Shown here piece after piece: positions 1 through 64,000 of a DNA stretch of 64,000 bases. The DNA comes from Pseudorhodoferax soli (GTDB taxonomy: Bacteria > Pseudomonadota > Gammaproteobacteria > Burkholderiales > Burkholderiaceae_C): NCBI RefSeq assembly GCF_003337555.1, contig NZ_QPJK01000004.1, positions 223,320 to 287,319 on the forward strand, given 5' to 3'. Position numbers and translations under genes: made by a program. The number at the start of each line of letters is the position of its first letter. Positions within the stretch are counted from its first letter, which is position 1. The notes beneath the pieces were generated by a model. That model saw nothing but the letters and a program-made list of their open reading frames with translations, ran no database searches and was not told the DNA's origin.

Positions 1-2943
1 GCCGGCGTGATCGCCGGGCAGGATGCGCAGTACAGCGGCATCGCCACCGGGGCCGACCTGGTCGTGCTCAAGGTGTTCGACGCCAACAGCCAGGGCTACT
101 TCAGCAAGCTCAAGGCAGCGCTCGAATGGGTCGAGGCCAATGCCGAGGCCTACAACATCGGCGTGATCAACATGTCGCTGGGCGACGGTGGCAACTGGGG
201 CGAGGCCATCAGCCGCTACGGCATGGGCGAACTGTTCGAGCGCCTGGCCGCGCGCGGGCTGGTGACCATCGCCGCGGCCGGCAACAACTACTACCAGACC
301 GGCGGCGCCATGGGCGTGGCCTACCCGGGCGCCGACCCGGCCGTGCTGTCGGTCGGCGCCATGTGGGCCGGCAACTTCGGTGGGCCGTGGCGCTTTTCCA
401 GCGGCTCGACCGACTACACCACGGCCTACGGCCGTATCGCCAGCTTCACGCAGCGCGATCCGGATCAGATCGACGTGATGGCGCCGGGCGCGCGCTTCAC
501 CTCGGCCGGCCTCAATGGCGGGCTGTCGACCATGCAGGGCACGAGCCAGGCGGCGGCCTTCATGAGCGGCGCGGCGGCACTCGTCCAGCAGGCGGCCAAG
601 CTGCTGATGGGCCGCTACCTGACGACCGGCGAATTCGCCGACCTGCTGGCCAAGAACACCTACCGTGCGGTGGACGGTGACGACGAGAGCGACAACGTGG
701 TCAACACCAGCGCGTCTTACAACAAGCTGGACATCCCCAAGCTGCTGCGCGGCCTGCAGGCCTACGCGGCGGCCGGCGGCGGCAGCGAGGGCGGTGGCGG
801 CCAGGGCGAGACGCCGACCGACGGCCCGCTGTCGGCCTACAGCGCTCGCACGCTGCAGGTCGCGCCGGGCGCCACGGCCAGCGGGCAGGACTTCGGCAAC
901 TTCAAGCTGGGCCAGGTGGCAGGCGTCGTCTACGCCGACGACGACAAGGACGGCGTGCAGGACGCCGGCGAGGCCGCGCAGGCCGGCATCCAGGTTTACC
1001 TGGACACCAACGACAACGGCAACCTCGACCAGGGCGAGCAGGCCGCCACGACGGATGTCGACGGCCGCTTCGCCTTCCACAACATGGGCCCGGGCAGCGT
1101 GACGCTGCGCGCGGTGGCGCCGGCCGGCCAGGTGGCGGGCAACAGCGTGGCGCTGACCGTCACGAGCGGGCTGGACCAGGCCGGCATCGCGCTGGGCCTG
1201 CGCAGCGTGGACGCCGGCGCCTTCCAGGCCGTGGCCGACGAGGCCGCACTGGACGAGGACGGCTCGGTCACCGTCAACGTGCTGGCCAACGACCAGATCG
1301 CCGACGCCAAGGGCCTGGTGCTCTCGCTGATCGGCGACGGCCCGGCGCACGGCAGCGTGGCCCTGGTCGAAGGCCAGTTGGTCTACACGCCGGACGCCGA
1401 CTTCCACGGCAGCGACAGCTTCGCCTACAGCATCGCCGGCCCCGGCGGGCGCAGCAGCAGCGCCACCGTGCAGATCACGGTGCGCCCGGTCAACGACCTG
1501 CCGCTGCTTTCCGCGCTGCCCGACCAGCAGCTGACCGAAGGCCAGACCATGGTGCTGCAGCTGCAGGCCAGCGATGTCGACGGCGACGCGCTGCGCTACA
1601 CGCTGCTGCAGGCACCCGAGGGCACCACGCTGGACGAGGCGACGGGCGAGCTGCGCTGGACCGCCGTGGCGCTGCCCGGCCCGCAGACCGTGCGCGTGCA
1701 GGTCAGCGACGGCCAGGGCGGCACGGCCGAACGCAGCTTCAGCATCGGCGTGCAGATGGGCACGCTGCGCGTGAGCGCGGTGCAGCAGTTCGCCTGGGGC
1801 TTCTCGCTGCGCTTCAACGACGCCATCGACGCCAGCCAGTTCAACCTCTATGGCGCCAACCCCGACTTCACGGTCACGGGCGCGCGCGTGGGCCAGGTAT
1901 TCGGCTCGGTGGTGTTCGACGCCGACGGCAAGGGACTGACCTGGGTGCGCACCGGCGCGGCGCTGGAGGCCGATGCCTACACGCTGCAGCTGAAATCCGG
2001 CGCGCAGGCACTGACGAGCACGCAGCGCGGCCACCTGGACGGCGACGGCGACGGCGCGGCCGGCGGCGATTGGGGCGGCCAGTTCCAGGTGGGCACCCTG
2101 CCCGCCGTGCGGCTGCGCCTGCCCGACTTCGCGCGGGGCCCGGGCCAGGCCGTGCCGGCCACCGCCAACGGCGGCATGCCGATCACGTTGACGACGGATG
2201 GCACGGTGACCAGCCTGAGCTTCCTGCTCCGGGCCGATCCGGCGCTGCTGCGCATCACCGAGGTGCGGCGCGGCAGCCAGCTGCCTGCTGGCGCCACCTT
2301 GAGCGTGCAGGCAGCCGAAGGCGGCGTGCGCATCACCATCACCAGCGCCACCGCGTTGCCTGCCGGCACCCTGCAGCTGCTGGGCGTGGTGGGCACCGTG
2401 AGCGCCACGGCCACGCTGGGCAGCGCGGGCCTGATGGTGGTCGACCAGCTGATGGTGAACGGCGCGGCCCGGCCCGAGGCGGCCGATGCCGGCCTGGTCT
2501 TCGTCGGCTATGCCGGCGACATGGACGGCAACGGCAAGTACGAGGCCAACGACGTGACCGCCGCCCAGCGCCTGATCGTGCGCCTGGACAACCACCTCCC
2601 CTGGGCCAACGACATCGACTTCGTGGTGGTGGGCGACGTGACGGGCGACGGTGCCTTCAACTCGATGGACGCCGCGATGATCCAGCAGCGCCGTGCGGCG
2701 GGCGCGGCCGCCACGGCCACGATCCCGGCCATCCCGGCACAGCCGGTGCAGCCCGACACGCCGGTGCTGAACCTCTCGGGCGCACTGGCGAACTTCGCGC
2801 TGGCCAGCGGCGGCAGCATCGGGCTGGCGACGGCCTCGGGCGATGCCTCAGGCCGCAGCGCGGCGGCCAGCCGCGACGCGGCCCTGCCGACCGTGGCCTT
2901 GAAGGTGGTGCCGTCGGTGGTGTCGCAGGGCGTGGTGGCCTGA
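1..2943 (+). CDS. Secreted subtilisin-like serine protease, multidomain, 5'-truncated by window edge
   Basis: The reading frame is open from the first base, so the signal peptide and the catalytic Asp and His lie upstream of the window. What remains of the S8 peptidase domain carries the region after the His motif and the nucleophile in GTSQAAAFMSG (Ser near residue 182 of the visible part). A Gly-rich linker follows (about 259-275), then an SdrD_B-like repeat (about 304-378), a cadherin-like/VCBS-type beta domain (about 415-497), a second Ig-like domain (about 498-587), another beta domain, a cohesin-like beta region (about 705-835) and two Asp-rich EF-hand-like segments resembling a dockerin (GDMDGNGKYEANDV and GDVTGDGAFNSMDA, about 837-900). 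The tail is Ala-rich. Expected location is the cell surface or medium. Substrate is not evident. The serine motif has Ala where most subtilases have Pro (GTSxAAP). Confidence 0.88.
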   Translation, partial: AGVIAGQDAQYSGIATGADLVVLKVFDANSQGYFSKLKAALEWVEANAEAYNIGVINMSLGDGGNWGEAISRYGMGELFERLAARGLVTIAAAGNNYYQTGGAMGVAYPGADPAVLSVGAMWAGNFGGPWRFSSGSTDYTTAYGRIASFTQRDPDQIDVMAPGARFTSAGLNGGLSTMQGTSQAAAFMSGAAALVQQAAKLLMGRYLTTGEFADLLAKNTYRAVDGDDESDNVVNTSASYNKLDIPKLLRGLQAYAAAGGGSEGGGGQGETPTDGPLSAYSARTLQVAPGATASGQDFGNFKLGQVAGVVYADDDKDGVQDAGEAAQAGIQVYLDTNDNGNLDQGEQAATTDVDGRFAFHNMGPGSVTLRAVAPAGQVAGNSVALTVTSGLDQAGIALGLRSVDAGAFQAVADEAALDEDGSVTVNVLANDQIADAKGLVLSLIGDGPAHGSVALVEGQLVYTPDADFHGSDSFAYSIAGPGGRSSSATVQITVRPVNDLPLLSALPDQQLTEGQTMVLQLQASDVDGDALRYTLLQAPEGTTLDEATGELRWTAVALPGPQTVRVQVSDGQGGTAERSFSIGVQMGTLRVSAVQQFAWGFSLRFNDAIDASQFNLYGANPDFTVTGARVGQVFGSVVFDADGKGLTWVRTGAALEADAYTLQLKSGAQALTSTQRGHLDGDGDGAAGGDWGGQFQVGTLPAVRLRLPDFARGPGQAVPATANGGMPITLTTDGTVTSLSFLLRADPALLRITEVRRGSQLPAGATLSVQAAEGGVRITITSATALPAGTLQLLGVVGTVSATATLGSAGLMVVDQLMVNGAARPEAADAGLVFVGYAGDMDGNGKYEANDVTAAQRLIVRLDNHLPWANDIDFVVVGDVTGDGAFNSMDAAMIQQRRAAGAAATATIPAIPAQPVQPDTPVLNLSGALANFALASGGSIGLATASGDASGRSAAASRDAALPTVALKVVPSVVSQGVVA

Positions 2944-3192
2944 TTGGCAAGTCCGCCGGGCGGCAACCGCCTCGCCGGCCTGCTGATGCTGACCGGCGGC
3001 CTGGCGGTGCTGGCCTACTGCCTGCGCCACCTGTGGCGCGCCTGGCGCACCGGGCAGGTGGCGGGGAAGCTGGGCACGGTCTACCAGGCGGGTGAGGCAG
3101 CCTACGCCACCAACCTCGTGCTCACGCTGGTAGGCGTGGGGTTGGCGCTGGGGTGCTGCTGGCTGGGGTGGCGGTGGTGGCGGGGCCTGTGA
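2944..3192 (+). CDS. Small membrane protein, unknown function
   Basis: An 82-residue frame opens with TTG directly after the stop codon of the subtilase gene; an internal ATG at 2986 is an alternative start. It has two hydrophobic stretches (about residues 10-27 and 57-77) separated by a basic, polar loop, so a two-helix inner-membrane protein is likely. Back-to-back placement with the protease suggests cotranscription, perhaps an accessory or export partner, but I recognise no family. The GC-rich context makes chance frames common, so its reality rests on the hydrophobic pattern and the spacing. Confidence 0.45.
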   Translation: MASPPGGNRLAGLLMLTGGLAVLAYCLRHLWRAWRTGQVAGKLGTVYQAGEAAYATNLVLTLVGVGLALGCCWLGWRWWRGL

Positions 3193-3202
3193 CCGTCCAC
3201 TG

Positions 3203-3445
3203 TCAGCCGCCATTCGAGGACTTCCGGCCAAACAAGCGCTCCGCATGCCGCAGGCCCTGCTCAAGGCCTTGCTGCGTGAGCCATATCGACTTGGCTTTGC
3301 CCTTGGGATCCTCGACAAGACCCTGTATATGCAAGCGGTCCAGGACGCCAAAGTCAAAACCCTTCCATGACCGGCCGCCGTCGAAATTGAATGCGGCGAG
3401 AAGGGCCAGCACCGCTTCCTCGATCCGCTTTTCATCGTAGTCCAT
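3203..3445 (-). CDS. DUF6429 family protein
   Basis: This 80-residue cytoplasmic protein begins MDYDEKRIEEAVLALLAAF and contains WKGFDFGVLDRLHIQGLV and a KAKSIWLTQQGL segment. These match the conserved pattern of the short DUF6429 family as I know it: a winged-helix-like layout in which the last part reads like the recognition and wing of small MarR/PadR-type domains. No function is established. An A+T-richer stretch lies upstream of its start and the flanking genes are unrelated, so the gene may have been acquired by transfer. Confidence 0.75.
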   Translation of the reverse strand: MDYDEKRIEEAVLALLAAFNFDGGRSWKGFDFGVLDRLHIQGLVEDPKGKAKSIWLTQQGLEQGLRHAERLFGRKSSNGG

Positions 3446-3709
3446 GCTTCCTCCGAGCTACATGCAATCCGGTGATGGCTGGCGTGCCAACTCAGCGGGG
3501 CGCAAGCCGTCCGCTGCAGCGCATGGCCAGCCTTTCGTCGGCCTTGAAATCCAAGCATTTCATCATTAGCCCTGCTCCATTTTTCCAGCTTGCCGAACTC
3601 GCCTGACCATGCATCGTTGTACTCCGCATCGAAGATTCGCACAGCTCAGCATGCCGAGGATCTCAAAGGCAGAGCCCACATCGACGTGCATATTGCGCAC
3701 AATGCGCCG

Positions 3710-4867
3710 ATGCTCTCCACCGAATCCCTGCAGCTCGCCCAAGCCCTGGTGCGGCTCGACACCCGCAGCCATGTCAGCAACCTGCCGCTGATCCACTTCG
3801 TGCGCGACCACCTGGCCGGCCTCGGCATTGCCAGCCGGCTGACCTACAACGCCGACCGGACCAAGGCCAACCTGTTCGCCACGCTGGGCGAACACCGGCC
3901 GGCCGGTGTGATCCTCTCGGGCCACACCGACACCGTGCCCTGGGATGGGCAGGACTGGTCGGTCGACCCGCTCTCGGCCACCGTCCAGGACGGCAGGCTC
4001 TACGGCCGCGGCAGCGCCGACATGAAGGGCTTCATCGCCGTGGCGCTGGCCAATGCGCGCCGGCTGGCCGAAGGCACGGCGCCATTCGCCGTGCACCTGG
4101 CGCTTTCCTACGACGAGGAGGTCGGCTGCTTCGGCGTGCGCGAGCTCATCGCCGACCTGCGCGAAGCCGGCATCCGGCCCATGGCCTGCATCGTCGGCGA
4201 GCCCACCAGCATGGTGCCGGCCATCGCCCACAAGGGCGTGTACCGCTACAAGTGCTGCGTGCGCGGCAAGGAGGCGCACTCCTCGCTCACGCCGCTGTCC
4301 GTCAACGCGATCGAGATGGCGGCGCGCCTGGTCGGCAAGCTGCGCGACATGGCCGAAGGCTTCGAGCGCGAGGAGCCGCGCTACGCCGGCTTCGACGTGC
4401 CCTTCTCCACCGCCAGCGTGGGCCAGTTCCACGGCGGTATCGCCGACAACGTGGTGCCGCGCGACGCCGAGTTCCGCTACGAGTTCCGCGACCTGCCCAC
4501 GGCCGACGCCACCGCCATGCAGGCCCGGGTGCTGGCCCACGCACGCGCGTTGGAGCCGGCGATGCAGAAGGTGGCGCCCGAGGCGGGCTTTCGTTTCGAG
4601 ACCATCTGCGAGATCCCGAGCTTCCTCGGCTCGGCCGACGACGCCGTCACGCGGCTGGCGCTGCAGCTCTCGGGCGAGCGCGCCACCACGCTCGTGGCCT
4701 TCGGCACCGAGGCCGGCCTCTTCAAAAGCGCCGGCATCCCCACCGTGGTCTGCGGCCCCGGCAGCATCACCCAGGCCCACCAGCCCGACGAGTACGTGAG
4801 CCTGGAGCAGCTGGCACGCGCCGAGGCCTTCGTGCGCGGCCTGGCCGGCACCAGCGCCCTCGCCTGA
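3710..4867 (+). CDS. argE: Acetylornithine deacetylase (M20 metallopeptidase)
   Basis: The 385-residue product is an ArgE/DapE-type amidohydrolase. ArgE hydrolyses N2-acetylornithine to ornithine and acetate in arginine synthesis. Visible M20 features are the SGHTDTVPWDG motif (first zinc His/Asp), YGRGSADMKGF (bridging Asp), SYDEEVGCFG (catalytic Glu pair), GEPTSM (zinc ligand region) and a C-terminal CGPGSITQAHQPDEYV with the last His. The ATG at 3710 is chosen because homology starts there; the frame is open upstream, but the extra 40 residues look non-coding. Beta-proteobacteria usually use ArgJ or other ArgE paralogues, so the true substrate could be another N-acyl amino acid. Confidence 0.88.
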   Translation: MLSTESLQLAQALVRLDTRSHVSNLPLIHFVRDHLAGLGIASRLTYNADRTKANLFATLGEHRPAGVILSGHTDTVPWDGQDWSVDPLSATVQDGRLYGRGSADMKGFIAVALANARRLAEGTAPFAVHLALSYDEEVGCFGVRELIADLREAGIRPMACIVGEPTSMVPAIAHKGVYRYKCCVRGKEAHSSLTPLSVNAIEMAARLVGKLRDMAEGFEREEPRYAGFDVPFSTASVGQFHGGIADNVVPRDAEFRYEFRDLPTADATAMQARVLAHARALEPAMQKVAPEAGFRFETICEIPSFLGSADDAVTRLALQLSGERATTLVAFGTEAGLFKSAGIPTVVCGPGSITQAHQPDEYVSLEQLARAEAFVRGLAGTSALA

Positions 4868-4899
4868 TCTTCGCCCGAACGACGACAACGCCCCACGCC

Positions 4900-6993
4900 A
4901 TGTCCCTCGCCCTCGACCTCCCCCGCAACGGCCAGGTGCGCGGCGCCTGCCCCCACGACTGCCCCGACACCTGCGCGCTCGTCACCACCGTGGTCGATGG
5001 CGTCGCCACCCGCGTGCAGGGCAACGCTGGCCACGCCCAGACGGGCGGTGTGCTGTGCACCAAGGTCTCGCGCTACGTGGAACGTAGCTACCACGCCGAG
5101 CGGGTGCTGCAGCCGCTCAGGCGCGTCGGCCCCAAGGGCGCGGGCCGCTTCGAGCCGGTCGGTTGGGACGAAGCGCTGGACGACATCGCCGCCCGCCTCT
5201 CGGCCATCGCCGCGCGCGCGCCCGAGGCCATCGTGCCCTACAGCTACGCCGGCACCATGGGCCTGGTGCAGGGCGAGAGCATCGCCGCGCGCTTCTTCCA
5301 CACGCTGGGCGCCTCGCTGCTGGACCGCACCATCTGCGCCTCGGCCGGCGCCGAGGGCCTGACGCAGACCCTGGGCGGCAAGGTCGGCATGAAGGTGGAG
5401 TTCTTCGCCGAAGCCAGGCTGATCCTGGTCTGGGGCGGCAATGCCATCGCCAGCAGTTTGCACTTCTGGCGCTACGCGCAGGAGGCCAAGCGCCGCGGCG
5501 CGCGCCTCGTGTGCATCGACCCGCGGCGTACCGAGACGGCGGACAAATGCCATGAGCACATCGCGCTGCGGCCCGGCACCGATGCCGCGCTGGCGCTGGC
5601 GCTCATGCACGAACTGATCGTGCACGACTGGCTGGACCACGACTACCTGCGCGATCACACGCTGGGCTGGGAGCAGCTGCGCGAACGCGCGCTGCAGTGG
5701 CCGCCCGCACGCGCGGCCGAGGTCTGCGGCGTGCCCGTGGAGCAGATCGAACGCCTGGCGCGCGACTACGGTGCCTGCCGTGCGAGCTTGGACGGGGCCG
5801 GCCCCGCCGCCATCCGCCTGAACTACGGCATGCAGCGCACGCGCGGTGGCGGCAACGCCGTGCGCGCCGTGGCCAGCCTGCCCGCGCTGATCGGCGCCTG
5901 GCGCCACCGGGCCGGCGGCATGCTGCTGAGCAGTTCGGGCCAGTTCCCGGTGCAGCGCGCGGCCCTGCAGCGGCCCGACCTGCTGGCCGGCCGGCGGCCG
6001 CGCACGGTCAACATGAGCACCATCGGCGATGCGCTGCTGCACCCGGGCGATGCCGGTTTCGGCCCGCGCATCGAGGCCGTGGTGGTCTACAACAGCAATC
6101 CCGTGGCGGTGGCGCCCGAGTCGGCCAAGGTGGTGCGTGGCTTCGCGCGCGAAGACCTCTTCACCGTGGTGCTGGAGCAGTTCCAGACCGACACGGCCGA
6201 CCATGCCGACTACGTATTGCCGGCCACCACCCAGCTGGAGCACTGGGACATCCATTCGGCCTATGGCCACACCGACGTGCTGCTCAACCGCCCGGCCATC
6301 GCGCCGCTCGGCCAGGCCCGGCCCAACACCGCCATCTTCCGTGCCCTGGCCGCGCGCATGGGCCTGACCGACCCCTGCCTGCAGGACGACGACGAGGCGC
6401 TCAGCCGCCAGGCCTTCGGCGATGCGGTGGACTTCGGTGCGCTGCTGCGCGATGGTTTTGCCACGCTGGCCCTGCCCGATGCGCCATTCGCGCAGGGCAA
6501 CTTCCCCTCGCCCTCGGGCCGCTGCGAGTTCTTCAGCGCGCGGCTCGTGGCCCAGGGCCTGGATGGACTGCCCGACCACCTGCCCAACCACGAGGCCATC
6601 GGCAGCTCGGCCGACTACCCGCTGGCCATGATCTCGCCGCCGGCGCGCAACTTCCTGAACTCCAGCTTCGTCAACGTCACCAGCCTGCGCGCCATCGAAG
6701 GCGAGCAGCTGCTGGAGATCCACCCGGTGGACGCGGCCGCCCGCGGCATCGTCGACGGTGCCACGGTGCGCGTGTTCAATGGCCGCGGCAGCTACCGCTG
6801 CCGGGCCGAGGTCAGCACGCGGGCGCGCGAGGGCGTGGTCAACGGCCTGGGCATCTGGTGGCGCAAGCTGGGCCTGGACGGACGCAACGTCAACGAGCTG
6901 ACCAGCCAGCGCCTGACCGACCTGGGCCGTGCGCCGACCTTCTACGACTGCCTGGTGGAAGTCGAAGCCGACAGCCCCGCCGCCGCGAAGTAG
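4900..6993 (+). CDS. Molybdopterin oxidoreductase family protein ([4Fe-4S]-containing)
   Basis: The 697-residue protein belongs to the DMSO reductase/formate dehydrogenase superfamily, with a bis-molybdopterin cofactor. The N-terminal iron-sulfur motif is CPHDCPDTC, followed by GGVLCTKVSRY with the fourth Cys. Central parts match the Molybdopterin domain (residues about 60-480, for example ILVWGGNAIASS and IDPRRTETADKCHEHIALRPGTDAALALAL), and the C-terminal 120 residues match the dinucleotide-binding beta-barrel domain (HPVDAAARGIVDGATVRVFN). There is no twin-arginine signal, so it is probably cytoplasmic. The substrate cannot be read from the sequence. It starts 32 bp after argE. Its last 52 bp overlap the 3' end of the opposing GGDEF/EAL gene. 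Confidence 0.88.
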   Translation: MSLALDLPRNGQVRGACPHDCPDTCALVTTVVDGVATRVQGNAGHAQTGGVLCTKVSRYVERSYHAERVLQPLRRVGPKGAGRFEPVGWDEALDDIAARLSAIAARAPEAIVPYSYAGTMGLVQGESIAARFFHTLGASLLDRTICASAGAEGLTQTLGGKVGMKVEFFAEARLILVWGGNAIASSLHFWRYAQEAKRRGARLVCIDPRRTETADKCHEHIALRPGTDAALALALMHELIVHDWLDHDYLRDHTLGWEQLRERALQWPPARAAEVCGVPVEQIERLARDYGACRASLDGAGPAAIRLNYGMQRTRGGGNAVRAVASLPALIGAWRHRAGGMLLSSSGQFPVQRAALQRPDLLAGRRPRTVNMSTIGDALLHPGDAGFGPRIEAVVVYNSNPVAVAPESAKVVRGFAREDLFTVVLEQFQTDTADHADYVLPATTQLEHWDIHSAYGHTDVLLNRPAIAPLGQARPNTAIFRALAARMGLTDPCLQDDDEALSRQAFGDAVDFGALLRDGFATLALPDAPFAQGNFPSPSGRCEFFSARLVAQGLDGLPDHLPNHEAIGSSADYPLAMISPPARNFLNSSFVNVTSLRAIEGEQLLEIHPVDAAARGIVDGATVRVFNGRGSYRCRAEVSTRAREGVVNGLGIWWRKLGLDGRNVNELTSQRLTDLGRAPTFYDCLVEVEADSPAAAK

Positions 6994-9900
6994 GCCGGCA
7001 AGGCAGCGGCGGGCAGCGGCGGGCTGAACAGATAGCCCTGGTAGTCGCTGCAGCCCTCGCGCAGCAGGAAGTCGCGCTGCGCCGCCGTCTCCACGCCCTC
7101 GGCCATGACCTGCAGGCCCAGGCTGCGCGCCAGGCCGATGATGGTGCGCACGATGGCGTCGTTGTGGGCATCGCCGCCCAGCGCGCGCACGAAGGACTGG
7201 TCGATCTTGATCTGGTCCAGCGGCAGCCGGCGCAGGTAGGCCAGCGACGAATAGCCGGTGCCGAAGTCGTCCAGCGCGAAGCCCACGCCGTGGGCCTGGA
7301 GCGCCGCCATCTTGGCCGCGGTGCCTTCCATGTCCTCGACCAGCAGGCCCTCGGTCAGCTCGAACTTCAGGCGCCGCCCGTCGGCCCGCGTGCGCGCCAG
7401 CACGCTGCCGCATTGCGCCACGAAGTCGGGATGGCGGAACTGGCGCGGGCTCACGTTCACCGCCACGTCCAGCCGCGCCGTGGCGGGGTTCTGCGCCCAA
7501 CGCGCCAGCTGGAAGCAGGCCTGGCGCAGCACCCAGCGGCCCAGCTGCATGATCAGGCCCGTGTCCTCGGCCAGCGGAATGAACTCGGCCGGCGTGATGT
7601 TGCCGAGCTCGGCATGCTGCCAGCGCACCAGGGCCTCCACGCCGGTCACTTCGCCGTCGGCATTCACCTGGGGCTGGTAGTGCAGCGTCAGCGCGTTCTG
7701 CGCCAGCGCCACGCGCAGGTCGGCCTCGAGCGCCGCGCGCGCCGACACGGCGGCCTGCAGCCCGGGGTCGTAGAAGCGCAGCGTGTTGCGGCCCGCGCCC
7801 TTGGCCTGGTACATGGCGATGTCGGCCTGCTTGAGCAGTTCCAGCACGCCGCCGGTGTGGCCGTGGAACGGCGCCACGCCGATGCTGCAGGTCGACAGGT
7901 GCTCGTTGCCGGCCAGCGCGAACGGCGTGTTCAGCGCCGACAGGATCTTCTCGCCGATCTGGCGCGCATGCTGGACCACGGCCTGGTCATCCTGGCCCAG
8001 GTCTTCCAGCATGACGACGAACTCGTCGCCGCCCAGGCGCGCCACGGTGTCGCTCTCGCGCACGCTGTCCTGCAGCCGGCCGGCCACCTGCTGCAGCAGC
8101 AGGTCGCCCATGCCGTGGCCCAGCGTGTCGTTGAGCGTCTTGAAGTTGTCCAGGTCGATGAACATCAGCGCGCCGCCGCGGCCGCTGCGGTGCTCGGTGG
8201 CCAGCGCATGCTGCAGCCGGTCCATCAGCAGCAGGCGGTTGGGCAGCTGGGTGAGCGGGTCGTAGAAGGCCAGCTGCTGGATCTCGCGCTCGGCCGCCTT
8301 GCGCGCCGTGATGTCCGTGTGGATGGCCAGCACCGACTCGGGCGCACCCTCTTCGTCGCGCACCAGCGTCCAGCGTGCGCCCACGGTCACCGTGCTGCCA
8401 TCGCGCCGCGTCTGGACGAGTTCGCCTGTCCACTCGCCGCGCGCGCGCACGTCGTGCAGCGCCTGGTCGAAGGCGCCGCGGTCGTGCTGCAGCCGCGTCA
8501 CGCGGAAGTCCGCACCGACCTCGCTGCCGCGCCAACCGTACAGGCGCTCGGCGCCCTGGCTCCAGAACAGCACCTGGTGCTCCATGCCGTAGACGACGAT
8601 GGCGTCCTGTGCCAGGTCCAGCAGCGAGGCCTGGCGGCGCAGCCGGCGGTCCTGCTCCTGGCGTTCGAGCTCGGCGCCCACGCGCGCGGCGAAGATCTGC
8701 ATGGTGGACAGCACCAGCTCCACATCGGGCGGGCGCGCATCGAACAGCGTCACCAGCATGCCCACCAGTTCGCCGGCCGAGTCTTCCAGCCGCACGCCGG
8801 CATAAGCCGCGGGCCGCCAGGTGCCCAGCGCGCGTGCCATGGCCGGCGAGGGCTGCGGCAGCGTTTCCGTGTAGCAGCTGGGCTGGTGCCGCAGCGGCTC
8901 GGCCGGCGTGCCGGCCAGCGCGAACTCCGCGTTCTCGCGGAAGACGCCATCGACCACGGCGGCGATGCTGCGCACCGTCTGGCGTTCGGCGGTGTGCAGG
9001 CGGCCGATGAAGGCAGCCCGCGCGGAGACCGCCTGCGCCATGTGCTGCGCCATGGTGCGGAAGAACGCGTCGCCCGTGGAGGCCGATACCGCCGCCGCCA
9101 CCTGCAGCACGGCGGCATGCAGGCGGCGCTGGCGCTGCTCGGTCTGCAGGTTGCCGATGCCGAAGGCCAGGTTGTTGGCCAGCTCCTGCAGCAAGGCGAT
9201 CTCGTCGCGGCCGATCTGGACCACGTCGGGCGCATAGAGGTAGAAGAACCCGAAGGTGCGCTGGCGGTCGCGCAGCGGCAGGCAGGCGACGCCGCGAAAG
9301 CCGCTGGCCTGGGCATCGGCCAGCCAGGGCGCGAAGGTCGGGTCCTCGGCGATGTCTTCCACGATCACCACCTCGCCGTCGCGCACGGTGCGCGCGGCCG
9401 GGCCGTGGCCGTTGGGGCCGTCCTCGGCCCAGGACATCGGGATGCCCCGCATGAAATCCGCGTCGTCGCCCGCGTGGGCCATCACGTCGATGGTCTTGCG
9501 CGCGTCGTCGTGCGCATAGCCGACCCAGGCCATCGCATAGCCGCCGATGTCCACCGAAATGCGGCACACGCCGCGCAGCAGAGTCTCCTCGGACTCGGCC
9601 CGGATCAGCGTCTCGTTGCAGGCGCTCAGCATGCGCTGGGCCCGGCTCAGCCGCGCCAGTTCGCGGTCGGCCTGCAGGCGCAGCGTGACATCGGCCAGCC
9701 CACCCACCACGCGGCGCACCCGCCCGGCGGCGTTGCGGACCAGGTAGGCGCGGCTGCTGACCGGCACCACCACACCATCCTCGCGCTGCAGGCGAAAGCT
9801 GTCGGTCCAGGTGTCTTCGGTGCCGGCCAACGCGGCGTCGAGCGCGGCGCGGATGCGTGTGGCGTCCTCCGGATGCAGGTCGGCCAGCCAGCTGCGGCCG

Positions 9901-10385
9901 GCCTCGGTCCAGCGGGCCGCCTGCGGGCCCATGAGGCGCTGCGCGCCCTCGCTCCACCAGACCGTGCTGGCCTGCAGGTCCCAATCCCACACGGCATCGG
10001 CCATGGCGCGCAGCAGGTGGCGAAAGCGCTCCTCGCCCTCGCGCAGCACGTCCGAGGCCTGCTTGCGCTTGGACACATCGCGCAGCACCACCTGCAACCG
10101 GCCTTCGGGCAGCGGCTGCGCCTGCACCTCGATCCAGCGGCCCAGGCTGGTCGAATAGGACTCGAAGGCCACGGCACAGGACTCGCGCAGGGCCCAGTTG
10201 CACTCGGCCGCGAACGCCGCCTCGCCGGGGGCCTGGAACAAGGCCGCCAGCGTCTGGCCCCGCAAGGCCGCCAGCGAGCGCCGCAGGAGCCGCACCGCCT
10301 TGCCGTTCGCCTCGCGGACCGCACCGCCTGCATCGAGCACGATGCGCGCGTCCGCAGGCACGACTCGGGGTGGGGCAGAGCTCAT
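6942..10385 (-). CDS. PAS/GAF sensor protein with GGDEF and EAL domains
   Basis: A 1147-residue cytoplasmic c-di-GMP turnover protein; no membrane helix is visible. The order is PAS domains (about 10-120 and 125-240), GAF (about 260-420), a second GAF-like segment (about 430-580), PAS (about 590-700), GGDEF (about 715-870) and EAL (about 890-1135). The cyclase motif is intact (RLGGDEFVVML near residue 780). The EAL motif (GVEALVRWQ), DDFGTGYSSLAYL loop and KIDQSFVR are present, so both activities are possible. The gene is convergent with the molybdopterin oxidoreductase and divergent from the DUF2628-SPOR gene. Ligands of the sensor domains are unknown. Confidence 0.9.
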   Translation of the reverse strand: MSSAPPRVVPADARIVLDAGGAVREANGKAVRLLRRSLAALRGQTLAALFQAPGEAAFAAECNWALRESCAVAFESYSTSLGRWIEVQAQPLPEGRLQVVLRDVSKRKQASDVLREGEERFRHLLRAMADAVWDWDLQASTVWWSEGAQRLMGPQAARWTEAGRSWLADLHPEDATRIRAALDAALAGTEDTWTDSFRLQREDGVVVPVSSRAYLVRNAAGRVRRVVGGLADVTLRLQADRELARLSRAQRMLSACNETLIRAESEETLLRGVCRISVDIGGYAMAWVGYAHDDARKTIDVMAHAGDDADFMRGIPMSWAEDGPNGHGPAARTVRDGEVVIVEDIAEDPTFAPWLADAQASGFRGVACLPLRDRQRTFGFFYLYAPDVVQIGRDEIALLQELANNLAFGIGNLQTEQRQRRLHAAVLQVAAAVSASTGDAFFRTMAQHMAQAVSARAAFIGRLHTAERQTVRSIAAVVDGVFRENAEFALAGTPAEPLRHQPSCYTETLPQPSPAMARALGTWRPAAYAGVRLEDSAGELVGMLVTLFDARPPDVELVLSTMQIFAARVGAELERQEQDRRLRRQASLLDLAQDAIVVYGMEHQVLFWSQGAERLYGWRGSEVGADFRVTRLQHDRGAFDQALHDVRARGEWTGELVQTRRDGSTVTVGARWTLVRDEEGAPESVLAIHTDITARKAAEREIQQLAFYDPLTQLPNRLLLMDRLQHALATEHRSGRGGALMFIDLDNFKTLNDTLGHGMGDLLLQQVAGRLQDSVRESDTVARLGGDEFVVMLEDLGQDDQAVVQHARQIGEKILSALNTPFALAGNEHLSTCSIGVAPFHGHTGGVLELLKQADIAMYQAKGAGRNTLRFYDPGLQAAVSARAALEADLRVALAQNALTLHYQPQVNADGEVTGVEALVRWQHAELGNITPAEFIPLAEDTGLIMQLGRWVLRQACFQLARWAQNPATARLDVAVNVSPRQFRHPDFVAQCGSVLARTRADGRRLKFELTEGLLVEDMEGTAAKMAALQAHGVGFALDDFGTGYSSLAYLRRLPLDQIKIDQSFVRALGGDAHNDAIVRTIIGLARSLGLQVMAEGVETAAQRDFLLREGCSDYQGYLFSPPLPAAALPAYFAAAGLSASTSTRQS

Positions 10386-10422
10386 GGAAGCGGTGGTTCT
10401 CCAGCGGCGCCGCAGTCACGGC

Positions 10423-10430
10423 GGGGGGGG
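10423..10430. repeat. Run of eight G in a divergent promoter region
   Basis: An uninterrupted G8 lies in the short space between the starts of the GGDEF/EAL gene (10385, minus) and the DUF2628-SPOR gene (about 10460, plus). Such homopolymers can vary in length by slippage and would change promoter spacing here, but nothing else shows that this one does. Confidence 0.5.
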
Positions 10431-10459
10431 ACACAGTGTAGTTGTGCGACAGTCGCGCC

Positions 10460-11584
10460 GTGCACCCCTCCCCCCAGCCGCAGCCTGCGGCGGACGTCTC
10501 CGCCATGCTGTACCGAGCCGCCATCGGCCCGGACCGCGGCGACCACTATCTGCGGCGCTTCCAGGCACGCGATGGCGGCAACACACAAGCGCCGCGCTGG
10601 CCCCGCTGGCATTGGGGCGGCTTCGTCTCGGCGCTCTCCTGGCTGGCCTGGCGCGGGCTGATCGGTGCGGCCGCGCTCTGGGCCGGCGCCGCACTGCTGG
10701 GCGCCGTGCTGGCGCTGGGCCTGGCGCGGCTCGTGTTCGGGGCCGGTGCCGCGCCGCTGGCCTGGCTGCTGGCGGTGCTCACGCTGGCGGCCTCGCTGGC
10801 CTGGGGCCTGGGCGCGGAACGCCTGTACCACCGCCTGTGCAACCGGCGCATCCTGGCCGCGGTGGCGGCGCACGCCAGCATCGGCGCCGCCTGCGCCGCG
10901 CTGCAGCGCCAGCAGCCCGGCCGGGCGGCGCGCTGGGCCACGCTGCTGGCGCTGCACGGCGCGGTGCTGGCCGCACTGGCCGGGCTGGTGCTGGCCATGC
11001 GGCCGCTGCCGCAACAGCCGCCATCTGAGCGGTTGGCGCCAGGCCCGCAGGCCGCCGCGCTCGCACCCGCCACGTCCGCAGCGCCCACCGCCGCCCTGCT
11101 GCCGATGCCGAACCCCGGCACCGAAGGCCAGCCTGCGCCCGCCCCGGCCCCCCTGGCCAGCACCTCCGCGCCGGCGGAACCCGCCGAGCCGGCCGGCCCG
11201 CCCGCACCGGCGCAGGCGGCATCCGCGGCCGCCACCGCAGCGCCAGCAGCGCCCCCGCTGGCGGCCAGCGTGGCGGCCTCCGCGGCGCGGCCTGGGCGCG
11301 CAGCGCAGGCCGCACCGGACCCCGCGGCGGGCCGCTACGCCGTGCAGATCGGCGTGTTCGCCGAGCCCGCCAACGCCCAGGCGGCGCTGGACCGGCTGCG
11401 CGCGGCCGGCCTGCCGGCGCGCGGCGATGCGGCGGGGCCACCGGGCCGGCTGCGCGTGCGGGCCGGTCCCTTCGCGACACGGGAAGAGGCCCAGCGCGCA
11501 GGCGAGCGCATCCAGGCCCTGGGGCTCCCCGCCGTGCTGGTGCGGCTGCCGGCCGCCCGCCAAGCCGGACCGGCCGAACCGTGA
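10460..11584 (+). CDS. DUF2628 and SPOR domain membrane protein
   Basis: A protein of about 374 residues. The N-terminal part (YRAAIGPDRGDHYLRRFQ, then a Trp/Arg-rich segment and four hydrophobic stretches over about residues 45-185) matches DUF2628 inner-membrane proteins. A long Ala/Pro-rich linker follows (about 190-285). The C-terminus (RYAVQIGVFAEPANAQAAL through RVRAGPFATREEAQ) is a SPOR domain, which binds denuded glycan strands of septal peptidoglycan. The protein is therefore probably anchored in the inner membrane with the SPOR domain in the periplasm, near the division site. GTG at 10460 is my start; TTG 10442 and ATG 10505 are alternatives. Confidence 0.78.
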   Translation: MHPSPQPQPAADVSAMLYRAAIGPDRGDHYLRRFQARDGGNTQAPRWPRWHWGGFVSALSWLAWRGLIGAAALWAGAALLGAVLALGLARLVFGAGAAPLAWLLAVLTLAASLAWGLGAERLYHRLCNRRILAAVAAHASIGAACAALQRQQPGRAARWATLLALHGAVLAALAGLVLAMRPLPQQPPSERLAPGPQAAALAPATSAAPTAALLPMPNPGTEGQPAPAPAPLASTSAPAEPAEPAGPPAPAQAASAAATAAPAAPPLAASVAASAARPGRAAQAAPDPAAGRYAVQIGVFAEPANAQAALDRLRAAGLPARGDAAGPPGRLRVRAGPFATREEAQRAGERIQALGLPAVLVRLPAARQAGPAEP

Positions 11585-11681
11585 CGGCACCCGCGTACGT
11601 CCTCCGTTTGGCGGACCGTGGGGCTGCCTTGCGCAGCGGTGCTCAGTATGCTGTCCGCTCCTGCCACCTCCCGGAGAACAC

Positions 11682-12218
11682 ATGAAAGCAAAGCAGGCGC
11701 TCGCCGCCATCGCGCTGGCCGGCGCATTCGCCGCACCCCAGGCCTGGGCCGACATCGTCTGGAACTGGAGCTACAGCGGCACCGGCATCCAGGCCGGCGG
11801 CACCCTCACCACCGAGGACGCAGCCGATGCCGATGGCTTCCACCTGATCACCGCCATCAGCGGCACGCGCAACGGCGAGCAGATCACGGGCCTGTATCCC
11901 ACGGGCACAGCCATCCCCGGGAACGAGCCGTTCGCACTGGACAACCTGATCCGCTTCGGCCCGCAGGGCCAGATCACGGTGCACGGCTTCGGTTTCAGCA
12001 CGGCCGCGGGGGGCTACGCCAACCCCTTCTACGCGGACTTCTTCGATCCCGCCATCTACATGGAGGTGTTCACCACCGCCTCCAGCTACGAGGAGCTGCC
12101 CGTCGCGTTCACGGCCTCGGTCGTGCCCGAGCCGGCGAGCATCCTGCTGCTGCTGGCAGGGCTGGGGGCGGCGGGCTGGACCGGTGCGCGCCGCCGCCGC
12201 GGGGGTGTGCCGGCCTGA
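11682..12218 (+). CDS. PEP-CTERM sorting domain protein
   Basis: A 178-residue exported protein. It has a signal peptide (MKAKQALAAIALAGAFAAPQ, cleavage near AWA-D), a beta-rich middle, and the C-terminal VPEPASILLLLAGLGAAGW plus a run of Arg. The latter is the exosortase-recognised PEP-CTERM tripartite signal (Pro-Glu-Pro, hydrophobic helix, basic tail). It should be processed by exosortase (EpsH/XrtA type) and delivered to the surface or exopolysaccharide matrix. No exosortase is in the window. A GGAGA ribosome-binding site precedes ATG 11682. The mature part is of the common short PEP-CTERM type with no known activity. Confidence 0.9.
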   Translation: MKAKQALAAIALAGAFAAPQAWADIVWNWSYSGTGIQAGGTLTTEDAADADGFHLITAISGTRNGEQITGLYPTGTAIPGNEPFALDNLIRFGPQGQITVHGFGFSTAAGGYANPFYADFFDPAIYMEVFTTASSYEELPVAFTASVVPEPASILLLLAGLGAAGWTGARRRRGGVPA

Positions 12219-12727
12219 GGCCAGGCTGCCGCGGCCTGCGCCGCGGCAGCCGCACGATGGGGCCACGTCCGACGCCGTGCAGCTGCGCTGCGGCCTATGC
12301 TGCCGGCACGATGCACGAAGACCCCGCCCCCCTCCCGGCCCGCCCAGAAGGCCCGCGCCCCCCCGCGCCCCCCGCGCCACCGACGCTGCAGCAACGGCTG
12401 CGGGCCGTCGACCGGCGGCTGCGCCGCGCCATCGCCGAGCGACCGGTGCTGGCCGCCGTCCTGGCCGCCGCAAGTGCCGCGGTGCTCACGCAGGCGGGGG
12501 CCGTGCTGCTGCGGCGCACCCTGGCCGCCAAGCCGCCGCTGCCATTGCCCCGCCGCATGGCCCGCCCGGCCGCCCGGGCGCCGTGGACTGCGTTCCGCTG
12601 GCGCACGGTCGCGGCGCTGCCTGACAGACAAGACCTGCCCACGGCGGATGATGGCGCCAGGTCGTTCTTCTTCAGACGGCTGCAGGCCGCTCGCACCCCG
12701 CGGTGGCCCAACTTCAAAGGACACAAC
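12219..12727. other. Intergenic region with one doubtful open frame
   Basis: About 500 bp without a firm gene. From ATG 12311 a frame runs with no stop straight into the CsbD-like gene. It would add a Pro-rich start, a short hydrophobic helix (PVLAAVLAAASAAVL) and an Arg-rich stretch. It lacks a clear ribosome-binding site and the CsbD-like gene has its own, so I treat it as unproven. Confidence 0.4.
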
Positions 12728-12976
12728 ATGCTGGAACAGGCACAAGGCACCGTCAACGAAATCGCCGGCAAGGTGCAAGGCGCATTCGGACGCGCCACCG
12801 ACGACACCGCAACCCACCTGGAAGGCCAGGCGCGCGAGACCATGGGCAAGGCGCAGCAGGTGTATGGCGACGCGCTCGACCATGTGCGCGAATCGGCCGT
12901 CAAGAACCCGCTGGGCACCATCGCGATCGCGGCAGGCTTTGGCCTGGTGGTCGGCCTGCTCTGCAGCCGGCGCTGA
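12728..12976 (+). CDS. CsbD-like stress protein with C-terminal membrane helix
   Basis: The 82-residue protein has an N-terminal CsbD-type segment (GTVNEIAGKVQGAFGRAT, then HLEGQARETMGKAQQVYGDA). The C-terminal helix (IAIAAGFGLVVGLLCSRR) resembles those of DUF883/YqjD proteins, which anchor to the inner membrane and can tether ribosomes. CsbD proteins are small general-stress proteins in many bacteria, of unknown biochemical role. An AAAGGA ribosome-binding site six bases before ATG 12728 supports this start over the open frame that extends upstream. Confidence 0.85.
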   Translation: MLEQAQGTVNEIAGKVQGAFGRATDDTATHLEGQARETMGKAQQVYGDALDHVRESAVKNPLGTIAIAAGFGLVVGLLCSRR

Positions 12977-13001
12977 AGGCCTGCGCGGCCTTGCCGCGCT
13001 G

Positions 13002-13450
13002 TCACACGGCCAGGTGCAGGGCCAGGTCCACGGCCTGCGCCGAACGCGCTGGCAGCGCGCAGCACAGCAGTGCCTCGCCAGCCGCCACCGGGAACGCCGG
13101 CGCCTCGGCGTAGGTTCCCCCGCGCTGCAGCACCCGCGTGCTGCACCTGCCGCAACTCCCCCGACACCCGGCCAGCCATATGCCTCGGGCACGTCGAGCA
13201 GGCTGCCGTCGCCGGGTTGCCGGCACGCTTTCTCGATCGATGCCGCCAAGACGATGCCCACCGGCTGCGTAGCCGGCACCCGCATCGCGGGCGCAGCAAT
13301 GGTGCCCGTGCGCCGCAGGGCCGAACTGCCGAATGCCGTTGCATGGATGCGTGCGTCAAGCACCTACAGCGCGCGCAGTCCGTCGTAGGGCTGCGGGATG
13401 AAGTCCGCCGGCCCGCACCGGTAGAAGTCACGGTCGCCGAAGGGAGCCTG
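13002..13450 (-). pseudogene. Decayed NAD(P)H-ferredoxin-type oxidoreductase (FNR plus 2Fe-2S domain)
   Basis: Read on the minus strand, the segment encodes the end of a ferredoxin reductase-like protein in pieces. The NAD-binding end FYRCGPADFIPQPYDGLRAL is followed by an in-frame TAG (13364-13366), then by DARIHATAFGSSALRR in the same frame. A linker continues to GDGSLLDVPEAYGW. After a frame change near 13164-13175 the 2Fe-2S ligands appear in CRGSCGRCSTRV and, after about 25 residues, ALLCCALPA. Intact relatives have C-x4-C-x2-C, but here the first spacing is one residue short. A stop, a frameshift and a small deletion together argue for a true pseudogene. The part upstream of 13450 is not recognisable. 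Confidence 0.72.
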
Positions 13451-13711
13451 CCTGTAGGCAACGCCATGTCGATGCGCCGAGCGCGGTCGTGAGCCTGGGC
13501 TCGGGCGGCCGGCACTGGGCCGCGTCGATCTTGAGGCCGCCAGATGCTGCAAGGCATGCCGCCTTCTTGACGCTTCTCGCTGGGCCCCGTGCGCGCCGCC
13601 CACGCTCTTCTGCGCGGCTTCAGACAGCCGTGCGCCTCCAGCACCAACCGCCACGCGGCCCCCATCCAAGGCTGTTGTCGCCACGCAGCGTGGTTGGGAC
13701 ACGGCGCCGTT

Positions 13712-13749
13712 CGCCGACCTAAAAGCTCCGCTCAGCGGAAACGTCGGCG
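13712..13749. repeat. Nested inverted repeat
   Basis: Outer arms CGCCGAC (13712-13718) and GTCGGCG (13743-13749) enclose an inner perfect hairpin, TCCGC-TCA-GCGGA (13727-13739). No T-run follows on either strand, so it is not a classical terminator. It ends 3 bp before the Crp-type palindrome at 13753. Confidence 0.6.
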
Positions 13750-13752
13750 CCT

Positions 13753-13766
13753 TTAACCCAGGTTAA
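13753..13766. promoter_or_regulatory. Palindromic operator TTAACCCAGGTTAA upstream of the cyclase operon
   Basis: The site has 5-bp half-sites TTAAC/GTTAA around four bases, the geometry used by Crp/Fnr-family regulators. The 17-base string TTAACCCAGGTTAATGC is identical to the one in front of the first Crp/Fnr-type gene (49786-49802), and a two-mismatch copy precedes the second (51234). It lies 132 bp before ATG 13899. Confidence 0.65.
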
Positions 13767-13829
13767 TGCGGGCTGCGGCCCGGCAACCGAGCATTGGCCC
13801 GTTTGACCAGATTTGTAACTAAAAGCAGT

Positions 13830-13849
13830 CTTTTTCTGTCCAGAAAAAG
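13830..13849. repeat. Perfect A+T-rich palindrome
   Basis: CTTTTTCTG-TC-CAGAAAAAG, arms of 9 bp with a 2-bp centre, sits 49 bp upstream of ATG 13899 in an A+T-rich stretch that is unusual for this window. It is a candidate operator or promoter element for the four-gene signalling operon. Confidence 0.6.
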
Positions 13850-13898
13850 GACCAATTCACGCGCTCGATGTCAGCGCTCAAGCACACCTTTCCGATCC

Positions 13899-15272
13899 AT
13901 GAACCATGTGCTGAACAGCGCGCAGAACCCGATCACCGCTGCCCTTTTTGTCGCGATCCGCAAGGCGGTGCTGCTCAGCTGTGCTGCGTTCGCACTGTCG
14001 GCTGCAGCCCAGCCGGACGATTCCGTGCTGGCCCAGGCGCACCGTCTGATGGCGGAGAACCAGGCCGAAGCGGCCTACCGGCTGCTCGAGCCCTGGGAAC
14101 TGGAGCGTGCCGACGACGCACCATTCAGCTACCTCTTCGGCATCGCGGCCCTGGATGCGGGGCATGCGACCCGTGCGATCTTTGCGCTGGAACGCGCGGT
14201 GGCGGTCGCGCCCGACGACAACCTGGCACGTGCAGAACTTGCACGCGCCTATCTCCTGGCCGGAGAGCCGGACCGCGCGCGCACCGAACTGCAGGCTGCA
14301 AGACGTGGCGAGATGCCGCTCGAAGCTGCGGCTGCGATCGACCGGGTGCTCGGCGGGCTGGATGTGGCCCCGGCCAGCACGTCGTCCGCAGCCTGGCGCG
14401 CCTACTTCGAAGGCGTCGTCGGCCATGACAGCAACGTCAACAGCGCGACGGCCGCGGGCCAGTTCGCGCTTCCGGCCTTCGGCGGCATCGTCTTCAACCT
14501 GGACCGCGAGAACCGCAAGCGGGGCGATGCCTTTGCAGGCCTCGGCGCCGGAGCCGCCTGGAGAAAGCCGCTGTCGCCCGCATGGGAACTCGAGGCCGCG
14601 GCGAACCTGCGCGGCACGTTCCACCGCAATGTGCATGCGATGAACAACCGGCAGTACGACGGCAGCTTCGGCGCGTCCTACACCAGCGGGGTGGACAGGT
14701 TCTCCGCCGCGCTGCAAACACTGCAGTACGACATCGACGACCGTGGCTACCGGAGCGCCTCGGGCCTCAGCGCGCAGTGGCAGCGCACGCTGGATGGCCG
14801 GTCGCAACTGAGCGCGTTCACGCAGCTGAGCCGTTTGCGCTATGCGCAGGATCGCGCGCGGGATGCGGACCGCGCCGTGCTCGGCGCCGGCTTCGCGCGC
14901 GCGCTGTCCGATGCACAGCTGGTGTATGCCAGCGTCTATGGCGCCAAGGAGAAGCCACGCCTGGATGGTGTCGCCAACTACGGCCACCACGCGGCGGGCG
15001 TGCGCCTGGGCGGCGAACGTGCGCTGGACGAGACCATCGTCGCCTTCGCTGCCGTGCAGTACGAGAAGCGCCGGTACGGCGGCGCGGAGCCGTTCTTCGA
15101 TACCCGGCGGGTGGATCGCCAGCTCGACGCATCGCTGGGCGTCCACATCACGCCTTCTGCGCCATGGCGCCTGTCGCCGCAGGTGTCCTACGTTCGCGCC
15201 GACTCCTCCGTCGTGCTCTACGACTATCGCCGCGTGGTATGGCAGTTCGCCGTACGGCGGGAGTTCAACTGA
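13899..15272 (+). CDS. Exported TPR protein with outer-membrane beta-barrel domain (surface lipoprotein assembly modifier-like)
   Basis: The 457-residue product has a signal peptide (hydrophobic LLSCAAFALSAAAQ near residues 25-38). TPR-like helical repeats follow (about 40-155: AHRLMAENQAEAAYRLLEP, IFALERAVAVAPDDNLARAELARAYLLAGEPDRAR). The C-terminal 290 residues have many alternating strands and end in an aromatic-rich last strand, WQFAVRREFN. This resembles the DUF560/Slam-like barrels that help display surface proteins. ATG 13899 is chosen because the signal peptide starts shortly after it. It is the first gene of an operon with a FecR-domain protein, an adenylate cyclase and an HD-GYP protein. 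Confidence 0.78.
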   Translation: MNHVLNSAQNPITAALFVAIRKAVLLSCAAFALSAAAQPDDSVLAQAHRLMAENQAEAAYRLLEPWELERADDAPFSYLFGIAALDAGHATRAIFALERAVAVAPDDNLARAELARAYLLAGEPDRARTELQAARRGEMPLEAAAAIDRVLGGLDVAPASTSSAAWRAYFEGVVGHDSNVNSATAAGQFALPAFGGIVFNLDRENRKRGDAFAGLGAGAAWRKPLSPAWELEAAANLRGTFHRNVHAMNNRQYDGSFGASYTSGVDRFSAALQTLQYDIDDRGYRSASGLSAQWQRTLDGRSQLSAFTQLSRLRYAQDRARDADRAVLGAGFARALSDAQLVYASVYGAKEKPRLDGVANYGHHAAGVRLGGERALDETIVAFAAVQYEKRRYGGAEPFFDTRRVDRQLDASLGVHITPSAPWRLSPQVSYVRADSSVVLYDYRRVVWQFAVRREFN

Positions 15273-15284
15273 ACCTGTTTTTCC

Positions 15285-17107
<1,823 letters not shown>

Positions 17108-17111
<4 letters not shown>

Positions 17112-19285
17112 GCCGCGCCGCGTTGAGCCCCGCCCCGACTGCTTCGTACTGGAACTCGGTCGCCCGGCTTCTGGGATGGACGGCCGGCTTGCTGGTGCTC
17201 GTCGGCCTTCTCCTGCAAGAGCCTCTGTGGCTCCAGGCCCTGCGCAACGCCGTCTTCGACCAGTACCAGCGCTGGCAGCCCCGCCAGTACGAGGACGCCG
17301 CAGTGCGCATCGTGGACATCGACGAAGAGAGCCTCGCGCGCATCGGGCAATGGCCGTGGCCGCGCACCTACATGGCGGATCTGGTCACCTCCGCGTCGGC
17401 GGGGGGCGCAGCTGCGCTCGGCTTCGACATCGTCTTCGCGGAACCGGACCGCAGCTCGCCGCTGGAGGTGGCCAGGCACTGGGACCTGACGGTGGCACAA
17501 CGTGCGGCCTTCATGGCGATGCAGGACCACGACGCCTTGTTCGCGCAGGCGATGGATGGGGGCAAGGTCGTGCTCGGCTTCGCCATCCGCCAGGCAGCGC
17601 CGCAGCCTGGCGGCGCGGCGGCGCCTGTCCCCGTCACGGCCGGATTGGTCGAGTTCGGTCCGGGCGCGGCGCCGCATCTGCAGCCGTTCGCGGCCGCGGT
17701 CGCGGCGGTGCCTGCGCTGGCAGCGCATGCCACCGGCCATGGGGCGCTCGCGTTCCTGCCGGACTCGGATGGCGTCGTGCGCAGGGTGCCGCTGCTGCTG
17801 CGCGTGGCAGACCGCACCGTGCCCAGCCTCGTCTCCGAGCTGCTGCGCACCGCCCTGGGCGAAAAGAACCTCCTGGTGCGCAGCACCGACGAGGGCATCC
17901 AGGAGGTGCGGATCGGCGAGTTCTCCATTCCGACGACCCGCAACGGCGAGATGTGGCTGCACTACGCTGCCGCGTCCGCGCACCGGGCGATTCCGGCGTG
18001 GAAGCTGCTGGCCGGCCAGGTCCCGGCCAGCGAGCTGCAGGGAAGGATCCTGCTGGTCGGCAGCTCCGCCCAGGGCTTGCTGGACCTGCGCTTCGGAACG
18101 CAGGGCCATCTGGTGCCGGGTGTGGAAGTGCATGCCCAGGCGCTCGAGCAGATCCTGGGCAAGCACTTCCTGCACCGGCCTGCATGGGCGCGGGTGGTCG
18201 AGGCGCTGGTGCTGCTGGCAGGCGCCGCACTGGCCTGCGCCGTGGCGCTGTCCCAACGTCCGGCGGTGGCCGCGGCCGTGTCGGCCGTTGCACTGGTCGC
18301 GGTCGCTGGCGTGTCCTGGTGGCTGTTCTCGCTGCACCAGATGCTGTTCGACCCGCTGACGCCGGGCATCGGCATCGCCTGCGCCTTCCTGGTTCCGAGC
18401 GTGCAGCGCCACCACATGAGCGACAAGCGCCGCCGCTGGGTGTCGCAGGCGTTCTCTCGCTACGTGTCGCCCAATCTGGTGAGCCACATCGTGCAGAACC
18501 CCGAAGAGCTGGTGCTGGGCGGGAAGCGGCAGACCTGCAGCTTCATCTTCACCGACCTGGAAGGGTTCACGGCGCTGATGGAAGCGATCGATCCCGCCGA
18601 AGCCGTGCTGCTGCTGAACCGCTACCTCGACGGCATGATCGACATCGCCTTCCGGCACCAGGGCACCCTGGACCGGATCGTGGGAGACAGCATCGCCATC
18701 ATGTTCTCCGCCCCCATCGCACAGGCCGACCACAAGGAGCGCGCCGTCGCCTGTGCCCTGGAACTGCAGCGCTTCGCAGCGGCCTTCGCGCAGGCGCAGC
18801 AAAGCACCGGCATCCGCTTCGGCCACACCCGGATCGGCGTGCATGCGGGCGAGGTGATCGTCGGCAACTTCGGCGGCGAAACCATCTTCGACTACCGCGC
18901 GCTGGGCGACCCCGTCAACACGGCCTCGCGCCTGGAGAGCGCCAACGCCCTGCTGGGCACACGCATGTGCATTTCCGAAGCGGTGTTGGGCAGGCAACCG
19001 GCCACGCCGGCCGTTCGGCGGGTCGGCCAGCTGGTCTTCAAGGGCAAGACCAGGCCACTGCTGGTCTTCCAGCCCGCCAACGACGGCCTGGACCATCCCG
19101 TCGACCTGCAGGCCATCGCCGACTATGAACGCGCCTACGCGCTGATGGCCGCGCGCGACCCCCAGGCGCTCGCGGCGTTCGAGCGGCTGGCGCAGACGCA
19201 GGGCGCCGAACCGTTGGTCCGCTTCCACCTGGAGCGGCTGCGCAAGGGCGAGGATGGCGACATCGTCACCTTCACCGCCAAGTAG
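17108..19285 (+). CDS. CHASE2-domain class III adenylate/guanylate cyclase
   Basis: The 725-residue membrane protein has an N-terminal helix (LLGWTAGLLVLVGLLLQ) and a periplasmic CHASE2 sensor (about 45-345; VRIVDIDEESLARIGQWPWPR). Three clustered helices follow (about 360-440), then a class III cyclase domain (about 465-670). Both metal-binding Asp are present (FIFTDLEGFTAL and DRIVGDSIAIMF), with NFGGETIFDYRALGDPVNTASRLE in the purine/transition-state region. The position before VGD is Arg in LDRIVGD, where many cyclases have Lys. No ATG is available. The TTG overlapping the FecR stop gives translational coupling and places the first helix correctly. Product is probably cAMP; cGMP cannot be excluded. 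Confidence 0.87.
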
Positions 19286-19343
19286 TCGCCGAAGGTGACG
19301 ACCCGACCGGCCATCGCCCTTCCGCCGGCCGCGCTGCGCTGCA

Positions 19344-22300
19344 GTGCGTGCCAACGATGGACAGCATCACGTGCAACCTGAACCCCAGACCCCTTCTTCA
19401 CGCGCCTCCGTCTTCGGCCGTCGCGCGTCCGACCATCTGGCGCAGCGCCTCGGAGCCAGCCAGTCCAAGCTGTGGCGCGTGCAGCTCGCGCTCGGCCTGC
19501 CGCTCGCCGGGCTCATGCTGTTGGTCACCGTCGCGTTCACCTCCATCGCCTCGGTCAAGTTCGAGCAGATGGCGCAGGACAACGCCCAGGTCGTCTTCTC
19601 GCAGCACGTCCAGCGCGGCAATGCGCTCCTGCGCGGGCTGATCGACCGTGTGCAGACCCTGGTCGGCATGGAGGCATCGGCCGGCCTGGCGCTGACGCCA
19701 TCGCAGCGCGACCCGCTGCAACGGCAATGGGTCGCGGCCCTCGCGGTGGAGCCCAGCCTGCACGCCTTGCGGGCGGTGCTGAACGACGGCAGGTACTTCG
19801 AGGTCGTTGCACTGCGCGACACCGGTCCGCTGGCCGCGTCGCTGCACGCACCGCCTGCGGCGCGGTTTGCCGCCCGGTCCGTGGAGCCGGGCGAAGGCGA
19901 CGCGCCGCGGCTGCAGACCTGGCGCTTGCTGGACGAGACGGGGCACCTGCTCGCGGAGCGCCGCGACGCCACCCGCCTCGACCCCTGGCAGGACCGGGCC
20001 GCCAATGCCGCTGCCGCACAGACCGGGACCCTGGTCAGCGGCCCCGCGCCATTCTTCAGCACGCGCGAAGCCGGCATCACGGTCGCTGCGCGCCTGCACG
20101 ACGGATCGGGCGTCGTGCTGGCCGAAATCGCCACCAGCGGCCTCGACCAATTGTTCCGGGGGCTGCCCTACCCGCCGCACGTCGCCGGGGGCCTCATCGC
20201 CCCGTCGGGCGAGCTGCTGGTGTCCGGCGCCGGCAGCGGCGCGGTCGCTCCACCCAGCAAGCACGGCGCCGCCGCCGCCGCCGCTGCGGACGAGGACACG
20301 CTGGGCGTGCTGCGCGAGCTGGCGCAATGGACCGGCAGGGGTGTCCACCCGCACGTGGCGACGGTTCCGGTGCACGGAGAGAAGTTCGTGCTCGCGCAAT
20401 CCAGCGTGGAGGTCGGCCCGGGCGAGCCCTGGCGGGTGGTGGCCTATGCCCCACTGCTGGCGTTCTCCAGCTTCATGGTCGCCGCACGCGAGCGCATGAC
20501 GCTGATCGGCGTGCTGGTGCTGGCGACCGCGCTGTGCGCGGCCTGGTGGGTCACGAAGAGGATCGTCGGCGCCCTGGACGACCTGACCCGCGATGCCATC
20601 CGGATCTGCACCCTGGACTTCGGTCCTTCACCGCGCATCCAGTCCCGTCTCAAGGAGTTCAACGCCTTGGCCGACGCGCATTCGGTCATGCGCGAATCCA
20701 TCCGGGCCAGGACAGAGGAGTTGCGGGGCTCACGCCAGCGGCTCGAAGAGCTGATCGCAGCGGGGCTGGCGATGTCGCGCGAGCGCAACCGCATCAACCT
20801 GCTCCAGCAGATCCTGTGGGGTGCCAAGCGCCTGACACGCTGCGATGCGGCCACGCTGTATATCGTGACGGAGAACCGGACGCTGCGCTTTGCCCTGCGC
20901 ACGCGCGACGACTCGCTGCCGCAGGAAGAGATCCCCCTGGTCCGTCCGGATGGATCGGACAACGACCAGTTCGTGTCCACCTACGTGGCCCTGCGCAATG
21001 CGCATGTGGTCATCGACGACGTCTATGCCGAGACGCGGTTCGACCTCAGCGGCACGCGCAGGTTCGACGAGCGCACGGGCTACAGGACGGTGTCCATGCT
21101 GGCGCTTCCGCTGGCACCGCGCGAGGGAGAGGTCATCGGGGTCCTGCAGCTGATGAATGCGCTCGACCCCATCAGCGGCAAGGCCGTTCCCTTCAGCGAA
21201 GAAGACGTGCAGATCGCCTCGGCGCTCGCGGCGCAGGCCGCGGTGTCGCTGGACAACCACCAGTTGGTCCAGGCCCAGGCCGACCTGGTGGATTCCATGG
21301 TCAAGCTGCTGGCCGGTGCCATTGACGCCAAGAGCCCCTACACCGGTGGCCACTGCGACCGGGTGCCGGAGCTGGCGGTCATGATTGCCGAGGAGGCGGT
21401 GCGCGTGGACACCGGGCCGCTGGCCGACTTCCGCTTCGACACCGCAGAGCAATGGCGCGAGTTCCGGATCGGTGCCTGGCTGCACGACTGCGGCAAGATC
21501 ACGACGCCGGAGTACGTGGTCGACAAGGCGACGAAGCTCGAAACGATCCACGACCGGATCCACGAGGTCCGCACACGCTTCGAAGTGCTCAGGCGCGATG
21601 CCGAGATCGACATGCTCAGGACCTTCATCGGCGGGGGCCATGCGGCCGCGGCGTGCGAACGCTTCGAGCAGCAGTGCGCCGTTCTCGAGGAGGAGTTCGC
21701 GTTCGTCGCGCGCTGCAACGTCGGCTCCGAACTCATGGAAGAAGGCGCAGTGGCCCGCCTGCGGGAGATCGGACAGCGCACCTGGATGCGGCATTTCGAC
21801 GACCGGCTCGGACTGGGTCCGCAGGCGGCGCAGGCCATCGAGGCGCTGCCGCCCACCGGGTTGCCGGCCGTCGAACACCTGCTGGACGACAAACCGCAAC
21901 ACATGGTGCCGAGACCTCCGACCCGGGCAAACACTGCGCCCGATCGGTTCAACCTAAAAGCCCCGGAGCTGCTCTACAACCGCGGCGAGCTGCACAACCT
22001 CGCCACCCGCAGCGGCACGTTGACGCCCGAGGAACGCTACAAGATCAACGAACACATCATCCAGACGATCGAGATGCTGGAAGCCATGAACTTCCCGAAA
22101 AACCTGCGCCGGGTGCCCGAGATCGCTGGAACGCACCACGAGAACCTGAGGGGAACCGGCTACCCCAGGGGGCTGACCCACGAACAGCTGAGCGTGCCCG
22201 CCCGCATCATGGCCGTCGCCGATGTCTTCGAAGCGCTGACGGCGGCCGACCGCCCCTACAAGAAATCGAAGCCGCTGTCCGAAGCCGTCCGGATCCTGTG

Positions 22301-22445
22301 GGGCTTCAAGCGGCGCGGTCACATCGACCCGGACGTTTTCGACCTGTTCCTGGCGAGTGGAACGCATCTGCGCTACGCCCGGCGCTTCATGAGCCCGGAG
22401 TTGATCGACGACGTGGATGTGTCGGCCTATCTCGGAAAGATCTGA
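19344..22445 (+). CDS. Membrane sensor HD-GYP domain protein (c-di-GMP phosphodiesterase type)
   Basis: A 1033-residue two-helix receptor. TM1 (about 50-70, LGLPLAGLMLLVTVAFTSIA), a periplasmic Cache-like sensor (about 70-375), TM2 (about 385-402), a HAMP-like linker, GAF (about 475-630) and a C-terminal HD-GYP domain (about 645-1010). The HD motif (WLHDCGKI near 711) and GYP signature (HHENLRGTGYPRGL near 935) are intact. An insert of about 170 residues separates the two parts, longer than in minimal HD-GYP domains. GTG 19344 is the start used; GTG 19371 is possible. It lies 58 bp after the cyclase and is the last gene of the operon, so cAMP production and c-di-GMP breakdown are encoded together. 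Confidence 0.88.
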   Translation: MRANDGQHHVQPEPQTPSSRASVFGRRASDHLAQRLGASQSKLWRVQLALGLPLAGLMLLVTVAFTSIASVKFEQMAQDNAQVVFSQHVQRGNALLRGLIDRVQTLVGMEASAGLALTPSQRDPLQRQWVAALAVEPSLHALRAVLNDGRYFEVVALRDTGPLAASLHAPPAARFAARSVEPGEGDAPRLQTWRLLDETGHLLAERRDATRLDPWQDRAANAAAAQTGTLVSGPAPFFSTREAGITVAARLHDGSGVVLAEIATSGLDQLFRGLPYPPHVAGGLIAPSGELLVSGAGSGAVAPPSKHGAAAAAAADEDTLGVLRELAQWTGRGVHPHVATVPVHGEKFVLAQSSVEVGPGEPWRVVAYAPLLAFSSFMVAARERMTLIGVLVLATALCAAWWVTKRIVGALDDLTRDAIRICTLDFGPSPRIQSRLKEFNALADAHSVMRESIRARTEELRGSRQRLEELIAAGLAMSRERNRINLLQQILWGAKRLTRCDAATLYIVTENRTLRFALRTRDDSLPQEEIPLVRPDGSDNDQFVSTYVALRNAHVVIDDVYAETRFDLSGTRRFDERTGYRTVSMLALPLAPREGEVIGVLQLMNALDPISGKAVPFSEEDVQIASALAAQAAVSLDNHQLVQAQADLVDSMVKLLAGAIDAKSPYTGGHCDRVPELAVMIAEEAVRVDTGPLADFRFDTAEQWREFRIGAWLHDCGKITTPEYVVDKATKLETIHDRIHEVRTRFEVLRRDAEIDMLRTFIGGGHAAAACERFEQQCAVLEEEFAFVARCNVGSELMEEGAVARLREIGQRTWMRHFDDRLGLGPQAAQAIEALPPTGLPAVEHLLDDKPQHMVPRPPTRANTAPDRFNLKAPELLYNRGELHNLATRSGTLTPEERYKINEHIIQTIEMLEAMNFPKNLRRVPEIAGTHHENLRGTGYPRGLTHEQLSVPARIMAVADVFEALTAADRPYKKSKPLSEAVRILWGFKRRGHIDPDVFDLFLASGTHLRYARRFMSPELIDDVDVSAYLGKI

Positions 22446-22472
22446 AGACGCGCGGCTCCCGGCCGTGCCTCC

Positions 22473-24119
22473 TCAGTGCCGCAACGGCGGCGCACCACCC
22501 GCCATGGCCGGCACCAGCACATCGGGTGCGGCCAGACGCAGCATGCGTGCGCAGTTGTCGCACTGGCCGCAGCCCTCGGCCCGCCGCTCACCCTCCAGCG
22601 CCTCCTGCAGCACCTGCCAGCGGCAGGCGCCGCTTTCGGCGTAGTCCACCATGGACTGCAGCTTGCGCTGCTTCTCCTGGCGGCGCGCCTGCTCGGCCTG
22701 CACCAGGGCTTCCAGCGTGGGCGCGCCGCGCGGCGCCGTCGCCGCCAGCCAGCCGGCGCGCCCCTCGGCCGCACGTGCCTTGCGGCAATGGCGGGCCTGC
22801 AGCAGCAGCGCCAGCAGGGCGGCGATGCGGGCCCGCGGCAGGCCGGTGTCCTGCTGCAGCTGCGCGAGGTCGGTGGGCGTGTCGGGCGACAGCGCGGCCA
22901 GCACGCGCGCCAGCTCGGCCTGCGTGTACGCCCGGCCGCCCAGGAAGAAGTGCTGCACCGAGCGGTCGCGCCGCTGGTACAGCAGCACGCAGCGCGCGGG
23001 CAGGCCGTCGCGGCCGGCGCGGCCCGACTCCTGGTAGTAGGCGTCCAGGCCGGCGGGCATCTGGTAGTGCACGACGAAGCGCAGGTCCGCCTTGTCGATG
23101 CCCATGCCGAAGGCGTTGGTGGCCACCATCACCCGCGTGCGGCCCTCCATGAACGCATCCTGTGCGGCATGGCGCTCGGCGGCGCGCAACTTGCCGTGGT
23201 ACAGACCCACGGACAGGCCCTGGGCAGCGAGCGCGGCATGCACCTCCTCGGCCGCGCGCACGGTGGCGGTGTAGACGATGCCCGGCTCCTCGCAGCGCTG
23301 CAGGGTGTCCTGCAGGGCCTGCAGCTTGTCGTCCGCCTCGGTCAGCGGCACCACGGCGTAGTGCAGGTTGCCGCGCCAGATGCCGGCGTCCACGGTGCCG
23401 CTGCGCGCGATGCCCAGCAACCGGGCGATCTCGGCCGCGGTCTCCGGTGGCGCCGTCGCGGTGAGCGCCAGCAGCGGCGGCTGGCCGAGCGCGCGCAGTG
23501 CCGCGCCGATCTCCAGGAATGCAGGCCGGAAGTCATGGCCCCATTCGACGATGCAGTGGGCCTCGTCGACGACGACGAGCGCGATGCGGCAGCGGCGCAC
23601 CAGCGCGAGGAAGTCCGGGTCGGCCAGCCGCTCGGGCGTCACGAGGACGATGCGTGCGCTGCCATCGGCCAACGCCGCCTCGGCCGCGGCCAGGGCCTCG
23701 GCATCCAGGCTGCTGTTGAACTCGACGGCGGCCAGGCCATGTGCGCGCAGCTTCTCGCACTGGTCCTTCATGAGTGCGATGAGCGGCGAGACCACCAGCG
23801 TGCAGCCCGGCAGCATCAGCGCCGGCAGCTGGTAGCACAGCGACTTGCCGGCGCCCGTGGGCATGATGGCCAGCGTGGACTGGCCGGCCAGCACGCGCGC
23901 GATCACCTCCTGCTGGCCGGGGCGCAAGTCCTGCAGCCCGAACACCTCGTGCAACAGGCGCTCGATCTGGCGGGCGCTGCGCTGTGGCAGCGGCGTTGCA
24001 GTGGCCGCGCGTCTGCGGTGCGGCCTGCGGCGCGGTTCGGCTTCGGCCGGCGGCGCCACCACCGTGGCAGCGACCGGAGGGACCGGAACAGGCTCCGGCA
24101 CGGGATGGGCTTGCAGCAT
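22473..24119 (-). CDS. recQ: RecQ-type ATP-dependent DNA helicase
   Basis: The 548-residue protein unwinds DNA 3' to 5' during recombination and repair. Walker A is PTGAGKS (residues 87-93), the motif II box is DEAH (185-188), and motif VI is QESGRAGRDG. The zinc-binding region has a Cys and a late CGQCDNC cluster (residues about 500-530). There is no HRDC domain, so it is of the short RecQ type; many proteobacterial RecQ proteins are about 600 residues. The N-terminal 48 residues are Pro/Arg-rich and poorly conserved. ATG 24119 is chosen as the last start before the helicase core with that extension. Confidence 0.88.
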   Translation of the reverse strand: MLQAHPVPEPVPVPPVAATVVAPPAEAEPRRRPHRRRAATATPLPQRSARQIERLLHEVFGLQDLRPGQQEVIARVLAGQSTLAIMPTGAGKSLCYQLPALMLPGCTLVVSPLIALMKDQCEKLRAHGLAAVEFNSSLDAEALAAAEAALADGSARIVLVTPERLADPDFLALVRRCRIALVVVDEAHCIVEWGHDFRPAFLEIGAALRALGQPPLLALTATAPPETAAEIARLLGIARSGTVDAGIWRGNLHYAVVPLTEADDKLQALQDTLQRCEEPGIVYTATVRAAEEVHAALAAQGLSVGLYHGKLRAAERHAAQDAFMEGRTRVMVATNAFGMGIDKADLRFVVHYQMPAGLDAYYQESGRAGRDGLPARCVLLYQRRDRSVQHFFLGGRAYTQAELARVLAALSPDTPTDLAQLQQDTGLPRARIAALLALLLQARHCRKARAAEGRAGWLAATAPRGAPTLEALVQAEQARRQEKQRKLQSMVDYAESGACRWQVLQEALEGERRAEGCGQCDNCARMLRLAAPDVLVPAMAGGAPPLRH

Positions 24120-24226
24120 GCGCTTCCTTGGCGGCAATGACGATGCGGCGAGCTTGGCGTGGCCGCCGCGCCGGCCACGTAGGAGGGGCGCCCGAAGGCG
24201 CGCCGGCTCCCGCTCTGCCGCCCGGC

Positions 24227-24532
24227 TCAGCGCTCCGCGTTGCGCTTGCGCGTGGCGGCTGCCTTCTTGGCCGACGCGGAGCGTTCCTCGGCCGTGCGCG
24301 AGGCCGATGCATGGCCGCCCGCGCGCCCGCCCTTCTTGGAGGGCGACTTGTCCACGGCCTGGCCGCGGCCCGAGCCGCTCTTCTTGCCGCCGCCGGTTTC
24401 CTTGTTGACCGTGGCCCAGGCGCGCCGCTCGGCCTCGCCCTCGGCCATGCCGCGCTGCTCGTAACCCTTCTCGATGTGCTCGGCCTGCCGCTTCTGCTTG
24501 TCCGTGTAGGACGACTTGTCGCCTCTTGGCAT
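24227..24532 (-). CDS. Small basic protein, plasmid-stabilisation-like family
   Basis: The 101-residue protein starts MPRGDKSSYTDKQKRQAEHI and continues with GYEQRGM and an AWATVNKETGGGKKSGSG segment. The C-terminal half is rich in Lys, Ser, Ala and Gly (SAKKAAATRKRNAER). This layout matches a widespread small-protein family that is often labelled plasmid stabilisation protein or stress-inducible KGG-like. It may bind nucleic acid by its basic tail, but no activity is known. A strong AAGGAGAG ribosome-binding site precedes ATG 24532. It is downstream of the glycosyltransferase unit and upstream of recQ on the same strand. Confidence 0.8.
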   Translation of the reverse strand: MPRGDKSSYTDKQKRQAEHIEKGYEQRGMAEGEAERRAWATVNKETGGGKKSGSGRGQAVDKSPSKKGGRAGGHASASRTAEERSASAKKAAATRKRNAER

Positions 24533-24631
24533 GGTGCTCTCCTTGCTTGGCTGTGCGGACCCCGTGTCCGCATCGCATCCAGTCTGGTGCGCAGCGGCGC
24601 GTGCCGTGTCCGACAGCGGCACGCCTGCGCG

Positions 24632-25336
24632 TCAGACGGCGCGCGGCGCGCCCGCGCCACGCCCCGGCAGCACCAGCGCCCGCGACATGCTGCGCAGGGC
24701 CTCGCCGAAACCGGCCGGTGCCCGCGCGTCCACCCGCGCGCTGGTCCACACGCGCGGCTGCGCGCTGAACGCCACGGCCACGCCGGCTGCCTGCAGCGCG
24801 TGCACCAGGGCCACGTCTTCGCTGGTGCACAAGGGCGCGAAACCACCGGCAAGGCGGTAGGCGTCGGCCGTCATGCCCAGGTTGGCGCCGTGGATGTGGC
24901 AGTGGCCGTCAACCGGGACGTACTCGCTCTCGAAGGCGCGCGCCAGCCGCTCGGCCAGCGCACCATGGGCGCTCCAGTCGCGCACCCACACGCAGCCGCA
25001 CACGGCCTGCGCGCCCAGGCCCAGCTGGGCGGCGAGCCAGTCGTCGGCGACCAGCGTGTCGGCATCGGTGAAGGCCAGCCAGCGCGCGCCCCTGGCCAGC
25101 AGCAGCTCGGCACCGGCCTGGCGCGCCCGGCCGACGTTGCGGTGCGGCAGCGACAGCGTGTGGGCGCCCTGTGCGGCAGCGCAGGCGGCCGTGCCGTCGC
25201 TGCAGGCGTCGGCGACGACCACGATCTCCACCGCTTCGCCCTGCAGGGCCGGATGGCCCGCCGCCACCTGCACGGCGGCCACGGCCGCGGCGATGTGGGC
25301 GCGCTCCTCATGCGCGGGAATCGCCACCCCGATCAC
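24632..25336 (-). CDS. Family 2 glycosyltransferase
   Basis: The 234-residue GT-A fold enzyme starts with GVAIPAHEERAHIAAAV. It has VVVADACSDGT for nucleotide-sugar binding, the metal-binding FTDADTLV (DxD), GANLGM and CTSEDVALVHAL with the ED base motif. There is no membrane helix, so it is cytosolic or peripheral. GTG 25336 overlaps the TGA of the methyltransferase gene (GTGA). It is the last gene of a four-gene unit. The sugar and acceptor are unknown; the neighbours (deacetylase, methyltransferase, acyl-CoA dehydrogenase-like) suggest building a small modified glycoside or glycolipid. Confidence 0.85.
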   Translation of the reverse strand: MIGVAIPAHEERAHIAAAVAAVQVAAGHPALQGEAVEIVVVADACSDGTAACAAAQGAHTLSLPHRNVGRARQAGAELLLARGARWLAFTDADTLVADDWLAAQLGLGAQAVCGCVWVRDWSAHGALAERLARAFESEYVPVDGHCHIHGANLGMTADAYRLAGGFAPLCTSEDVALVHALQAAGVAVAFSAQPRVWTSARVDARAPAGFGEALRSMSRALVLPGRGAGAPRAV

Positions 25337-25923
25337 CGGATGCCCTCGCGTTGCGCCACCGAGCGTGCATCGCGCGCCCACACGCGCAGGCAGAAATCGT
25401 CCTCGCTGTGGACCACCAGGGGCGCCAGCCCGATGGCGCCCAGCAGGGCGTGCACTTCTTCCGTGGGGCAGGCGCGTTGCGCGAACGGCGCCAGCCAGTC
25501 GCAGGCGACGAGCACGCCGTCGGCGTCCAGGCTGTCCGCGCAGTGGCGGGCCAGCGCCTGCACCTGCGCCGCGGGCAGGAAGTAGCCGACCTCGGACAGC
25601 ACCACGAGATCGAAGCGCTCGCCCACGGGCCAGTCCTCGGGCAAGCGGTGCTGCGCCAGCCGCACCTGTGGCAGCGCGGCGGTGCGCTGGCGCGCTGCGC
25701 GCAGCGCGTGCGCGGAGAAGTCGGCGGCCAGCACGCTGTCGCAGCGCGCGGCCAGGCCGGGCGTGAGTTCGGCCGTGCCGCAGCCGGGCTCGTAGCAGCG
25801 CCGAAAGCGCTGGCGCGGCAGGCTGGCCACCAGCAGCGCGCGCTTGCGCCGCTCGTACCAACGATCGCGCGTGCCGTAGGGGTCGTCGGCGGCGGCGTAC
25901 AGGCCGTCGAAATAGCGGCGCAT
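25333..25923 (-). CDS. Class I SAM-dependent methyltransferase (NodS-like)
   Basis: A 196-residue Rossmann methyltransferase. YFDGLYAAADDPYGTRDRWYERRKR precedes the SAM motif CYEPGCGTAELT, followed by VLAADFSAHALRAAR and FDLVVLSEVGYFL. It matches NodS-type proteins, a group that includes an N-methyltransferase of aminosugars in Nod factor synthesis; that would fit a deacetylase next door. ATG 25923 has a GGAGA close by. The frame is open back to GTG 26088, which overlaps the PIG-L stop exactly as at the other junctions of this unit. That longer start would add 55 residues encoded by the 63-bp tandem repeat, so the true start is uncertain. Confidence 0.84.
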   Translation of the reverse strand: MRRYFDGLYAAADDPYGTRDRWYERRKRALLVASLPRQRFRRCYEPGCGTAELTPGLAARCDSVLAADFSAHALRAARQRTAALPQVRLAQHRLPEDWPVGERFDLVVLSEVGYFLPAAQVQALARHCADSLDADGVLVACDWLAPFAQRACPTEEVHALLGAIGLAPLVVHSEDDFCLRVWARDARSVAQREGIR

Positions 25924-25945
25924 GCTCTCCGGAGCGGCTTCCGGC

Positions 25946-26088
25946 GGCCCGGCGGTGCGCACTGGAGGACCTTCGCGCTGCGCGCTACGGTGCTGAGCAC
26001 CTTGGGGCGGCCCGGCGGTGCTCACTGGAGTACCTTCGCGCTGCGCGCTACGGTGCTGAGCACCTTGGGGCGGCCCGGCGGTGCTCAC
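25946..26088. repeat. Tandem repeat, 63-bp unit, two copies plus a partial third
   Basis: Units at 25946-26008 and 26009-26071 differ at only a few bases, and a third starts at 26072 and stops at the PIG-L stop codon. Each unit contains a small hairpin (GGTGCTGAGCACC). The 63-bp length is 21 codons, and on the minus strand the frame stays open through all copies into the methyltransferase. Confidence 0.9.
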
Positions 26089-26837
26089 GCGAACACCACC
26101 TCGAATGGGCGCTGCGCACGCGCGCGCATCGAGGCGCGCAGGATCGGCGTGTGCGGGCAGGCGGGGTCGTGCTCCCACTGCGAGGCGAAGGCTTGGAGCG
26201 CCGCGCTCTTGCGCGCCACCGCCTGCGGCGACAGAGCGACCAGGTGGGCCTGCGCCCAGGGCATGCGCGCATCGCCGCACTGCGCCCAGTGCCAGCCCCA
26301 GACCGGCACCTCGTAGATGCGGGCGCCCACCTGCGCGGCGGCGGCCCGCGCGGTGCGCCCCGTGGCTTCGTGGTCGGGATGGCCGTCCAGCGCCCAGGTG
26401 GTGAACACGCGGTCCGACGGCCTGAGCGTGCGCAGCAGCAGCGCGTGCAGCACGTCGGCCTGCGCAGCCACGCGGCCATCGGCCAGGCCGGCGCGCAACA
26501 CGGCCGCGTTGCTGCCCAACCGGGCCAGGGCCAGCCGGGTCTCGGCGCGGCGCCGCGTCGCCAGGCGGCGTGGCGGCCAGTGCGGGGAGCCGGCATGGCT
26601 GGCCTCGCCATCGGTCACCGCCACGACCAGGGCACTGCGGCCCAGGGCCGCCGCGTGCGCCAGCAGGCCGCCCACGGCAAGCACTTCGTCGTCCGGATGC
26701 GGCGCCACCACGACGGCGCGTGCGCCCGACGGCAGCAGCGCCTGCGGTGCGAGATGCGGCAGCGCGCGCGCCTGCAGCCAGCGCTGCCACTGCAGCTCGG
26801 GCGTGCCATCGCCGGCGTCGATGCGGCGGCTGCTCAC
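26085..26837 (-). CDS. PIG-L family deacetylase (LmbE-like)
   Basis: The 250-residue zinc hydrolase has the family motif APHPDDEVLAVGG (two Asp and His for zinc and catalysis) and DGHPDHEATGR (third ligand region). PIG-L/LmbE/MshB enzymes remove an N-acetyl or similar N-acyl group from glucosamine-containing substrates. GTG 26837 overlaps the stop of the upstream acyl-CoA dehydrogenase-like gene (GTGA), showing translational coupling. It is the second gene of the four-gene unit. Substrate unknown; an N-acetylated aminosugar is the family-based expectation. Confidence 0.88.
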   Translation of the reverse strand: MSSRRIDAGDGTPELQWQRWLQARALPHLAPQALLPSGARAVVVAPHPDDEVLAVGGLLAHAAALGRSALVVAVTDGEASHAGSPHWPPRRLATRRRAETRLALARLGSNAAVLRAGLADGRVAAQADVLHALLLRTLRPSDRVFTTWALDGHPDHEATGRTARAAAAQVGARIYEVPVWGWHWAQCGDARMPWAQAHLVALSPQAVARKSAALQAFASQWEHDPACPHTPILRASMRARAQRPFEVVFA

Positions 26838-27838
26838 AGCGGCCAAGGGTCGGCCTCGCGTTCGAGCGCGCGGCCCAGCGCCGCAAGGTCGCGTTCGGCG
26901 TGGCTCTGGCGCATGAAGATGGGCAGGTCGGCCATCGCCCGCGCCAGAGCCCGCTGCTTGCACAGCGGGCCGGCGCCCAGCGCGCGGCCGGCATGCCGCA
27001 GCACATCGTCGGCGCCCCGCTCGACGGCCAGGCGCACGCGCAAGGCCCAAGCCTGTGCGTCTTGCGCAGGGTGGCGGTCGATCCAGGCGGCGGCCTCGCG
27101 CAGCAGGGCCGCGCAGGCGCCCAGCGCCACGTCGATGGCGCCCAGGTGCGCGCGCTGGTGCGCATCGGGTTCGCGTTGCGCCAGGGCAGTTTGCACGGCG
27201 CGGCCGATGCCCACGGCACCACCCCACCAGCAAGCGGCAATGCCGGCGCCGCCGTGCCAGAAGCCCGGCCGGCGCACATAGGCGTGGGGCGGGCCGACCG
27301 GGGTGGCCAGCGCGTCGTCGAACAGCACGTCCACGCTGCAGGTGTCCGCCATGCCGACAGCGGCCCAGCCTTCGTTGCCGATCTGCACGCCGGGCTGGCG
27401 CAAGTCCACCGCGGCCAGGCAGGGCTCACCGGCCGCGTTCCAGCCGCTGACCAGCGCATGGTCGAGCAGCGCCGCGCCGGAACACCAAGCCTTGCGGCCG
27501 CGCAGGCGCAGCCGCCCGTCGCTCCGGGGCAGCATGCTCAGCCGGGCTTGTGGCGGCTCGGCACACCAGGTGCCCCAGGCACCGGCGCGGGCGGGGCCGC
27601 AACCCAGTTCCTCGTGGATGGCCAGCGCGTCGGTGTGGCCCTCGTAGAGCTTGGCGAGCGAGAGATCGCGCCCGGCCACGGCCGCGAGGCGCCGCCAGCG
27701 CTCCAGCGTCTGCCCGCCACCGGGTAGCGGCAGGGGTTCGGCTCCGGCGGCGACCAAGGCCTGCAGTGCGCGGGCCAGGGAGCCATGCTCCGTACCGGCC
27801 AGCGCATCGTCCATGCCAAAGCCGGGCCGGGCGTTCAT
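26834..27838 (-). CDS. Acyl-CoA dehydrogenase-like flavoprotein, short form
   Basis: A 334-residue protein with the acyl-CoA dehydrogenase fold, visible in RLRLRGRKAWCSGAALLDHALV and the C-terminal helical bundle. Typical family members have about 380 residues, and the N-terminal helical domain is short here (MDDALAGTEHGSLARALQAL). The usual catalytic Glu region is not obvious, so it may be a flavin oxidase or desaturase acting on a carrier- or sugar-bound group, not beta-oxidation. It is the first gene of the unit PIG-L, methyltransferase, GT2. Its stop overlaps the next start. Confidence 0.75.
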   Translation of the reverse strand: MNARPGFGMDDALAGTEHGSLARALQALVAAGAEPLPLPGGGQTLERWRRLAAVAGRDLSLAKLYEGHTDALAIHEELGCGPARAGAWGTWCAEPPQARLSMLPRSDGRLRLRGRKAWCSGAALLDHALVSGWNAAGEPCLAAVDLRQPGVQIGNEGWAAVGMADTCSVDVLFDDALATPVGPPHAYVRRPGFWHGGAGIAACWWGGAVGIGRAVQTALAQREPDAHQRAHLGAIDVALGACAALLREAAAWIDRHPAQDAQAWALRVRLAVERGADDVLRHAGRALGAGPLCKQRALARAMADLPIFMRQSHAERDLAALGRALEREADPWPL

Positions 27839-27848
27839 CGCCGCGCGC

Positions 27849-28172
27849 TCAGGCGGTCTCGTTTTCCACGCTGTGCTTGAGCTGCGAGGCCTTCTGGTGC
27901 GCGTCCTGCACGGCCTGCTTGAGGGCCGGGTCGACCTGGCCGGCGTTGCGGCAGGCTTCCATGGCGCGGTCGGCGGTCTGTTCGATGTCCTTGACGGCCT
28001 GCGTGAGTTCGGCCTTGTCGGTCAGCGCGCGTTTGGTGCGGGCCTGCTGGTGCAGGTCCTGCACGGCCTGCTGCAGCTTGGCGTCGGCCTGGCCGTTCTT
28101 GAGCGCTGCCATCGCCTTGTCGGCTGCGGATTCGATGCCGTCGATGGCTTGCTGGAGTGTTTGTGCGTCCAT
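27849..28172 (-). CDS. Helical protein of unknown function with internal duplication
   Basis: The 107-residue, highly charged, all-helical protein contains two copies of one motif: LQQAIDGIESAADKAMAAL...LQQAVQDLHQQA (residues 5-43) and LTQAVKDIEQTADRAMEAC...LKQAVQDAHQKA (about 56-95). There is no signal peptide or membrane helix. AAGGAC precedes ATG 28172. It could form a coiled coil or four-helix bundle like small stress proteins. I recognise no family. It lies 10 bp upstream of the acyl-CoA dehydrogenase-like gene in the same direction, so readthrough into that unit is possible. Confidence 0.7.
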   Translation of the reverse strand: MDAQTLQQAIDGIESAADKAMAALKNGQADAKLQQAVQDLHQQARTKRALTDKAELTQAVKDIEQTADRAMEACRNAGQVDPALKQAVQDAHQKASQLKHSVENETA

Positions 28173-28506
28173 GGTGATGTCCTTGGGGTTGATGTGAGGA
28201 ACAAATACCATCCCATGGGCCCGGGAGCCTCGGTGCGCGACGCGGGCCCTAGCGCGTGTCAGGCAATGGCTGACGCGGCTCCGCTGCGACAGTTCACAGC
28301 CTGTCGGACATCCCTGCGCTGGCCTGGCCTGCTGCGGTCGCCGCTGCAGCAGTTGGGGCATTCGTTCTCCATCGCTTGCTTTCGCGTCGAGAGAATGCGG
28401 GAGCGGATACAGCATCAGCCTAGCGAAATGAAGTCTGGCCTTCTGGCATGAACCAAGCACGCTTCGGAAAACACATTCTTTTGCGCCAGATGAGGCCGCC
28501 CTGCCC
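28173..28506. other. Intergenic region, nothing recognised
   Basis: 334 bp between the MFS gene end and the helical-protein start. It should hold the promoter of the helical-protein gene, but I see no convincing promoter, hairpin or coding signal. Frames through it look like non-coding translation. Confidence 0.4.
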
Positions 28507-29703
28507 TCACGGGCAGCCGGTCGGCAGCCCTTCCGCAGGCCGCCGTCCACCGCTTCCCGAAGCGCGGACCTGCAGTGCGAACGCGCCAGCCAGCAGCACC
28601 AGCAGCACCGGCGCGAAGGCCACGACGCCGACGACCTGCAGCAACACCCCGCCGGCGATGCCGCCACCGGCGATCGCGGCGTTCCAGGTGGTGACGAGCA
28701 TGGACTGGGCGACGTCGGCCTGCTCGGCCGCCGCGTCGGCCAGCGCGGTCTGGAACAAGGTGGCGGCACCGCCGAAGGCCAGGCCCCAGGCCGCCAATGC
28801 GGCGAACATCCATGGCGCGGATTGCGTCGCCAGCGCCAGCACCGCCACGGCCGCGCCGAACACGGCGGTGCTGGCGAGCGAGAGGCGCTGCAGGTGCCGG
28901 TCGACCAGCAGACCGGTCAGCCCGATGCCGGGCAGCGCCGCCAGGCCGAAGACCAGCAAGGCCCGGTCCACCTGCGCGCCCAGGCCGCGTGCGGCGAGGT
29001 AGGGGGCGATGTAGGTGTAAAGCAGGTTGTGCGCCAGCACATAGGCCAGCACCACGAGCAGCACCGGCCGGACACCGCGCATGCGCAGCACGCCGGCCAG
29101 TGGCCGGCGTTGGCCGGCCTGCTGGCCCGCGAAGTCCGGCACGCTGAGCCGGATCCACGCGAGCAGGCCCAGCGCCAGCGCGCTGGCCGCCCAGAAGCAG
29201 GCGCGCCACCCGGCCCACTGCCCGAGCCAGCCGCCCGCGGGCACGCCCAGCGACAGGGCCAGCGGCGTGCCCGCCATCGCGACCGCGATGGCGCGCCCCC
29301 GCAGGCCCGGGCCCACCAGCCTGGCGGCGTAACCCGCGAGCAAAGCCCAGAGCAGGCCGGCCGACATGCCGGCCACCAGCCGCGCCACCATGGTCCAGCA
29401 GAAGCTGGCCGACCAGGCCGTGACGCTGTTGGCGAGCACGAAGCCCGCCATGGCCGCCATCAGCAAGGGGCGGCGGCGCATGCCGCGCGTGGCGGCCACG
29501 AGCGGGATCGCGGCGAGCAGCGAGCCCAGTGCGTACGCGGTGACGGTCTGGCCCACCCAGGCCTGCGAGACCTGCAGATCGGCAGCCATCTGCGGCAGCA
29601 GCGCGGCGGGCAGCGCCTCGGTCAGGATGGTGACGAACGCGGCCGTTGCGAAGGCGAGCAGCGGCGACCAGGGCAGGCGCTCGGCGCCGGTGGCGGCCGT
29701 CAT
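28507..29703 (-). CDS. MFS transporter, drug/metabolite efflux type
   Basis: The 398-residue permease has about twelve hydrophobic helices. It carries the motif-A-like loop GMRRRPLLMAAM between helices 2 and 3 and a helix 5 region GTPLALSLGVPAGGWLGQWAGWR (antiporter motif C style). It belongs to the DHA1/YdhP-AraJ group of proton-driven exporters. ATG 29703 overlaps the stop of the serine hydrolase gene (ATGA), so the two are cotranslated. A divergent LysR-type gene begins 110 bp upstream of the hydrolase and probably controls the pair. Substrate unknown. Confidence 0.87.
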   Translation of the reverse strand: MTAATGAERLPWSPLLAFATAAFVTILTEALPAALLPQMAADLQVSQAWVGQTVTAYALGSLLAAIPLVAATRGMRRRPLLMAAMAGFVLANSVTAWSASFCWTMVARLVAGMSAGLLWALLAGYAARLVGPGLRGRAIAVAMAGTPLALSLGVPAGGWLGQWAGWRACFWAASALALGLLAWIRLSVPDFAGQQAGQRRPLAGVLRMRGVRPVLLVVLAYVLAHNLLYTYIAPYLAARGLGAQVDRALLVFGLAALPGIGLTGLLVDRHLQRLSLASTAVFGAAVAVLALATQSAPWMFAALAAWGLAFGGAATLFQTALADAAAEQADVAQSMLVTTWNAAIAGGGIAGGVLLQVVGVVAFAPVLLVLLAGAFALQVRASGSGGRRPAEGLPTGCP

Positions 29704-30899
29704 GCGCGCAGCCCCTGGTAGACGGCGTCGCGCAGGTCGTTGACGAAGCGGCCGTGCATGCCTTCGTACAAGGTGTTGGTCAGGGCCACCACCGTCAGCG
29801 CCCTGGGCCGGTCCACGAACCAGGAATGGCCGTAGGCGCCGCCCCAGCGCCAGGTGCCGCGCGACTCGGGCGACGCGGCGGCGGCGGGATCGCGCAGCAC
29901 GGAAAAGCCCAGGCCGAAGCCCAGGCCCGGGCCGGCGGCCAATTCCGCGCCCTGGGTCTGGTCGCGGCCCATCTCCGCAAGCACGGCCTCGGGCAGCCAG
30001 CCGTCGGCGCCGGTGCGCAGCGCCTCCAGCAGGCGCAGCAGGTCGCCGGCCGTGCCCGCCATGCCGGCGCCGCCGGACGGGTAGGCTTGGCGGTCGAAGA
30101 TCCGGCCGGGGCTGAAGGCGATGCCCACCGTGCCATCGAAGGGCGCTGCGACCTCCGCCTCCTGCAGCCGGTGCGGGCCGGCCGTGCCGTTCACGTAGGC
30201 CGTGGCCATGCGCCCGGGCGCGTCGCAGAAGAAGCCGCTGTCCACCATGCGCAGCGGCTCCGTCACCAGCGCACGGACGGCATCGGGCAGCGTCTGCCCC
30301 GTCACGCGCTCGACCACCGCGCCCAGCACGTCGGTGGCCAGCGAGTAGGCCCAACCCTTTCCGGGCGGGTACAGCAGCGGCACCCGGGCGATGCGACGCA
30401 GGTTCTCCGCGAGGTCGATGCCGCTGGCGTCCATGCCATCGGACACACCGGCCTGCGCATGGGGACCGTTGCCGTCGGGCTCGAAGAAGCGGTAGCCCAG
30501 ACCGGCCGTGTGGCTGAGCACTTGGCGCAGCGTCAGCGTGGGCGCCGTGCCATCCGGCAGGCGTGGCTGGAACGCGGGCAGCCAGCGCGTCACCGCATCG
30601 TCCAGAGCCAGGCGGCCCTGGGCCCACAGCACCAGCGCGGCGGCGCTCACGATGGGCTTGCTGGCCGAGGCCAGCCGGAACACGGTGTCCAGCGCCATGG
30701 GGCGCCGCGTCTCACGGTCGGCCCAGCCGATCGCGCGGCCGTAGCGTGGCTGCCCGTGCTGGTGCACGCGCACGACGGCACCGACCAGGCGCTGCTCCTG
30801 CAGCGCACTGGCGAGCACGGCGTCGATGCCGGATGCGAGACGATGGTCAAGCGGGTGCGCCAGGGCTTCTGCGGGCCGTGCGGGAAGAGGGAAAGTCAC
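29700..30899 (-). CDS. Serine hydrolase, beta-lactamase class C/esterase EstB-like
   Basis: The 399-residue protein has the SxxK motif SASK in FRLASASKPIVSAAALV. A Tyr element lies in GWAYSLATDVLG, with YSL in place of the YxN of true AmpC enzymes. GGAYGHSWFVD is in the place of the KTG box, as in family VIII esterases. No clear signal peptide is seen from GTG 30899, so a cytoplasmic esterase or peptidase is more likely than a periplasmic beta-lactamase. The frame is open further upstream, but that part has no homology and overlaps the promoter region. Coupled to the MFS exporter. Confidence 0.82.
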   Translation of the reverse strand: MTFPLPARPAEALAHPLDHRLASGIDAVLASALQEQRLVGAVVRVHQHGQPRYGRAIGWADRETRRPMALDTVFRLASASKPIVSAAALVLWAQGRLALDDAVTRWLPAFQPRLPDGTAPTLTLRQVLSHTAGLGYRFFEPDGNGPHAQAGVSDGMDASGIDLAENLRRIARVPLLYPPGKGWAYSLATDVLGAVVERVTGQTLPDAVRALVTEPLRMVDSGFFCDAPGRMATAYVNGTAGPHRLQEAEVAAPFDGTVGIAFSPGRIFDRQAYPSGGAGMAGTAGDLLRLLEALRTGADGWLPEAVLAEMGRDQTQGAELAAGPGLGFGLGFSVLRDPAAAASPESRGTWRWGGAYGHSWFVDRPRALTVVALTNTLYEGMHGRFVNDLRDAVYQGLRA

Positions 30900-31012
30900 G
30901 GAATCTGTCCTTTCTTGACATGACCCCAGGACCTTAGAAGCCCCGCGATCAAAGAAAAAGCCGGGTAGAGTTCCGCGCTGCCAGGACAGGGATGTCCGCA
31001 ATGGGAGTGGCG

Positions 31013-31987
31013 ATGGACAGCCTCAACGGCTTCGTGGTGTTCGTGCAGGTGGCGCAGGCGCGCAGCTTCGCCGGGGCCGCCCGGCTGCTGGGCGTGTCGC
31101 CCTCGGCGGTTGGCAAGAGCGTGGCACGGTTGGAGCAGCGCCTGGGCGTGCGCCTGTTCCACCGCAGCACGCGCAGCATCGCGCTGACCGCCGAGGGCCG
31201 GCTGTTCCTCGAACGCAGCCGCCGGATCCTCGACGAAATCGAGGCCGCCGAAGGCGAGCTGTCGCAGGCGACGGCTGCGCCGCGCGGCCGGCTGCGCGTG
31301 GGCTTGCCGCTGGTCAGTTCGCTGGTCCTGCCCGTGCTGGCGGACTTCATGCGCCAGTACCCGGAGATCGAGCTCGACCTGGATTTCTCCGACCGCCTGG
31401 TGGACATCGTCGAAGAAGGCTTCGACGCCGTGGTGCGCACCGGCCAGCCCGCCGACTCGCGGCTCAGCGCGCGGCTGCTCGGCGCGTTCAGCCGCATGCT
31501 GGTGGCGTCGCCCGACTACCTGGCCCGGCACGGCACGCCCGCCACGCCGCAGGACCTGGCGCAGCACCGCTGCCTGCACTACCGCTACGCCCACAGCGGC
31601 AAGCTGGAAGTCTGGCCGCTGCCGGCCGCGCCCGACGGCCGCGAGACCGTGCTGCCGACCTCGATGATTTGCAACAACATCGAGACGCGCCTGTGCTTCG
31701 CCCTGCAGGGGCGCGGCATCGCCTGGCTGCCCGACTTCGCGGTGCGCGAAGCGCTGGCGGCCGGGCGGCTGGTGCCCGTGCTGCCGGCGCAGGTGCACAG
31801 CCGGGGCGTGTTCCACGTGCTCTGGCCTGCCGGCAGGCACATGACGCCCAAGGTGCGCGCGCTGGTCGATTTCCTGGCCGACCATGTGTTCGCGCGGCAG
31901 GCCTCGCCCGTGCAGCGTGCGTCGAACGCTGGCCTCAGCCGCGCAACAAGGGCAGCAGTCGCTGCCCCTGCCGTTCGATCTCCGTGA
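31013..31987 (+). CDS. LysR-type transcriptional regulator
   Basis: The 324-residue regulator has an N-terminal winged helix-turn-helix (residues 4-63: FVQVAQARSFAGAARLLGVSPSAVGKSV) and a LysR substrate-binding domain of the CrgA/AaeR group (FSDRLVDIVEEGFDAVVRTG). It is divergent from the hydrolase-MFS pair, the typical arrangement for control of the neighbour. The last 25 or so residues (SNAGLSRATRAAVAAPAVRSP) exceed the usual LysR length and are encoded by sequence that on the other strand is a monooxygenase remnant, so the original stop may have been lost. Confidence 0.88.
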   Translation: MDSLNGFVVFVQVAQARSFAGAARLLGVSPSAVGKSVARLEQRLGVRLFHRSTRSIALTAEGRLFLERSRRILDEIEAAEGELSQATAAPRGRLRVGLPLVSSLVLPVLADFMRQYPEIELDLDFSDRLVDIVEEGFDAVVRTGQPADSRLSARLLGAFSRMLVASPDYLARHGTPATPQDLAQHRCLHYRYAHSGKLEVWPLPAAPDGRETVLPTSMICNNIETRLCFALQGRGIAWLPDFAVREALAAGRLVPVLPAQVHSRGVFHVLWPAGRHMTPKVRALVDFLADHVFARQASPVQRASNAGLSRATRAAVAAPAVRSP

Positions 31988-32107
31988 GGTACGGCGTGTC
32001 CGACAGCATCAAGTGCGTGGCCCCGAGCGCCTGGCACTTGCGCAGCGAGGCCAGCACCGCGGCGGCCGCGCGCACCAGCCAGGTCGTCCTGGCCCATGTC
32101 GTCGTCG
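31935..32107 (-). pseudogene. C-terminal remnant of an LLM-class flavin monooxygenase (SsuD-like)
   Basis: On the minus strand a frame ending at 31935 reads SLRKCQALGATHLMLSDTP, then YLTEIERQGQRLLPLLRG and stop. This is the characteristic end of alkanesulfonate/LLM flavin monooxygenases (LGATHFVLSDTPYL.EIER type). No start or upstream core is present; the TPR-glycosyltransferase ends at 32142. It overlaps the 3' end of the LysR gene on the other strand. Confidence 0.55.
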
Positions 32108-32141
32108 GGATGGATCGACGGCGGTGGCCTCGCGCGGCGAC

Positions 32142-33761
32142 CTACCGGCGCTGCCGCCAGTCCACCAGCGCCTGCCGCACCTGTTCCACCACGCCCGCCC
32201 AGTCGCCGCGCCGGTCCTGGCGGAACAGCCGCGTGCGTGGGTACCAGGGCGTGTCGGCGCGCCCGCGCAGCCAGCGCCAGTCGACGCGGTAGGCGGGCAG
32301 CAGCACCCAGCACGGGCGGCCGAGCGCACCGGCCAGGTGGCAGCCGGCCGTGTCCACCGAGATCAACAGGTCGAGCTGGGCCAGGATGGCGGCCGAGTCG
32401 GAGAAGTCCACGATGGCGCTGCCCAGGTGCTCGAGCGGCTGGCCGGCCGGCGGCTGCCGGCCCTCCTCCTCGCCGGCCCATTTCTGCAGGCTCACGAAGG
32501 CCACGCCCGGCACCTGCCAGAGCGGCGCCAGCGTGGCGAGGCCGGGCAGCGAACGTTCGGCGTCGTTGTCGTGCCGCGGGTTGCCGCGCCAGACCAGGCC
32601 GACCCGGAGCGGGGCCGGCGGGAGGCGCGGCGCCCAGCGCGCCACGTCGGCGGGTGCTGGCCACAGGTAGGGCGTCTCGGCGGGGATGGTCTCCAGGCGC
32701 GTGCCGCAGAGCAGCGGCAGGTTCTGCAGCGGCACCCAGAAATCGTGCGTGGCCAACGCGGCCGGCGCCTCCTGCAACGCGATGTGCCGGTCGGCACCGG
32801 CGACGCTGCGCATGAGCCCCAGCAGCGAAGCCGTGCTCGCATAAGTGATCTGCGCGGGCCCGTGCTGCGCGCGCACCAGCTGCAGGTAGCGGCAGAACTG
32901 CAGCTGGTCGCCATGGCCCTGCTCGGGCCACACCAGCAGGCGCTGGCCCTGCAGCGGCTGGCCGGTCCACTGCCGCGCCACGCCGGGCGGCACCGGCTCG
33001 GGAAAGCCCGGCACCACGGCAGCGGGCGGCAGCAAGGCGTAGCTCTGCGCGGCATGGGCGAAGCCTTCGGGCAGCCGGCCCACCGACAACAGCAGGTGGC
33101 CCAGGTTGATCTGCGCGGAGGCCAGGCCGGGCGCCTGCGCCACGGCGGCACGCAGCATCTGCTCAGCCTCCTGCACGCGGCCCAGGTCGTACAGCAGGGC
33201 GCCCAGGTTGGAGCGGTGGCGCGCGTCCTGCGGCGCCAGGCGCATGGCCTCGCAGTAGTGCCGTTCGGCCTCGGCCTCGTGGCCTGCGTCCGGCCGGCGC
33301 GCCAGCACGCCGGCCAGGTGGTTGTGCAGGTCGGCCAGGCCGGGCGCCAATGCCAGCGCCCGGCGCTGGCAGGCCTCGGCCTCGTCGAGCCGGCGCAGCT
33401 GCTCCAGCACCAGGCCCAGGTTGGTGAGCGCGGCCACGTCGTCGGGCTGCAGCGCCAGCGCACTGCGGTAGGCGGCGGCGGCCTGGTAGCAGGCCAGGGC
33501 CTCGTCGTCGCGGCCCTGCGCGCGCAGCAGGCTGGCGAGGTGGTGGGTGGCCAGCGCATCGGGCTGCAGGGCGAGCGCGCGGCGCCAGCAGCGCTCGGCG
33601 TCGTCCGGGCGCTCGCCGAGCCGGGCGGCGATGCCGCAGGCGCTCCACAGGGCTGCGTCGTCGGGTGCGGCCTGCAGGGCCTGCGTGCCCAGCCGCCAGG
33701 CCAGGGCCGGGTCGCCGCTGTCGAGCGCGTCGAGCACGCGGTCCAGCGCATCAATCGCCAT
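32142..33761 (-). CDS. TPR protein with GT9/GT41-like glycosyltransferase domain
   Basis: A 539-residue protein. Residues 1-260 are TPR repeats (for example WSACGIAARLGERPDDAERCWRRALALQPDA, AALTNLGLVLEQLRRLDEAEACQRRALALAPG). Residues 275-535 form a glycosyltransferase-B-like domain with LLVWPEQGHGDQLQFCRYL, VGLVWRGNPRHDNDAERSL, DLLISVDTAGCHLAGALGRP and a final DWRWLRGRADTPWYP segment. The SVDTAxxHLAGALG motif is the sugar-nucleotide site in GT9/GT41-type enzymes. It is probably cytoplasmic and may glycosylate a protein or cell-surface precursor. It is a single gene without partners. Confidence 0.85.
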   Translation of the reverse strand: MAIDALDRVLDALDSGDPALAWRLGTQALQAAPDDAALWSACGIAARLGERPDDAERCWRRALALQPDALATHHLASLLRAQGRDDEALACYQAAAAYRSALALQPDDVAALTNLGLVLEQLRRLDEAEACQRRALALAPGLADLHNHLAGVLARRPDAGHEAEAERHYCEAMRLAPQDARHRSNLGALLYDLGRVQEAEQMLRAAVAQAPGLASAQINLGHLLLSVGRLPEGFAHAAQSYALLPPAAVVPGFPEPVPPGVARQWTGQPLQGQRLLVWPEQGHGDQLQFCRYLQLVRAQHGPAQITYASTASLLGLMRSVAGADRHIALQEAPAALATHDFWVPLQNLPLLCGTRLETIPAETPYLWPAPADVARWAPRLPPAPLRVGLVWRGNPRHDNDAERSLPGLATLAPLWQVPGVAFVSLQKWAGEEEGRQPPAGQPLEHLGSAIVDFSDSAAILAQLDLLISVDTAGCHLAGALGRPCWVLLPAYRVDWRWLRGRADTPWYPRTRLFRQDRRGDWAGVVEQVRQALVDWRQRR

Positions 33762-33909
33762 GCGGGGCGGTGGAACAGGTCATGGGCGACGTCGGCCAGC
33801 CGACGGACTCGGGAAAGAGCCGGCATCGTAGCCAGTGCGCGCGCGGTGCGTGCGCCCGGGCAGCGCGCGCCGCGCCTCCGGGCGGGGCCATGGTCCACGC
33901 GGACCGACG

Positions 33910-35445
33910 TCAGCCCTGCGGGCTGCGCACCCGTTCATCGGCGCGCTCGCGCCGCAACGCCTCGTCCGCGGAGGCCGCCGCGCGCGCCAGCGCCTCGGCC
34001 GCCGCCGCCGGCGCCAGCCGCTGCAGGATGGCGCGGCCCACGGTGCCGGCCTGGGGCACCTGCTCGCCGATGGCGTTCGATTCCCAGACCAGGCCGCGCA
34101 GCGCATGGCCCACGGCGTAGAGCCCGGGCTGCGGCTGGCCGGCCGCGTCGCGCAGCGCATGCGTCTCGCGCGTGGCCTGCACGCCGAAGCCCAGCGCATC
34201 GGGCAGGGCCAGGCCGCGCGCGACGAGCTGGCGCACCAGCGGGTCGTCGATGTGGCGCCAGTCGAAATCGAAGCCCAGGCAGTTGACGACGCGGTCGGCC
34301 ACCAGCGTCTGCAGCGGCCGGCCATCGCGCGGCTGCCAGGCCACGGCCAGCCGGCCATCGGGCTGCAGCGCGATGGACTGCACGCGACCGGCCTCGTGGC
34401 GGTGCCGGCCCTCCGCGTCCACGCGCGCCTGCCAGGCCAGCGGTGCCGCGGCACTGCGGTGCAACGCAGCCTCCCAGTAGGCGCGCAGCCGGCCCAGGAA
34501 GCGCCGGCGCTCGCGCGCGCTGGCCAGCGCCCACAGCTGCGGCACGTGCGCCCGGATGGCGGGCACCAGGCGCTGCCAGGGCTCGCCCTGTTCGCGGATG
34601 GCGCGGCGCTGCACGCGGATCTGCGCCAGCAGATCGCGCAGCGACACCGCCCTGCCCTGGTAGCGCAGGAAGTCGGGCCAGGGCTGCACGTCCTCGCGCA
34701 CGCGCACGCCCTGGCCGCGCCGGCTCAGCACCAGGTGCTGGCCCTTGAAGCCCGCCTTCTCGGCCACGATCAGGCTGTCCACGGCGCTGAGACCCGACCC
34801 CAGGTAGACGATCTGCGCGTCCTGCGCGACGCCGTCCCAGGCCTCGGCATGCCAGACGTCGCCCACATAGCGCGGCGAATCCGCCACGCCCGCGCCGACC
34901 GCGAAGGCCTGGCGCGCCAGCGGCTTGGTGAAGATGCCGGTGGCCAGCACGAGTTCGTCGGCCACCTCCTCGCGGCCATCGTCCAGCACCACGCGGTAGC
35001 GCGGGCGGCCGGTGTCGTACTGCGCCACCACGTCGACGGCGCGGGCCTGCAGGTGGCGGAACGCCACGCCCGGGCCCGCGCTGGAGATGGCCGCCGTCAG
35101 GCTGGCCAGGATGTAGGCGCCGTAGACCTGGCGCGGCGGCATGCTGTCTTCGATCGCCACGCCGGGCGGCGGCTGCCAGCCGCCCGCGGCCGCACCGGCG
35201 CGCAGCCAGTGCACCAGGTGGTCGGGTGCGTCGTCGTAGAGGCTGAACAGCCTGGCCAGCCCGTTGACCAAGTGCTCGGGGTGCGGGGTGCCGTAGGCGA
35301 TGCCCAGGCCCAGCGTGGGACGCGATTCTACGATGGTCAGCCGGATCGGCTGCTCCACGTCCTTGAGCAGGCGCAGTGCGACGGCGGTGCCGGCGAGGCC
35401 GCCGCCGACGATGAGGACATGGGGGCGCGTGTCGGGAGAAGGCAT
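33910..35445 (-). CDS. FAD/NAD(P)-binding protein (FAD_NAD_binding_9 family)
   Basis: The 511-residue flavoprotein begins with the dinucleotide motif VLIVGGGLAGTAVALRLL. It then has GIAYGTPHPEHLVNG, VLATGIF and IVYLGSGLSAVDSLIV for the second nucleotide. Proteins of this family resemble ornithine N-hydroxylases and flavin monooxygenases, but most are uncharacterised. They are frequent beside sulfonate and methionine-type transport genes, as here. It lies downstream of the metNI-cupin genes on the same strand, with about 290 bp between, so it may belong to the same regulon. ATG 35445 has no strong ribosome-binding site. Confidence 0.82.
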   Translation of the reverse strand: MPSPDTRPHVLIVGGGLAGTAVALRLLKDVEQPIRLTIVESRPTLGLGIAYGTPHPEHLVNGLARLFSLYDDAPDHLVHWLRAGAAAGGWQPPPGVAIEDSMPPRQVYGAYILASLTAAISSAGPGVAFRHLQARAVDVVAQYDTGRPRYRVVLDDGREEVADELVLATGIFTKPLARQAFAVGAGVADSPRYVGDVWHAEAWDGVAQDAQIVYLGSGLSAVDSLIVAEKAGFKGQHLVLSRRGQGVRVREDVQPWPDFLRYQGRAVSLRDLLAQIRVQRRAIREQGEPWQRLVPAIRAHVPQLWALASARERRRFLGRLRAYWEAALHRSAAAPLAWQARVDAEGRHRHEAGRVQSIALQPDGRLAVAWQPRDGRPLQTLVADRVVNCLGFDFDWRHIDDPLVRQLVARGLALPDALGFGVQATRETHALRDAAGQPQPGLYAVGHALRGLVWESNAIGEQVPQAGTVGRAILQRLAPAAAAEALARAAASADEALRRERADERVRSPQG

Positions 35446-35731
35446 GGTGGCGTTCAGGTGGCAAAGAAACGGTTGGCGGCCATGGCAGGCCCAGGCTGAC
35501 GGGTCGCAGAAGGGCGCCATCCAGTCACGTCGCCCAAGTCCAGGGCCGTGGCCGGTGACGCGGTCCCCGCGGGCCCCACGCCCGCCGCGACACCGGCCAC
35601 GTCCTGAAGCGGTTCCTGCAAGAAAGAAGCATGGTGGGTGCCGTGCATTCTTCAGGCGCCTGCCAGCGGATGGAACGAAGGGATCGGCAGTTGCTTCATC
35701 GGAAACCGAGGATGCGGCGGGGCGCGCTTCC

Positions 35732-36316
35732 TCACTCCTCCAGTTCCTCGCCCACCTGCTCCAGCAGCTGCGCGACGAAGTCGTCGTACAGCGGCAGCGC
35801 CGGCAGCACCGCGCCCGTGGGCTCGGCCACCCAGCCCTGCGGCTGGACGAACAGGCGCAGGGCCTCGACGTGCGGCGCATCGCCCGCGTCGAAAGCGTGC
35901 GCCAGGCCCTCGGGCAGCGCCACCCATTCGCCGGCCTCGCACAGCAGGCCGAGGAAGCCATCCGCGCTGCGCAGGTAGAACAGGCCGGTGCCGGACAGGA
36001 AGAAGCGGACCTCGGCCCCTCCCTGCCGGTGCTCGGCCAGGAACTGCCGGCGCAGCGCGGGCCAGTGCGCGTCGCCGGGCGCCAGTGCCAAACGATCGGC
36101 GCCGTGCAGCGGGAAGTGGGAGCCCAAGGCCGCCAGCTCTTCACCGTAGGCCGCCTGCACGGCAGCCAGGCCATCACCGGCCTGCAGCTGCAGCGGGCGC
36201 AGCGGCCAGCGGCCGAACTGCACGCCCGTGGGCGCGAGGTGCTGGCGGACCAGGCCGTCGCAGACCCAGGTCTCTTCCCATTGGCCCTGCGTGTCGAAGC
36301 GTGCGAGCGCGACCAT
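35732..36316 (-). CDS. Acireductone dioxygenase-like cupin with altered metal ligand
   Basis: A 194-residue cupin of the ARD family, which in methionine salvage oxidises acireductone to the keto-acid precursor of methionine. Family features are LRRQFLAEHRQGGAEVRFF and GLFYLRSADGFLGLLCEAG, and LPEGLAHAFDAG holds the last His. Classical ARD uses His-x-His-x3-Glu; here the pattern is EHRQGGAE, so the second His is Gln. That would remove one of four metal ligands. The other salvage genes (mtnA, mtnB, mtnC) are not nearby. The gene follows metNI, so the substrate may be another sulfur compound. ATG 36316 is chosen from homology. Confidence 0.8.
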   Translation of the reverse strand: MVALARFDTQGQWEETWVCDGLVRQHLAPTGVQFGRWPLRPLQLQAGDGLAAVQAAYGEELAALGSHFPLHGADRLALAPGDAHWPALRRQFLAEHRQGGAEVRFFLSGTGLFYLRSADGFLGLLCEAGEWVALPEGLAHAFDAGDAPHVEALRLFVQPQGWVAEPTGAVLPALPLYDDFVAQLLEQVGEELEE

Positions 36317-36332
36317 GGCGGCCTGCCTCCTC

Positions 36333-36515
36333 TTACGGCCGGAAGGCCGCGCGCGCGTGGCCGGCAAAGTGCCGGGGGGCCTGGATGGCCAGCTTGGGCA
36401 CGTCGACGTTGGAGCCGACGGCAGCGCCGACGACCAGCGCGTTCTCGGCGGCGGACGGGGCGAATACGCCGGGCGCGCCGACCAGCGCGCTGCGGCGCAG
36501 GATGGATTGGGTCAT
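36333..36515 (-). CDS. Possible small protein between metI and the cupin gene
   Basis: A 60-residue frame starts 23 bp after metI and ends 16 bp before the cupin gene. It reads MTQSILRRSALVGAPGVFA and ends GNVDVP-like with HFAGHARAAF, a basic hydrophobic N-terminus and Ala/Val-rich middle. There is no strong ribosome-binding site. Its exact fit between two operon genes supports it, but I recognise no family. Confidence 0.35.
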   Translation of the reverse strand: MTQSILRRSALVGAPGVFAPSAAENALVVGAAVGSNVDVPKLAIQAPRHFAGHARAAFRP

Positions 36516-36538
36516 GGTGTGCAGGGGAAGGAAGGTGT

Positions 36539-37201
36539 TCAACGTTTGTCCAGCCTGGCGGCCAGGCCATTGCCGGCGAACTGCAGGATCTGCACCAGCC
36601 CCACGAGCAGCGCCACGGTCAACACCATGACGTCGGTCTGGAAGCGGTAGTAGCCGTAGCGGATCGCCAGGTCGCCGATGCCGCCGCCACCCACCACGCC
36701 GGCCACGGCCGAGTACGACAGAAAGCTCACGGCCAGCACCGTCAGCGCCAGCACCAGGCCCGAGCGGGCCTCGACCAGCAGCACGCGCAGCACGATCTGC
36801 AACTCCGACGCGCCCATGGCGTGCGCCGCCTCGATCACGCCGCGCGGCACCTCGCGCAGCGACTGGTCGACCAGCCGCGCGAAGTAGGGAATCGCCGCGA
36901 ACGACAGCGGCACGGCCGCGGCCAGCGGGCCGATGGAGGTGCCGGCGATGACCCGCGTGAACGGCACCAGCGCCACCAGCAGGATGATGAAAGGGAACGA
37001 GCGCACGGTGTTGACGACCCAGTTCAGCACCAGGAACAGCGGGCGGTTCTCCAGCGACTGGCCGGGGCCGAGCAGGAACAGCAGCACGCCGAGCGGCCCG
37101 CCCAGCAGCAGCGCGGCCGACAGGCCGATGGCCAGCATCAGGAAGGTCTGGCCCGTGGCCAGCCACAGCTCGGGCAGGATGGCGGCGATGTTCTCAGGCA
37201 T
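36539..37201 (-). CDS. metI: ABC transporter permease, MetI type
   Basis: The 220-residue permease has five to six hydrophobic helices. The conserved coupling loop is EAAHAMGASELQIVLRVLL (EAA motif). NTVRSFPFIILLVALVPFTR and the terminal GYYRFQTDVM are typical of MetI, the inner-membrane part of D/L-methionine importers. ATG 37201 overlaps the metN stop by a few bases. With metN it lacks a metQ in this operon; three metQ-type genes are elsewhere in the window and could supply the binding protein. The substrate may be methionine or another sulfur compound. Confidence 0.88.
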   Translation of the reverse strand: MPENIAAILPELWLATGQTFLMLAIGLSAALLLGGPLGVLLFLLGPGQSLENRPLFLVLNWVVNTVRSFPFIILLVALVPFTRVIAGTSIGPLAAAVPLSFAAIPYFARLVDQSLREVPRGVIEAAHAMGASELQIVLRVLLVEARSGLVLALTVLAVSFLSYSAVAGVVGGGGIGDLAIRYGYYRFQTDVMVLTVALLVGLVQILQFAGNGLAARLDKR

Positions 37202-38042
37202 GGGCCACCCCGCGCAGCTGGACGGGGGCAGCGGCCTGCTGCGGCTGCCGTTCGTGCGCATCGCGCGTGCGCTGGCGCACCAGCGCATCGATCTCCTGGC
37301 CCAGCACGGTCTTGCGCTCGGCCACGGGGCCATCGACCGCGAACTGCTCGACCACCTGGCCCTTCTCCAAGATGGCGACGTTGCGGCACAGCGCCTGCAC
37401 CACGGGCAGCTCGTGCGTGACGATCACGATGGTCACGCCGATCTGCCGGTTGATCTCGCGCAGCTGCTGCAGCAGCGCGCGCGTGGTCTCGCTGTCCAGC
37501 GCAGAAGTCGGCTCGTCGCACAGCAGCACCTGCGGCCGCGGCGCCAGCGCACGCGCAATGGCCACGCGCTGCTTCTGCCCGCCCGAGAGCTGGGCCGGGT
37601 GGCTGTCGCTCTTCTCGGACAGGCCCACCAGAGCCAGGCATTCGCGCACACGCGCACCGATCTCGGCGCGCGTGTGCCGGCCGTGGATGCGCAGCGGGAA
37701 GGCCACGTTGTCGAACACCGTGGCGTTCTGCACCAGGTTGAACTGCTGGAAGATCATGCCGATCTGCTGGCGCGCGGCGCGCAGTTCATGGCGCGGCAGC
37801 GCCGTGAGTTCGCGGCCGGCCACGAACACGCGGCCGGCGTCGGGCCGCTCCAGCAGGTTGACCAGGCGCAGCAGCGTGGACTTGCCGGCGCCGCTTTGGC
37901 CGACCAGGCCGAACACGTCGCCGCCGTGCACCTCCAGCGTGGTGCGGCGCACCGCCTCGAAGGCATCGCCGTTGGGCAGGCGGAAGGACTTGCGCACGCC
38001 CTCCAGGCGGATCACGGGCGGCGCGGCGGTGGGGTGGGACAT
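37194..38042 (-). CDS. metN: ABC transporter ATP-binding protein, MetN type
   Basis: The 282-residue ATPase shows Walker A GQSGAGKS, Q-loop IFQQFNLV, signature LSGGQKQR, Walker B VLLCDEPTSALD and the His switch in IVTHELPV. It lacks the long C-terminal NIL (ACT-like) methionine-sensing domain of E. coli MetN, which suggests no trans-inhibition by methionine or a different substrate. ATG 38042 gives the normal N-terminus. The promoter region carries the shared TTCGTT-N21 signature at 38074-38115 on the minus strand, divergent from the FMN reductase gene. Confidence 0.88.
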   Translation of the reverse strand: MSHPTAAPPVIRLEGVRKSFRLPNGDAFEAVRRTTLEVHGGDVFGLVGQSGAGKSTLLRLVNLLERPDAGRVFVAGRELTALPRHELRAARQQIGMIFQQFNLVQNATVFDNVAFPLRIHGRHTRAEIGARVRECLALVGLSEKSDSHPAQLSGGQKQRVAIARALAPRPQVLLCDEPTSALDSETTRALLQQLREINRQIGVTIVIVTHELPVVQALCRNVAILEKGQVVEQFAVDGPVAERKTVLGQEIDALVRQRTRDAHERQPQQAAAPVQLRGVAHA

Positions 38043-38073
38043 GGTGCGGCGTGCAGGGACGACAAAGGGCACC

Positions 38074-38115
38074 AGTGTGGGCAGCCGTGGGCCGCGTGTG
38101 AACGAAGAAATCGCG
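38074..38115 (-). promoter_or_regulatory. Candidate sulfur-regulon promoter of metNI
   Basis: Read on the minus strand: CGCG-ATTT-CTTCGTT, then 21 bases, then CACACT, ending 31 bp before the metN start. Spacing is identical to four other copies in the window. With TTCACA as -35, the -35/-10 spacing is 17 bp. Confidence 0.5.
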
Positions 38116-38181
38116 CACTGCTTATGCGGTTAGCGCAGAAGCAGGCGCCGGGCGGCACCGCGAAAAAGCTTCTATGCATAT

Positions 38182-38223
38182 CGGTTTTCGTTCGTTGGCG
38201 GGGCCACGGGCCAGGCCTAGAGT
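38182..38223 (+). promoter_or_regulatory. Candidate sulfur-regulon promoter of the FMN reductase gene
   Basis: TTCGTT (38191-38196), 21 bases, TAGAGT (38218-38223). TTGGCG at 38195 with a 17-bp spacer to TAGAGT fits a sigma-70 promoter. The upstream GCGC half is degenerate here (CGGT). ATGCAT and TTTTCG lie just upstream. Confidence 0.55.
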
Positions 38224-38255
38224 CGGCCGCTCCTTTCGCTTCTCAGCCCCTTCCC

Positions 38256-38822
38256 ATGACCAAGCCCCTGGACATCGTCGCCGTCGTCGGCAGCACCTAC
38301 CAGCCCTCACGCACCCGCGCCCTGGTCGAAGCGCTGGCCGCCGAGCTGGAGCAGCGCCTGGTGGCGCGCACGCGCATCCTGCAGATCGGCGACTTCGCCC
38401 GCCCGCTGGGCCAGGCCCTGTCGCGCGACGAGCTGCCGGCCGACATCCAGGGCTACCTGCAGGCCATCGAATCGGCCGACCTGCTGATCGCCGCCGCGCC
38501 GGTGTACCGGGGCTCCTACCCGGGCCACTTCAAGCACCTGTTCGACCTGGTCGGCCAGGATGCCCTGATCGACAAGCCCGTGCTGCTGGCCGCCACCGGC
38601 GGCAGCGACCGCCACGCGCTGGTGCTGGACCACCAGCTGCGCCCGCTGTTCAGCTTCTTCCAGTCGCTGACGCTGCCGATCGGCGTGTACGGCGCCAACA
38701 GCGATTTCGACAACTACCGCGTCACGAGCCCGGCCCTGCAGGCCCGCCTGCAGCTGGCGGCCGAGCGCGCCGTGCCGGTGTTCGACGCCAGCCAACGCCG
38801 CCCGCTGCTGCGCGCGGCCTGA
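38256..38822 (+). CDS. msuE: NADPH-dependent FMN reductase (MsuE/SsuE type)
   Basis: The 188-residue flavodoxin-fold reductase supplies FMNH2 to two-component monooxygenases. It contains VVGSTYQPSRTRALVEAL for phosphate binding, AAPVYRGSYPGHFKHLFDLV, PVLLAATGGSDRHALV and LRPLFSFFQ, all typical of MsuE. This gene is the likely reductant source for the SfnB/DszC-type and NtaA/SnaA-type enzymes at 52.5-59.4 kb. It is divergent from metNI and ends at a strong terminator hairpin. ATG 38256 is the only start that fits the fold. Confidence 0.9.
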   Translation: MTKPLDIVAVVGSTYQPSRTRALVEALAAELEQRLVARTRILQIGDFARPLGQALSRDELPADIQGYLQAIESADLLIAAAPVYRGSYPGHFKHLFDLVGQDALIDKPVLLAATGGSDRHALVLDHQLRPLFSFFQSLTLPIGVYGANSDFDNYRVTSPALQARLQLAAERAVPVFDASQRRPLLRAA

Positions 38823-38858
38823 AGTTCACCCTTGTCTCCCGGCCTCCTGGGGCCGTTC

Positions 38859-38892
38859 AGCCCCGGTGCGCGGTGCGCGCCGGGGCTTTATT
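38859..38892 (+). terminator. Rho-independent terminator after the FMN reductase gene
   Basis: A 13-bp stem with one G-T pair (arms 38859-38871 and 38875-38887), loop GGT, is followed by TTATT. The stem is almost all G-C. It starts 36 bp after the reductase stop and separates it from the metQ operon. Confidence 0.75.
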
Positions 38893-38960
38893 CCTGGGCG
38901 GGGCGCAGGCGTCGCCGAAATCGTGGCGGCACCGGCGCACCACGGTGCGCATATGCACAT

Positions 38961-39002
38961 GCGCGTTCCTTCGTTCCCTTGTGCGCGCGCCACGGCGACA
39001 GT
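38961..39002 (+). promoter_or_regulatory. Candidate sulfur-regulon promoter of the metQ-metQ-metN-metI operon
   Basis: GCGC-GTTC-CTTCGTT (38961-38975), 21 bases, GACAGT (38997-39002). A dyad GCGCAT-N6-ATGCGC lies just upstream and overlaps its start. The -10-like element is weaker than at the sister sites. Confidence 0.5.
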
Positions 39003-39032
39003 GCCGGCTCCAACACTCTCGCACCGCGCGCC

Positions 39033-39848
39033 ATGAAGCCATTCCTCCGCCACCGACGGTCCTTGCTGGCCAGCACCGCCGCCGCCCTGCTCGCTCTCTG
39101 CGGCCCCGCGATCGCCCAGGACAAGCAGCGCCTGAAGGTCGGCATCTCGGTCGGCAACGCCGAGCAGATCTTCGCGGTGGTCAAGAAGGTCGCGGCGCAG
39201 CAGGGCCTGCAGCTGGAAGTGGTGGTCTTCAACGACTACCAGCTGCCCAACGCCGCGCTGGCCGCGGGCGACCTGGATGCCAACGCCTTCCAGCACCAGC
39301 CCTTCCTGGACAACCAGAACAAGGCACGCGGCTTCGACATCGTGCCGGTGGGCCTCACCGTCACGGCGCCGCTGGGCTTCTATTCGCGCAAGATCAAGTC
39401 CATCGACGCCCTGCCCGAGGGCGCCACGGTCGGCGTGCAGAACGATCCGTCCAACGGCAACCGCGCGCTGCTGTTGCTGCAGAGCGCCGGCCTCATCACG
39501 CTCAAGCCCGAGGCCGTGAAGAACAACACCGCCACGCCGCTGGACGTGGTGGGCAACCCGAAGAAGCTCAAGCTGATTGCGCTGGACGCGGCCCAGCTGC
39601 CGCGCGCGCTGGACGATCTGACCATCGCCTCAATCAACAACGACTACGCCGAGAAGGCCGGCCTGTCGCTGGCGCGCGATGCCGTGATCAGGGAATCGCC
39701 CAAGAGCCCCTACGCCAACCTGATCGCGGTGCGCCGCGCCGACCAGGACAAGCCCTGGGCCAAGCGCCTGGTGGCGGCCTACCAGTCGCCCGAGGTCAGG
39801 CAGTTCATCGACACCCAATTCAACGGCGCCCTGGTGCCGGCCTTCTGA
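39033..39848 (+). CDS. metQ: MetQ/NlpA-family substrate-binding protein (first copy)
   Basis: The 271-residue periplasmic protein has a signal peptide (STAAALLALCGPAIAQ). The Cys at LALC is preceded by Leu, so it is a poor lipobox and the protein is probably soluble. The fold features are KVGISVGNAEQIFAVV, DLDANAFQHQPFLDNQN and PLGFYSRKIKS. It should deliver a ligand to MetNI. Its distance from E. coli MetQ motifs and the organosulfur neighbours suggest a sulfur compound other than methionine, but this is inference. First gene of an operon with metQ2, metN and metI. Confidence 0.86.
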   Translation: MKPFLRHRRSLLASTAAALLALCGPAIAQDKQRLKVGISVGNAEQIFAVVKKVAAQQGLQLEVVVFNDYQLPNAALAAGDLDANAFQHQPFLDNQNKARGFDIVPVGLTVTAPLGFYSRKIKSIDALPEGATVGVQNDPSNGNRALLLLQSAGLITLKPEAVKNNTATPLDVVGNPKKLKLIALDAAQLPRALDDLTIASINNDYAEKAGLSLARDAVIRESPKSPYANLIAVRRADQDKPWAKRLVAAYQSPEVRQFIDTQFNGALVPAF

Positions 39849-39857
39849 GGACATCGC

Positions 39858-40694
39858 ATGCACGACGACAACCCACGCAACGACAGGCGCGTCAACCTGC
39901 GCCGCCTCGGCAGCCTCGCGGTGTTCCTGACCGCCGCGCGCTTCGGCACGGCCCGCGCCCAGAGCCCAACGCTGCGCGTGGGCGTGCGCGGCGGCACGGA
40001 CGAGGAGATCTGGGAAGTGGTGACCCAGGTGGCCAAGAAGAACGGCCTCACCGTCAAGCCCGTCGTGGTGAGCGGCGCGGCCAGCCCCAACGAGGCGCTC
40101 AACAACGGCGACCTGGAGGCCAACTCGTTCCAGCACGTGCCCTTCCTGCGCGACCAGGTGCAGCAGCGCGGCTACAAGCTGGTGGCGGTGGGCGACACCT
40201 ACATCTCGCCCATCGCCTTCTATTCGAAGAAGCACAAGCGCTTCGGCGACCTGCCCGAGAACGCGCGCCTGGGCATCCCGAACGACCCGAGCAACCAGAC
40301 GCGCGCCCTCGTGGTGCTGCGCGACCAGGGCGTGCTGACGCTGCGCGACGGCTTCGACCCGGCCAGGGGCACGGCCACGCTGGCCGACATCACGGGCTAC
40401 AGGAAGAAGGTGCAGCTGGTGGAGGCCGCATCGGTGGTGCTGGCGCGCTCGCTCGAAGACCTGGACGCCTCGGCCATCGTCAACACCTTCGCCTGGCAGG
40501 CGGGGCTGATCGCCACGCGCGACGGCCTCGCGGTGGAGAAGCGCGAGAACAACCCCTACGTCAACATCATCGTGGTGCGCGAGCAGGACCGCGGCGCCGC
40601 CTGGGTCGCTCCGCTGGTCAAGTCCTACCAGTCGCCCGAGGTGCGCGCCTTCATCCAGAGCAAGTACCAGGGCTCCGTGGTGCCGGCGTTCTGA
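39858..40694 (+). CDS. metQ: MetQ/NlpA-family substrate-binding protein (second copy)
   Basis: The 278-residue paralogue follows after 9 bp. It has a signal peptide with paired Arg (NLRRLGSLAVFLTAARFG, cleavage near ARAQ), so export by Tat is possible. Then come LRVGVRGGTDEEIWEVV, DLEANSFQHVPFLRDQ, ISPIAFYSKKHK and a C-terminal SYQSPEVRAFIQSKY. Two adjacent binding proteins for one ABC transporter usually widen its ligand range. It shares the NDPSN-type ligand loop with the first copy (IPNDPSNQTRALV). Confidence 0.85.
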   Translation: MHDDNPRNDRRVNLRRLGSLAVFLTAARFGTARAQSPTLRVGVRGGTDEEIWEVVTQVAKKNGLTVKPVVVSGAASPNEALNNGDLEANSFQHVPFLRDQVQQRGYKLVAVGDTYISPIAFYSKKHKRFGDLPENARLGIPNDPSNQTRALVVLRDQGVLTLRDGFDPARGTATLADITGYRKKVQLVEAASVVLARSLEDLDASAIVNTFAWQAGLIATRDGLAVEKRENNPYVNIIVVREQDRGAAWVAPLVKSYQSPEVRAFIQSKYQGSVVPAF

Positions 40695-40698
40695 AGCC

Positions 40699-41778
40699 AT
40701 GAGCGGTCCCCCGCCCGCCGTGGACATCGCCACGCCCCACATCGTCTTCGAGCAGGTGCACAAGCGCTTCGCCGGCCCGCACGGCGATGTGCAGGCGCTC
40801 GCCGCGCTGAGCTTCTCGGTGATGCGCGGCGAGGTGTTCGGCATCATCGGCCGCAGCGGCGCGGGCAAGTCCACGCTGCTGCGCGCCATCAATGCGCTGG
40901 AAGCGCCCAGCGGCGGCCACGTGACCGTGGACGGCATCGATGTCGGAGCGCTCGACGAGGACGCACTGGTGGCGCTGCGCCGGCGCATCGGCATGATCTT
41001 CCAGCACTTCAACCTGCTGGCCGCCAAGACAGTGCGCGAGAACGTGGCGCTGCCGCTGCGCGTGGCGGGCTGGCGGCCGGCCGCCATCCATGCGCGGGTG
41101 CAGGAGCTGCTGGCCCTGGTGGGCCTGGCCGACAAGGCCGACGTCTACCCCGCCAAGCTCTCTGGCGGCCAGAAGCAGCGCGTGGGCATCGCGCGTGCGC
41201 TGGTGCACCATCCCGAAGTGCTGCTGTGCGACGAGGCCACCTCGGCGCTGGACCCCGAGACCACGCAGTCCATCCTCGCGCTGCTGCGCGAGATCAACCA
41301 GAAGCTGGGCCTGACCGTGGTGCTGATCACGCACGACATGGCGGTGATCCGCGCCATCTGCGACCGCGTGCTGGTGCTGGACGCCGGCCAGCGCCAGGAG
41401 CTCGGCGAGGTCTGGCGCGTGTTCGGCGACCCGCAGGCCGAGGCCACGCGCGCGCTGTTGCGCCCGCTGCAGCATGGGCTGCCGGCTGACCTCGCGCAGG
41501 CCCTCGTGCCCGCGCTGCAGGGCCGGCCCGGCCGCGCCATCTACAGCGCCGGCTTCACCGGCAACACGCACGCCCAGGGCCTGCCGCTGGCGGCACTGGC
41601 CGCACTGGGGCCCGGCGCCGAGCTGCTGCACGGCGGGCTGGACCGCATCCGCGGCCATGCGCACGGCCGGCTGCTGCTGTCCCTGCCGGCCGACACCGCC
41701 CCGTCCGGAGATCGCTTGCGCCAGATCCTCGGCGCCGACCACCTCGACCTGCTCGGCCATGTCCCTGCCCCCGCTTGA
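40699..41778 (+). CDS. metN: ABC transporter ATP-binding protein, MetN type with C-terminal NIL-like domain
   Basis: A 359-residue ATPase with Walker A GRSGAGKS, Q-loop IFQHFNLL, signature LSGGQKQR and Walker B VLLCDEATSALD. Residues about 260-355 resemble the NIL regulatory domain, with IYSAGFTGNTHAQGLPLAAL. In E. coli that domain binds methionine and shuts the transporter. This copy has it; the metN at 37.2 kb does not, so the two transporters may be regulated differently. It starts 4 bp after metQ2 and overlaps metI by 20 bp. Confidence 0.88.
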   Translation: MSGPPPAVDIATPHIVFEQVHKRFAGPHGDVQALAALSFSVMRGEVFGIIGRSGAGKSTLLRAINALEAPSGGHVTVDGIDVGALDEDALVALRRRIGMIFQHFNLLAAKTVRENVALPLRVAGWRPAAIHARVQELLALVGLADKADVYPAKLSGGQKQRVGIARALVHHPEVLLCDEATSALDPETTQSILALLREINQKLGLTVVLITHDMAVIRAICDRVLVLDAGQRQELGEVWRVFGDPQAEATRALLRPLQHGLPADLAQALVPALQGRPGRAIYSAGFTGNTHAQGLPLAALAALGPGAELLHGGLDRIRGHAHGRLLLSLPADTAPSGDRLRQILGADHLDLLGHVPAPA

Positions 41779-42415
41779 ACGCTACCTCCAGGCCCTCCTG
41801 GAAACCCTGGCCATGGTGGGCGTCTCGGCCGTCATCGCCATCGGCGCGGGCCTGCTGCTGGCCATCGTGCTCAACGTGACCGGGCCGCGCGGCGTCTATG
41901 CGCGGCCACGGCTGCACAAGGGCCTGTCGGTCACGGTCAACATCTGCCGCGCCATCCCTTTCATCATCCTGCTGGTGGCGCTGCTGCCCGTCACGCGCGC
42001 CATCGTCGGCACCACGCTGGGCACCTGGGCGGCGGTGGTGCCGCTGGCGGCGAACCTGATCCCGTTCTACGCGCGCATCGCGCAGGTCAGCCTCAACGAG
42101 GTGGACGCCGGCCTCGTCGAGGCGGCGCGCGCCATGGGCTGCAAGCGCTGGCACATCGTGCGCCACGTGCTGCTGCCCGAGGCCCTGCCCGGCATCATCG
42201 GCGGCATGACGGTGAGCGTGATCGCCATGGTCAACGCCTCGGCCATGGCCGGCGCGGTGGGCGCCGGCGGCCTGGGCGACCTGGCCATCCGCTACGGCTA
42301 CGAACGCTACGAGACGCGCGTGATGTTCGAGGTCATCGTGATCCTGATCGCGCTGGTCTCGCTGCTGCAGTTCGCGGGCGAGTGGCTGGCGCGGCGCACC
42401 GACCACCGGGGCTGA
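41759..42415 (+). CDS. metI: ABC transporter permease, MetI type
   Basis: The 218-residue permease has about five membrane helices, with TVNICRAIPFIILLVALLPV and EAARAMGCKRWHIVRHVLLPEALPGI (EAA loop) and a C-terminal GYERYETRVMFEVI. It completes the metQ-metQ-metN-metI importer. ATG 41759 lies inside metN, giving coupling by a 20-bp overlap. Confidence 0.9.
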   Translation: MSLPPLERYLQALLETLAMVGVSAVIAIGAGLLLAIVLNVTGPRGVYARPRLHKGLSVTVNICRAIPFIILLVALLPVTRAIVGTTLGTWAAVVPLAANLIPFYARIAQVSLNEVDAGLVEAARAMGCKRWHIVRHVLLPEALPGIIGGMTVSVIAMVNASAMAGAVGAGGLGDLAIRYGYERYETRVMFEVIVILIALVSLLQFAGEWLARRTDHRG

Positions 42416-42463
42416 GCGGCCCGCCTTTCGGGGTCGCGCTGCGGCGGTCCTGCATTTTTTGGC

Positions 42464-42482
42464 GGTGGCGCATCGCGCCACC
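42464..42482. repeat. Short perfect inverted repeat
   Basis: GGTGGCGC-ATC-GCGCCACC, 8-bp arms, lies between the metI stop and the hydrolase start. T6 precedes it on the plus strand instead of following it, so it is not a terminator for metI; an operator or a leader hairpin for the hydrolase gene is possible. Confidence 0.5.
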
Positions 42483-42506
42483 ATGGCCCGCGCGCACACT
42501 TGCGCG

Positions 42507-43298
42507 ATGTACCACCGATCCGCCGACACCGCGCTGCGCGCGCTGACCCTGTGCTGCGCACTGGCATGCGGCGGCGGCGCGCATGCGCAAGGCGCGGTGT
42601 CCCGGCTGCCCACGCGCGAGGGTGTGGTCACCACCCTGTTCTGGGAGACCGCCCCCGAGGCCAAGGCGACGGTGCTGCTGTTCCCGGGCGGCGCCGGCGG
42701 TTTCGGCAAGGTCGAGGGCGGCAAGGCCACCGGGGGCAACTTCCTGGTGCGCGCGGCGCCGTACTTCCTGGCGAACGGGTTCAACGTCGCGATCTTCGGA
42801 CGCCCCAGCGACATGGAGCTGGGCTGGACCGAGCGCACGGGGCCCGCGCACATGGCCGACATCGCCAAGGTGCTGGAAGCCGTGAAAGCGAAAAGCGGCT
42901 TGCCGGTGTGGCTCGTCGGGACCAGCCGAGGCACGGTCTCGGCGACGGCCGCCGCGGTCCGGCTGCGCGACCCGGCCATCGCGGGCCTGGTGCTCACCGC
43001 CAGCGTGGTGCGCAGCAGCACGCCCGGGGCGGTGCCGGGCCAGGACCTGGCGGCGATCGCGGTGCCGGTGCTGGTCTACCACCACGCCCGGGATGCCTGT
43101 GGGCATTGCCCGCCTGGCGACACGCCCGCCATCCTCGCGGGGCTGACGCAGGCGCCGGTCAAGAAACTGATGGTCGTGGACGGCGGCGCCGATCCCCAGG
43201 GCGATGTCTGCGCCGCGCAGCACTGGCACGGCTTCATCGGCATGGAACGGGCGGCTGTGGGCGACATCACCCGCTGGATGAACGACCCGGTGCGCTAG
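42507..43298 (+). CDS. Exported alpha/beta hydrolase
   Basis: A 263-residue protein with a signal peptide (ALRALTLCCALACGGGAHAQ, cleavage after HAQ). VLLFPGGAGGFG lies in the oxyanion region, GTSRGTVSA is the nucleophile elbow with Ser, and QHWHGFIGME carries the probable catalytic His. It belongs to the dienelactone-hydrolase-like or esterase group. Substrate unknown. The ATG at 42507 is favoured because the signal peptide starts there; two earlier in-frame ATGs exist at 42459 and 42483. Confidence 0.75.
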   Translation: MYHRSADTALRALTLCCALACGGGAHAQGAVSRLPTREGVVTTLFWETAPEAKATVLLFPGGAGGFGKVEGGKATGGNFLVRAAPYFLANGFNVAIFGRPSDMELGWTERTGPAHMADIAKVLEAVKAKSGLPVWLVGTSRGTVSATAAAVRLRDPAIAGLVLTASVVRSSTPGAVPGQDLAAIAVPVLVYHHARDACGHCPPGDTPAILAGLTQAPVKKLMVVDGGADPQGDVCAAQHWHGFIGMERAAVGDITRWMNDPVR

Positions 43299-43361
43299 GG
43301 CGGGCGGGATGGCTGCGCCACGCCTGGCGTCCATCGGTACCTGGACGTTCCGCGCGCGCCG

Positions 43362-43862
43362 CTAGAGATACGAAGGCACGAGCTTGGCCGTGAACTGCAG
43401 GCAGGCCAGTTCCTCGTCCGAGATCGTCTGCTCCACCAGGTCGAAATGGCACAGCGTGCCGTGCAGGTCGCCGCGGTCGTTCAACAGCGGCACGCCGTGG
43501 TAGGACATCACCACGCCCTGGAAGGGGCTGTAGTCCAGCCGGCGGTCCTGCTGCGTGTTGTCGGTCAGGAAGAAGCCTTCGCGCAGCACGATCTGGCAGA
43601 AGCTGTCCTTCAGCACGACGACCTCCAGCGCTTCGGGCTTCACCTCGCCCAGCTTGTCGAACATGTGGGTGTTGCGCAGCAGCTCGCCGTCCAGCGCGAA
43701 GATGCCGCTGTAGCGGTGCGCCACGCCGGCATTCATGGCGCGCAGCCCCGCGTCGACACCACCGGCGCTGAAGGCCTGCGCGATCGCCTGGGTGCGCGCA
43801 GACGGCGGCTCGCGCAGCAACGCGGGGGGAAGCGAGTGGAAGGTGGAGGGAGAAAAGAGCAT
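43362..43862 (-). CDS. GAF domain-containing protein
   Basis: The 166-residue cytoplasmic protein carries one GAF-type ligand-binding domain. Typical parts are HRYSGIFALDGELLRNTHMF, VVLKDSFCQIVLREGFF and GVVMSYHGVPLLNDRGDLHGTLCHFDLVEQ. Free-standing GAF proteins bind small molecules or act as free-methionine-(R)-sulfoxide reductase. The three catalytic Cys of that reductase are not arranged here in the known pattern. It lies 62 bp downstream of the SDR gene on the same strand. No output domain is present. Confidence 0.78.
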   Translation of the reverse strand: MLFSPSTFHSLPPALLREPPSARTQAIAQAFSAGGVDAGLRAMNAGVAHRYSGIFALDGELLRNTHMFDKLGEVKPEALEVVVLKDSFCQIVLREGFFLTDNTQQDRRLDYSPFQGVVMSYHGVPLLNDRGDLHGTLCHFDLVEQTISDEELACLQFTAKLVPSYL

Positions 43863-43924
43863 CGTGGCGGCCGCGACAGGTCGAGAAGGCACATTGTGCC
43901 GCCCGGCCAAAGGCCCCGCAGCGG

Positions 43925-44713
43925 CTAGACGATGCTGTCGACCACGCCGCCGTCCACGCGCAACGCGGCGCCGGTGGTGGCGGATGCCTGCTCGGAACTC
44001 ACGTAGACGACCATGTTGGCCACCTCGTCCACGCTGGCGGCGCGGCGGATGATGGACGAGCCGCGGTGCGCCATGACGAAGTCGGCCGCCACCTTCTCCA
44101 GGCTCTCGCCGGTGCGCGCCACCTCGTCCTTGAGCATCTCGGCCACGCCTTCGGACAGCGTGGGCCCAGGCAGCACGGCGTTGACAGTCACGCCGGTGCC
44201 CGCCAGCCGCTTGGCCAGCCCGCGCGAGACGGCCAGCTGGGCCGTCTTGGAAAAGCCGTAGTGCACCATGTCGGCGGGGATGTTGATGGCCGACTCGGAC
44301 GAGATGAACACGATGCGGCCCCAGCCGCGCGCCACCATGCCCTGCGCGTAGTGCCGGGCCATGCGCACGCCCGACATCACGTTGGTCTGGAAGAAGCGCT
44401 CCCATTCGCTGTCGGGCGTGTCGAAGAAGTCCTGCGGGCCGAAGATGCCCAAGTTGTTGACGACGATGTCCACGTCCGGATGCGCGGCGAACAGCCGGGC
44501 ACTGTCGGCCTCGGTGGCCAGGTCGCCGGCGAAGCCGATGGCGCGGCCCGGCAGATCCTGCAGGCGTGCCAGTGCCGCGGCCACGCTGGCCTCGCTGCGG
44601 CCGTTGACGACGACCTCGGCGCCCGCGGCGAGCAAGCCCTTGGCAATGGCGAAGCCGATGCCGCCGGTCGACCCGGTGACCAGCGCACGCCGGCCGTTGA
44701 ATTGGATGTGCAT
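43925..44713 (-). CDS. SDR-family oxidoreductase
   Basis: The 262-residue Rossmann dehydrogenase has TGSTGGIGFAIA for NAD(P) binding, VNNLGIFG, catalytic Ser in FISSES and YGFSK with the catalytic Tyr and Lys. It ends DGGVVDSIV, typical of the family. Most close families act on 3-oxoacyl or hydroxy-acid/alcohol substrates. It is downstream of a RidA-family gene and upstream of the GAF gene; a LysR gene is divergent. Together they look like a small catabolic unit of unknown substrate. Confidence 0.87.
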   Translation of the reverse strand: MHIQFNGRRALVTGSTGGIGFAIAKGLLAAGAEVVVNGRSEASVAAALARLQDLPGRAIGFAGDLATEADSARLFAAHPDVDIVVNNLGIFGPQDFFDTPDSEWERFFQTNVMSGVRMARHYAQGMVARGWGRIVFISSESAINIPADMVHYGFSKTAQLAVSRGLAKRLAGTGVTVNAVLPGPTLSEGVAEMLKDEVARTGESLEKVAADFVMAHRGSSIIRRAASVDEVANMVVYVSSEQASATTGAALRVDGGVVDSIV

Positions 44714-44805
44714 GGGATGGCCCCGTCTGTTGCGATCGGCCGGATCTTAGGCCGATGCGCGCCGCACGTCTGCGAGGGGCACGCCGCGCCGGGGCCCCGC
44801 AGAGG

Positions 44806-45195
44806 CTACGGCAGCTTGGCCACCACCTTGATCTCGAAGTCGAAGCCGTACAGCCAGGTCACGCCCACGCAGGTGATGTTCGGGAACGGCGCCTGGCCCC
44901 AGTACTCGGGCACGACAGCCCAGATGCGCTCGAAGCGGGATTCGGGATCGACGATGAAGACGGTCACATCGACCACGTCGTCGAAGCTGCAGCCGGCCGC
45001 AGCCAGCACCGCATTGAGGTTGTCGAAGGCGCGGCGCACCTGGGCCTCGAGCTCGGGCTCGGGCGAGCCGTCTTCGCGGCTGCCGACCTGGCCCGAGACG
45101 AACAGGAAGCCATTGGAGCGCACGGCCGGCGAGTAGCGGTTGCGCTCGTACAGCGCCTGGCGGCCGGCGGGAAAGACGACGTCACGTTGTGCCAT
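44806..45195 (-). CDS. RidA family protein
   Basis: The 129-residue YjgF/YER057c/UK114 protein has RYSPAVRSNGFLFVSGQVG, the conserved QVRRAFDNLNAVLAAAGCSFDDVV and VTVFIVDP. RidA deaminates reactive enamine/imine intermediates, and many paralogues act in degradation of amino or nitro aromatics. The conserved catalytic Arg near residue 105 (usually in the CTRxxV segment) is replaced by ITCVGVTWL, so it belongs to a non-archetypal Rid subgroup. ATG 45195 has a GGCA-type weak ribosome-binding site. First gene of the RidA-SDR-GAF set. Confidence 0.85.
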   Translation of the reverse strand: MAQRDVVFPAGRQALYERNRYSPAVRSNGFLFVSGQVGSREDGSPEPELEAQVRRAFDNLNAVLAAAGCSFDDVVDVTVFIVDPESRFERIWAVVPEYWGQAPFPNITCVGVTWLYGFDFEIKVVAKLP

Positions 45196-45317
45196 GGGAA
45201 TGCCTTGGGGGTTGGGTTCAGATGGAATGTAGAAAACGGCGGCCGCGCGATCAACGCGCCAGTCCACCCACCACTGTTCGTAAACTCCGAACAATCCCCG
45301 ATTCCACTGGAGCGCGC

Positions 45318-46307
45318 ATGGACCGTTTCGATGCGATGCAGGCCTTCGCCCGCGTCGTGGAAGCCGGCAGTTTCACCAAGGCGGCCGACACGCTGCACAT
45401 GGGCAAGACCAGCGTCACCCAGCTGGTGCAGCAGCTGGAGGCGCGGCTGCGCGTGAAGCTGCTGAACCGCACCACGCGGCGCGTGCACCTCACGGCCGAT
45501 GGCGCGGCCTACTACGAGCGCGTGGTGCGCCTGCTGGCCGATGTGGACGACGCCGAGACCAGCCTGTCGAGCGCCGCCACCGCACCGCGCGGCCGGCTGC
45601 GCGTGGACGTGCCGAGCCCGCTCGCGCGCACGCTGCTGGTGCCGGCGCTGCCCGACTTCCATGCGCGCTATCCCGAGATCCAGCTCGACATGGGCGTCAG
45701 CGACCGCGTGGTCGACCTGATCGGCGAGAACGTGGACTGTGTGCTGCGCGGTGGCCGCATCGCCAACCCTTCGCTCGTGGCGCGCCACGTGGCCGACCTG
45801 CAGCTGGGCGTGTACGCCGCCCCCGGCTACCTGGCGCTGGCCGGCCGCCCCGACCACCCGCGCATGCTGGAAGACACGCACCACCGCATCGTCGGCTTCC
45901 TGTGGTCGCGCGGTGGCAAGACCTTCCCGTACGCGATGCAGCGCGGCGACGAGCAGGTTCGCGTGCAGGGGCGCCACGCCTTCGCGGTCGACGACGGCAA
46001 CGCCTACCTCGCGGCGGGCCTGGCCGGGCTGGGCGTGCTGTGGCTGCCCGAGTACATGGCCAAAGCGCACCGCGCCAGTGGCGAACTCGTGCCGCTGTTC
46101 GAGGACTGGCGGCTCGACCCCATGCCGCTGTACCTGGCCTACGCGCCGAACCGGCACGTGAGCGCGAAGTTGCGGGCCTTCATCGACTGGACGGTGGCGC
46201 TGCTGGCCGTGCATGCGCCGGTCGGCGGCCACCCTTCCCCGGGCCGCGGGCAGGCCGGCGCCCCAGCACCGGGGCGCGGCCCCAGCGACCGTGGTGCCGG
46301 CCCTTGA
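45318..46307 (+). CDS. LysR-type transcriptional regulator
   Basis: The 329-residue regulator has its helix-turn-helix at residues 4-62 (FARVVEAGSFTKAADTLHMGKTSVTQLV) and a substrate-binding domain with RGRLRVDVPSPLARTLLVPALP and VDLIGENVDCVLRGG. It belongs to the CrgA-like group. It is divergent from the RidA gene with 122 bp between, and probably controls the RidA-SDR-GAF set. A basic, Gly/Pro-rich tail after residue 300 is not part of the fold. Confidence 0.88.
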   Translation: MDRFDAMQAFARVVEAGSFTKAADTLHMGKTSVTQLVQQLEARLRVKLLNRTTRRVHLTADGAAYYERVVRLLADVDDAETSLSSAATAPRGRLRVDVPSPLARTLLVPALPDFHARYPEIQLDMGVSDRVVDLIGENVDCVLRGGRIANPSLVARHVADLQLGVYAAPGYLALAGRPDHPRMLEDTHHRIVGFLWSRGGKTFPYAMQRGDEQVRVQGRHAFAVDDGNAYLAAGLAGLGVLWLPEYMAKAHRASGELVPLFEDWRLDPMPLYLAYAPNRHVSAKLRAFIDWTVALLAVHAPVGGHPSPGRGQAGAPAPGRGPSDRGAGP

Positions 46308-46486
46308 AGCGGGCTGTCTGGGCCATGGGCGGTCGGGCCACCGCGCGGTGGCCCGGCCCCAGGGACGATCCGCGTGTCCCGGCCACCCCTGCCCCCTGAT
46401 GGCACAGGCGAAGAAGGCCCGTGCTTTCATCGCGCAGGCGGTTGCCGCACACTGAACGCCCTTCCACCACCACCAGGAGACCCACC

Positions 46487-46693
46487 ATGTCCAACCATGT
46501 CTACAAGACGCTGGAGCTCACGGGTTCGTCGCCCACGGGCATCGAAGACGCCGTGCAGACCGCCATCGCCAAGGCGCACGAGACCGTGCGCAACATCCAG
46601 TGGTTCCAGGTCACCGAGACGCGCGGCCATGTGGTGGACGGCAAGGTGGCGCACTGGCAGGTGGGCCTGAAGGTCGGCTTCACGCTGGACTGA
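46487..46693 (+). CDS. Dodecin flavoprotein
   Basis: The 68-residue protein forms a hollow dodecamer that stores flavins. It begins [19 protein letters not shown] and contains [14 protein letters not shown] (the Trp stacks on the flavin) and [16 protein letters not shown]. Length and motifs match bacterial dodecins. AGGAGA precedes ATG 46487. It stands alone. Given the many flavin enzymes in this window a role in FMN buffering is conceivable, but that is speculation. Confidence 0.93.
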
Positions 46694-46734
46694 CGACCAG
46701 GCCGAGCACGGCGATGCCGGACGGCTGACCGCCC

Positions 46735-48867
46735 TCACGCCACGGGCAGCATCCTCTGCGCTTCACGGTGCAGCTGCGGCAATAGCTGCATGGCCAGTGC
46801 CAGCTGCGGCTGGGTCGCTGCGCTCGGCACGAGTTCGGGCACCGCCACGGTGGCCGCCTCGGGCTGCGGCTGGCGCAGGCGCTCGGCCATCGCGTTCAGC
46901 TGCGCACCGAGCGCGGCCGCATCGCGGCGCAGCACCTGGTCCTGCCCATCGCCCGCCAGCGTGCCGCGGTGTGCGCCCAAGGCGGACAGGTAGTTGAGCA
47001 GCGTGTGCGACAGCACCAGGAAGCGGCCACTCGCCTCGAACAGGCGCCGCGCATGGGCGGGCTCCTTGAGCATGGACGCATAGGCGTTCGACAGCGCCGC
47101 GTCGGCGCTGTGGGCGCTGCGCCGCGCGAACCGGTAGGCCAGGTGGTCCTGCTTGCCGGCCCCCGCCTGCGCCGCGATCTCCTGCAGGTACCCGGCCTGT
47201 GTGCGCAAGGCCTGTTCGGCCAGCTGCGGCCATTGGCGCGACTGCCAGTTCGGCAGCACCAGCCACGCGGCGAGCCAGGCCAGACCGCCGCCGACCACCG
47301 TGTCCAGCATGCGCGTGGGAATCACGCCGTCGCCCATGCCGGCCTGGTGGAAGCTGAGCAGCAACAGCACCGTGACCGACGCCGTGGCCCGCGTGTAGTG
47401 GGTATGGCGGCTGCCGAGGAACAGCCCACCGGCCACCACCAGCAGGGCCGACTGCAGCACCGCACCCGGAAACAGGCGGATCGCCGCCCAGCCCAGGCAC
47501 AGGCCGAGCGCCGTGCCGGTGGCCCGCTGCACCATGCGGTGGCGCGTGTCGGCATAGCGCGGCTGGCTCACGAAGACGATGGTCAGCAGCACCCAGTAGG
47601 CATGCGGATCCCGCGTCATGGCCACGATGGCGCTGCCGAGCAGCAGCGTCAGCGCCAGCCGCAACCCGTGCCGCAGCAGCGGCGACTGCCAGTGCAGCTG
47701 CTCCAGCACGCGCTGCCAGGCGGCACGCCAGTCGCGCGGACCGCGGTCGCGCAGTGCATCGCTCGGCCCGCCTTGCAGCGGCTGCTCGAGCCCGGGCAGC
47801 ACGCCGGCCATCGCGGTGAGGTTGCGCCCCAGCTGCTGCACCGCGCCCAGCGCCCGCGCCGCCGCGGGCTGCTGCGGCAGCGGGCCGGCCAGCAGGTGCG
47901 CGATCGCGGCCTGCATGTCCTCGATGGCCCGCGCGGTGCTGCCGGTGTGGACCGGGCGGCCACGGGCCGCGATGGCCTCGGCGAACTTGAGCAGCTGGGC
48001 ACCGAGCTGGGTCAGCACGCGCTGGCAGCGGTACAGCGCGTCCGAATGGAACAAGGCCTCGGCCAGCAAGCCGTAGTCTTCGTGCGAGGAGTTGACCCGC
48101 TCATGGATGTCCTGCGCCGCGAGGTACTGGCGCATCGCCAGCTGCAGCCAGACCGGGCGCGGCCCATCCCCCTCGGGCAGGCGGCTGAACAGGCTCTCCT
48201 TGGTGGCCGTCAGGGCCAGCACCACGCGGCCGTTGTGCAAGGCCAGCGCCATGCGGCGTCCGGCCAGGTCGACGTCACGCACAGGCTCCAGCAGCTGGGC
48301 CTTCAGGCGCAGCTGCTCGCCGAGCAGGGCATACAGGCGCGACATGCGGTGGCGCAGCGTGGCGCGCGGCAGCAGCGCTGCCCACATCACCGACACCACG
48401 CCGTACCAGGCGGCACCGAGCAGGAGCAGCACCAGGGCCCGGTCGGTGCGGCCCTGGCGTCCCAGCATCGCGATGTAGATGGCGAACACCAGCACCGCCA
48501 GCGCCACCGCGCGGTAGCGTTCGCCCAGCGCGCCGACCAGCGTCAGCGCCAGCGCCGCGGCGGCCAGCACCAGAGCCTGCAACAAGGGCGCCGGCTGGCT
48601 GGCCTGCACCGCCAGGCCGACCGCCGCAAACGCCGCCAGCGCCAGCAACTGCGCGCGCAGCCGGCCGCGCCAGCCGTCGTCGGATTCGGCCAAGGCACTG
48701 GCGATCACCCCCAGCATGGCCGGCATGAAGGCCAGCTCCCAGCCGGCCCACCAGCCCAGCAGCAGCACGCAAAGCAGTGCCAGGAAGGCGCGCAAGCCGC
48801 GGGCCACGCCCTCGTGGTTGCGCGTGCGGCTCCAGGTGACGCGCCAATCCAGGCCTGGTGCGCTCAC
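46735..48867 (-). CDS. FUSC-family membrane protein (YccS-like)
   Basis: The 710-residue protein has two blocks of five to six helices (about 20-180 and 395-530), each followed by a cytoplasmic helical region. That is the FUSC/aromatic acid exporter-like layout seen in YccS and YhfK. LRLALTLLLGSAIVAMTRDPHAYWVLLTIVFVSQP is the typical start of the second block. Members are thought to export aromatic acids or other small molecules. GTG 48867 is the first start that precedes the first helix. No membrane fusion partner is present, as is usual for the YccS group. Confidence 0.85.
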   Translation of the reverse strand: MSAPGLDWRVTWSRTRNHEGVARGLRAFLALLCVLLLGWWAGWELAFMPAMLGVIASALAESDDGWRGRLRAQLLALAAFAAVGLAVQASQPAPLLQALVLAAAALALTLVGALGERYRAVALAVLVFAIYIAMLGRQGRTDRALVLLLLGAAWYGVVSVMWAALLPRATLRHRMSRLYALLGEQLRLKAQLLEPVRDVDLAGRRMALALHNGRVVLALTATKESLFSRLPEGDGPRPVWLQLAMRQYLAAQDIHERVNSSHEDYGLLAEALFHSDALYRCQRVLTQLGAQLLKFAEAIAARGRPVHTGSTARAIEDMQAAIAHLLAGPLPQQPAAARALGAVQQLGRNLTAMAGVLPGLEQPLQGGPSDALRDRGPRDWRAAWQRVLEQLHWQSPLLRHGLRLALTLLLGSAIVAMTRDPHAYWVLLTIVFVSQPRYADTRHRMVQRATGTALGLCLGWAAIRLFPGAVLQSALLVVAGGLFLGSRHTHYTRATASVTVLLLLSFHQAGMGDGVIPTRMLDTVVGGGLAWLAAWLVLPNWQSRQWPQLAEQALRTQAGYLQEIAAQAGAGKQDHLAYRFARRSAHSADAALSNAYASMLKEPAHARRLFEASGRFLVLSHTLLNYLSALGAHRGTLAGDGQDQVLRRDAAALGAQLNAMAERLRQPQPEAATVAVPELVPSAATQPQLALAMQLLPQLHREAQRMLPVA

Positions 48868-49104
48868 GGCTGCGTTCCCGCCGGGCAGCCGGGCTTGGGC
48901 GCGCGGAACCAGGTGGGGGCGAAGGCATCGGACTGGCAGTGAAACGATGGCATGCGGACGGCACTGGAATGCCGCTGAGCTTAGCGCGAACCCTCCCAGC
49001 GCCCGGCCACGGCTCTGCCCCTGCTCTCGCTGCTGGCCTGCGGCGCTGCCTGGGCCCAGCAGGCCCCGCCCCCGGCGCCGGCCGCGGTCACCCCACCCGG
49101 CCAC

Positions 49105-49398
49105 ATGCTGGCCGAGATCCAGGTCATCCCGCGGCCGGTCGGCACGGCGGACGCCCGCTACAAGCACGTGGACGCGGCCATCGCCGTGATCCAGGCGTCG
49201 GGCCTGCGCTACGAAGTTCCCGGCCTGGGGACGGTGGTCGAAGGCCCGCCGGAGAAGGTCTGGCCGCTGCTGCAGGCCGTGCACCAGGCCACGCTGGAGG
49301 CCGGTGCCGAGCGCACGCTCAGCATCATCAAGGTCTCCAGCGGCGCGCAGGCAGGCGGGCCGCGCGTCGAAGACCTGGTGCGCAAAGTCCGCCAGTGA
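49105..49398 (+). CDS. MTH1187-type thiamine-binding protein, possibly exported
   Basis: The 97-residue protein begins MLAEIQVIPRPVGT and has HVDAAIAVIQASGLRYEVPGLGTVVEG and a VHQATLEAGAERTLSIIKV segment, matching the MTH1187/YkoF-like thiamine-binding family. In the same frame, directly upstream, lies a signal-peptide-like sequence (LPLLSLLACGAAWAQ, about 49015-49059) with no ATG or GTG start, and a stop at 48982. An ATG at 48970 is in another frame. So the export signal either uses a CTG start or was cut off by a frameshift; see findings. Regular members are cytoplasmic. Confidence 0.75.
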   Translation: MLAEIQVIPRPVGTADARYKHVDAAIAVIQASGLRYEVPGLGTVVEGPPEKVWPLLQAVHQATLEAGAERTLSIIKVSSGAQAGGPRVEDLVRKVRQ

Positions 49399-49404
49399 GC
49401 CGGC

Positions 49405-49530
49405 TCAGTCTTCCGCCAACAGTTCGAACAGGATGTCCAGGTCGCGGAAGCGCAGCAGCGGCATCTTGACCGGAACGCCGGACGCGAAGGCCTGGCGCAT
49501 CTGCACGGCGAGTGTCTCGAGGTCTGGCAT
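49405..49530 (-). CDS. Small protein, 41 residues, unknown function
   Basis: A very short gene begins MPDLETLAVQMRQAF and ends with a DILFELLAED segment. AAGGAAGGAGAT lies just before ATG 49530, an excellent ribosome-binding site. It is amphipathic with an acidic end. It is convergent with the thiamine-binding gene, 6 bp between the stops. No family is recognised, but the translation signals are much better than for chance frames. Confidence 0.55.
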   Translation of the reverse strand: MPDLETLAVQMRQAFASGVPVKMPLLRFRDLDILFELLAED

Positions 49531-49841
49531 GGCATCTCCTTCCTTGGGAATGGCCACCGGCCCTGCAGGCAGCACCGGGGCGTGACGTGACCATGCACCC
49601 GTGCCTTCGGCGCGTGCGTAGGCCTGCACCCGGCAGCGCCGACATCCGACAGGCGACCTGCAGGCCGGCGTGCGCGACGGGCGCGTGGTCCCCCGCCGAC
49701 AGACAGCGCCCCACGCACGCGCGAGACTGGCCCGCACCGGCCGCGATCGGCCAGGGGAATTGTTCCGGGCGATTGGCCCAGGCGATTAACCCAGGTTAAT
49801 GCAGCGCGCGCCGTCCTGCCCAATGATCCGGAGGTACCGCC
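49531..49841. other. Regulatory region before the first Crp/Fnr-type gene
   Basis: 311 bp without a gene. It holds the promoter of the 41-residue gene on the minus strand and, near its right end, the palindromic operator at 49786. The rest shows no clear signal. Confidence 0.45.
49786..49799. promoter_or_regulatory. Palindromic operator TTAACCCAGGTTAA before the first Crp/Fnr-type gene
   Basis: Identical over 17 bases (with TGC after it) to the site at 13753 before the cyclase operon. It ends 42 bp before ATG 49842, a position compatible with autorepression or autoactivation. Confidence 0.65.
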
Positions 49842-50597
49842 ATGCTGACCCGAAATGTGCTGCGCAACCGCACCGAAGACTTCACGGACGAAGAGCGTTC
49901 GGTGTTGGAATCTGCCGTCGGGCGCACGCAGACCCACGCCGCAGGGCAGACGGTGGTCCGCCAACGCTGCGTCGTGGACACCAGCACGGTGCTCGTCCAG
50001 GGCCTGATGACGCGCCACGTGCATGCCGCCGATGGCCGCCGCCACCTGGTCGCCGTGCATGTGCCGGGCGACTTCGTCGACCTGCACGCCTACGTGCTCA
50101 AGCAGCTGGACCACGACCTGGGCGCGCTGACCGATGTGACGGTGGCGCTGGTGCCGCATGCTGCGCTCGATGCCATCCAGGCGCGCCATCCGCAGATGGC
50201 CAAGCGCCTGTGGTTCCTCACGCTGCTCGACGCCGCCATGCACCGGCAGTGGGTGATACGCCTGGCAAGCCTCAGCGCCTTGCAGCGCGTGGCGCATTTC
50301 CTGTGCGAGATGAATGCCAAGCTGCTGGCGATCGGGCAATCGGACGGCCAGCGCTTCCTGCTCCCCATGACGCAGACGGACGTCGGCGAGGTCTGCGGCC
50401 TTACCAACGTCCATGTCAGCCGCGTGCTGCGCCAGCTGCGCGAGATGGAGCTGTGCAGCTGGCGCGGCGCGCAGGTGGTGGTGCACGACCCGGTGCGGCT
50501 TGCCGCCGCAGGCCTGTTCGCACCGGACTATCTGTATCTGAACCCAGCCATGTCGCTGCGCGTGGCCGGTGACACGGGAGATGCGAATGTCCGATGA
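49842..50597 (+). CDS. Crp/Fnr-family transcriptional regulator (first paralogue)
   Basis: A 251-residue regulator with a cyclic-nucleotide-binding-like beta roll (about 30-125; VPGDFVDLHAYVLKQL), a dimer helix and a Crp-type winged helix (about 165-235). The recognition helix is GLTNVHVSRVLRQLRE. Compared with Fnr (E209, S212, R213), the Ser and Arg are kept but Glu is replaced by Val. There is no N-terminal Cys cluster, so it is not an Fnr-type oxygen sensor. The cAMP pocket is not clearly conserved. Its close paralogue is at 51295. The C-terminal PDYLYLN is shared by both. Confidence 0.88.
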   Translation: MLTRNVLRNRTEDFTDEERSVLESAVGRTQTHAAGQTVVRQRCVVDTSTVLVQGLMTRHVHAADGRRHLVAVHVPGDFVDLHAYVLKQLDHDLGALTDVTVALVPHAALDAIQARHPQMAKRLWFLTLLDAAMHRQWVIRLASLSALQRVAHFLCEMNAKLLAIGQSDGQRFLLPMTQTDVGEVCGLTNVHVSRVLRQLREMELCSWRGAQVVVHDPVRLAAAGLFAPDYLYLNPAMSLRVAGDTGDANVR

Positions 50598-50793
50598 ACC
50601 CCGCTTCCTCAAACCCTGCACAGACCCCGGACAGGCCAGTGCCGAGAACGGCGTGGTGATCCTGGACGGCCCTGACGGTGTGGCCGTCACGATGACGGCC
50701 GATGCGGCCGAGCAGACCGCCGACAGCCTGCGTGCCGCTGCCATGCAGGCCCGCGCGGAAGCCGCCCGACAGCGGGACGGTCTGCGCGATTGA
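50587..50793 (+). CDS. Small protein, unknown function
   Basis: The 68-residue acidic protein begins MSDEPRFLKPCTDPGQASAE and ends in a helical, Ala/Arg-rich segment (AADSLRAAAMQARAEAARQ, approximate). It overlaps the end of the first Crp/Fnr-type gene by 11 bp, and its stop overlaps the TTG of the next gene. Upstream GGAGAT supports ATG 50587. It could form a coiled coil at the C-terminus. No family recognised. Confidence 0.6.
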   Translation: MSDEPRFLKPCTDPGQASAENGVVILDGPDGVAVTMTADAAEQTADSLRAAAMQARAEAARQRDGLRD

Positions 50794-51203
50794 AGCTGCA
50801 CGCCTGGGCCTGGGGCGCCGTTCTTTCCGTGGCCCAGGCCACCACCACGCCATGGCTGACCGTGGCCGGCGACCCCGCTGACCCGCTGGCCGACACGATC
50901 CAGGTGAACCCCTTGTTCGTGCTGAAGGACGGCCCGCGGCGAACCATGGAAGTGCGCGTCAGCCGCAGCGAGGAGCGGACCAGCACGGACGGCATCCGGT
51001 TCCGCTCGTTCCACGGCCTGGTTGCGTTCGACTGCGAGGCGCGTGTCGCGCGCTTCGTCAGCAGCCAGTTCTACAGCGCGCCGCTGTGGCGCGGCCCTGG
51101 CACCCAGATGGACTACCCGCTCACGGTGTGGCGACCGGTGGAGTTCCGTGGCTTCCAGCCCAATCCGCGCGACCGGGTCGTGCAGGCCGCGTGCAGCCCT
51201 TGA
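50790..51203 (+). CDS. Exported surface-adhesin E-like protein
   Basis: The 137-residue protein has a signal peptide (AWAWGAVLSVAQA). The C-terminal half, GLVAFDCEARVARFVSSQFY, then WRPVEF and a closing AAC, follows the pattern of surface-adhesin E domains (FDC..R..R..S..FYS...WRPV...AC). Two Cys could form a disulfide. TTG 50790 overlaps the previous stop, indicating coupling. It completes a small operon with the first Crp/Fnr-type gene. Function unknown; periplasmic or outer-membrane location is inferred. Confidence 0.55.
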   Translation: MKLHAWAWGAVLSVAQATTTPWLTVAGDPADPLADTIQVNPLFVLKDGPRRTMEVRVSRSEERTSTDGIRFRSFHGLVAFDCEARVARFVSSQFYSAPLWRGPGTQMDYPLTVWRPVEFRGFQPNPRDRVVQAACSP

Positions 51204-51233
51204 CGGGCGGACTTGCAACAAATCCGGCGCAAA

Positions 51234-51247
51234 TTAATCCACGTTAA
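51234..51247. promoter_or_regulatory. Palindromic operator TTAATCCACGTTAA before the second Crp/Fnr-type gene
   Basis: Two mismatches from the sites at 13753 and 49786, with the flanking TGC kept. It ends 47 bp before ATG 51295, nearly the same place as in the first paralogue. Confidence 0.6.
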
Positions 51248-51294
51248 TGCGCACCACAGGTTCCTGGTCGACCATCGCGGCGCCCAGACTTGTC

Positions 51295-52047
51295 ATGCTG
51301 ACCCAGAACGTTTTACGCAACCGCACTGCCGAAGTCACGGAGTCAGAACGTGCCATTCTCGAAAAGGCCATCTCGCACACCCGCAGCTACGCCGCTGGCC
51401 AGACCGTGGTGCGCCAGGACGCCACCGTGGGCGCCAGCACCCTGCTGGTCGAAGGCCTGATGACACGCCATGTGGACGCCAGCGATGGCCGGCGCCACCT
51501 GGTGTCCATCCACGTCCCCGGCGACTTCGTCGACCTGCACGCCTATGCGCTCAGGCAGCTGGACCACGCCGTGGGCGCGCTCACCGACTGCGTGGTGGCC
51601 GTGTTCCCGCACGAGGCGCTGCGCCGGATCGAGAAGCAGCACCCGCGCCTCACGCGCCGGCTGTGGTTCTCGACCCTGCTGGATGCGGCCACGCACCGCC
51701 AGTGGGTGGTCCGGCTGGCCAACCTCAACGCGTTGCAGCGCGTCGCCAACTTCCTGTGCGAGATGAACGCGCGCCTGCTGGCCATCGGCCGCTCCGACGG
51801 CATGCGCTTCGAGCTGGCCATGACGCAGGCCGACATCGGCGATGTCTGCGGCCTCACCAACGTGCACGTGAACCGCGTGGTGCGCCAGCTGCGCGAGCGC
51901 GAGCTGTGCAGCATCCGCTCGGCGCAGGTGCAGATCCTCGACCCGCAGGGCCTGGCCCGTGCCGGGCAGTTCAGGCCCGACTACCTGTACCTCAACCAGC
52001 CCACGGCATCGCGGGCAGTGGGCAGCGGCGCGCCCGCCACGCCCTGA
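51295..52047 (+). CDS. Crp/Fnr-family transcriptional regulator (second paralogue)
   Basis: The 250-residue paralogue of the regulator at 49842 matches it along the whole length, from MLTQNVLRNRT to PDYLYLN. The recognition helix is GLTNVHVNRVVRQLRE, with Asn in place of the Ser of the first copy. A longer frame begins at ATG 51247 inside the operator; the ATG at 51295 aligns with the first paralogue and is chosen. The pair probably arose by tandem duplication including the operator. Heterodimers are possible. Confidence 0.88.
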   Translation: MLTQNVLRNRTAEVTESERAILEKAISHTRSYAAGQTVVRQDATVGASTLLVEGLMTRHVDASDGRRHLVSIHVPGDFVDLHAYALRQLDHAVGALTDCVVAVFPHEALRRIEKQHPRLTRRLWFSTLLDAATHRQWVVRLANLNALQRVANFLCEMNARLLAIGRSDGMRFELAMTQADIGDVCGLTNVHVNRVVRQLRERELCSIRSAQVQILDPQGLARAGQFRPDYLYLNQPTASRAVGSGAPATP

Positions 52048-52052
52048 CCGGC

Positions 52053-52298
52053 ATGCACAGTCCGCGCACCCGCATGGAGCTGCTGCGCTGCCGCGACGCC
52101 CTGGCGGCGGCCGAAATGTCGGACGACCTGCGCGAGCTGGCCGACGACCTGCTGGACCGGCTCATGGGCATGCACGACGCGCGGCGACTCAACGGGCCGG
52201 TCTTCCTGCTGGCGCTGGACTCGCTGGAACTCGTGCCCGGGCTGCAGGCCTCGGTGCAGGCGCTGCGTGCAGCGGTCCACCGCGAAGTGGTGGGCTGA
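52053..52298 (+). CDS. Small helical protein, unknown function
   Basis: The 81-residue protein starts 5 bp after the second Crp/Fnr-type gene. It is rich in Leu, Asp and Arg (ELLRCRDALAAAEMSDDLRELADDLL) and looks fully helical. It is not similar to the 68-residue protein at the matching place after the first paralogue. No family recognised. Confidence 0.55.
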   Translation: MHSPRTRMELLRCRDALAAAEMSDDLRELADDLLDRLMGMHDARRLNGPVFLLALDSLELVPGLQASVQALRAAVHREVVG

Positions 52299-52396
52299 CG
52301 CCGCGCACCACCGCGTCCACGGGCCATCCGGCCCGGGCCCGCCGCCCGGCCGCGCGCGGCAGTCTGAGACGCCATATGCGCACCGCGTCTTAGCAA

Positions 52397-52439
52397 GCGC
52401 GAAACGCTTCTACCGGTGGGTGGCGCGCGCCGGCACACT
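52397..52439 (+). promoter_or_regulatory. Degenerate copy of the sulfur-regulon promoter signature
   Basis: GCGC-N6-CTTCTAC, then 20 bases, then CACACT, ending 32 bp before ATG 52472. The order matches the other five sites, but sequence and spacing are weaker. Confidence 0.3.
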
Positions 52440-52471
52440 GGCCCGTCCACGGCCTTTCGCGCACCCGCACC

Positions 52472-53704
52472 ATGACCCAACTCCACCTTGCCTGGGGCGC
52501 TGCGCCCAGCCCCCGCTACGAGGCCCTGGCCCAGCGCTTTCGCCCCGTGTTCGAACGGATCCGCGGCACCGCGGTCGAGCGCGACCTGAAGCACCGAATG
52601 CCGCACGAGGAGCTGCACTGGCTGCGCGCCGAAGGCTTCGCCAGGCTGCGCCTGCCCGTCGAGCAGGGCGGCACGGGCGCCACGCTGACCGAGTTCTTCG
52701 GCCTGCTGGTCGAGCTCGGCGCGGCCGACACCAATGTGGTCAATGCGCTGCGTGCGCACTTCGGCTTCACCGAGGACGTGCTGAACGCCGGGGCGGCCGA
52801 GTTCCGCACCCACTGGCTGGCCAGGATCGCCGAAGGGCAGACCATCGGCTCGGGCTTCTCGGAATCGGGCGATGCCAAGGTCGGAAGTTTCGCCACCAGG
52901 CTCACGCGCGATGCCCAGGGCCAGCTGCGCCTGTCGGGTCGCAAGTTCTACACCACCGGCTCGCTCTTCGCCGACTGGATCAACACCGCGGCCGACGACG
53001 AGCATGGCCAGCCCACGCTGGTGCTGGTGCCGCGCAAGGCCAGCGGCGTGCAGGTCGACGACGACTGGGACGGCTTCGGCCAGGCGCTGACGGCCAGCGG
53101 CACCGCGCACTTCGACCAGGTGGCGATCGAGCCGGCCTGGGTCAACCCGGCCAAGACGCGCTTCGCCTACTCCTCGCCCTACTACCAGCTCGTGCACCTG
53201 GCCTCGCTGGCCGGCATCGCGCGGGCGCTGTCCGAAGACCTGGCGCAGCGCGTGCGCGAACGCACGCGCACCTACAGCCACGCCAATGCCGAGCGCAGCG
53301 CGCAGGACCCGCAGGTGCTGCAGGTGGTGGGCCGCGTGCACGGCGCGGCCTACGCGGCCAATGCCATCGTGCAGCAGGCCGCGCGCGCGCTGGAGCTGGC
53401 CTGGCAATCCTCGCAAGTGCGCACGCTGGACGCCGCCCAGCGCGAGCAGGCCAATGTGCTGGCCCATGTGGAGGTCGACCAGGCCGTGCCCGTGGTCACG
53501 CAGCTCGTGCTGGACGCCAGCACCCAGCTGTTCGACGCGCTGGGCGCCTCGGCCGCGCTGCGCCCGGCCGGTCTGGACCGCTACTGGCGCAACGCGCGCA
53601 CCATCGCATCGCACAACCCGCGCGTGTACCGCGAGCGGCAAGCCGGCGACTACGCCGTCAACAGCACGCCGCCGCCGACCTACTCCCGCGTCGGCACGGC
53701 CTGA
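52472..53704 (+). CDS. SfnB/DszC-type flavin-dependent monooxygenase (acyl-CoA dehydrogenase fold)
   Basis: A 410-residue protein with the acyl-CoA dehydrogenase fold. FARLRLPVEQGGTGATLTEFF, LSGRKFYTTGSLFADWINT and NARTIASHNPRVYRERQAGD follow the SfnB/DszC pattern. These FMNH2-dependent enzymes oxidise organic sulfides, sulfones or related heteroatom compounds. The enzyme needs an external flavin reductase; MsuE at 38.3 kb is the candidate. It is the first gene of the 52.5-59.4 kb block and lies 25 bp before a paralogue. Confidence 0.84.
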   Translation: MTQLHLAWGAAPSPRYEALAQRFRPVFERIRGTAVERDLKHRMPHEELHWLRAEGFARLRLPVEQGGTGATLTEFFGLLVELGAADTNVVNALRAHFGFTEDVLNAGAAEFRTHWLARIAEGQTIGSGFSESGDAKVGSFATRLTRDAQGQLRLSGRKFYTTGSLFADWINTAADDEHGQPTLVLVPRKASGVQVDDDWDGFGQALTASGTAHFDQVAIEPAWVNPAKTRFAYSSPYYQLVHLASLAGIARALSEDLAQRVRERTRTYSHANAERSAQDPQVLQVVGRVHGAAYAANAIVQQAARALELAWQSSQVRTLDAAQREQANVLAHVEVDQAVPVVTQLVLDASTQLFDALGASAALRPAGLDRYWRNARTIASHNPRVYRERQAGDYAVNSTPPPTYSRVGTA

Positions 53705-53729
53705 TTTCCCTCTCCCACACCGCCCCCGC

Positions 53730-54983
53730 ATGAGCTCCCTCGCAGAACCTGCCAGCCCCGCGCTGCAAGACATCTCCAACCCCCACCCCGCGCCGCTGGG
53801 CAAGGCGCTGCCGGCGGCCGGCGACGCGGCCCTGCTGTTCACGCGCGCCCAGGCCTTGCTGCCACTGATCGCCGAGGGCGCGGCTGCGCGCGAAAGCGCA
53901 CGCGAACTGCCCTACGCGCTGGTGCGCAAGATCGCCGAAGCCGGCCTCCTGACCTTCCGCATCCCCAAGGCCTACGGCGGCCCGGGCGGCTCCATCCACG
54001 ACGTGGTCCGCTTCCTGGTCGAGCTGGCGGCCGTGGACTCCAACCTCGCGCAGGCGCTGCGGCCCAACTACGGCTTCATCGAGAGCCTGCTCGCCGGCAA
54101 GGACGAGGCCGCGCGTCAGCTGTGGTTCGGCCGGCTGCTGGGCGGCCAGATCCTGGGCAACGGAGGGCTGGAGCGCGGGGGCGCGCACGGCGCCACGGCC
54201 GCGACCATCCTGCGCGACGGCGCGCACTACCGCGTGAACGGCACCAAGTACTACAGCACGGGCGCCCTCTACGCCGACTGGATCACCTCGCTCGCGCTCG
54301 ACGCGGACGGCAAGGAGACCGCCTTCTTCGTGCCGCGCGGCCGCGCCGGCGTGGAGCTGGTGGACGACTTCGACACGGCGGGCCAGCGGCTGACGGCCAG
54401 CGGCACCACGCGCTTCACCAACACCCAGGTGCTGGCCGAGGAGGTGCGCTCCGGCCACTTCTCGCGCGAGAAGCGCAACCCGGTCACGCCGCTGTACCAG
54501 CTGATCCTTGCCGCCGTGGAGGCAGGCATCGCGCGCAACGCCTTGAGCGATGCCGTGCACTTTGCGCAGAAGCATGCGCGGCCGATCCGCCACAGCAGCG
54601 CCCAGGCCTCGGTGGACGATCCCTATGTGCGCGAGGCCGTGGGCCAGATCGCGGCGCAGGCCTATGCCGCCGAGGCCACCGTGCTGCGCGCGGCGTCTGC
54701 ATTGGACGCGGCCTGGGCTGAGCAGCTCGGCGAGGAAGCGCTGACGCGGGCTTCGGTGGAGATCGCCCAGGCCCAGCATTTCGCCGTGGCGGCTGCGCTC
54801 AAGGCCTCGGAACTCGCGTTCGACGTGGGCGGTGCCTCGGCCACCGACCGGCGCCACAACCTGGACCGCCACTGGCGCAATGCGCGCACCGTGGCCAACC
54901 ACAACCCGCGCCAGTGGAAGGCCGCCGCGGCCGGCGCCTGGCACCTGAAGGGCGAGCCGCCGCCGACCACCGGCGCGTTCTGA
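53730..54983 (+). CDS. SfnB-family sulfur acquisition oxidoreductase
   Basis: The 417-residue paralogue has FRIPKAYGGPGGSIHDVVRFL, VNGTKYYSTGALYADWITSL, FDVGGASATDRRHNLDRHWRNARTVANHNP-type motifs characteristic of SfnB, an enzyme of dimethylsulfone and organosulfur utilisation. The C-terminal NARTVANHNPRQWK is also seen in dibenzothiophene monooxygenases. It differs clearly from the preceding gene, so the two may act on different compounds or in sequence. A perfect 32-bp palindrome starts 18 bp after its stop. Confidence 0.85.
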   Translation: MSSLAEPASPALQDISNPHPAPLGKALPAAGDAALLFTRAQALLPLIAEGAAARESARELPYALVRKIAEAGLLTFRIPKAYGGPGGSIHDVVRFLVELAAVDSNLAQALRPNYGFIESLLAGKDEAARQLWFGRLLGGQILGNGGLERGGAHGATAATILRDGAHYRVNGTKYYSTGALYADWITSLALDADGKETAFFVPRGRAGVELVDDFDTAGQRLTASGTTRFTNTQVLAEEVRSGHFSREKRNPVTPLYQLILAAVEAGIARNALSDAVHFAQKHARPIRHSSAQASVDDPYVREAVGQIAAQAYAAEATVLRAASALDAAWAEQLGEEALTRASVEIAQAQHFAVAAALKASELAFDVGGASATDRRHNLDRHWRNARTVANHNPRQWKAAAAGAWHLKGEPPPTTGAF

Positions 54984-55000
54984 CGGGCCGTGCGGCAAGG

Positions 55001-55032
55001 AAGAAAAGCGCATGTGCTCATGCGCTTTTCTT
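55001..55032. repeat. Perfect 32-bp palindrome, terminator and/or operator
   Basis: Arms of 14 bp (55001-55014 and 55019-55032, left arm AAGAAAAGCGCATG) flank the loop TGCT. The G-C-rich core followed by TTTTCTT makes a good terminator for the upstream gene. The right arm runs directly into the TTCGTT promoter element and contains its GCGC box, so it may also be an operator. The inner GCGCAT-N6-ATGCGC also occurs before metQ at 38.95 kb. Confidence 0.8.
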
Positions 55033-55063
55033 CGTTCACGGCCGCGGGCGCACTTCCTAGAGT
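55022..55063 (+). promoter_or_regulatory. Candidate sulfur-regulon promoter of the Bug-TauD genes
   Basis: GCGC-TTTT-CTTCGTT (55022-55036), 21 bases, TAGAGT (55058-55063). TTCACG at 55035 with a 17-bp spacer can serve as -35. Confidence 0.6.
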
Positions 55064-55110
55064 GGGCGATTCCGCGCGCTGCCCCCGGCGCGCCTGCCCC
55101 GAGGAAGCCC

Positions 55111-56136
55111 ATGCCCCACACCCTCACCCGGCGCGCCAGCCTGGCCCTGGTGGCCGCAGCCGCCCTGCCGCGCGCGCAAGCCAGCACCGCGCCCTGGAAG
55201 CCTGCCAAGCCCGAGTTCATCGTCCCCAGCGGCGCGGGCGCGGCGCTCGATGCCGCGGCGCGCAAGCTCACCGAGCTGCTCGCCCGCGAAGGGCTGACCG
55301 AGAGCTTCGTCGTCAGCAACCGCTCGGGCGCCCATTCCATCCAGGCGCTGGAGATCCTGCAGCGCCAGAGCGGCAACGCCAGCCTGCTCATGACGCTCAG
55401 CAGCGGCTACGTGACCAGCGCGGCCCAGGGCGCGCTGGCGCCGCGGCTGCAGGAAATCACCCCGCTGGTCACCCTGCTGCGCGAGTTCACCACCGTGGTG
55501 GTGCGCGCCGACTCGCCGGTCCGCGACGCGGCGGGGCTCATTGCCACGCTCCGGCGCGACCCGGGCGCGCTGTCCATCGGCATCGCCACCACGCTGGGCA
55601 ACCACATCCATCTGGGCATCGCGCAGCCGCTGCAACAGGCCGGCGTGGCCGTGCGCGGCCTGCGCGTGGTGCCGTACAAGTCGTCGGCGGAGTCCACCGC
55701 GGCGCTGGTCGGCGGCCACCTGGACGTGGTCTCGGCCACCACGCCCAACCTCTTGCCGTACCTGCAGAACCAGCGCGTGCGCGTGATCGCCATCGCGGCG
55801 GACGAACGGCTGGGCGGCGAGTTCGCCGATGCCCCGACCTGGAAGGAACAGGGCGTGGACTACGCCAGCCAGTCGTTCCAGGGCGTGGCCACGACCGCGC
55901 GCGTGACGCCGCAGCAGCAGGCCTTCTGGGTCGAGGCCTTCGGCCAGGTGGCCCGCTTGCCCGAGTGGCAGGCCTTCGTCGCGCTGAACCAGTGGAAGCC
56001 GCACTTCCTGGGGCCGCAGCAGACGCAGGCGGCGCTGCTGCAACAGATCGCACAGACGCGCACCCTGCTCGCCACGCTGGGCCTGGAGGGCACCGACGCC
56101 GCAGGCCAGGCGCAGGCTGGCGCCCCGCGGACCTGA
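55111..56136 (+). CDS. Bug/TctC-family tripartite tricarboxylate transporter substrate-binding protein
   Basis: The 341-residue periplasmic protein starts with a twin-arginine-containing signal (LTRRASLALVAAAALPRAQA). VPSGAGAALDAAARKLTELL is the ligand loop and VVPYKSSAESTAALVGGHLDV is the second conserved Bug region. Bug proteins bind carboxylates and many other small organic acids. No TctA/TctB membrane genes are nearby, which is common for Bug proteins. Its place before TauD suggests an organosulfur acid as ligand. The promoter signature is 48 bp upstream. Confidence 0.83.
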   Translation: MPHTLTRRASLALVAAAALPRAQASTAPWKPAKPEFIVPSGAGAALDAAARKLTELLAREGLTESFVVSNRSGAHSIQALEILQRQSGNASLLMTLSSGYVTSAAQGALAPRLQEITPLVTLLREFTTVVVRADSPVRDAAGLIATLRRDPGALSIGIATTLGNHIHLGIAQPLQQAGVAVRGLRVVPYKSSAESTAALVGGHLDVVSATTPNLLPYLQNQRVRVIAIAADERLGGEFADAPTWKEQGVDYASQSFQGVATTARVTPQQQAFWVEAFGQVARLPEWQAFVALNQWKPHFLGPQQTQAALLQQIAQTRTLLATLGLEGTDAAGQAQAGAPRT

Positions 56137-56159
56137 AAAACCATCGCCAAGGAGACGAC

Positions 56160-57137
56160 ATGAACATGCCACTGCCCGCCGCTGTCCAGCAGACGCTGGA
56201 GCAAGCCCTCGACGACACCCGGCACATCGAGGTGCTGCCGCAGTCCGCCCACATCGGCGCGCTGATCACCGGCGTGGACCTGCGCCGCCCGCTGCAGCCG
56301 GCGGAGGTCGCCACCATCCGCGCCGCGCTGCTGCGCTGGAAGGTGGTGTTCTTCCGCGACCAGCCGCTGGAACACGCCCAGCACATCGCCTTCGCCCGCC
56401 AGTTCGGCGATCCCACGCTGGGGCATCCGGTGTTCGGCCATGTCGAGGGCCACCCCGAGCTCTACTCCATCGCCAAGCACCGCACGGCCAACAGCCACCA
56501 GGGCCAGGCCGAGCAGCGGCCCTGGAGCGGCTGGCATGCAGACGTGACAGCCGCACACAACCCGCCCTGTGCCTCCATCCTGCGCGGCGTGACCATTCCG
56601 CCCTATGGCGGCGACACGCAATGGACCAACCTGGCGGCGGCCTTCGCCGCACTGTCCGAGCCGCTGAAGGGCTTCCTGCAGACCCTGCGCGGTGAGCACC
56701 GCTTCAGCCCGCCGGCCGGCGCCCAGGCGTCCGAGGCCTACCAGCGCGCGGTGCGCAGCCACGAGTTGGTCAGCGAGCACCCGCTCGTGACCGTGCACCC
56801 CGAGACAGGCGAGCAGGTGCTCTACATCAGCCCCGGCTTCCTCAAGCGCATCGTCGGCCTGCATGCGCGCGAGAGCCGCGTGCTGCTGGAGTTTCTCTGG
56901 GAACACGCCGTGCGCAGCGAGTTCACGGTGCGCTTCAAGTGGGAGCCCGGCTCGCTCGCGTTCTGGGACAACCGCGCCACCGCCCACGTGGCACCCAACG
57001 ACATCTTCGCGCTGGACTTCGACCGCCAGCTCTACCGTGTCACGCTGGTGGGCGAGGTGCCGGTGGGCACGGACGGACGCGCATCGACCGCCATCTCCGG
57101 CGACCCGGTGCTGGCCGCGCACGGCGCGGCGTACTGA
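56160..57137 (+). CDS. TauD/TfdA-family alpha-ketoglutarate-dependent dioxygenase
   Basis: The 325-residue non-haem iron enzyme has the facial triad His and Asp in WSGWHADVTAAHNPP and the distal His in DNRATAHVAPNDIF. KWEPGSLAFWDNR and a final Arg in FDRQLYRVTLVGEVP bind alpha-ketoglutarate. TauD releases sulfite from taurine; related enzymes act on alkyl sulfates and other sulfonates. The substrate here is not certain. It follows the Bug gene by 23 bp, in the same transcript. Expected cellular location is the cytoplasm. Confidence 0.88.
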   Translation: MNMPLPAAVQQTLEQALDDTRHIEVLPQSAHIGALITGVDLRRPLQPAEVATIRAALLRWKVVFFRDQPLEHAQHIAFARQFGDPTLGHPVFGHVEGHPELYSIAKHRTANSHQGQAEQRPWSGWHADVTAAHNPPCASILRGVTIPPYGGDTQWTNLAAAFAALSEPLKGFLQTLRGEHRFSPPAGAQASEAYQRAVRSHELVSEHPLVTVHPETGEQVLYISPGFLKRIVGLHARESRVLLEFLWEHAVRSEFTVRFKWEPGSLAFWDNRATAHVAPNDIFALDFDRQLYRVTLVGEVPVGTDGRASTAISGDPVLAAHGAAY

Positions 57138-57183
57138 GCGGACGCGGCCCGGCGCGCTTGCTCGCGCCGCAGATATCCAAGCG

Positions 57184-57225
57184 CGCAAATCTTCGTTGGC
57201 CTGCGCGGGGGGCAGCACTAGAGTG
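57184..57225 (+). promoter_or_regulatory. Candidate sulfur-regulon promoter of the third metQ gene
   Basis: GCGC-AAAT-CTTCGTT (57184-57198), 21 bases, TAGAGT (57220-57225). TTGGCC with a 17-bp spacer fits -35. AAGGAG follows at 57236 before ATG 57246, so the leader is very short. Confidence 0.6.
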
Positions 57226-57245
57226 CGGCGCTTCAAGGAGTCCGC

Positions 57246-58073
57246 ATGCACCCCCTCACGCAAGGCGCCGCGCGCCGCAGCCTCGTCTTCGCCGCCTTCG
57301 CCGGCGCCCTGCTGGCCACCACGGTGGCCGCCGCCACCGAACTGTCGGTCGGCTTCATGCCCGGCCCCTACCGCGATGCCTTTGCCAAGGCCATCGCGCC
57401 GCAGCTCGAGAAGCAGGGTTACACCATCCGGTACGTGGAGTTCAGCCAGGGCGTGCAGCCCAACGACGCGGTCGAGCGCGGCCAGATCCAGGCCAACATC
57501 TTCCAGCACAGCCTGTACCTGGAAGCGACCAACCAGCGCCAGGGCTTCGACCTGGTGCCGGTGGTGCATGTGCCCACGCCGCCCATGGGCCTGTACTCGC
57601 AGCGCCACAAGAGCCTGGCCGCCGTGCCCGACGGCGCCACCGTCACGCTGCCGGCCGACCCGGTGAACGCGGCGCGCGCGCTCAACATCCTGGCCGCCGC
57701 CGGCTGGGTGCAGGTCAAGCCCGGCGTAGACCCGCTCACGGTGTCCGAGCGCGACATCGTGGCCAACCCCAAGAAACTCAAGCTGGTGCCGTTGGACGCG
57801 GCCCAGGCGCCCCGCTCGCTGGCCGACGCCGACATCGCCGCCGTGCAGGGCAACTTCGCCGTGGCCTCGGGCTTGAAGCTGACCGACGCTTTGAGGCTCG
57901 AAGACATGACGCTGCCTTACGTCAACGTCGTCGCCGTCAAGCGCGGCAATGCCGGTGCCAAGTTCGCGCAGGACATCGTGGCCGCCTACCGCTCGCCCGA
58001 GTTCCAGAAGGTGTTCCAGGCCAACCCGGTCTGGGCCGGCTACCGCCTGCCCGACTACTTCAAGAAGGACTGA
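57246..58073 (+). CDS. MetQ/NlpA-family substrate-binding protein (third copy)
   Basis: A 275-residue exported protein with a signal peptide (SLVFAAFAGALLATTVAAA). LSVGFMPGPYRDAFAKAI, QIQANIFQHSLYLEATNQ and MGLYSQRHKSLAAVPDGATV identify the NlpA/MetQ fold. It has no ABC partner of its own and may feed one of the two MetNI systems at 36.5-42.4 kb. It is the start of a two-gene unit with the flavin monooxygenase that follows, from which it is separated by 1 bp. Ligand is probably the substrate of that enzyme or its precursor. Confidence 0.84.
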   Translation: MHPLTQGAARRSLVFAAFAGALLATTVAAATELSVGFMPGPYRDAFAKAIAPQLEKQGYTIRYVEFSQGVQPNDAVERGQIQANIFQHSLYLEATNQRQGFDLVPVVHVPTPPMGLYSQRHKSLAAVPDGATVTLPADPVNAARALNILAAAGWVQVKPGVDPLTVSERDIVANPKKLKLVPLDAAQAPRSLADADIAAVQGNFAVASGLKLTDALRLEDMTLPYVNVVAVKRGNAGAKFAQDIVAAYRSPEFQKVFQANPVWAGYRLPDYFKKD

Positions 58074-58074
58074 G

Positions 58075-59418
58075 ATGACCGCCCTGCCCCCGCGCCAGCT
58101 GCACCTGAACGTCAACATCCTGCACTCGGGCTTCGTGCCCTCTGCCTGGCGCACGCCCGAGGCGGACCCGCGCGCCTTCATCGACGTGCAGCACTACATC
58201 CGCGTCGCGCAGATCGCCGAGCGCGGCAAGCTCGATGCCGTCTTCCTGGCCGACAACGCGGCCATCATCGACCAGATCCACTTCCGCCCGATCACGGCGC
58301 TGGAACCCACCGTGCTGCTGACCGCCGTGGCCGCGGCCACCACGCACATCGGCGTGATCGGCACGGCCTCGACCAGCTACAACGAGCCCTACAACATCGC
58401 GCGGCGCTTTGCCTCGCTGGACCATGTGAGTGGCGGGCGCGCCGGCTGGAACGTGGTGACCACGGCCGACGTGGCCTCGGCCCGCAACTTCGGGCTGGAC
58501 GCCGTGCCCGACCACGCCCGGCGCTACGCCCGCGCCTCGGAATTCACCGACGTGGTGAAGGCGCTGTGGGACAGCTGGGAAGACGACGCCTTCATCGGCG
58601 ACAAGGCCGCCGGCCGCTTCATCGACCCGGCCAAGGTGCACCCGATCGCACACCACGGCGAGTTCTTCAACGTGCAGGGCGCGCTGACGCTGCCGCGCTC
58701 GCCGCAGGGCCGGCCGGTGCTGGTGCAGGCTGGCGCCTCGGCCGACGGGCGCGAGCTGGCCTCGCGCCATGCCGAGGCGGTGTTCTCGGCCTCGCAGTCG
58801 CTGGAGGAATCGCTGGCCTACAGCCAGGCGCTCAACAGCCGCGCCGCCGCGCTGGGCCGCGGGCCGCACGCCGTCAAGGTGCTGGCCGGGCTGACCACAT
58901 TCATCGGCGCGACGGAGGCCCAGGCCATCCGCCGGCGCGACGACTTCATCGACGCGATTCCCTGGGACTACAGCCTCACGCGGCTGGCCGGCACGCTGGG
59001 CACCACGCCGGACCGCCTGGTGCTGGACCAGCCGCTGCCCGAGGATCTCTCGGTGCCGGCCGGCGGCAACGGCAACCACACCTTCTTCGCGGCGACCATG
59101 GCGCTGGCGCGGCGCAAGAACCTCACGGTGCGCCAGCTGATCCGCGAGCTGGGCGGCGGCGGTGGCCACCGCATCATCGTCGGCACGCCGGAGCAGATCG
59201 CCGACGACATCACGCACTGGTTCGACACGGGGGCGGCCGATGGCTTCAACCTGATGCCCGACGCCTTGCCTGACGGCCTCTCGGACTTCGTCGACGGCGT
59301 GGTGCCGCTGCTGCAGCGCCGCGGCATCTTCCGCACCGCATACAGCGGCCGCACGCTGCGCGACCACCTGGGACTGCCCTTCCCGGCCGGCCGCGAGGCC
59401 ACGCGCAGGGCCGCCTGA
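58075..59418 (+). CDS. NtaA/SnaA/DszA-family FMN-dependent monooxygenase (LLM class)
   Basis: The 447-residue TIM-barrel flavin enzyme starts LHLNVNILHSGFVPSAWR. It has KLDAVFLADNAA, NVVTTADVASARNFG, HHGEFFNVQGALTLPRSPQGRPVLVQAG and a C-terminal FRTAYSGRTLRDHLGLP, all characteristic of the nitrilotriacetate/dibenzothiophene-sulfone monooxygenase family. It uses FMNH2 supplied by a separate reductase such as MsuE. Substrates in the family include sulfones and aminopolycarboxylates. The sulfur context suggests C-S bond cleavage. Confidence 0.88.
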   Translation: MTALPPRQLHLNVNILHSGFVPSAWRTPEADPRAFIDVQHYIRVAQIAERGKLDAVFLADNAAIIDQIHFRPITALEPTVLLTAVAAATTHIGVIGTASTSYNEPYNIARRFASLDHVSGGRAGWNVVTTADVASARNFGLDAVPDHARRYARASEFTDVVKALWDSWEDDAFIGDKAAGRFIDPAKVHPIAHHGEFFNVQGALTLPRSPQGRPVLVQAGASADGRELASRHAEAVFSASQSLEESLAYSQALNSRAAALGRGPHAVKVLAGLTTFIGATEAQAIRRRDDFIDAIPWDYSLTRLAGTLGTTPDRLVLDQPLPEDLSVPAGGNGNHTFFAATMALARRKNLTVRQLIRELGGGGGHRIIVGTPEQIADDITHWFDTGAADGFNLMPDALPDGLSDFVDGVVPLLQRRGIFRTAYSGRTLRDHLGLPFPAGREATRRAA

Positions 59419-59589
59419 AGGGCGCACACGCCTGGCCACCGCGCAGGCGGCACACCCGCAGTCCGCTGGCTGGCACGCCAGGCCTTGTAGGCCGAGGCCG
59501 CTCATGGACGACAGCAGGCGGCGCGACCATGCTGTCGCCGCGCTGCGCGGCCCTGGCATGCGCCCGGCTGGCCCTAAGATCGCGGCTCC

Positions 59590-61704
59590 ATGAACCTGCC
59601 TGGCCCCTCCGTATTCCAGTCCGGCGGTGGCGACATGGGCGCCAAGATGCGTGCCTTCGACTGGGCACGCACGCCGCTCGGGCCGATTGCCGGCTGGTCG
59701 GTGGCCTTGCGCGTCACGGTCGACCAGATGCTGGCCTCCAAGTTCCCGGCCTGCCTGTTCTGCGGCCCGGACCTGATCGCCATCTACAACGATGGCTACC
59801 AGACCATCCTGGCCACCAAGCCGCAGGCGCTGGGCCAGCCCATGCGTGAGACCTGGCGGGAGGTCTGGCCGCAGCTGCAGCCCATCGCCGAGCGGGCGCT
59901 GGAGGGCGAGTCCACCTTCATCGAGGACTACCAGATCCACATCGACCGCAATGGCCGCATGGAGGACGCCTGGTTCACGTTCAACTACGGCCCCGTCTTC
60001 GACGAGCACGGCCAGGTCATCGCCATGCTGGACACCGTGGTGGAGACCACCTCCAAGGTGCTGGCCGAACGCCATGCGCGCGAGGAGCGCGCGCACCAGC
60101 AGCGCCTGCTGCAGCAGATGCCGGGCTTCGTCGCGGTGCTGTCCGGGCCCGAGCATGTGTTCGACTACGTCAACGACGCCTATGTGCAGATCGCCGGCAC
60201 GCGCGAGCTGCTGGGCAGGTCGGTGCGCGCGGCATTCCCCGATCTGCAGGGCCAGGGCTTCTTCGAGATGCTGGACCAGGTCTACGCGACCGGCATGCCG
60301 CTCCGCGCGCATGCCTTGCCCGTGCGCTTCTCCCATGCGGCAGGCGAACGCTTCATCGACCTGCTCTACGAGCCGATCCGCGACGCCACGGGCCAGGTGC
60401 GCGGCATCTTCGCCGGCGGCTACGACGTGAGCGAGCGCGTGCAGGCCGAGACCGAGCTGCGCCAGCTCAACGCCACGCTGGAGCAGCGCGTGGCCGAGCG
60501 CACGCTGGCGCGCGAGCGCGCCTGGGAAGCCCTGGCCGAAACGCAGGACGCGCTGCGCCAGGCGCAGAAGATGGAGGCCGTGGGCCAGCTGACCGGCGGC
60601 ATCGCGCACGACTTCAACAACCTGCTGGCCGCCGTCAGCGGCGCGCTGCAGCTCATGCGCATGCGCCTGGACCAGCGCCAGACCGACGGCTTGCACGCCT
60701 ACCTGGACATGGGCGAACGCTCGGTGCGCCGTGCCGCCTCGCTCACGCAGCGCCTGTTGGCCTTCTCGCGCCGGCAGACGCTGGACCCCAGGCCCACCGA
60801 TGTCAACCGGCTCGTGCAGGGCATGGAGGAGATGGTGGCGCGCACCGTGGGCCCGTCCGTGCAGCTGGCGGTGGAGCCGGCACCGGCGCCCTGGCCCACG
60901 CGCGTGGACGCCTCGCAGCTGGAGAACGCGCTGCTGAACCTGTGCATCAACGCGCGCGACGCCATGCCCGAGGGCGGCCGCCTCGTGCTGGCCACCGCCA
61001 ACCGCACGCTGGCCGAAGAGGAGGCCGCCGCCCACGAACTGCCGGCCGGCGACTACGTCTGCCTGCGCGTGACCGACACCGGCACCGGCATGCCGCAGGA
61101 CATCGTGCAGCGCGTGTTCGACCCCTTCTTCACGACCAAGCCGCTGGGCCAGGGCACGGGCCTGGGCCTGTCCATGGTCTACGGCTTCGTGCGCCAGTCG
61201 GGCGGCCAGATCCGGGTGGATTCCGAACCCGGCCGCGGCACCACCATGACGCTGCTGCTGCCGCGCCACCTCGGCGATGCGGAGGCCGACGACGCCGGCA
61301 ATGCCGCCGATCCGCCCGGCGGCGGCGCCGGCGAGACCCTGCTCGTGATCGAGGACGAGGACATCGTGCGCGAGCTGCTGACCGAGGTGCTGGAGGACGC
61401 CGGCTACACCGTGCTGGGCGCCGCCGACGGCCCGGCCGGCCTGCGCCAGCTGCAGGCCAGTGGGCCGATCGACCTGCTCGTGACCGACGTGGGCCTGCCC
61501 GGCGGCATGAACGGGCGCCAGGTGGCCGACGCCGGCCGGCTGTTGCGTCCGGAGCTGCAGGTGCTGTTCATCACCGGCTACGCCGAGGCCGCGACCGTGG
61601 GCAACGGCTTCATGGAAGCCGGCATGGAGGTCATGACCAAGCCCTTCGACCTGGCGGCGCTGGTGTCGCGCGTGCGCGAGATGCTGGACCGCAGGCCAGC
61701 CTAG
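59590..61704 (+). CDS. Hybrid PAS histidine kinase with receiver domain
   Basis: A 704-residue cytoplasmic sensor. Residues 1-160 and 165-290 are PAS-type domains (the first resembles the N-terminal module of bacteriophytochrome-like kinases, with [19 protein letters not shown]). The kinase core has the H box [16 protein letters not shown] (His near 339), N box [16 protein letters not shown] boxes DTGTGMP and [13 protein letters not shown] receiver domain at the end has the phosphorylated Asp in [11 protein letters not shown]. No separate response regulator or output is adjacent, so signalling may pass to an unlinked partner. Confidence 0.9.
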
Positions 61705-61766
61705 GGACGCCGCCAGCCTCGCATCTCAGGGGACCGTGCGCTGCAGCCGGCCACCGCCGGATGGCG

Positions 61767-61994
61767 TCAGCCGCGCTGCCACCAGCTCCGCCGTACCTGC
61801 CGCTCTGCGAGGGGGCGCAGGTCCAGGTCCGTGTTGTCGCGCAGCCCGGGGACCCCCAGGCGCCTGCGCTGTTCGACTTCCAGCAGATGCGCCTGGCCGC
61901 GCGCTTCCTTGGAGCCCCGCAGGGCTTCTGTTCGCCACATGGCTGCCATGTCCTGCAGCTCTGCGTCGCTTAGTTCACTCACCATGGGCGCCAT
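61767..61994 (-). CDS. Small protein, unknown function
   Basis: A 75-residue frame begins MAPMVSELSDAELQDMAAMW and continues with RTEALRGSKEARGQAHLLEVEQRRRLG. The pattern of a Leu/Glu/Ala-rich helix with a Trp looks like a genuine small helical protein. ATG 61994 or 61985 may be the start. It lies just downstream of boxA on the same strand and converges on the histidine kinase. No family recognised. Confidence 0.6.
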   Translation of the reverse strand: MAPMVSELSDAELQDMAAMWRTEALRGSKEARGQAHLLEVEQRRRLGVPGLRDNTDLDLRPLAERQVRRSWWQRG

Positions 61995-62021
61995 TGTGCC
62001 GCCCCGGTGAACCCTGCCTTG

Positions 62022-63287
62022 TCAGTAGGTCTCCAGGTGCAGCCGCCCCTCGCGCCGCAGCGTCGCGGCGAGGCCTTCCCAGTCCAGCCCCGCGCCCGTG
62101 GCGATGTCGCGCAGCGCGAGCACCACGCCCTGCTCCATGCTCTTGAGACCGCAGACATAGAAATGGCTGGCACCGTCCTGCAGCAGCGCGGCGAGGTCGG
62201 CGGCGCGCTCGCGCATGCCGTCCTGCACGTACTTCCTGGGCTGGCCCGGCGTGCGCGAGAACGCCAGGTGGATGTCGATGAAGTCCTTGGGCAGGCTTTG
62301 CAGCGGGCCGAAGTAGGGCAGCTCCTGCTGGGTGCGCGCGCCGAAGAACAGCAGCAGCTTGCCGCCCTCGAACTTGCCGCTGTTGCGCAGGCGGCGCCGC
62401 CACTCCGTCATCGCGCGCATCGGCGCACTGCCGGTGCCGGTGCAGACCATCACGAGGTGCGACTTGGGATGGTTGGGCATCAGGAAGCTGCTGCCGAAGG
62501 GGCCGACCACCTGCACCTGCTCGCCCACCTTGAGGTCGCAGACGTAGTTGGAGCAGATGCCGCGCACCGGGTTGCCCTGGTGGTCCTGGGTCACGCGCTT
62601 CACCGTGAGCGACAGGTTGTTGTAGCCCGGCCGCTCGCCGTTGCGCGGGCTCGCCACCGAGTACTGGCGTGGCTGGTGCGGCCGGCCCAGTGCGTCCTGG
62701 CCCGGCGGCACGATGCCGATGGACTGGCCCTCCAGCACCGGGAAGGGCATGGTGCCGAAGTCCAGCACCACGTGGTGGGTTTCGCTGTCGAAGCCGGCCT
62801 CGGTGCAGTTGAAGTTGCCGACCACGGTGGCCGTGGTCGGCTTCTTCGCGCCGTAGAGGTTGGTGTAGGCGTGCGCTGCCGACCAGGGCGGGATGCTGGC
62901 GCCGTACTGCGCGCTGTGGAAGGGCACGGTGCCCGGCTCGGGCGTGGCCTGCGCGGGCGGCGGCGCTTGCGCCAGCACCTCGCTCACACCGGCGGCGGCC
63001 AGTTGCTCGGGCGTGAGGGCGGGGGGCAGCTCGTCCCAGGTCAGCTGCTCCTCGACGGAGTAGGCACGCACGCGCGGCATGCTGCGCCAGTTGTCGATCG
63101 AACCCGTGGGGCACGGCGAGATGCACGCCATGCAGCCATTGCAGACGTCGGCCTTGACCACGTAGTTGCGATCGTCGTGCGTGATCGCGCCGACCGGGCA
63201 GGTGGCCTCGCAGGTGTTGCAGCGGATGCAGATCTCGGGGTCGATCAGGTGCTGCTGGATGACGGCAGCTTCCACGGCCATGTCCAT
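62022..63287 (-). CDS. boxA: Benzoyl-CoA 2,3-epoxidase reductase subunit BoxA
   Basis: The 421-residue protein transfers electrons from NADPH to the BoxB epoxidase in aerobic benzoyl-CoA degradation. Two [4Fe-4S] clusters are encoded at the N-terminus ([16 protein letters not shown] and [16 protein letters not shown]). A ferredoxin-NADP reductase module follows, with [12 protein letters not shown] for [15 protein letters not shown] for NADPH and a C-terminal Tyr. Domain order and length match BoxA. It starts 4 bp after boxB. Cytoplasmic. Confidence 0.95.
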
Positions 63288-63291
63288 GGCC

Positions 63292-64000
<709 letters not shown>

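Follow-up and report, generated by a model that had tools for sequence, protein, structure and literature searches.

What do the four genes packed at positions 24632-27838 of this Pseudorhodoferax soli DNA make, and do they belong together? In the window, the whole stretch of 64,000 nucleotides analysed, the interval is filled by four minus-strand ORFs, encoding a flavoprotein, a PIG-L protein, a methyltransferase and a GT2 glycosyltransferase. The unit and its flanks are arranged as follows.

27852..28172, minus strand: small upstream ORF, 107 aa; flank common to near relatives only (5 of 80 loci)
26834..27838, minus strand: flavoprotein of the ACAD fold, 334 aa, first gene of the unit (weak Pfam match, profile and fold matches)
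26085..26837, minus strand: predicted PIG-L (LmbE-type) zinc de-N-acetylase, 250 aa, its GTG start lying within a GTGA overlap (Pfam)
25932..26097, no strand: 63-bp tandem repeats carrying a REP-like 29-bp palindrome, located at the methyltransferase 5' end
25333..26088, minus strand: NodS-like class I SAM methyltransferase, 251 aa from GTG 26088
25333..25923, minus strand: methyltransferase core with alternative start, 196 aa from ATG 25923
24632..25336, minus strand: small GT2 glycosyltransferase, 234 aa, its GTG start lying within a GTGA overlap (Pfam, model)
24227..24541, minus strand: small downstream ORF, 104 aa; flank found in 4 of 80 loci

The four genes are joined by three GTGA stop/start overlaps, as the earlier note had read them; the ORFs are present and the letters at all three junctions agree, the third overlap (PIG-L/methyltransferase) holding if methyltransferase translation starts at 26088. 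From there the frame is open across 165 bases made mostly of the 63-bp tandem repeats. With up to 2 mismatches allowed, the 8.16 Mb genome contains the palindrome 10 times, two copies being those at the methyltransferase 5' end, and the reversed control not once. Tight junctions are also found in 80 related loci, collected with the flavoprotein as bait: flavoprotein and PIG-L genes overlap in 61 of 64, methyltransferase and GT2 genes by 4 bases in 44 of 58, counts that are approximate because start codons of related loci were picked by script. A scan of 24200-28500 for sigma-70-type promoters gave 0 matches (mean of shuffles 0.1), an outcome of little weight. No match above curated Pfam or NCBIfam cut-offs was found for the upstream small ORF, and none at E 0.01 for the downstream one.

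The four genes form a real conserved unit, beyond chance. Rare co-occurrence in other genomes, named in the earlier note as the sign against such a unit, was looked for and not found. All four genes reside in 55 of the 80 loci, and flavoprotein, PIG-L and methyltransferase in 66, 11 of which lack a GT2 gene within the fetched stretch; the flavoprotein stands alone in 2, one at a contig end. Searched with separate baits, all four families are found in 5 of 293 genomes of the host's class, that of the window included, forming one cluster each time. Flavoprotein matches above 100 bits occur in 6 of the 293, the same 5 and a sixth (G384), in which flavoprotein and PIG-L genes lie at a contig start. 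Chance neighbours are ruled out, since the separate baits lead to clusters in the same genomes. Divergence is correlated between the four proteins (distance matrices, r = 0.78-0.88; 58 loci plus the window), at values none of which was attained in 2000 permutations. Linkage is kept when the order changes. With A for flavoprotein, D for PIG-L, M for methyltransferase and G for GT2, the order is GADM in 6 of 80 loci and DGAM in 1; Roseivivax and Sphingomonas also have GADM, and Legionella lytica features otsB-GH65-DMGA. Among plasmid records hand-picked for spread of genera, distant versions of the cassette, some rearranged, are carried by Acinetobacter, Comamonas, Legionella, Sphingomonas, Roseivivax and Actinobacteria. 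Plasmid carriage had been overlooked in the earlier note. Carriage by phages was considered and set aside: the phage collection yields only two matches, both under the name Acinetobacter phage MD-2021a, and bacterial metabolic genes are found in the stretch examined from one.

Three of the proteins fall into recognizable families. Motif counts refer to alignments of 59 rows for the flavoprotein and 46 for each other protein, window included, from which near-duplicates and some loci were removed by hand; the methyltransferase alignment keeps one out-of-frame row (L009, 24% identical to the window protein). The PIG-L protein scores 86.8 bits against Pfam PIG-L (cut-off 28.2). Its profile matches diacetylchitobiose deacetylase at 61 bits, as well as the BshB and MshB structures, and the motifs PHPDDE and DGHxDHE are found in 46 of 46 rows, window protein included; PHPDDE and H-x-D-H are the metal-site motifs of PIG-L. 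It stays below the NCBIfam equivalog cut-offs for BshB1 (63.1 vs 182.5), BshB2 (37.1 vs 195.25), MshB (21.1 vs 224.35) and Mca (15.9 vs 277.15). The methyltransferase matches Pfam Methyltransf_12/25 at 44 bits and NodS at 28.6 (cut-off 24), and its profile finds 4isc_A at 241.9 bits and the NodS structure 3ofj at 79.2; the NCBIfam NodS equivalog cut-off is not reached (42.2 vs 300). The GT2 protein scores 38.7 bits against Pfam Glycos_transf_2 (cut-off 23.3). Its model (pLDDT 92.7) is a compact globular domain with the GT-A fold, the best VIA-align match to GT2-type enzymes having Z 22.0 and rmsd 2.2 over 171 residues. It falls below the cut-off for the arsenosugar glycosyltransferase TIGR04283 (52.9 vs 182, NCBIfam); H-x-H-x-H-GAN and DAD are found in 46 of 46 rows. 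The predicted catalytic motifs are intact in the window and nearer relatives. In distant forms of the cassette, 3 of 11 other PIG-L proteins give no simple-pattern match to the metal motif, and 3 of 10 other GT2 proteins none to the histidine loop.

The flavoprotein, described as acyl-CoA dehydrogenase-like in the earlier note, has flavin monooxygenases rather than dehydrogenases as its nearer relatives in sequence, and the fold does not separate the two. Its sole Pfam match is Acyl-CoA_dh_M, 25.2 bits, under the family cut-off of 33.3; no further domain is seen at E 0.01, and the N-terminal, middle and C-terminal domain set of acyl-CoA dehydrogenases is not found. The best solved profile matches are TdsC/DszC (47-52 bits) and MsuC (42), followed by the cysteine dehydrogenase ColB1 (37), the sugar nitrososynthase DnmZ (34.5) and isobutyryl-CoA dehydrogenase (25). 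The motif K-x-W-C-S-G is found in 58 of 59 rows, and alignments reveal the C-S-G loop also in TdsC, DszC and MsuC; as a yardstick of group D, this flavin-side loop is drawn from the present alignments rather than from a published definition. The AlphaFold model (pLDDT 90.9) has the ACAD fold and matches ACADs and monooxygenases alike in VIA (Z 29.7-31.5, rmsd 2.6-3.2, 312-326 residues); absence of a family from the VIA lists is no evidence against that family. The protein is probably a flavin monooxygenase of group D type. Sequence (sub-cut-off Pfam score, profile matches) does not favour a simple fatty-acid dehydrogenase, with which the fold is compatible. It is somewhat unlikely that the flavoprotein is a dehydrogenase, the last step then being a desaturation or amine oxidation that hands electrons to an acceptor instead of an oxygenation. 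In line with this reading, true ACADs match equally well in fold, 7 of 59 family members match PF00441, the C-terminal domain of dehydrogenases, and the profile matches ColB1 and isobutyryl-CoA dehydrogenase; TdsC, DszC and MsuC as best solved matches, and the loop common to them and to nearly all family rows, argue for the monooxygenase.

PIG-L is the sole missing member in 12 of 80 loci. In 14 genomes with PIG-L-less loci (G138 and G592 apparently being one genome, and locus L052 left out) the cassette PIG-L profile has no match at 1e-5 in 12, and weak matches in 2, so that de-N-acetylation may be dispensable. Other PIG-L and NodB-type proteins reside somewhere in all 14, the NodB-type numbering 2 to 11 per genome; among those listed, no NodB-type protein lies within 100 kb of the cassette in the three PIG-L-less genomes in which its position is known. 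A scan for divergent PIG-L proteins, NodB-type ones falling outside it, covered 17 loci devoid of the cassette PIG-L and found one, in Cupriavidus basilensis (L147), about 3 kb from the flavoprotein-methyltransferase-GT2 genes. In genome G158 a divergent PIG-L lies by coordinates just downstream of the cassette, the stretch fetched for its locus (L093) being too short to include it. In Rubrobacter a NodB-type (Polysacc_deac_1) deacetylase adjoins the other three genes.

In relatives the cassette recurs among stress-related genes. Plasmids of Comamonas antarctica and C. endophytica feature the order otsA-cassette-otsB, and ots, treYZ/malQ/glgX or catalase genes lie nearby in further lineages, ferritin-like genes as well as catalase in some loci. 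This trehalose, glucan and catalase context had been overlooked in the earlier note. Stress markers are found near 24 of 80 cassette loci and 0 of 20 control stretches (Fisher p 0.0028), the markers having been picked after looking, among genes adjoining a part of these very loci, with matches under 60 bits (40 for small proteins) uncounted. A second set of cassette regions has a marker in 3 of 10. The other 56 of the 80 loci carry none of the chosen markers, nor do the flanks of the cassette in the window, so its stress link rests on homology. Regulation by nearby PAS hybrid kinases was considered and dropped (27 of 80 loci, 5 of 20 controls).

Acinetobacter flavoproteins are 36-38% identical to that of the window. 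In A. baumannii, four genes identified here by names and order (ACICU_02432-02435) are marked as one operon and repressed 31-62-fold together with otsAB and catalase in Table 2 of PMC5660220, part of a single mutant comparison in that other genus. The four blsA-adjacent genes of A. baumannii in the relevant part of PMC6240043 match the context of a locus (L169) whose proteins match the four family profiles at 219-332 bits. The genes are listed or drawn in the parts of both papers considered, where no function is proposed. Several acyl-CoA dehydrogenases are lowered in the drying transcriptome of Acinetobacter Tol 5, according to passages of PMC13130816, a point against the stress reading if one of them is that of the cassette; the cassette is unmentioned in these and in passages of PMC10651043. 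Among the openly available papers listed by the literature searches, none assigns a function to the four-gene combination, as the earlier note had supposed. Four A. baumannii locus tags that might be those of the cassette, A1S_2227 to A1S_2230, are absent from the main text of the papers checked.

Chances are about even that the four genes are one biosynthetic cassette for a small soluble aminosugar-containing glycoside serving in a general (drying, osmotic, oxidative) stress response. In the order of steps that we infer, acting on a single shared substrate, the GT2 enzyme would link a small acceptor to an N-acetylated amino sugar, from which the PIG-L enzyme would take off the acetyl group; the NodS-like enzyme would methylate the freed amine, and the ACAD-fold flavoenzyme would carry out an oxidation of the product, acting most likely on nitrogen or a neighbouring atom as a reduced-flavin/O2 monooxygenase; this oxidation chemistry and the protective role are likewise presumed. 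The chemistry resembles aminosugar tailoring, as proposed earlier, in the matches of the methyltransferase to NodS (79 bits) and of PIG-L to diacetylchitobiose deacetylase (61 bits). Of the two products then suggested, a small soluble glycoside fits better, and a glycolipid has no specific support.

A stress-time tailoring of a surface glycan or glycolipid head group is unlikely. GT2, deacetylase and methyltransferase genes are common in envelope modification, and 13 of 80 loci have lysylphosphatidylglycerol-synthase-like genes nearby, 11 cardiolipin-synthase-like ones. However, the former are limited to 8 Pseudomonas and 5 Burkholderia/Paraburkholderia loci and the latter to 8 Pseudomonas and 3 other loci, Pfam matches reveal no membrane-anchored glycosyltransferase, flippase or polymerase among the four proteins, and the GT2 model is compact and globular. 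Decidedly unlikely is a low-molecular-weight redox buffer or thioglycoside, built with a logic like that of bacillithiol and mycothiol, in which glycosyl transfer and deacetylation by PIG-L would be followed by methylation and by flavin S-oxidation or desaturation. The match of PIG-L to BshB1 (63 bits, below cut-off), the sulfur-compound names of the model SfnB and of DszC/TdsC and MsuC, the closest oxygenases with solved structures, the related cysteine dehydrogenase ColB1, and the catalase and ferritin-like neighbours are consistent with it; the lack of a cysteine-adding enzyme among the four genes, the low scores against the BshB1/BshB2/MshB/Mca models and the presence of GT2, where BshA and MshA are GT4 enzymes, speak against it. 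Four unrelated stress enzymes sharing an operon for co-regulation, with no common compound, are improbable: gene order is shuffled, members are sometimes missing and neighbours vary between lineages, but the linkage of the four families persists through great divergence and from replicon to replicon, other stress genes being present in some loci and absent from others.

Stress survival of Gram-negative bacteria is usually credited to trehalose, betaine, hydrophilins and catalase. A cassette found on plasmids and chromosomes, linked across phyla, sometimes set inside a trehalose operon and co-regulated with trehalose genes in published data points to a further protective or signalling metabolite; if so, four enzyme families annotated so far only generically would gain a function. 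A bolder reading, tentative and on balance rather unlikely, is an undescribed, horizontally mobile stress-metabolite pathway common to Proteobacteria and Actinobacteria. Its product would be an N-methylated amino sugar glycoside, flavin-oxidised and possibly N-oxygenated, whose synthesis accompanies that of trehalose or even starts from a trehalose-pathway sugar, as suggested by the otsA-cassette-otsB operons.

Several known systems share parts with the glycoside cassette. Like nod factor tailoring (NodB plus NodS), it pairs a de-N-acetylase with a NodS-family methyltransferase, and the Rubrobacter version adjoins a NodB-type deacetylase; in contrast, its deacetylase is usually PIG-L, its methyltransferase lies far under the NodS cut-off (42 vs 300), a flavoenzyme is added and Pfam finds no chitin-oligomer synthase among the four genes. 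With BshA-BshB and MshA-MshB it shares the joining of a glycosyltransferase to a PIG-L de-N-acetylase, the BshB and MshB structures being matched; it differs in having GT2 instead of GT4, no cysteine ligase, and scores far below equivalog cut-offs. By sequence the flavoprotein is closest to group D flavin monooxygenases (DszC, MsuC; the sugar nitrososynthases DnmZ, KijD3, 3mxl), which are also among its best fold matches, TdsC, DszC and MsuC having the C-S-G loop; identity, however, is about 20%, the flavoprotein measures 334 aa against about 390-450, and no flavin reductase is among the four genes. The otsAB and treYZ-glg stress loci have the cassette next to or inside them in several genera, and otsAB is co-regulated with it in A. 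baumannii (Table 2 of PMC5660220), whereas no trehalose enzyme is among the four proteins and most of the 80 loci, and the window, lack such a neighbour. Further counterparts are ACICU_02432-02435 and the blsA-side genes of A. baumannii, which in the parts of PMC5660220 and PMC6240043 considered are the same four gene types in the same order.

The four minus-strand genes of the cassette form a real, conserved and mobile operon, which likely has a single metabolic product and is linked to stress genes in several lineages. Its position in the window, and that of a repeat array inside it, are:

27838 to 24632, minus strand: four ORFs, coding for flavoprotein, PIG-L deacetylase, methyltransferase and GT2
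25932-26097: REP-like 29-bp palindrome within 63-bp tandem repeats

The earlier note had the genes joined by GTGA stop/start overlaps, one of them only if the methyltransferase starts at 26088, and GTGA is indeed found at all three junctions, with TGA ending one gene and GTG opening the following one. None of the four proteins reached a cut-off in the NCBIfam search. The genome holding the window measures 8.16 Mb (30 contigs); among named genomes, the nearest cassette relative is that of Pseudorhodoferax sp. Leaf265 (flavoprotein 90% identical). At the METHYLTRANSFERASE start, the methyltransferase frame is open from GTG 26088 (251 aa). Residues 1–55 are largely encoded by the tandem repeats, and the conserved core begins at ATG 25923. 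The palindrome occurs at 10 genomic sites at ≤2 mismatches, with 20 strand-wise matches, whereas its reversed control gives 0. In the related strain L005, the same place of the gene holds a tandem insert that resembles this one without being identical, and diverged tandem inserts are found there in loci L006 and L007; among the relatives compared, L009 lacks the insert. The N-terminal extension is probably a neutral insertion.

Relatives were collected by scanning 84,980 species genomes with the flavoprotein profile. The scan confirmed 442 related places, of which the best 80 were kept, a set that leans toward close relatives. The order flavoprotein-PIG-L-methyltransferase-GT2 is found in 46 of these best 80 loci. 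PIG-L is missing from 12 and GT2 from 11; GT2 occupies the first position at 6, and is reversed and some kb off at 2. PIG-L and GT2 precede the flavoprotein at 1 locus, and the flavoprotein lacks the other three at 2, one of them at a contig end. To counter the bias of a single bait, each of the four profiles was run separately on one shared set of 293 genomes from the class, among them that of the window. Matches were found in 7 (flavoprotein), 20 (GT2, five above 70 bits), 6 (methyltransferase) and 9 (PIG-L) genomes. A survey of the kind suggested in the earlier note finds the four families clustered, on one contig and within ~4 kb, in five of 293 genomes (G000, G507, G569, G571, G469). In genome G384, flavoprotein and PIG-L lie at a contig start. 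Other matches are weak or solitary, as a flavoprotein in G327 (85 bits), a methyltransferase in G531 (97 bits), three PIG-L (75–80 bits) and GT2 proteins below 64 bits. The distribution is patchy, the cassette flavoprotein being found in 12/300 genomes of the order and 14/150 of the family. The four proteins give correlated distance matrices (r 0.78–0.88), as expected for jointly inherited genes, host relatedness contributing too. Variovorax sp. J22R133 carries a solitary flavoprotein gene and, on another contig, a fuller cassette (L012 and L032). In Pseudorhodoferax aquiterrae one flavoprotein gene is split between two ORFs (L038, 5961-7046), and a second, whole copy in the same strain resides in L006.

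The flavoprotein matched 38 records of a plasmid collection. Sixteen were examined, and 14 had a usable gene table, Nostoc and A. baumannii pDETAB15 being the exceptions. All four families reside in 8/14 plasmids, from Acinetobacter johnsonii, A. soli, Pandoraea faecigallinarum, Comamonas (two), Legionella lytica, Roseivivax and Sphingomonas. Three families are found in 5/14: Pandoraea vervacti (split GT2), Kitasatospora and Roseomonas (both without GT2), Rubrobacter and Cupriavidus (both without the usual PIG-L). The Methylobacterium plasmid has the flavoprotein only. Homology is backed by profile scores, except in A. soli, judged by annotation. The P. vervacti GT2 (L002, 11274-11991) is split across two overlapping frames and looks broken; the P. 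faecigallinarum copy is whole. Two records labelled Acinetobacter phage MD-2021a also match the flavoprotein (L169). The phage label is probably wrong, since the stretch from one record carries ordinary bacterial metabolic genes.

PIG-L may be exchanged. In Rubrobacter, a NodB-type polysaccharide deacetylase (92 bits) adjoins the flavoprotein; in Cupriavidus basilensis, a divergent PIG-L (34.5 bits) lies ~3 kb from the cassette, adjoining a catalase gene; in genome G158, a divergent PIG-L (12054-12437) is directly downstream, judged by coordinates. These exchanges suggest that a deacetylation step matters. Against this, neighbourhood scans found no PIG-L-type gene near the cassette in Achromobacter and Paraburkholderia loci; PIG-L and NodB-type proteins encoded elsewhere in genomes lacking the cassette PIG-L may or may not take part. 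A divergent PIG-L subfamily with an SPHxDDAVxSCG-type motif (as in L147, 3955-4677) is found near the cassette or elsewhere in such genomes. The Rubrobacter plasmid L140 (4904-9555) encodes, with the polysaccharide deacetylase, an extra pyridine-nucleotide flavoprotein, which could be a flavin reductase partner.

Stress genes flank the cassette in several lineages. In two Comamonas plasmids otsA, the four genes and otsB follow in sequence; otsB and otsA lie immediately upstream in Comamonas koreensis, after GT2 on the opposite strand in a Massilia MAG and G269, and ~3 kb away in G056. At nine Pseudomonas loci the cassette immediately follows glgX of a malQ-treYZ-glgX locus, and in 8 of the 9 CBS, endonuclease-like and cls genes are on its other side; Pseudomonas L066 and L080, among the best 80 loci, lack such placement. 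Neighbours include catalase, DUF421 and otsAB (A. johnsonii plasmid), otsA (A. soli plasmid), a Dps-type protein and catalase (Sphingomonas), manganese catalase and a universal stress protein (Roseivivax). Stress markers are present at 24/80 loci versus 0/20 control stretches, taken from the same contigs of nine cassette-bearing genomes (Fisher p 0.0028), which is support, not proof, as the markers were picked from these same neighbourhoods after looking. Trehalose/glucan genes alone are found at 11/80 loci versus 0/20 controls, and markers in 3/10 further cassette regions; window stretch 19001-34000 has none of the list. An FMN-binding (FMN_bind_2) protein gene, possibly for a flavin partner, lies near the cassette in 6/80 loci (Xenophilus and relatives; e.g. 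L021, 6899-7639). Ferritin-like domain genes adjoin it in two Comamonas plasmids (L146, L171) and Kitasatospora (L138).

Expression data are found in a table of PMC5660220, where A. baumannii ACICU_02432-02435, marked as one operon, are named glycosyltransferase, SAM-dependent methyltransferase, LmbE protein and putative acyl-CoA dehydrogenase-related protein. By their names, order and number, these would be the cassette genes. They are down 31- to 62-fold in two colistin-dependent mutants, along with otsA (27–50-fold), otsB (12–35-fold) and catalase (22–31-fold); the table text tallies 33 lowered genes. The same four gene types are reported adjoining blsA in a passage of PMC6240043, a context corresponding to L169, whose proteins match the cassette profiles. 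BfmR, which by the title of PMC6181384 mediates drying tolerance, raises trehalose-synthesis genes, and PMC8982409 describes the P. syringae treY/Z operon; the relevant passages of either paper do not mention the cassette.

The encoded enzymes are of known types. PIG-L metal motifs are intact in 46/46 alignment rows, and by profile the nearest solved relatives are diacetylchitobiose deacetylases (61 bits) and TT1542, ahead of deacetylases from antibiotic and thiol pathways. The methyltransferase is closest to 4isc_A (242 bits), titled only 'Methyltransferase' and presumably from Pseudomonas syringae. The next solved match is NodS (79 bits), which agrees with the NodS-like enzyme initially proposed; NodS N-methylates deacetylated chitin oligomers. 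Against solved structures the GT2 profile reaches at most 21.6 bits, which leaves no close relative by sequence; in fold, the protein groups with GT2-type enzymes (best Z 22.0). All 46 of 46 rows share an H-x-H-x-H-GAN loop rich in histidine; a pattern check did not find it in the Roseivivax, Sphingomonas and Rubrobacter proteins. The flavoprotein profile scores highest with TdsC/DszC (47–52 bits), MsuC (42) and a pair of chains with the name acyl-CoA dehydrogenase type 2 (41), of which one bears the title flavin-containing monooxygenase, followed by ColB1 (37), DnmZ (34.5), KijD3 (30.6), nitrososynthase 3mxl (25.6), isobutyryl-CoA dehydrogenase (25.4) and short-chain ACAD (22.8). KijD3, DnmZ and 3mxl oxidise amino groups on nucleotide-linked sugars. 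The acyl-CoA dehydrogenase domain is common to group D monooxygenases, among which N-hydroxylations are described (PMC6165268). An amine-freeing enzyme, an amine-methylating one and a relative of flavoenzymes that oxidise amines and sulfur are together compatible with one amino-sugar substrate, whose amine would be freed by the deacetylase, methylated by the methyltransferase and oxidised by the flavoenzyme; order of steps, acceptor and final structure of the product are inferred. What is new about the cassette is how it combines known enzyme types, not the kind of enzyme.
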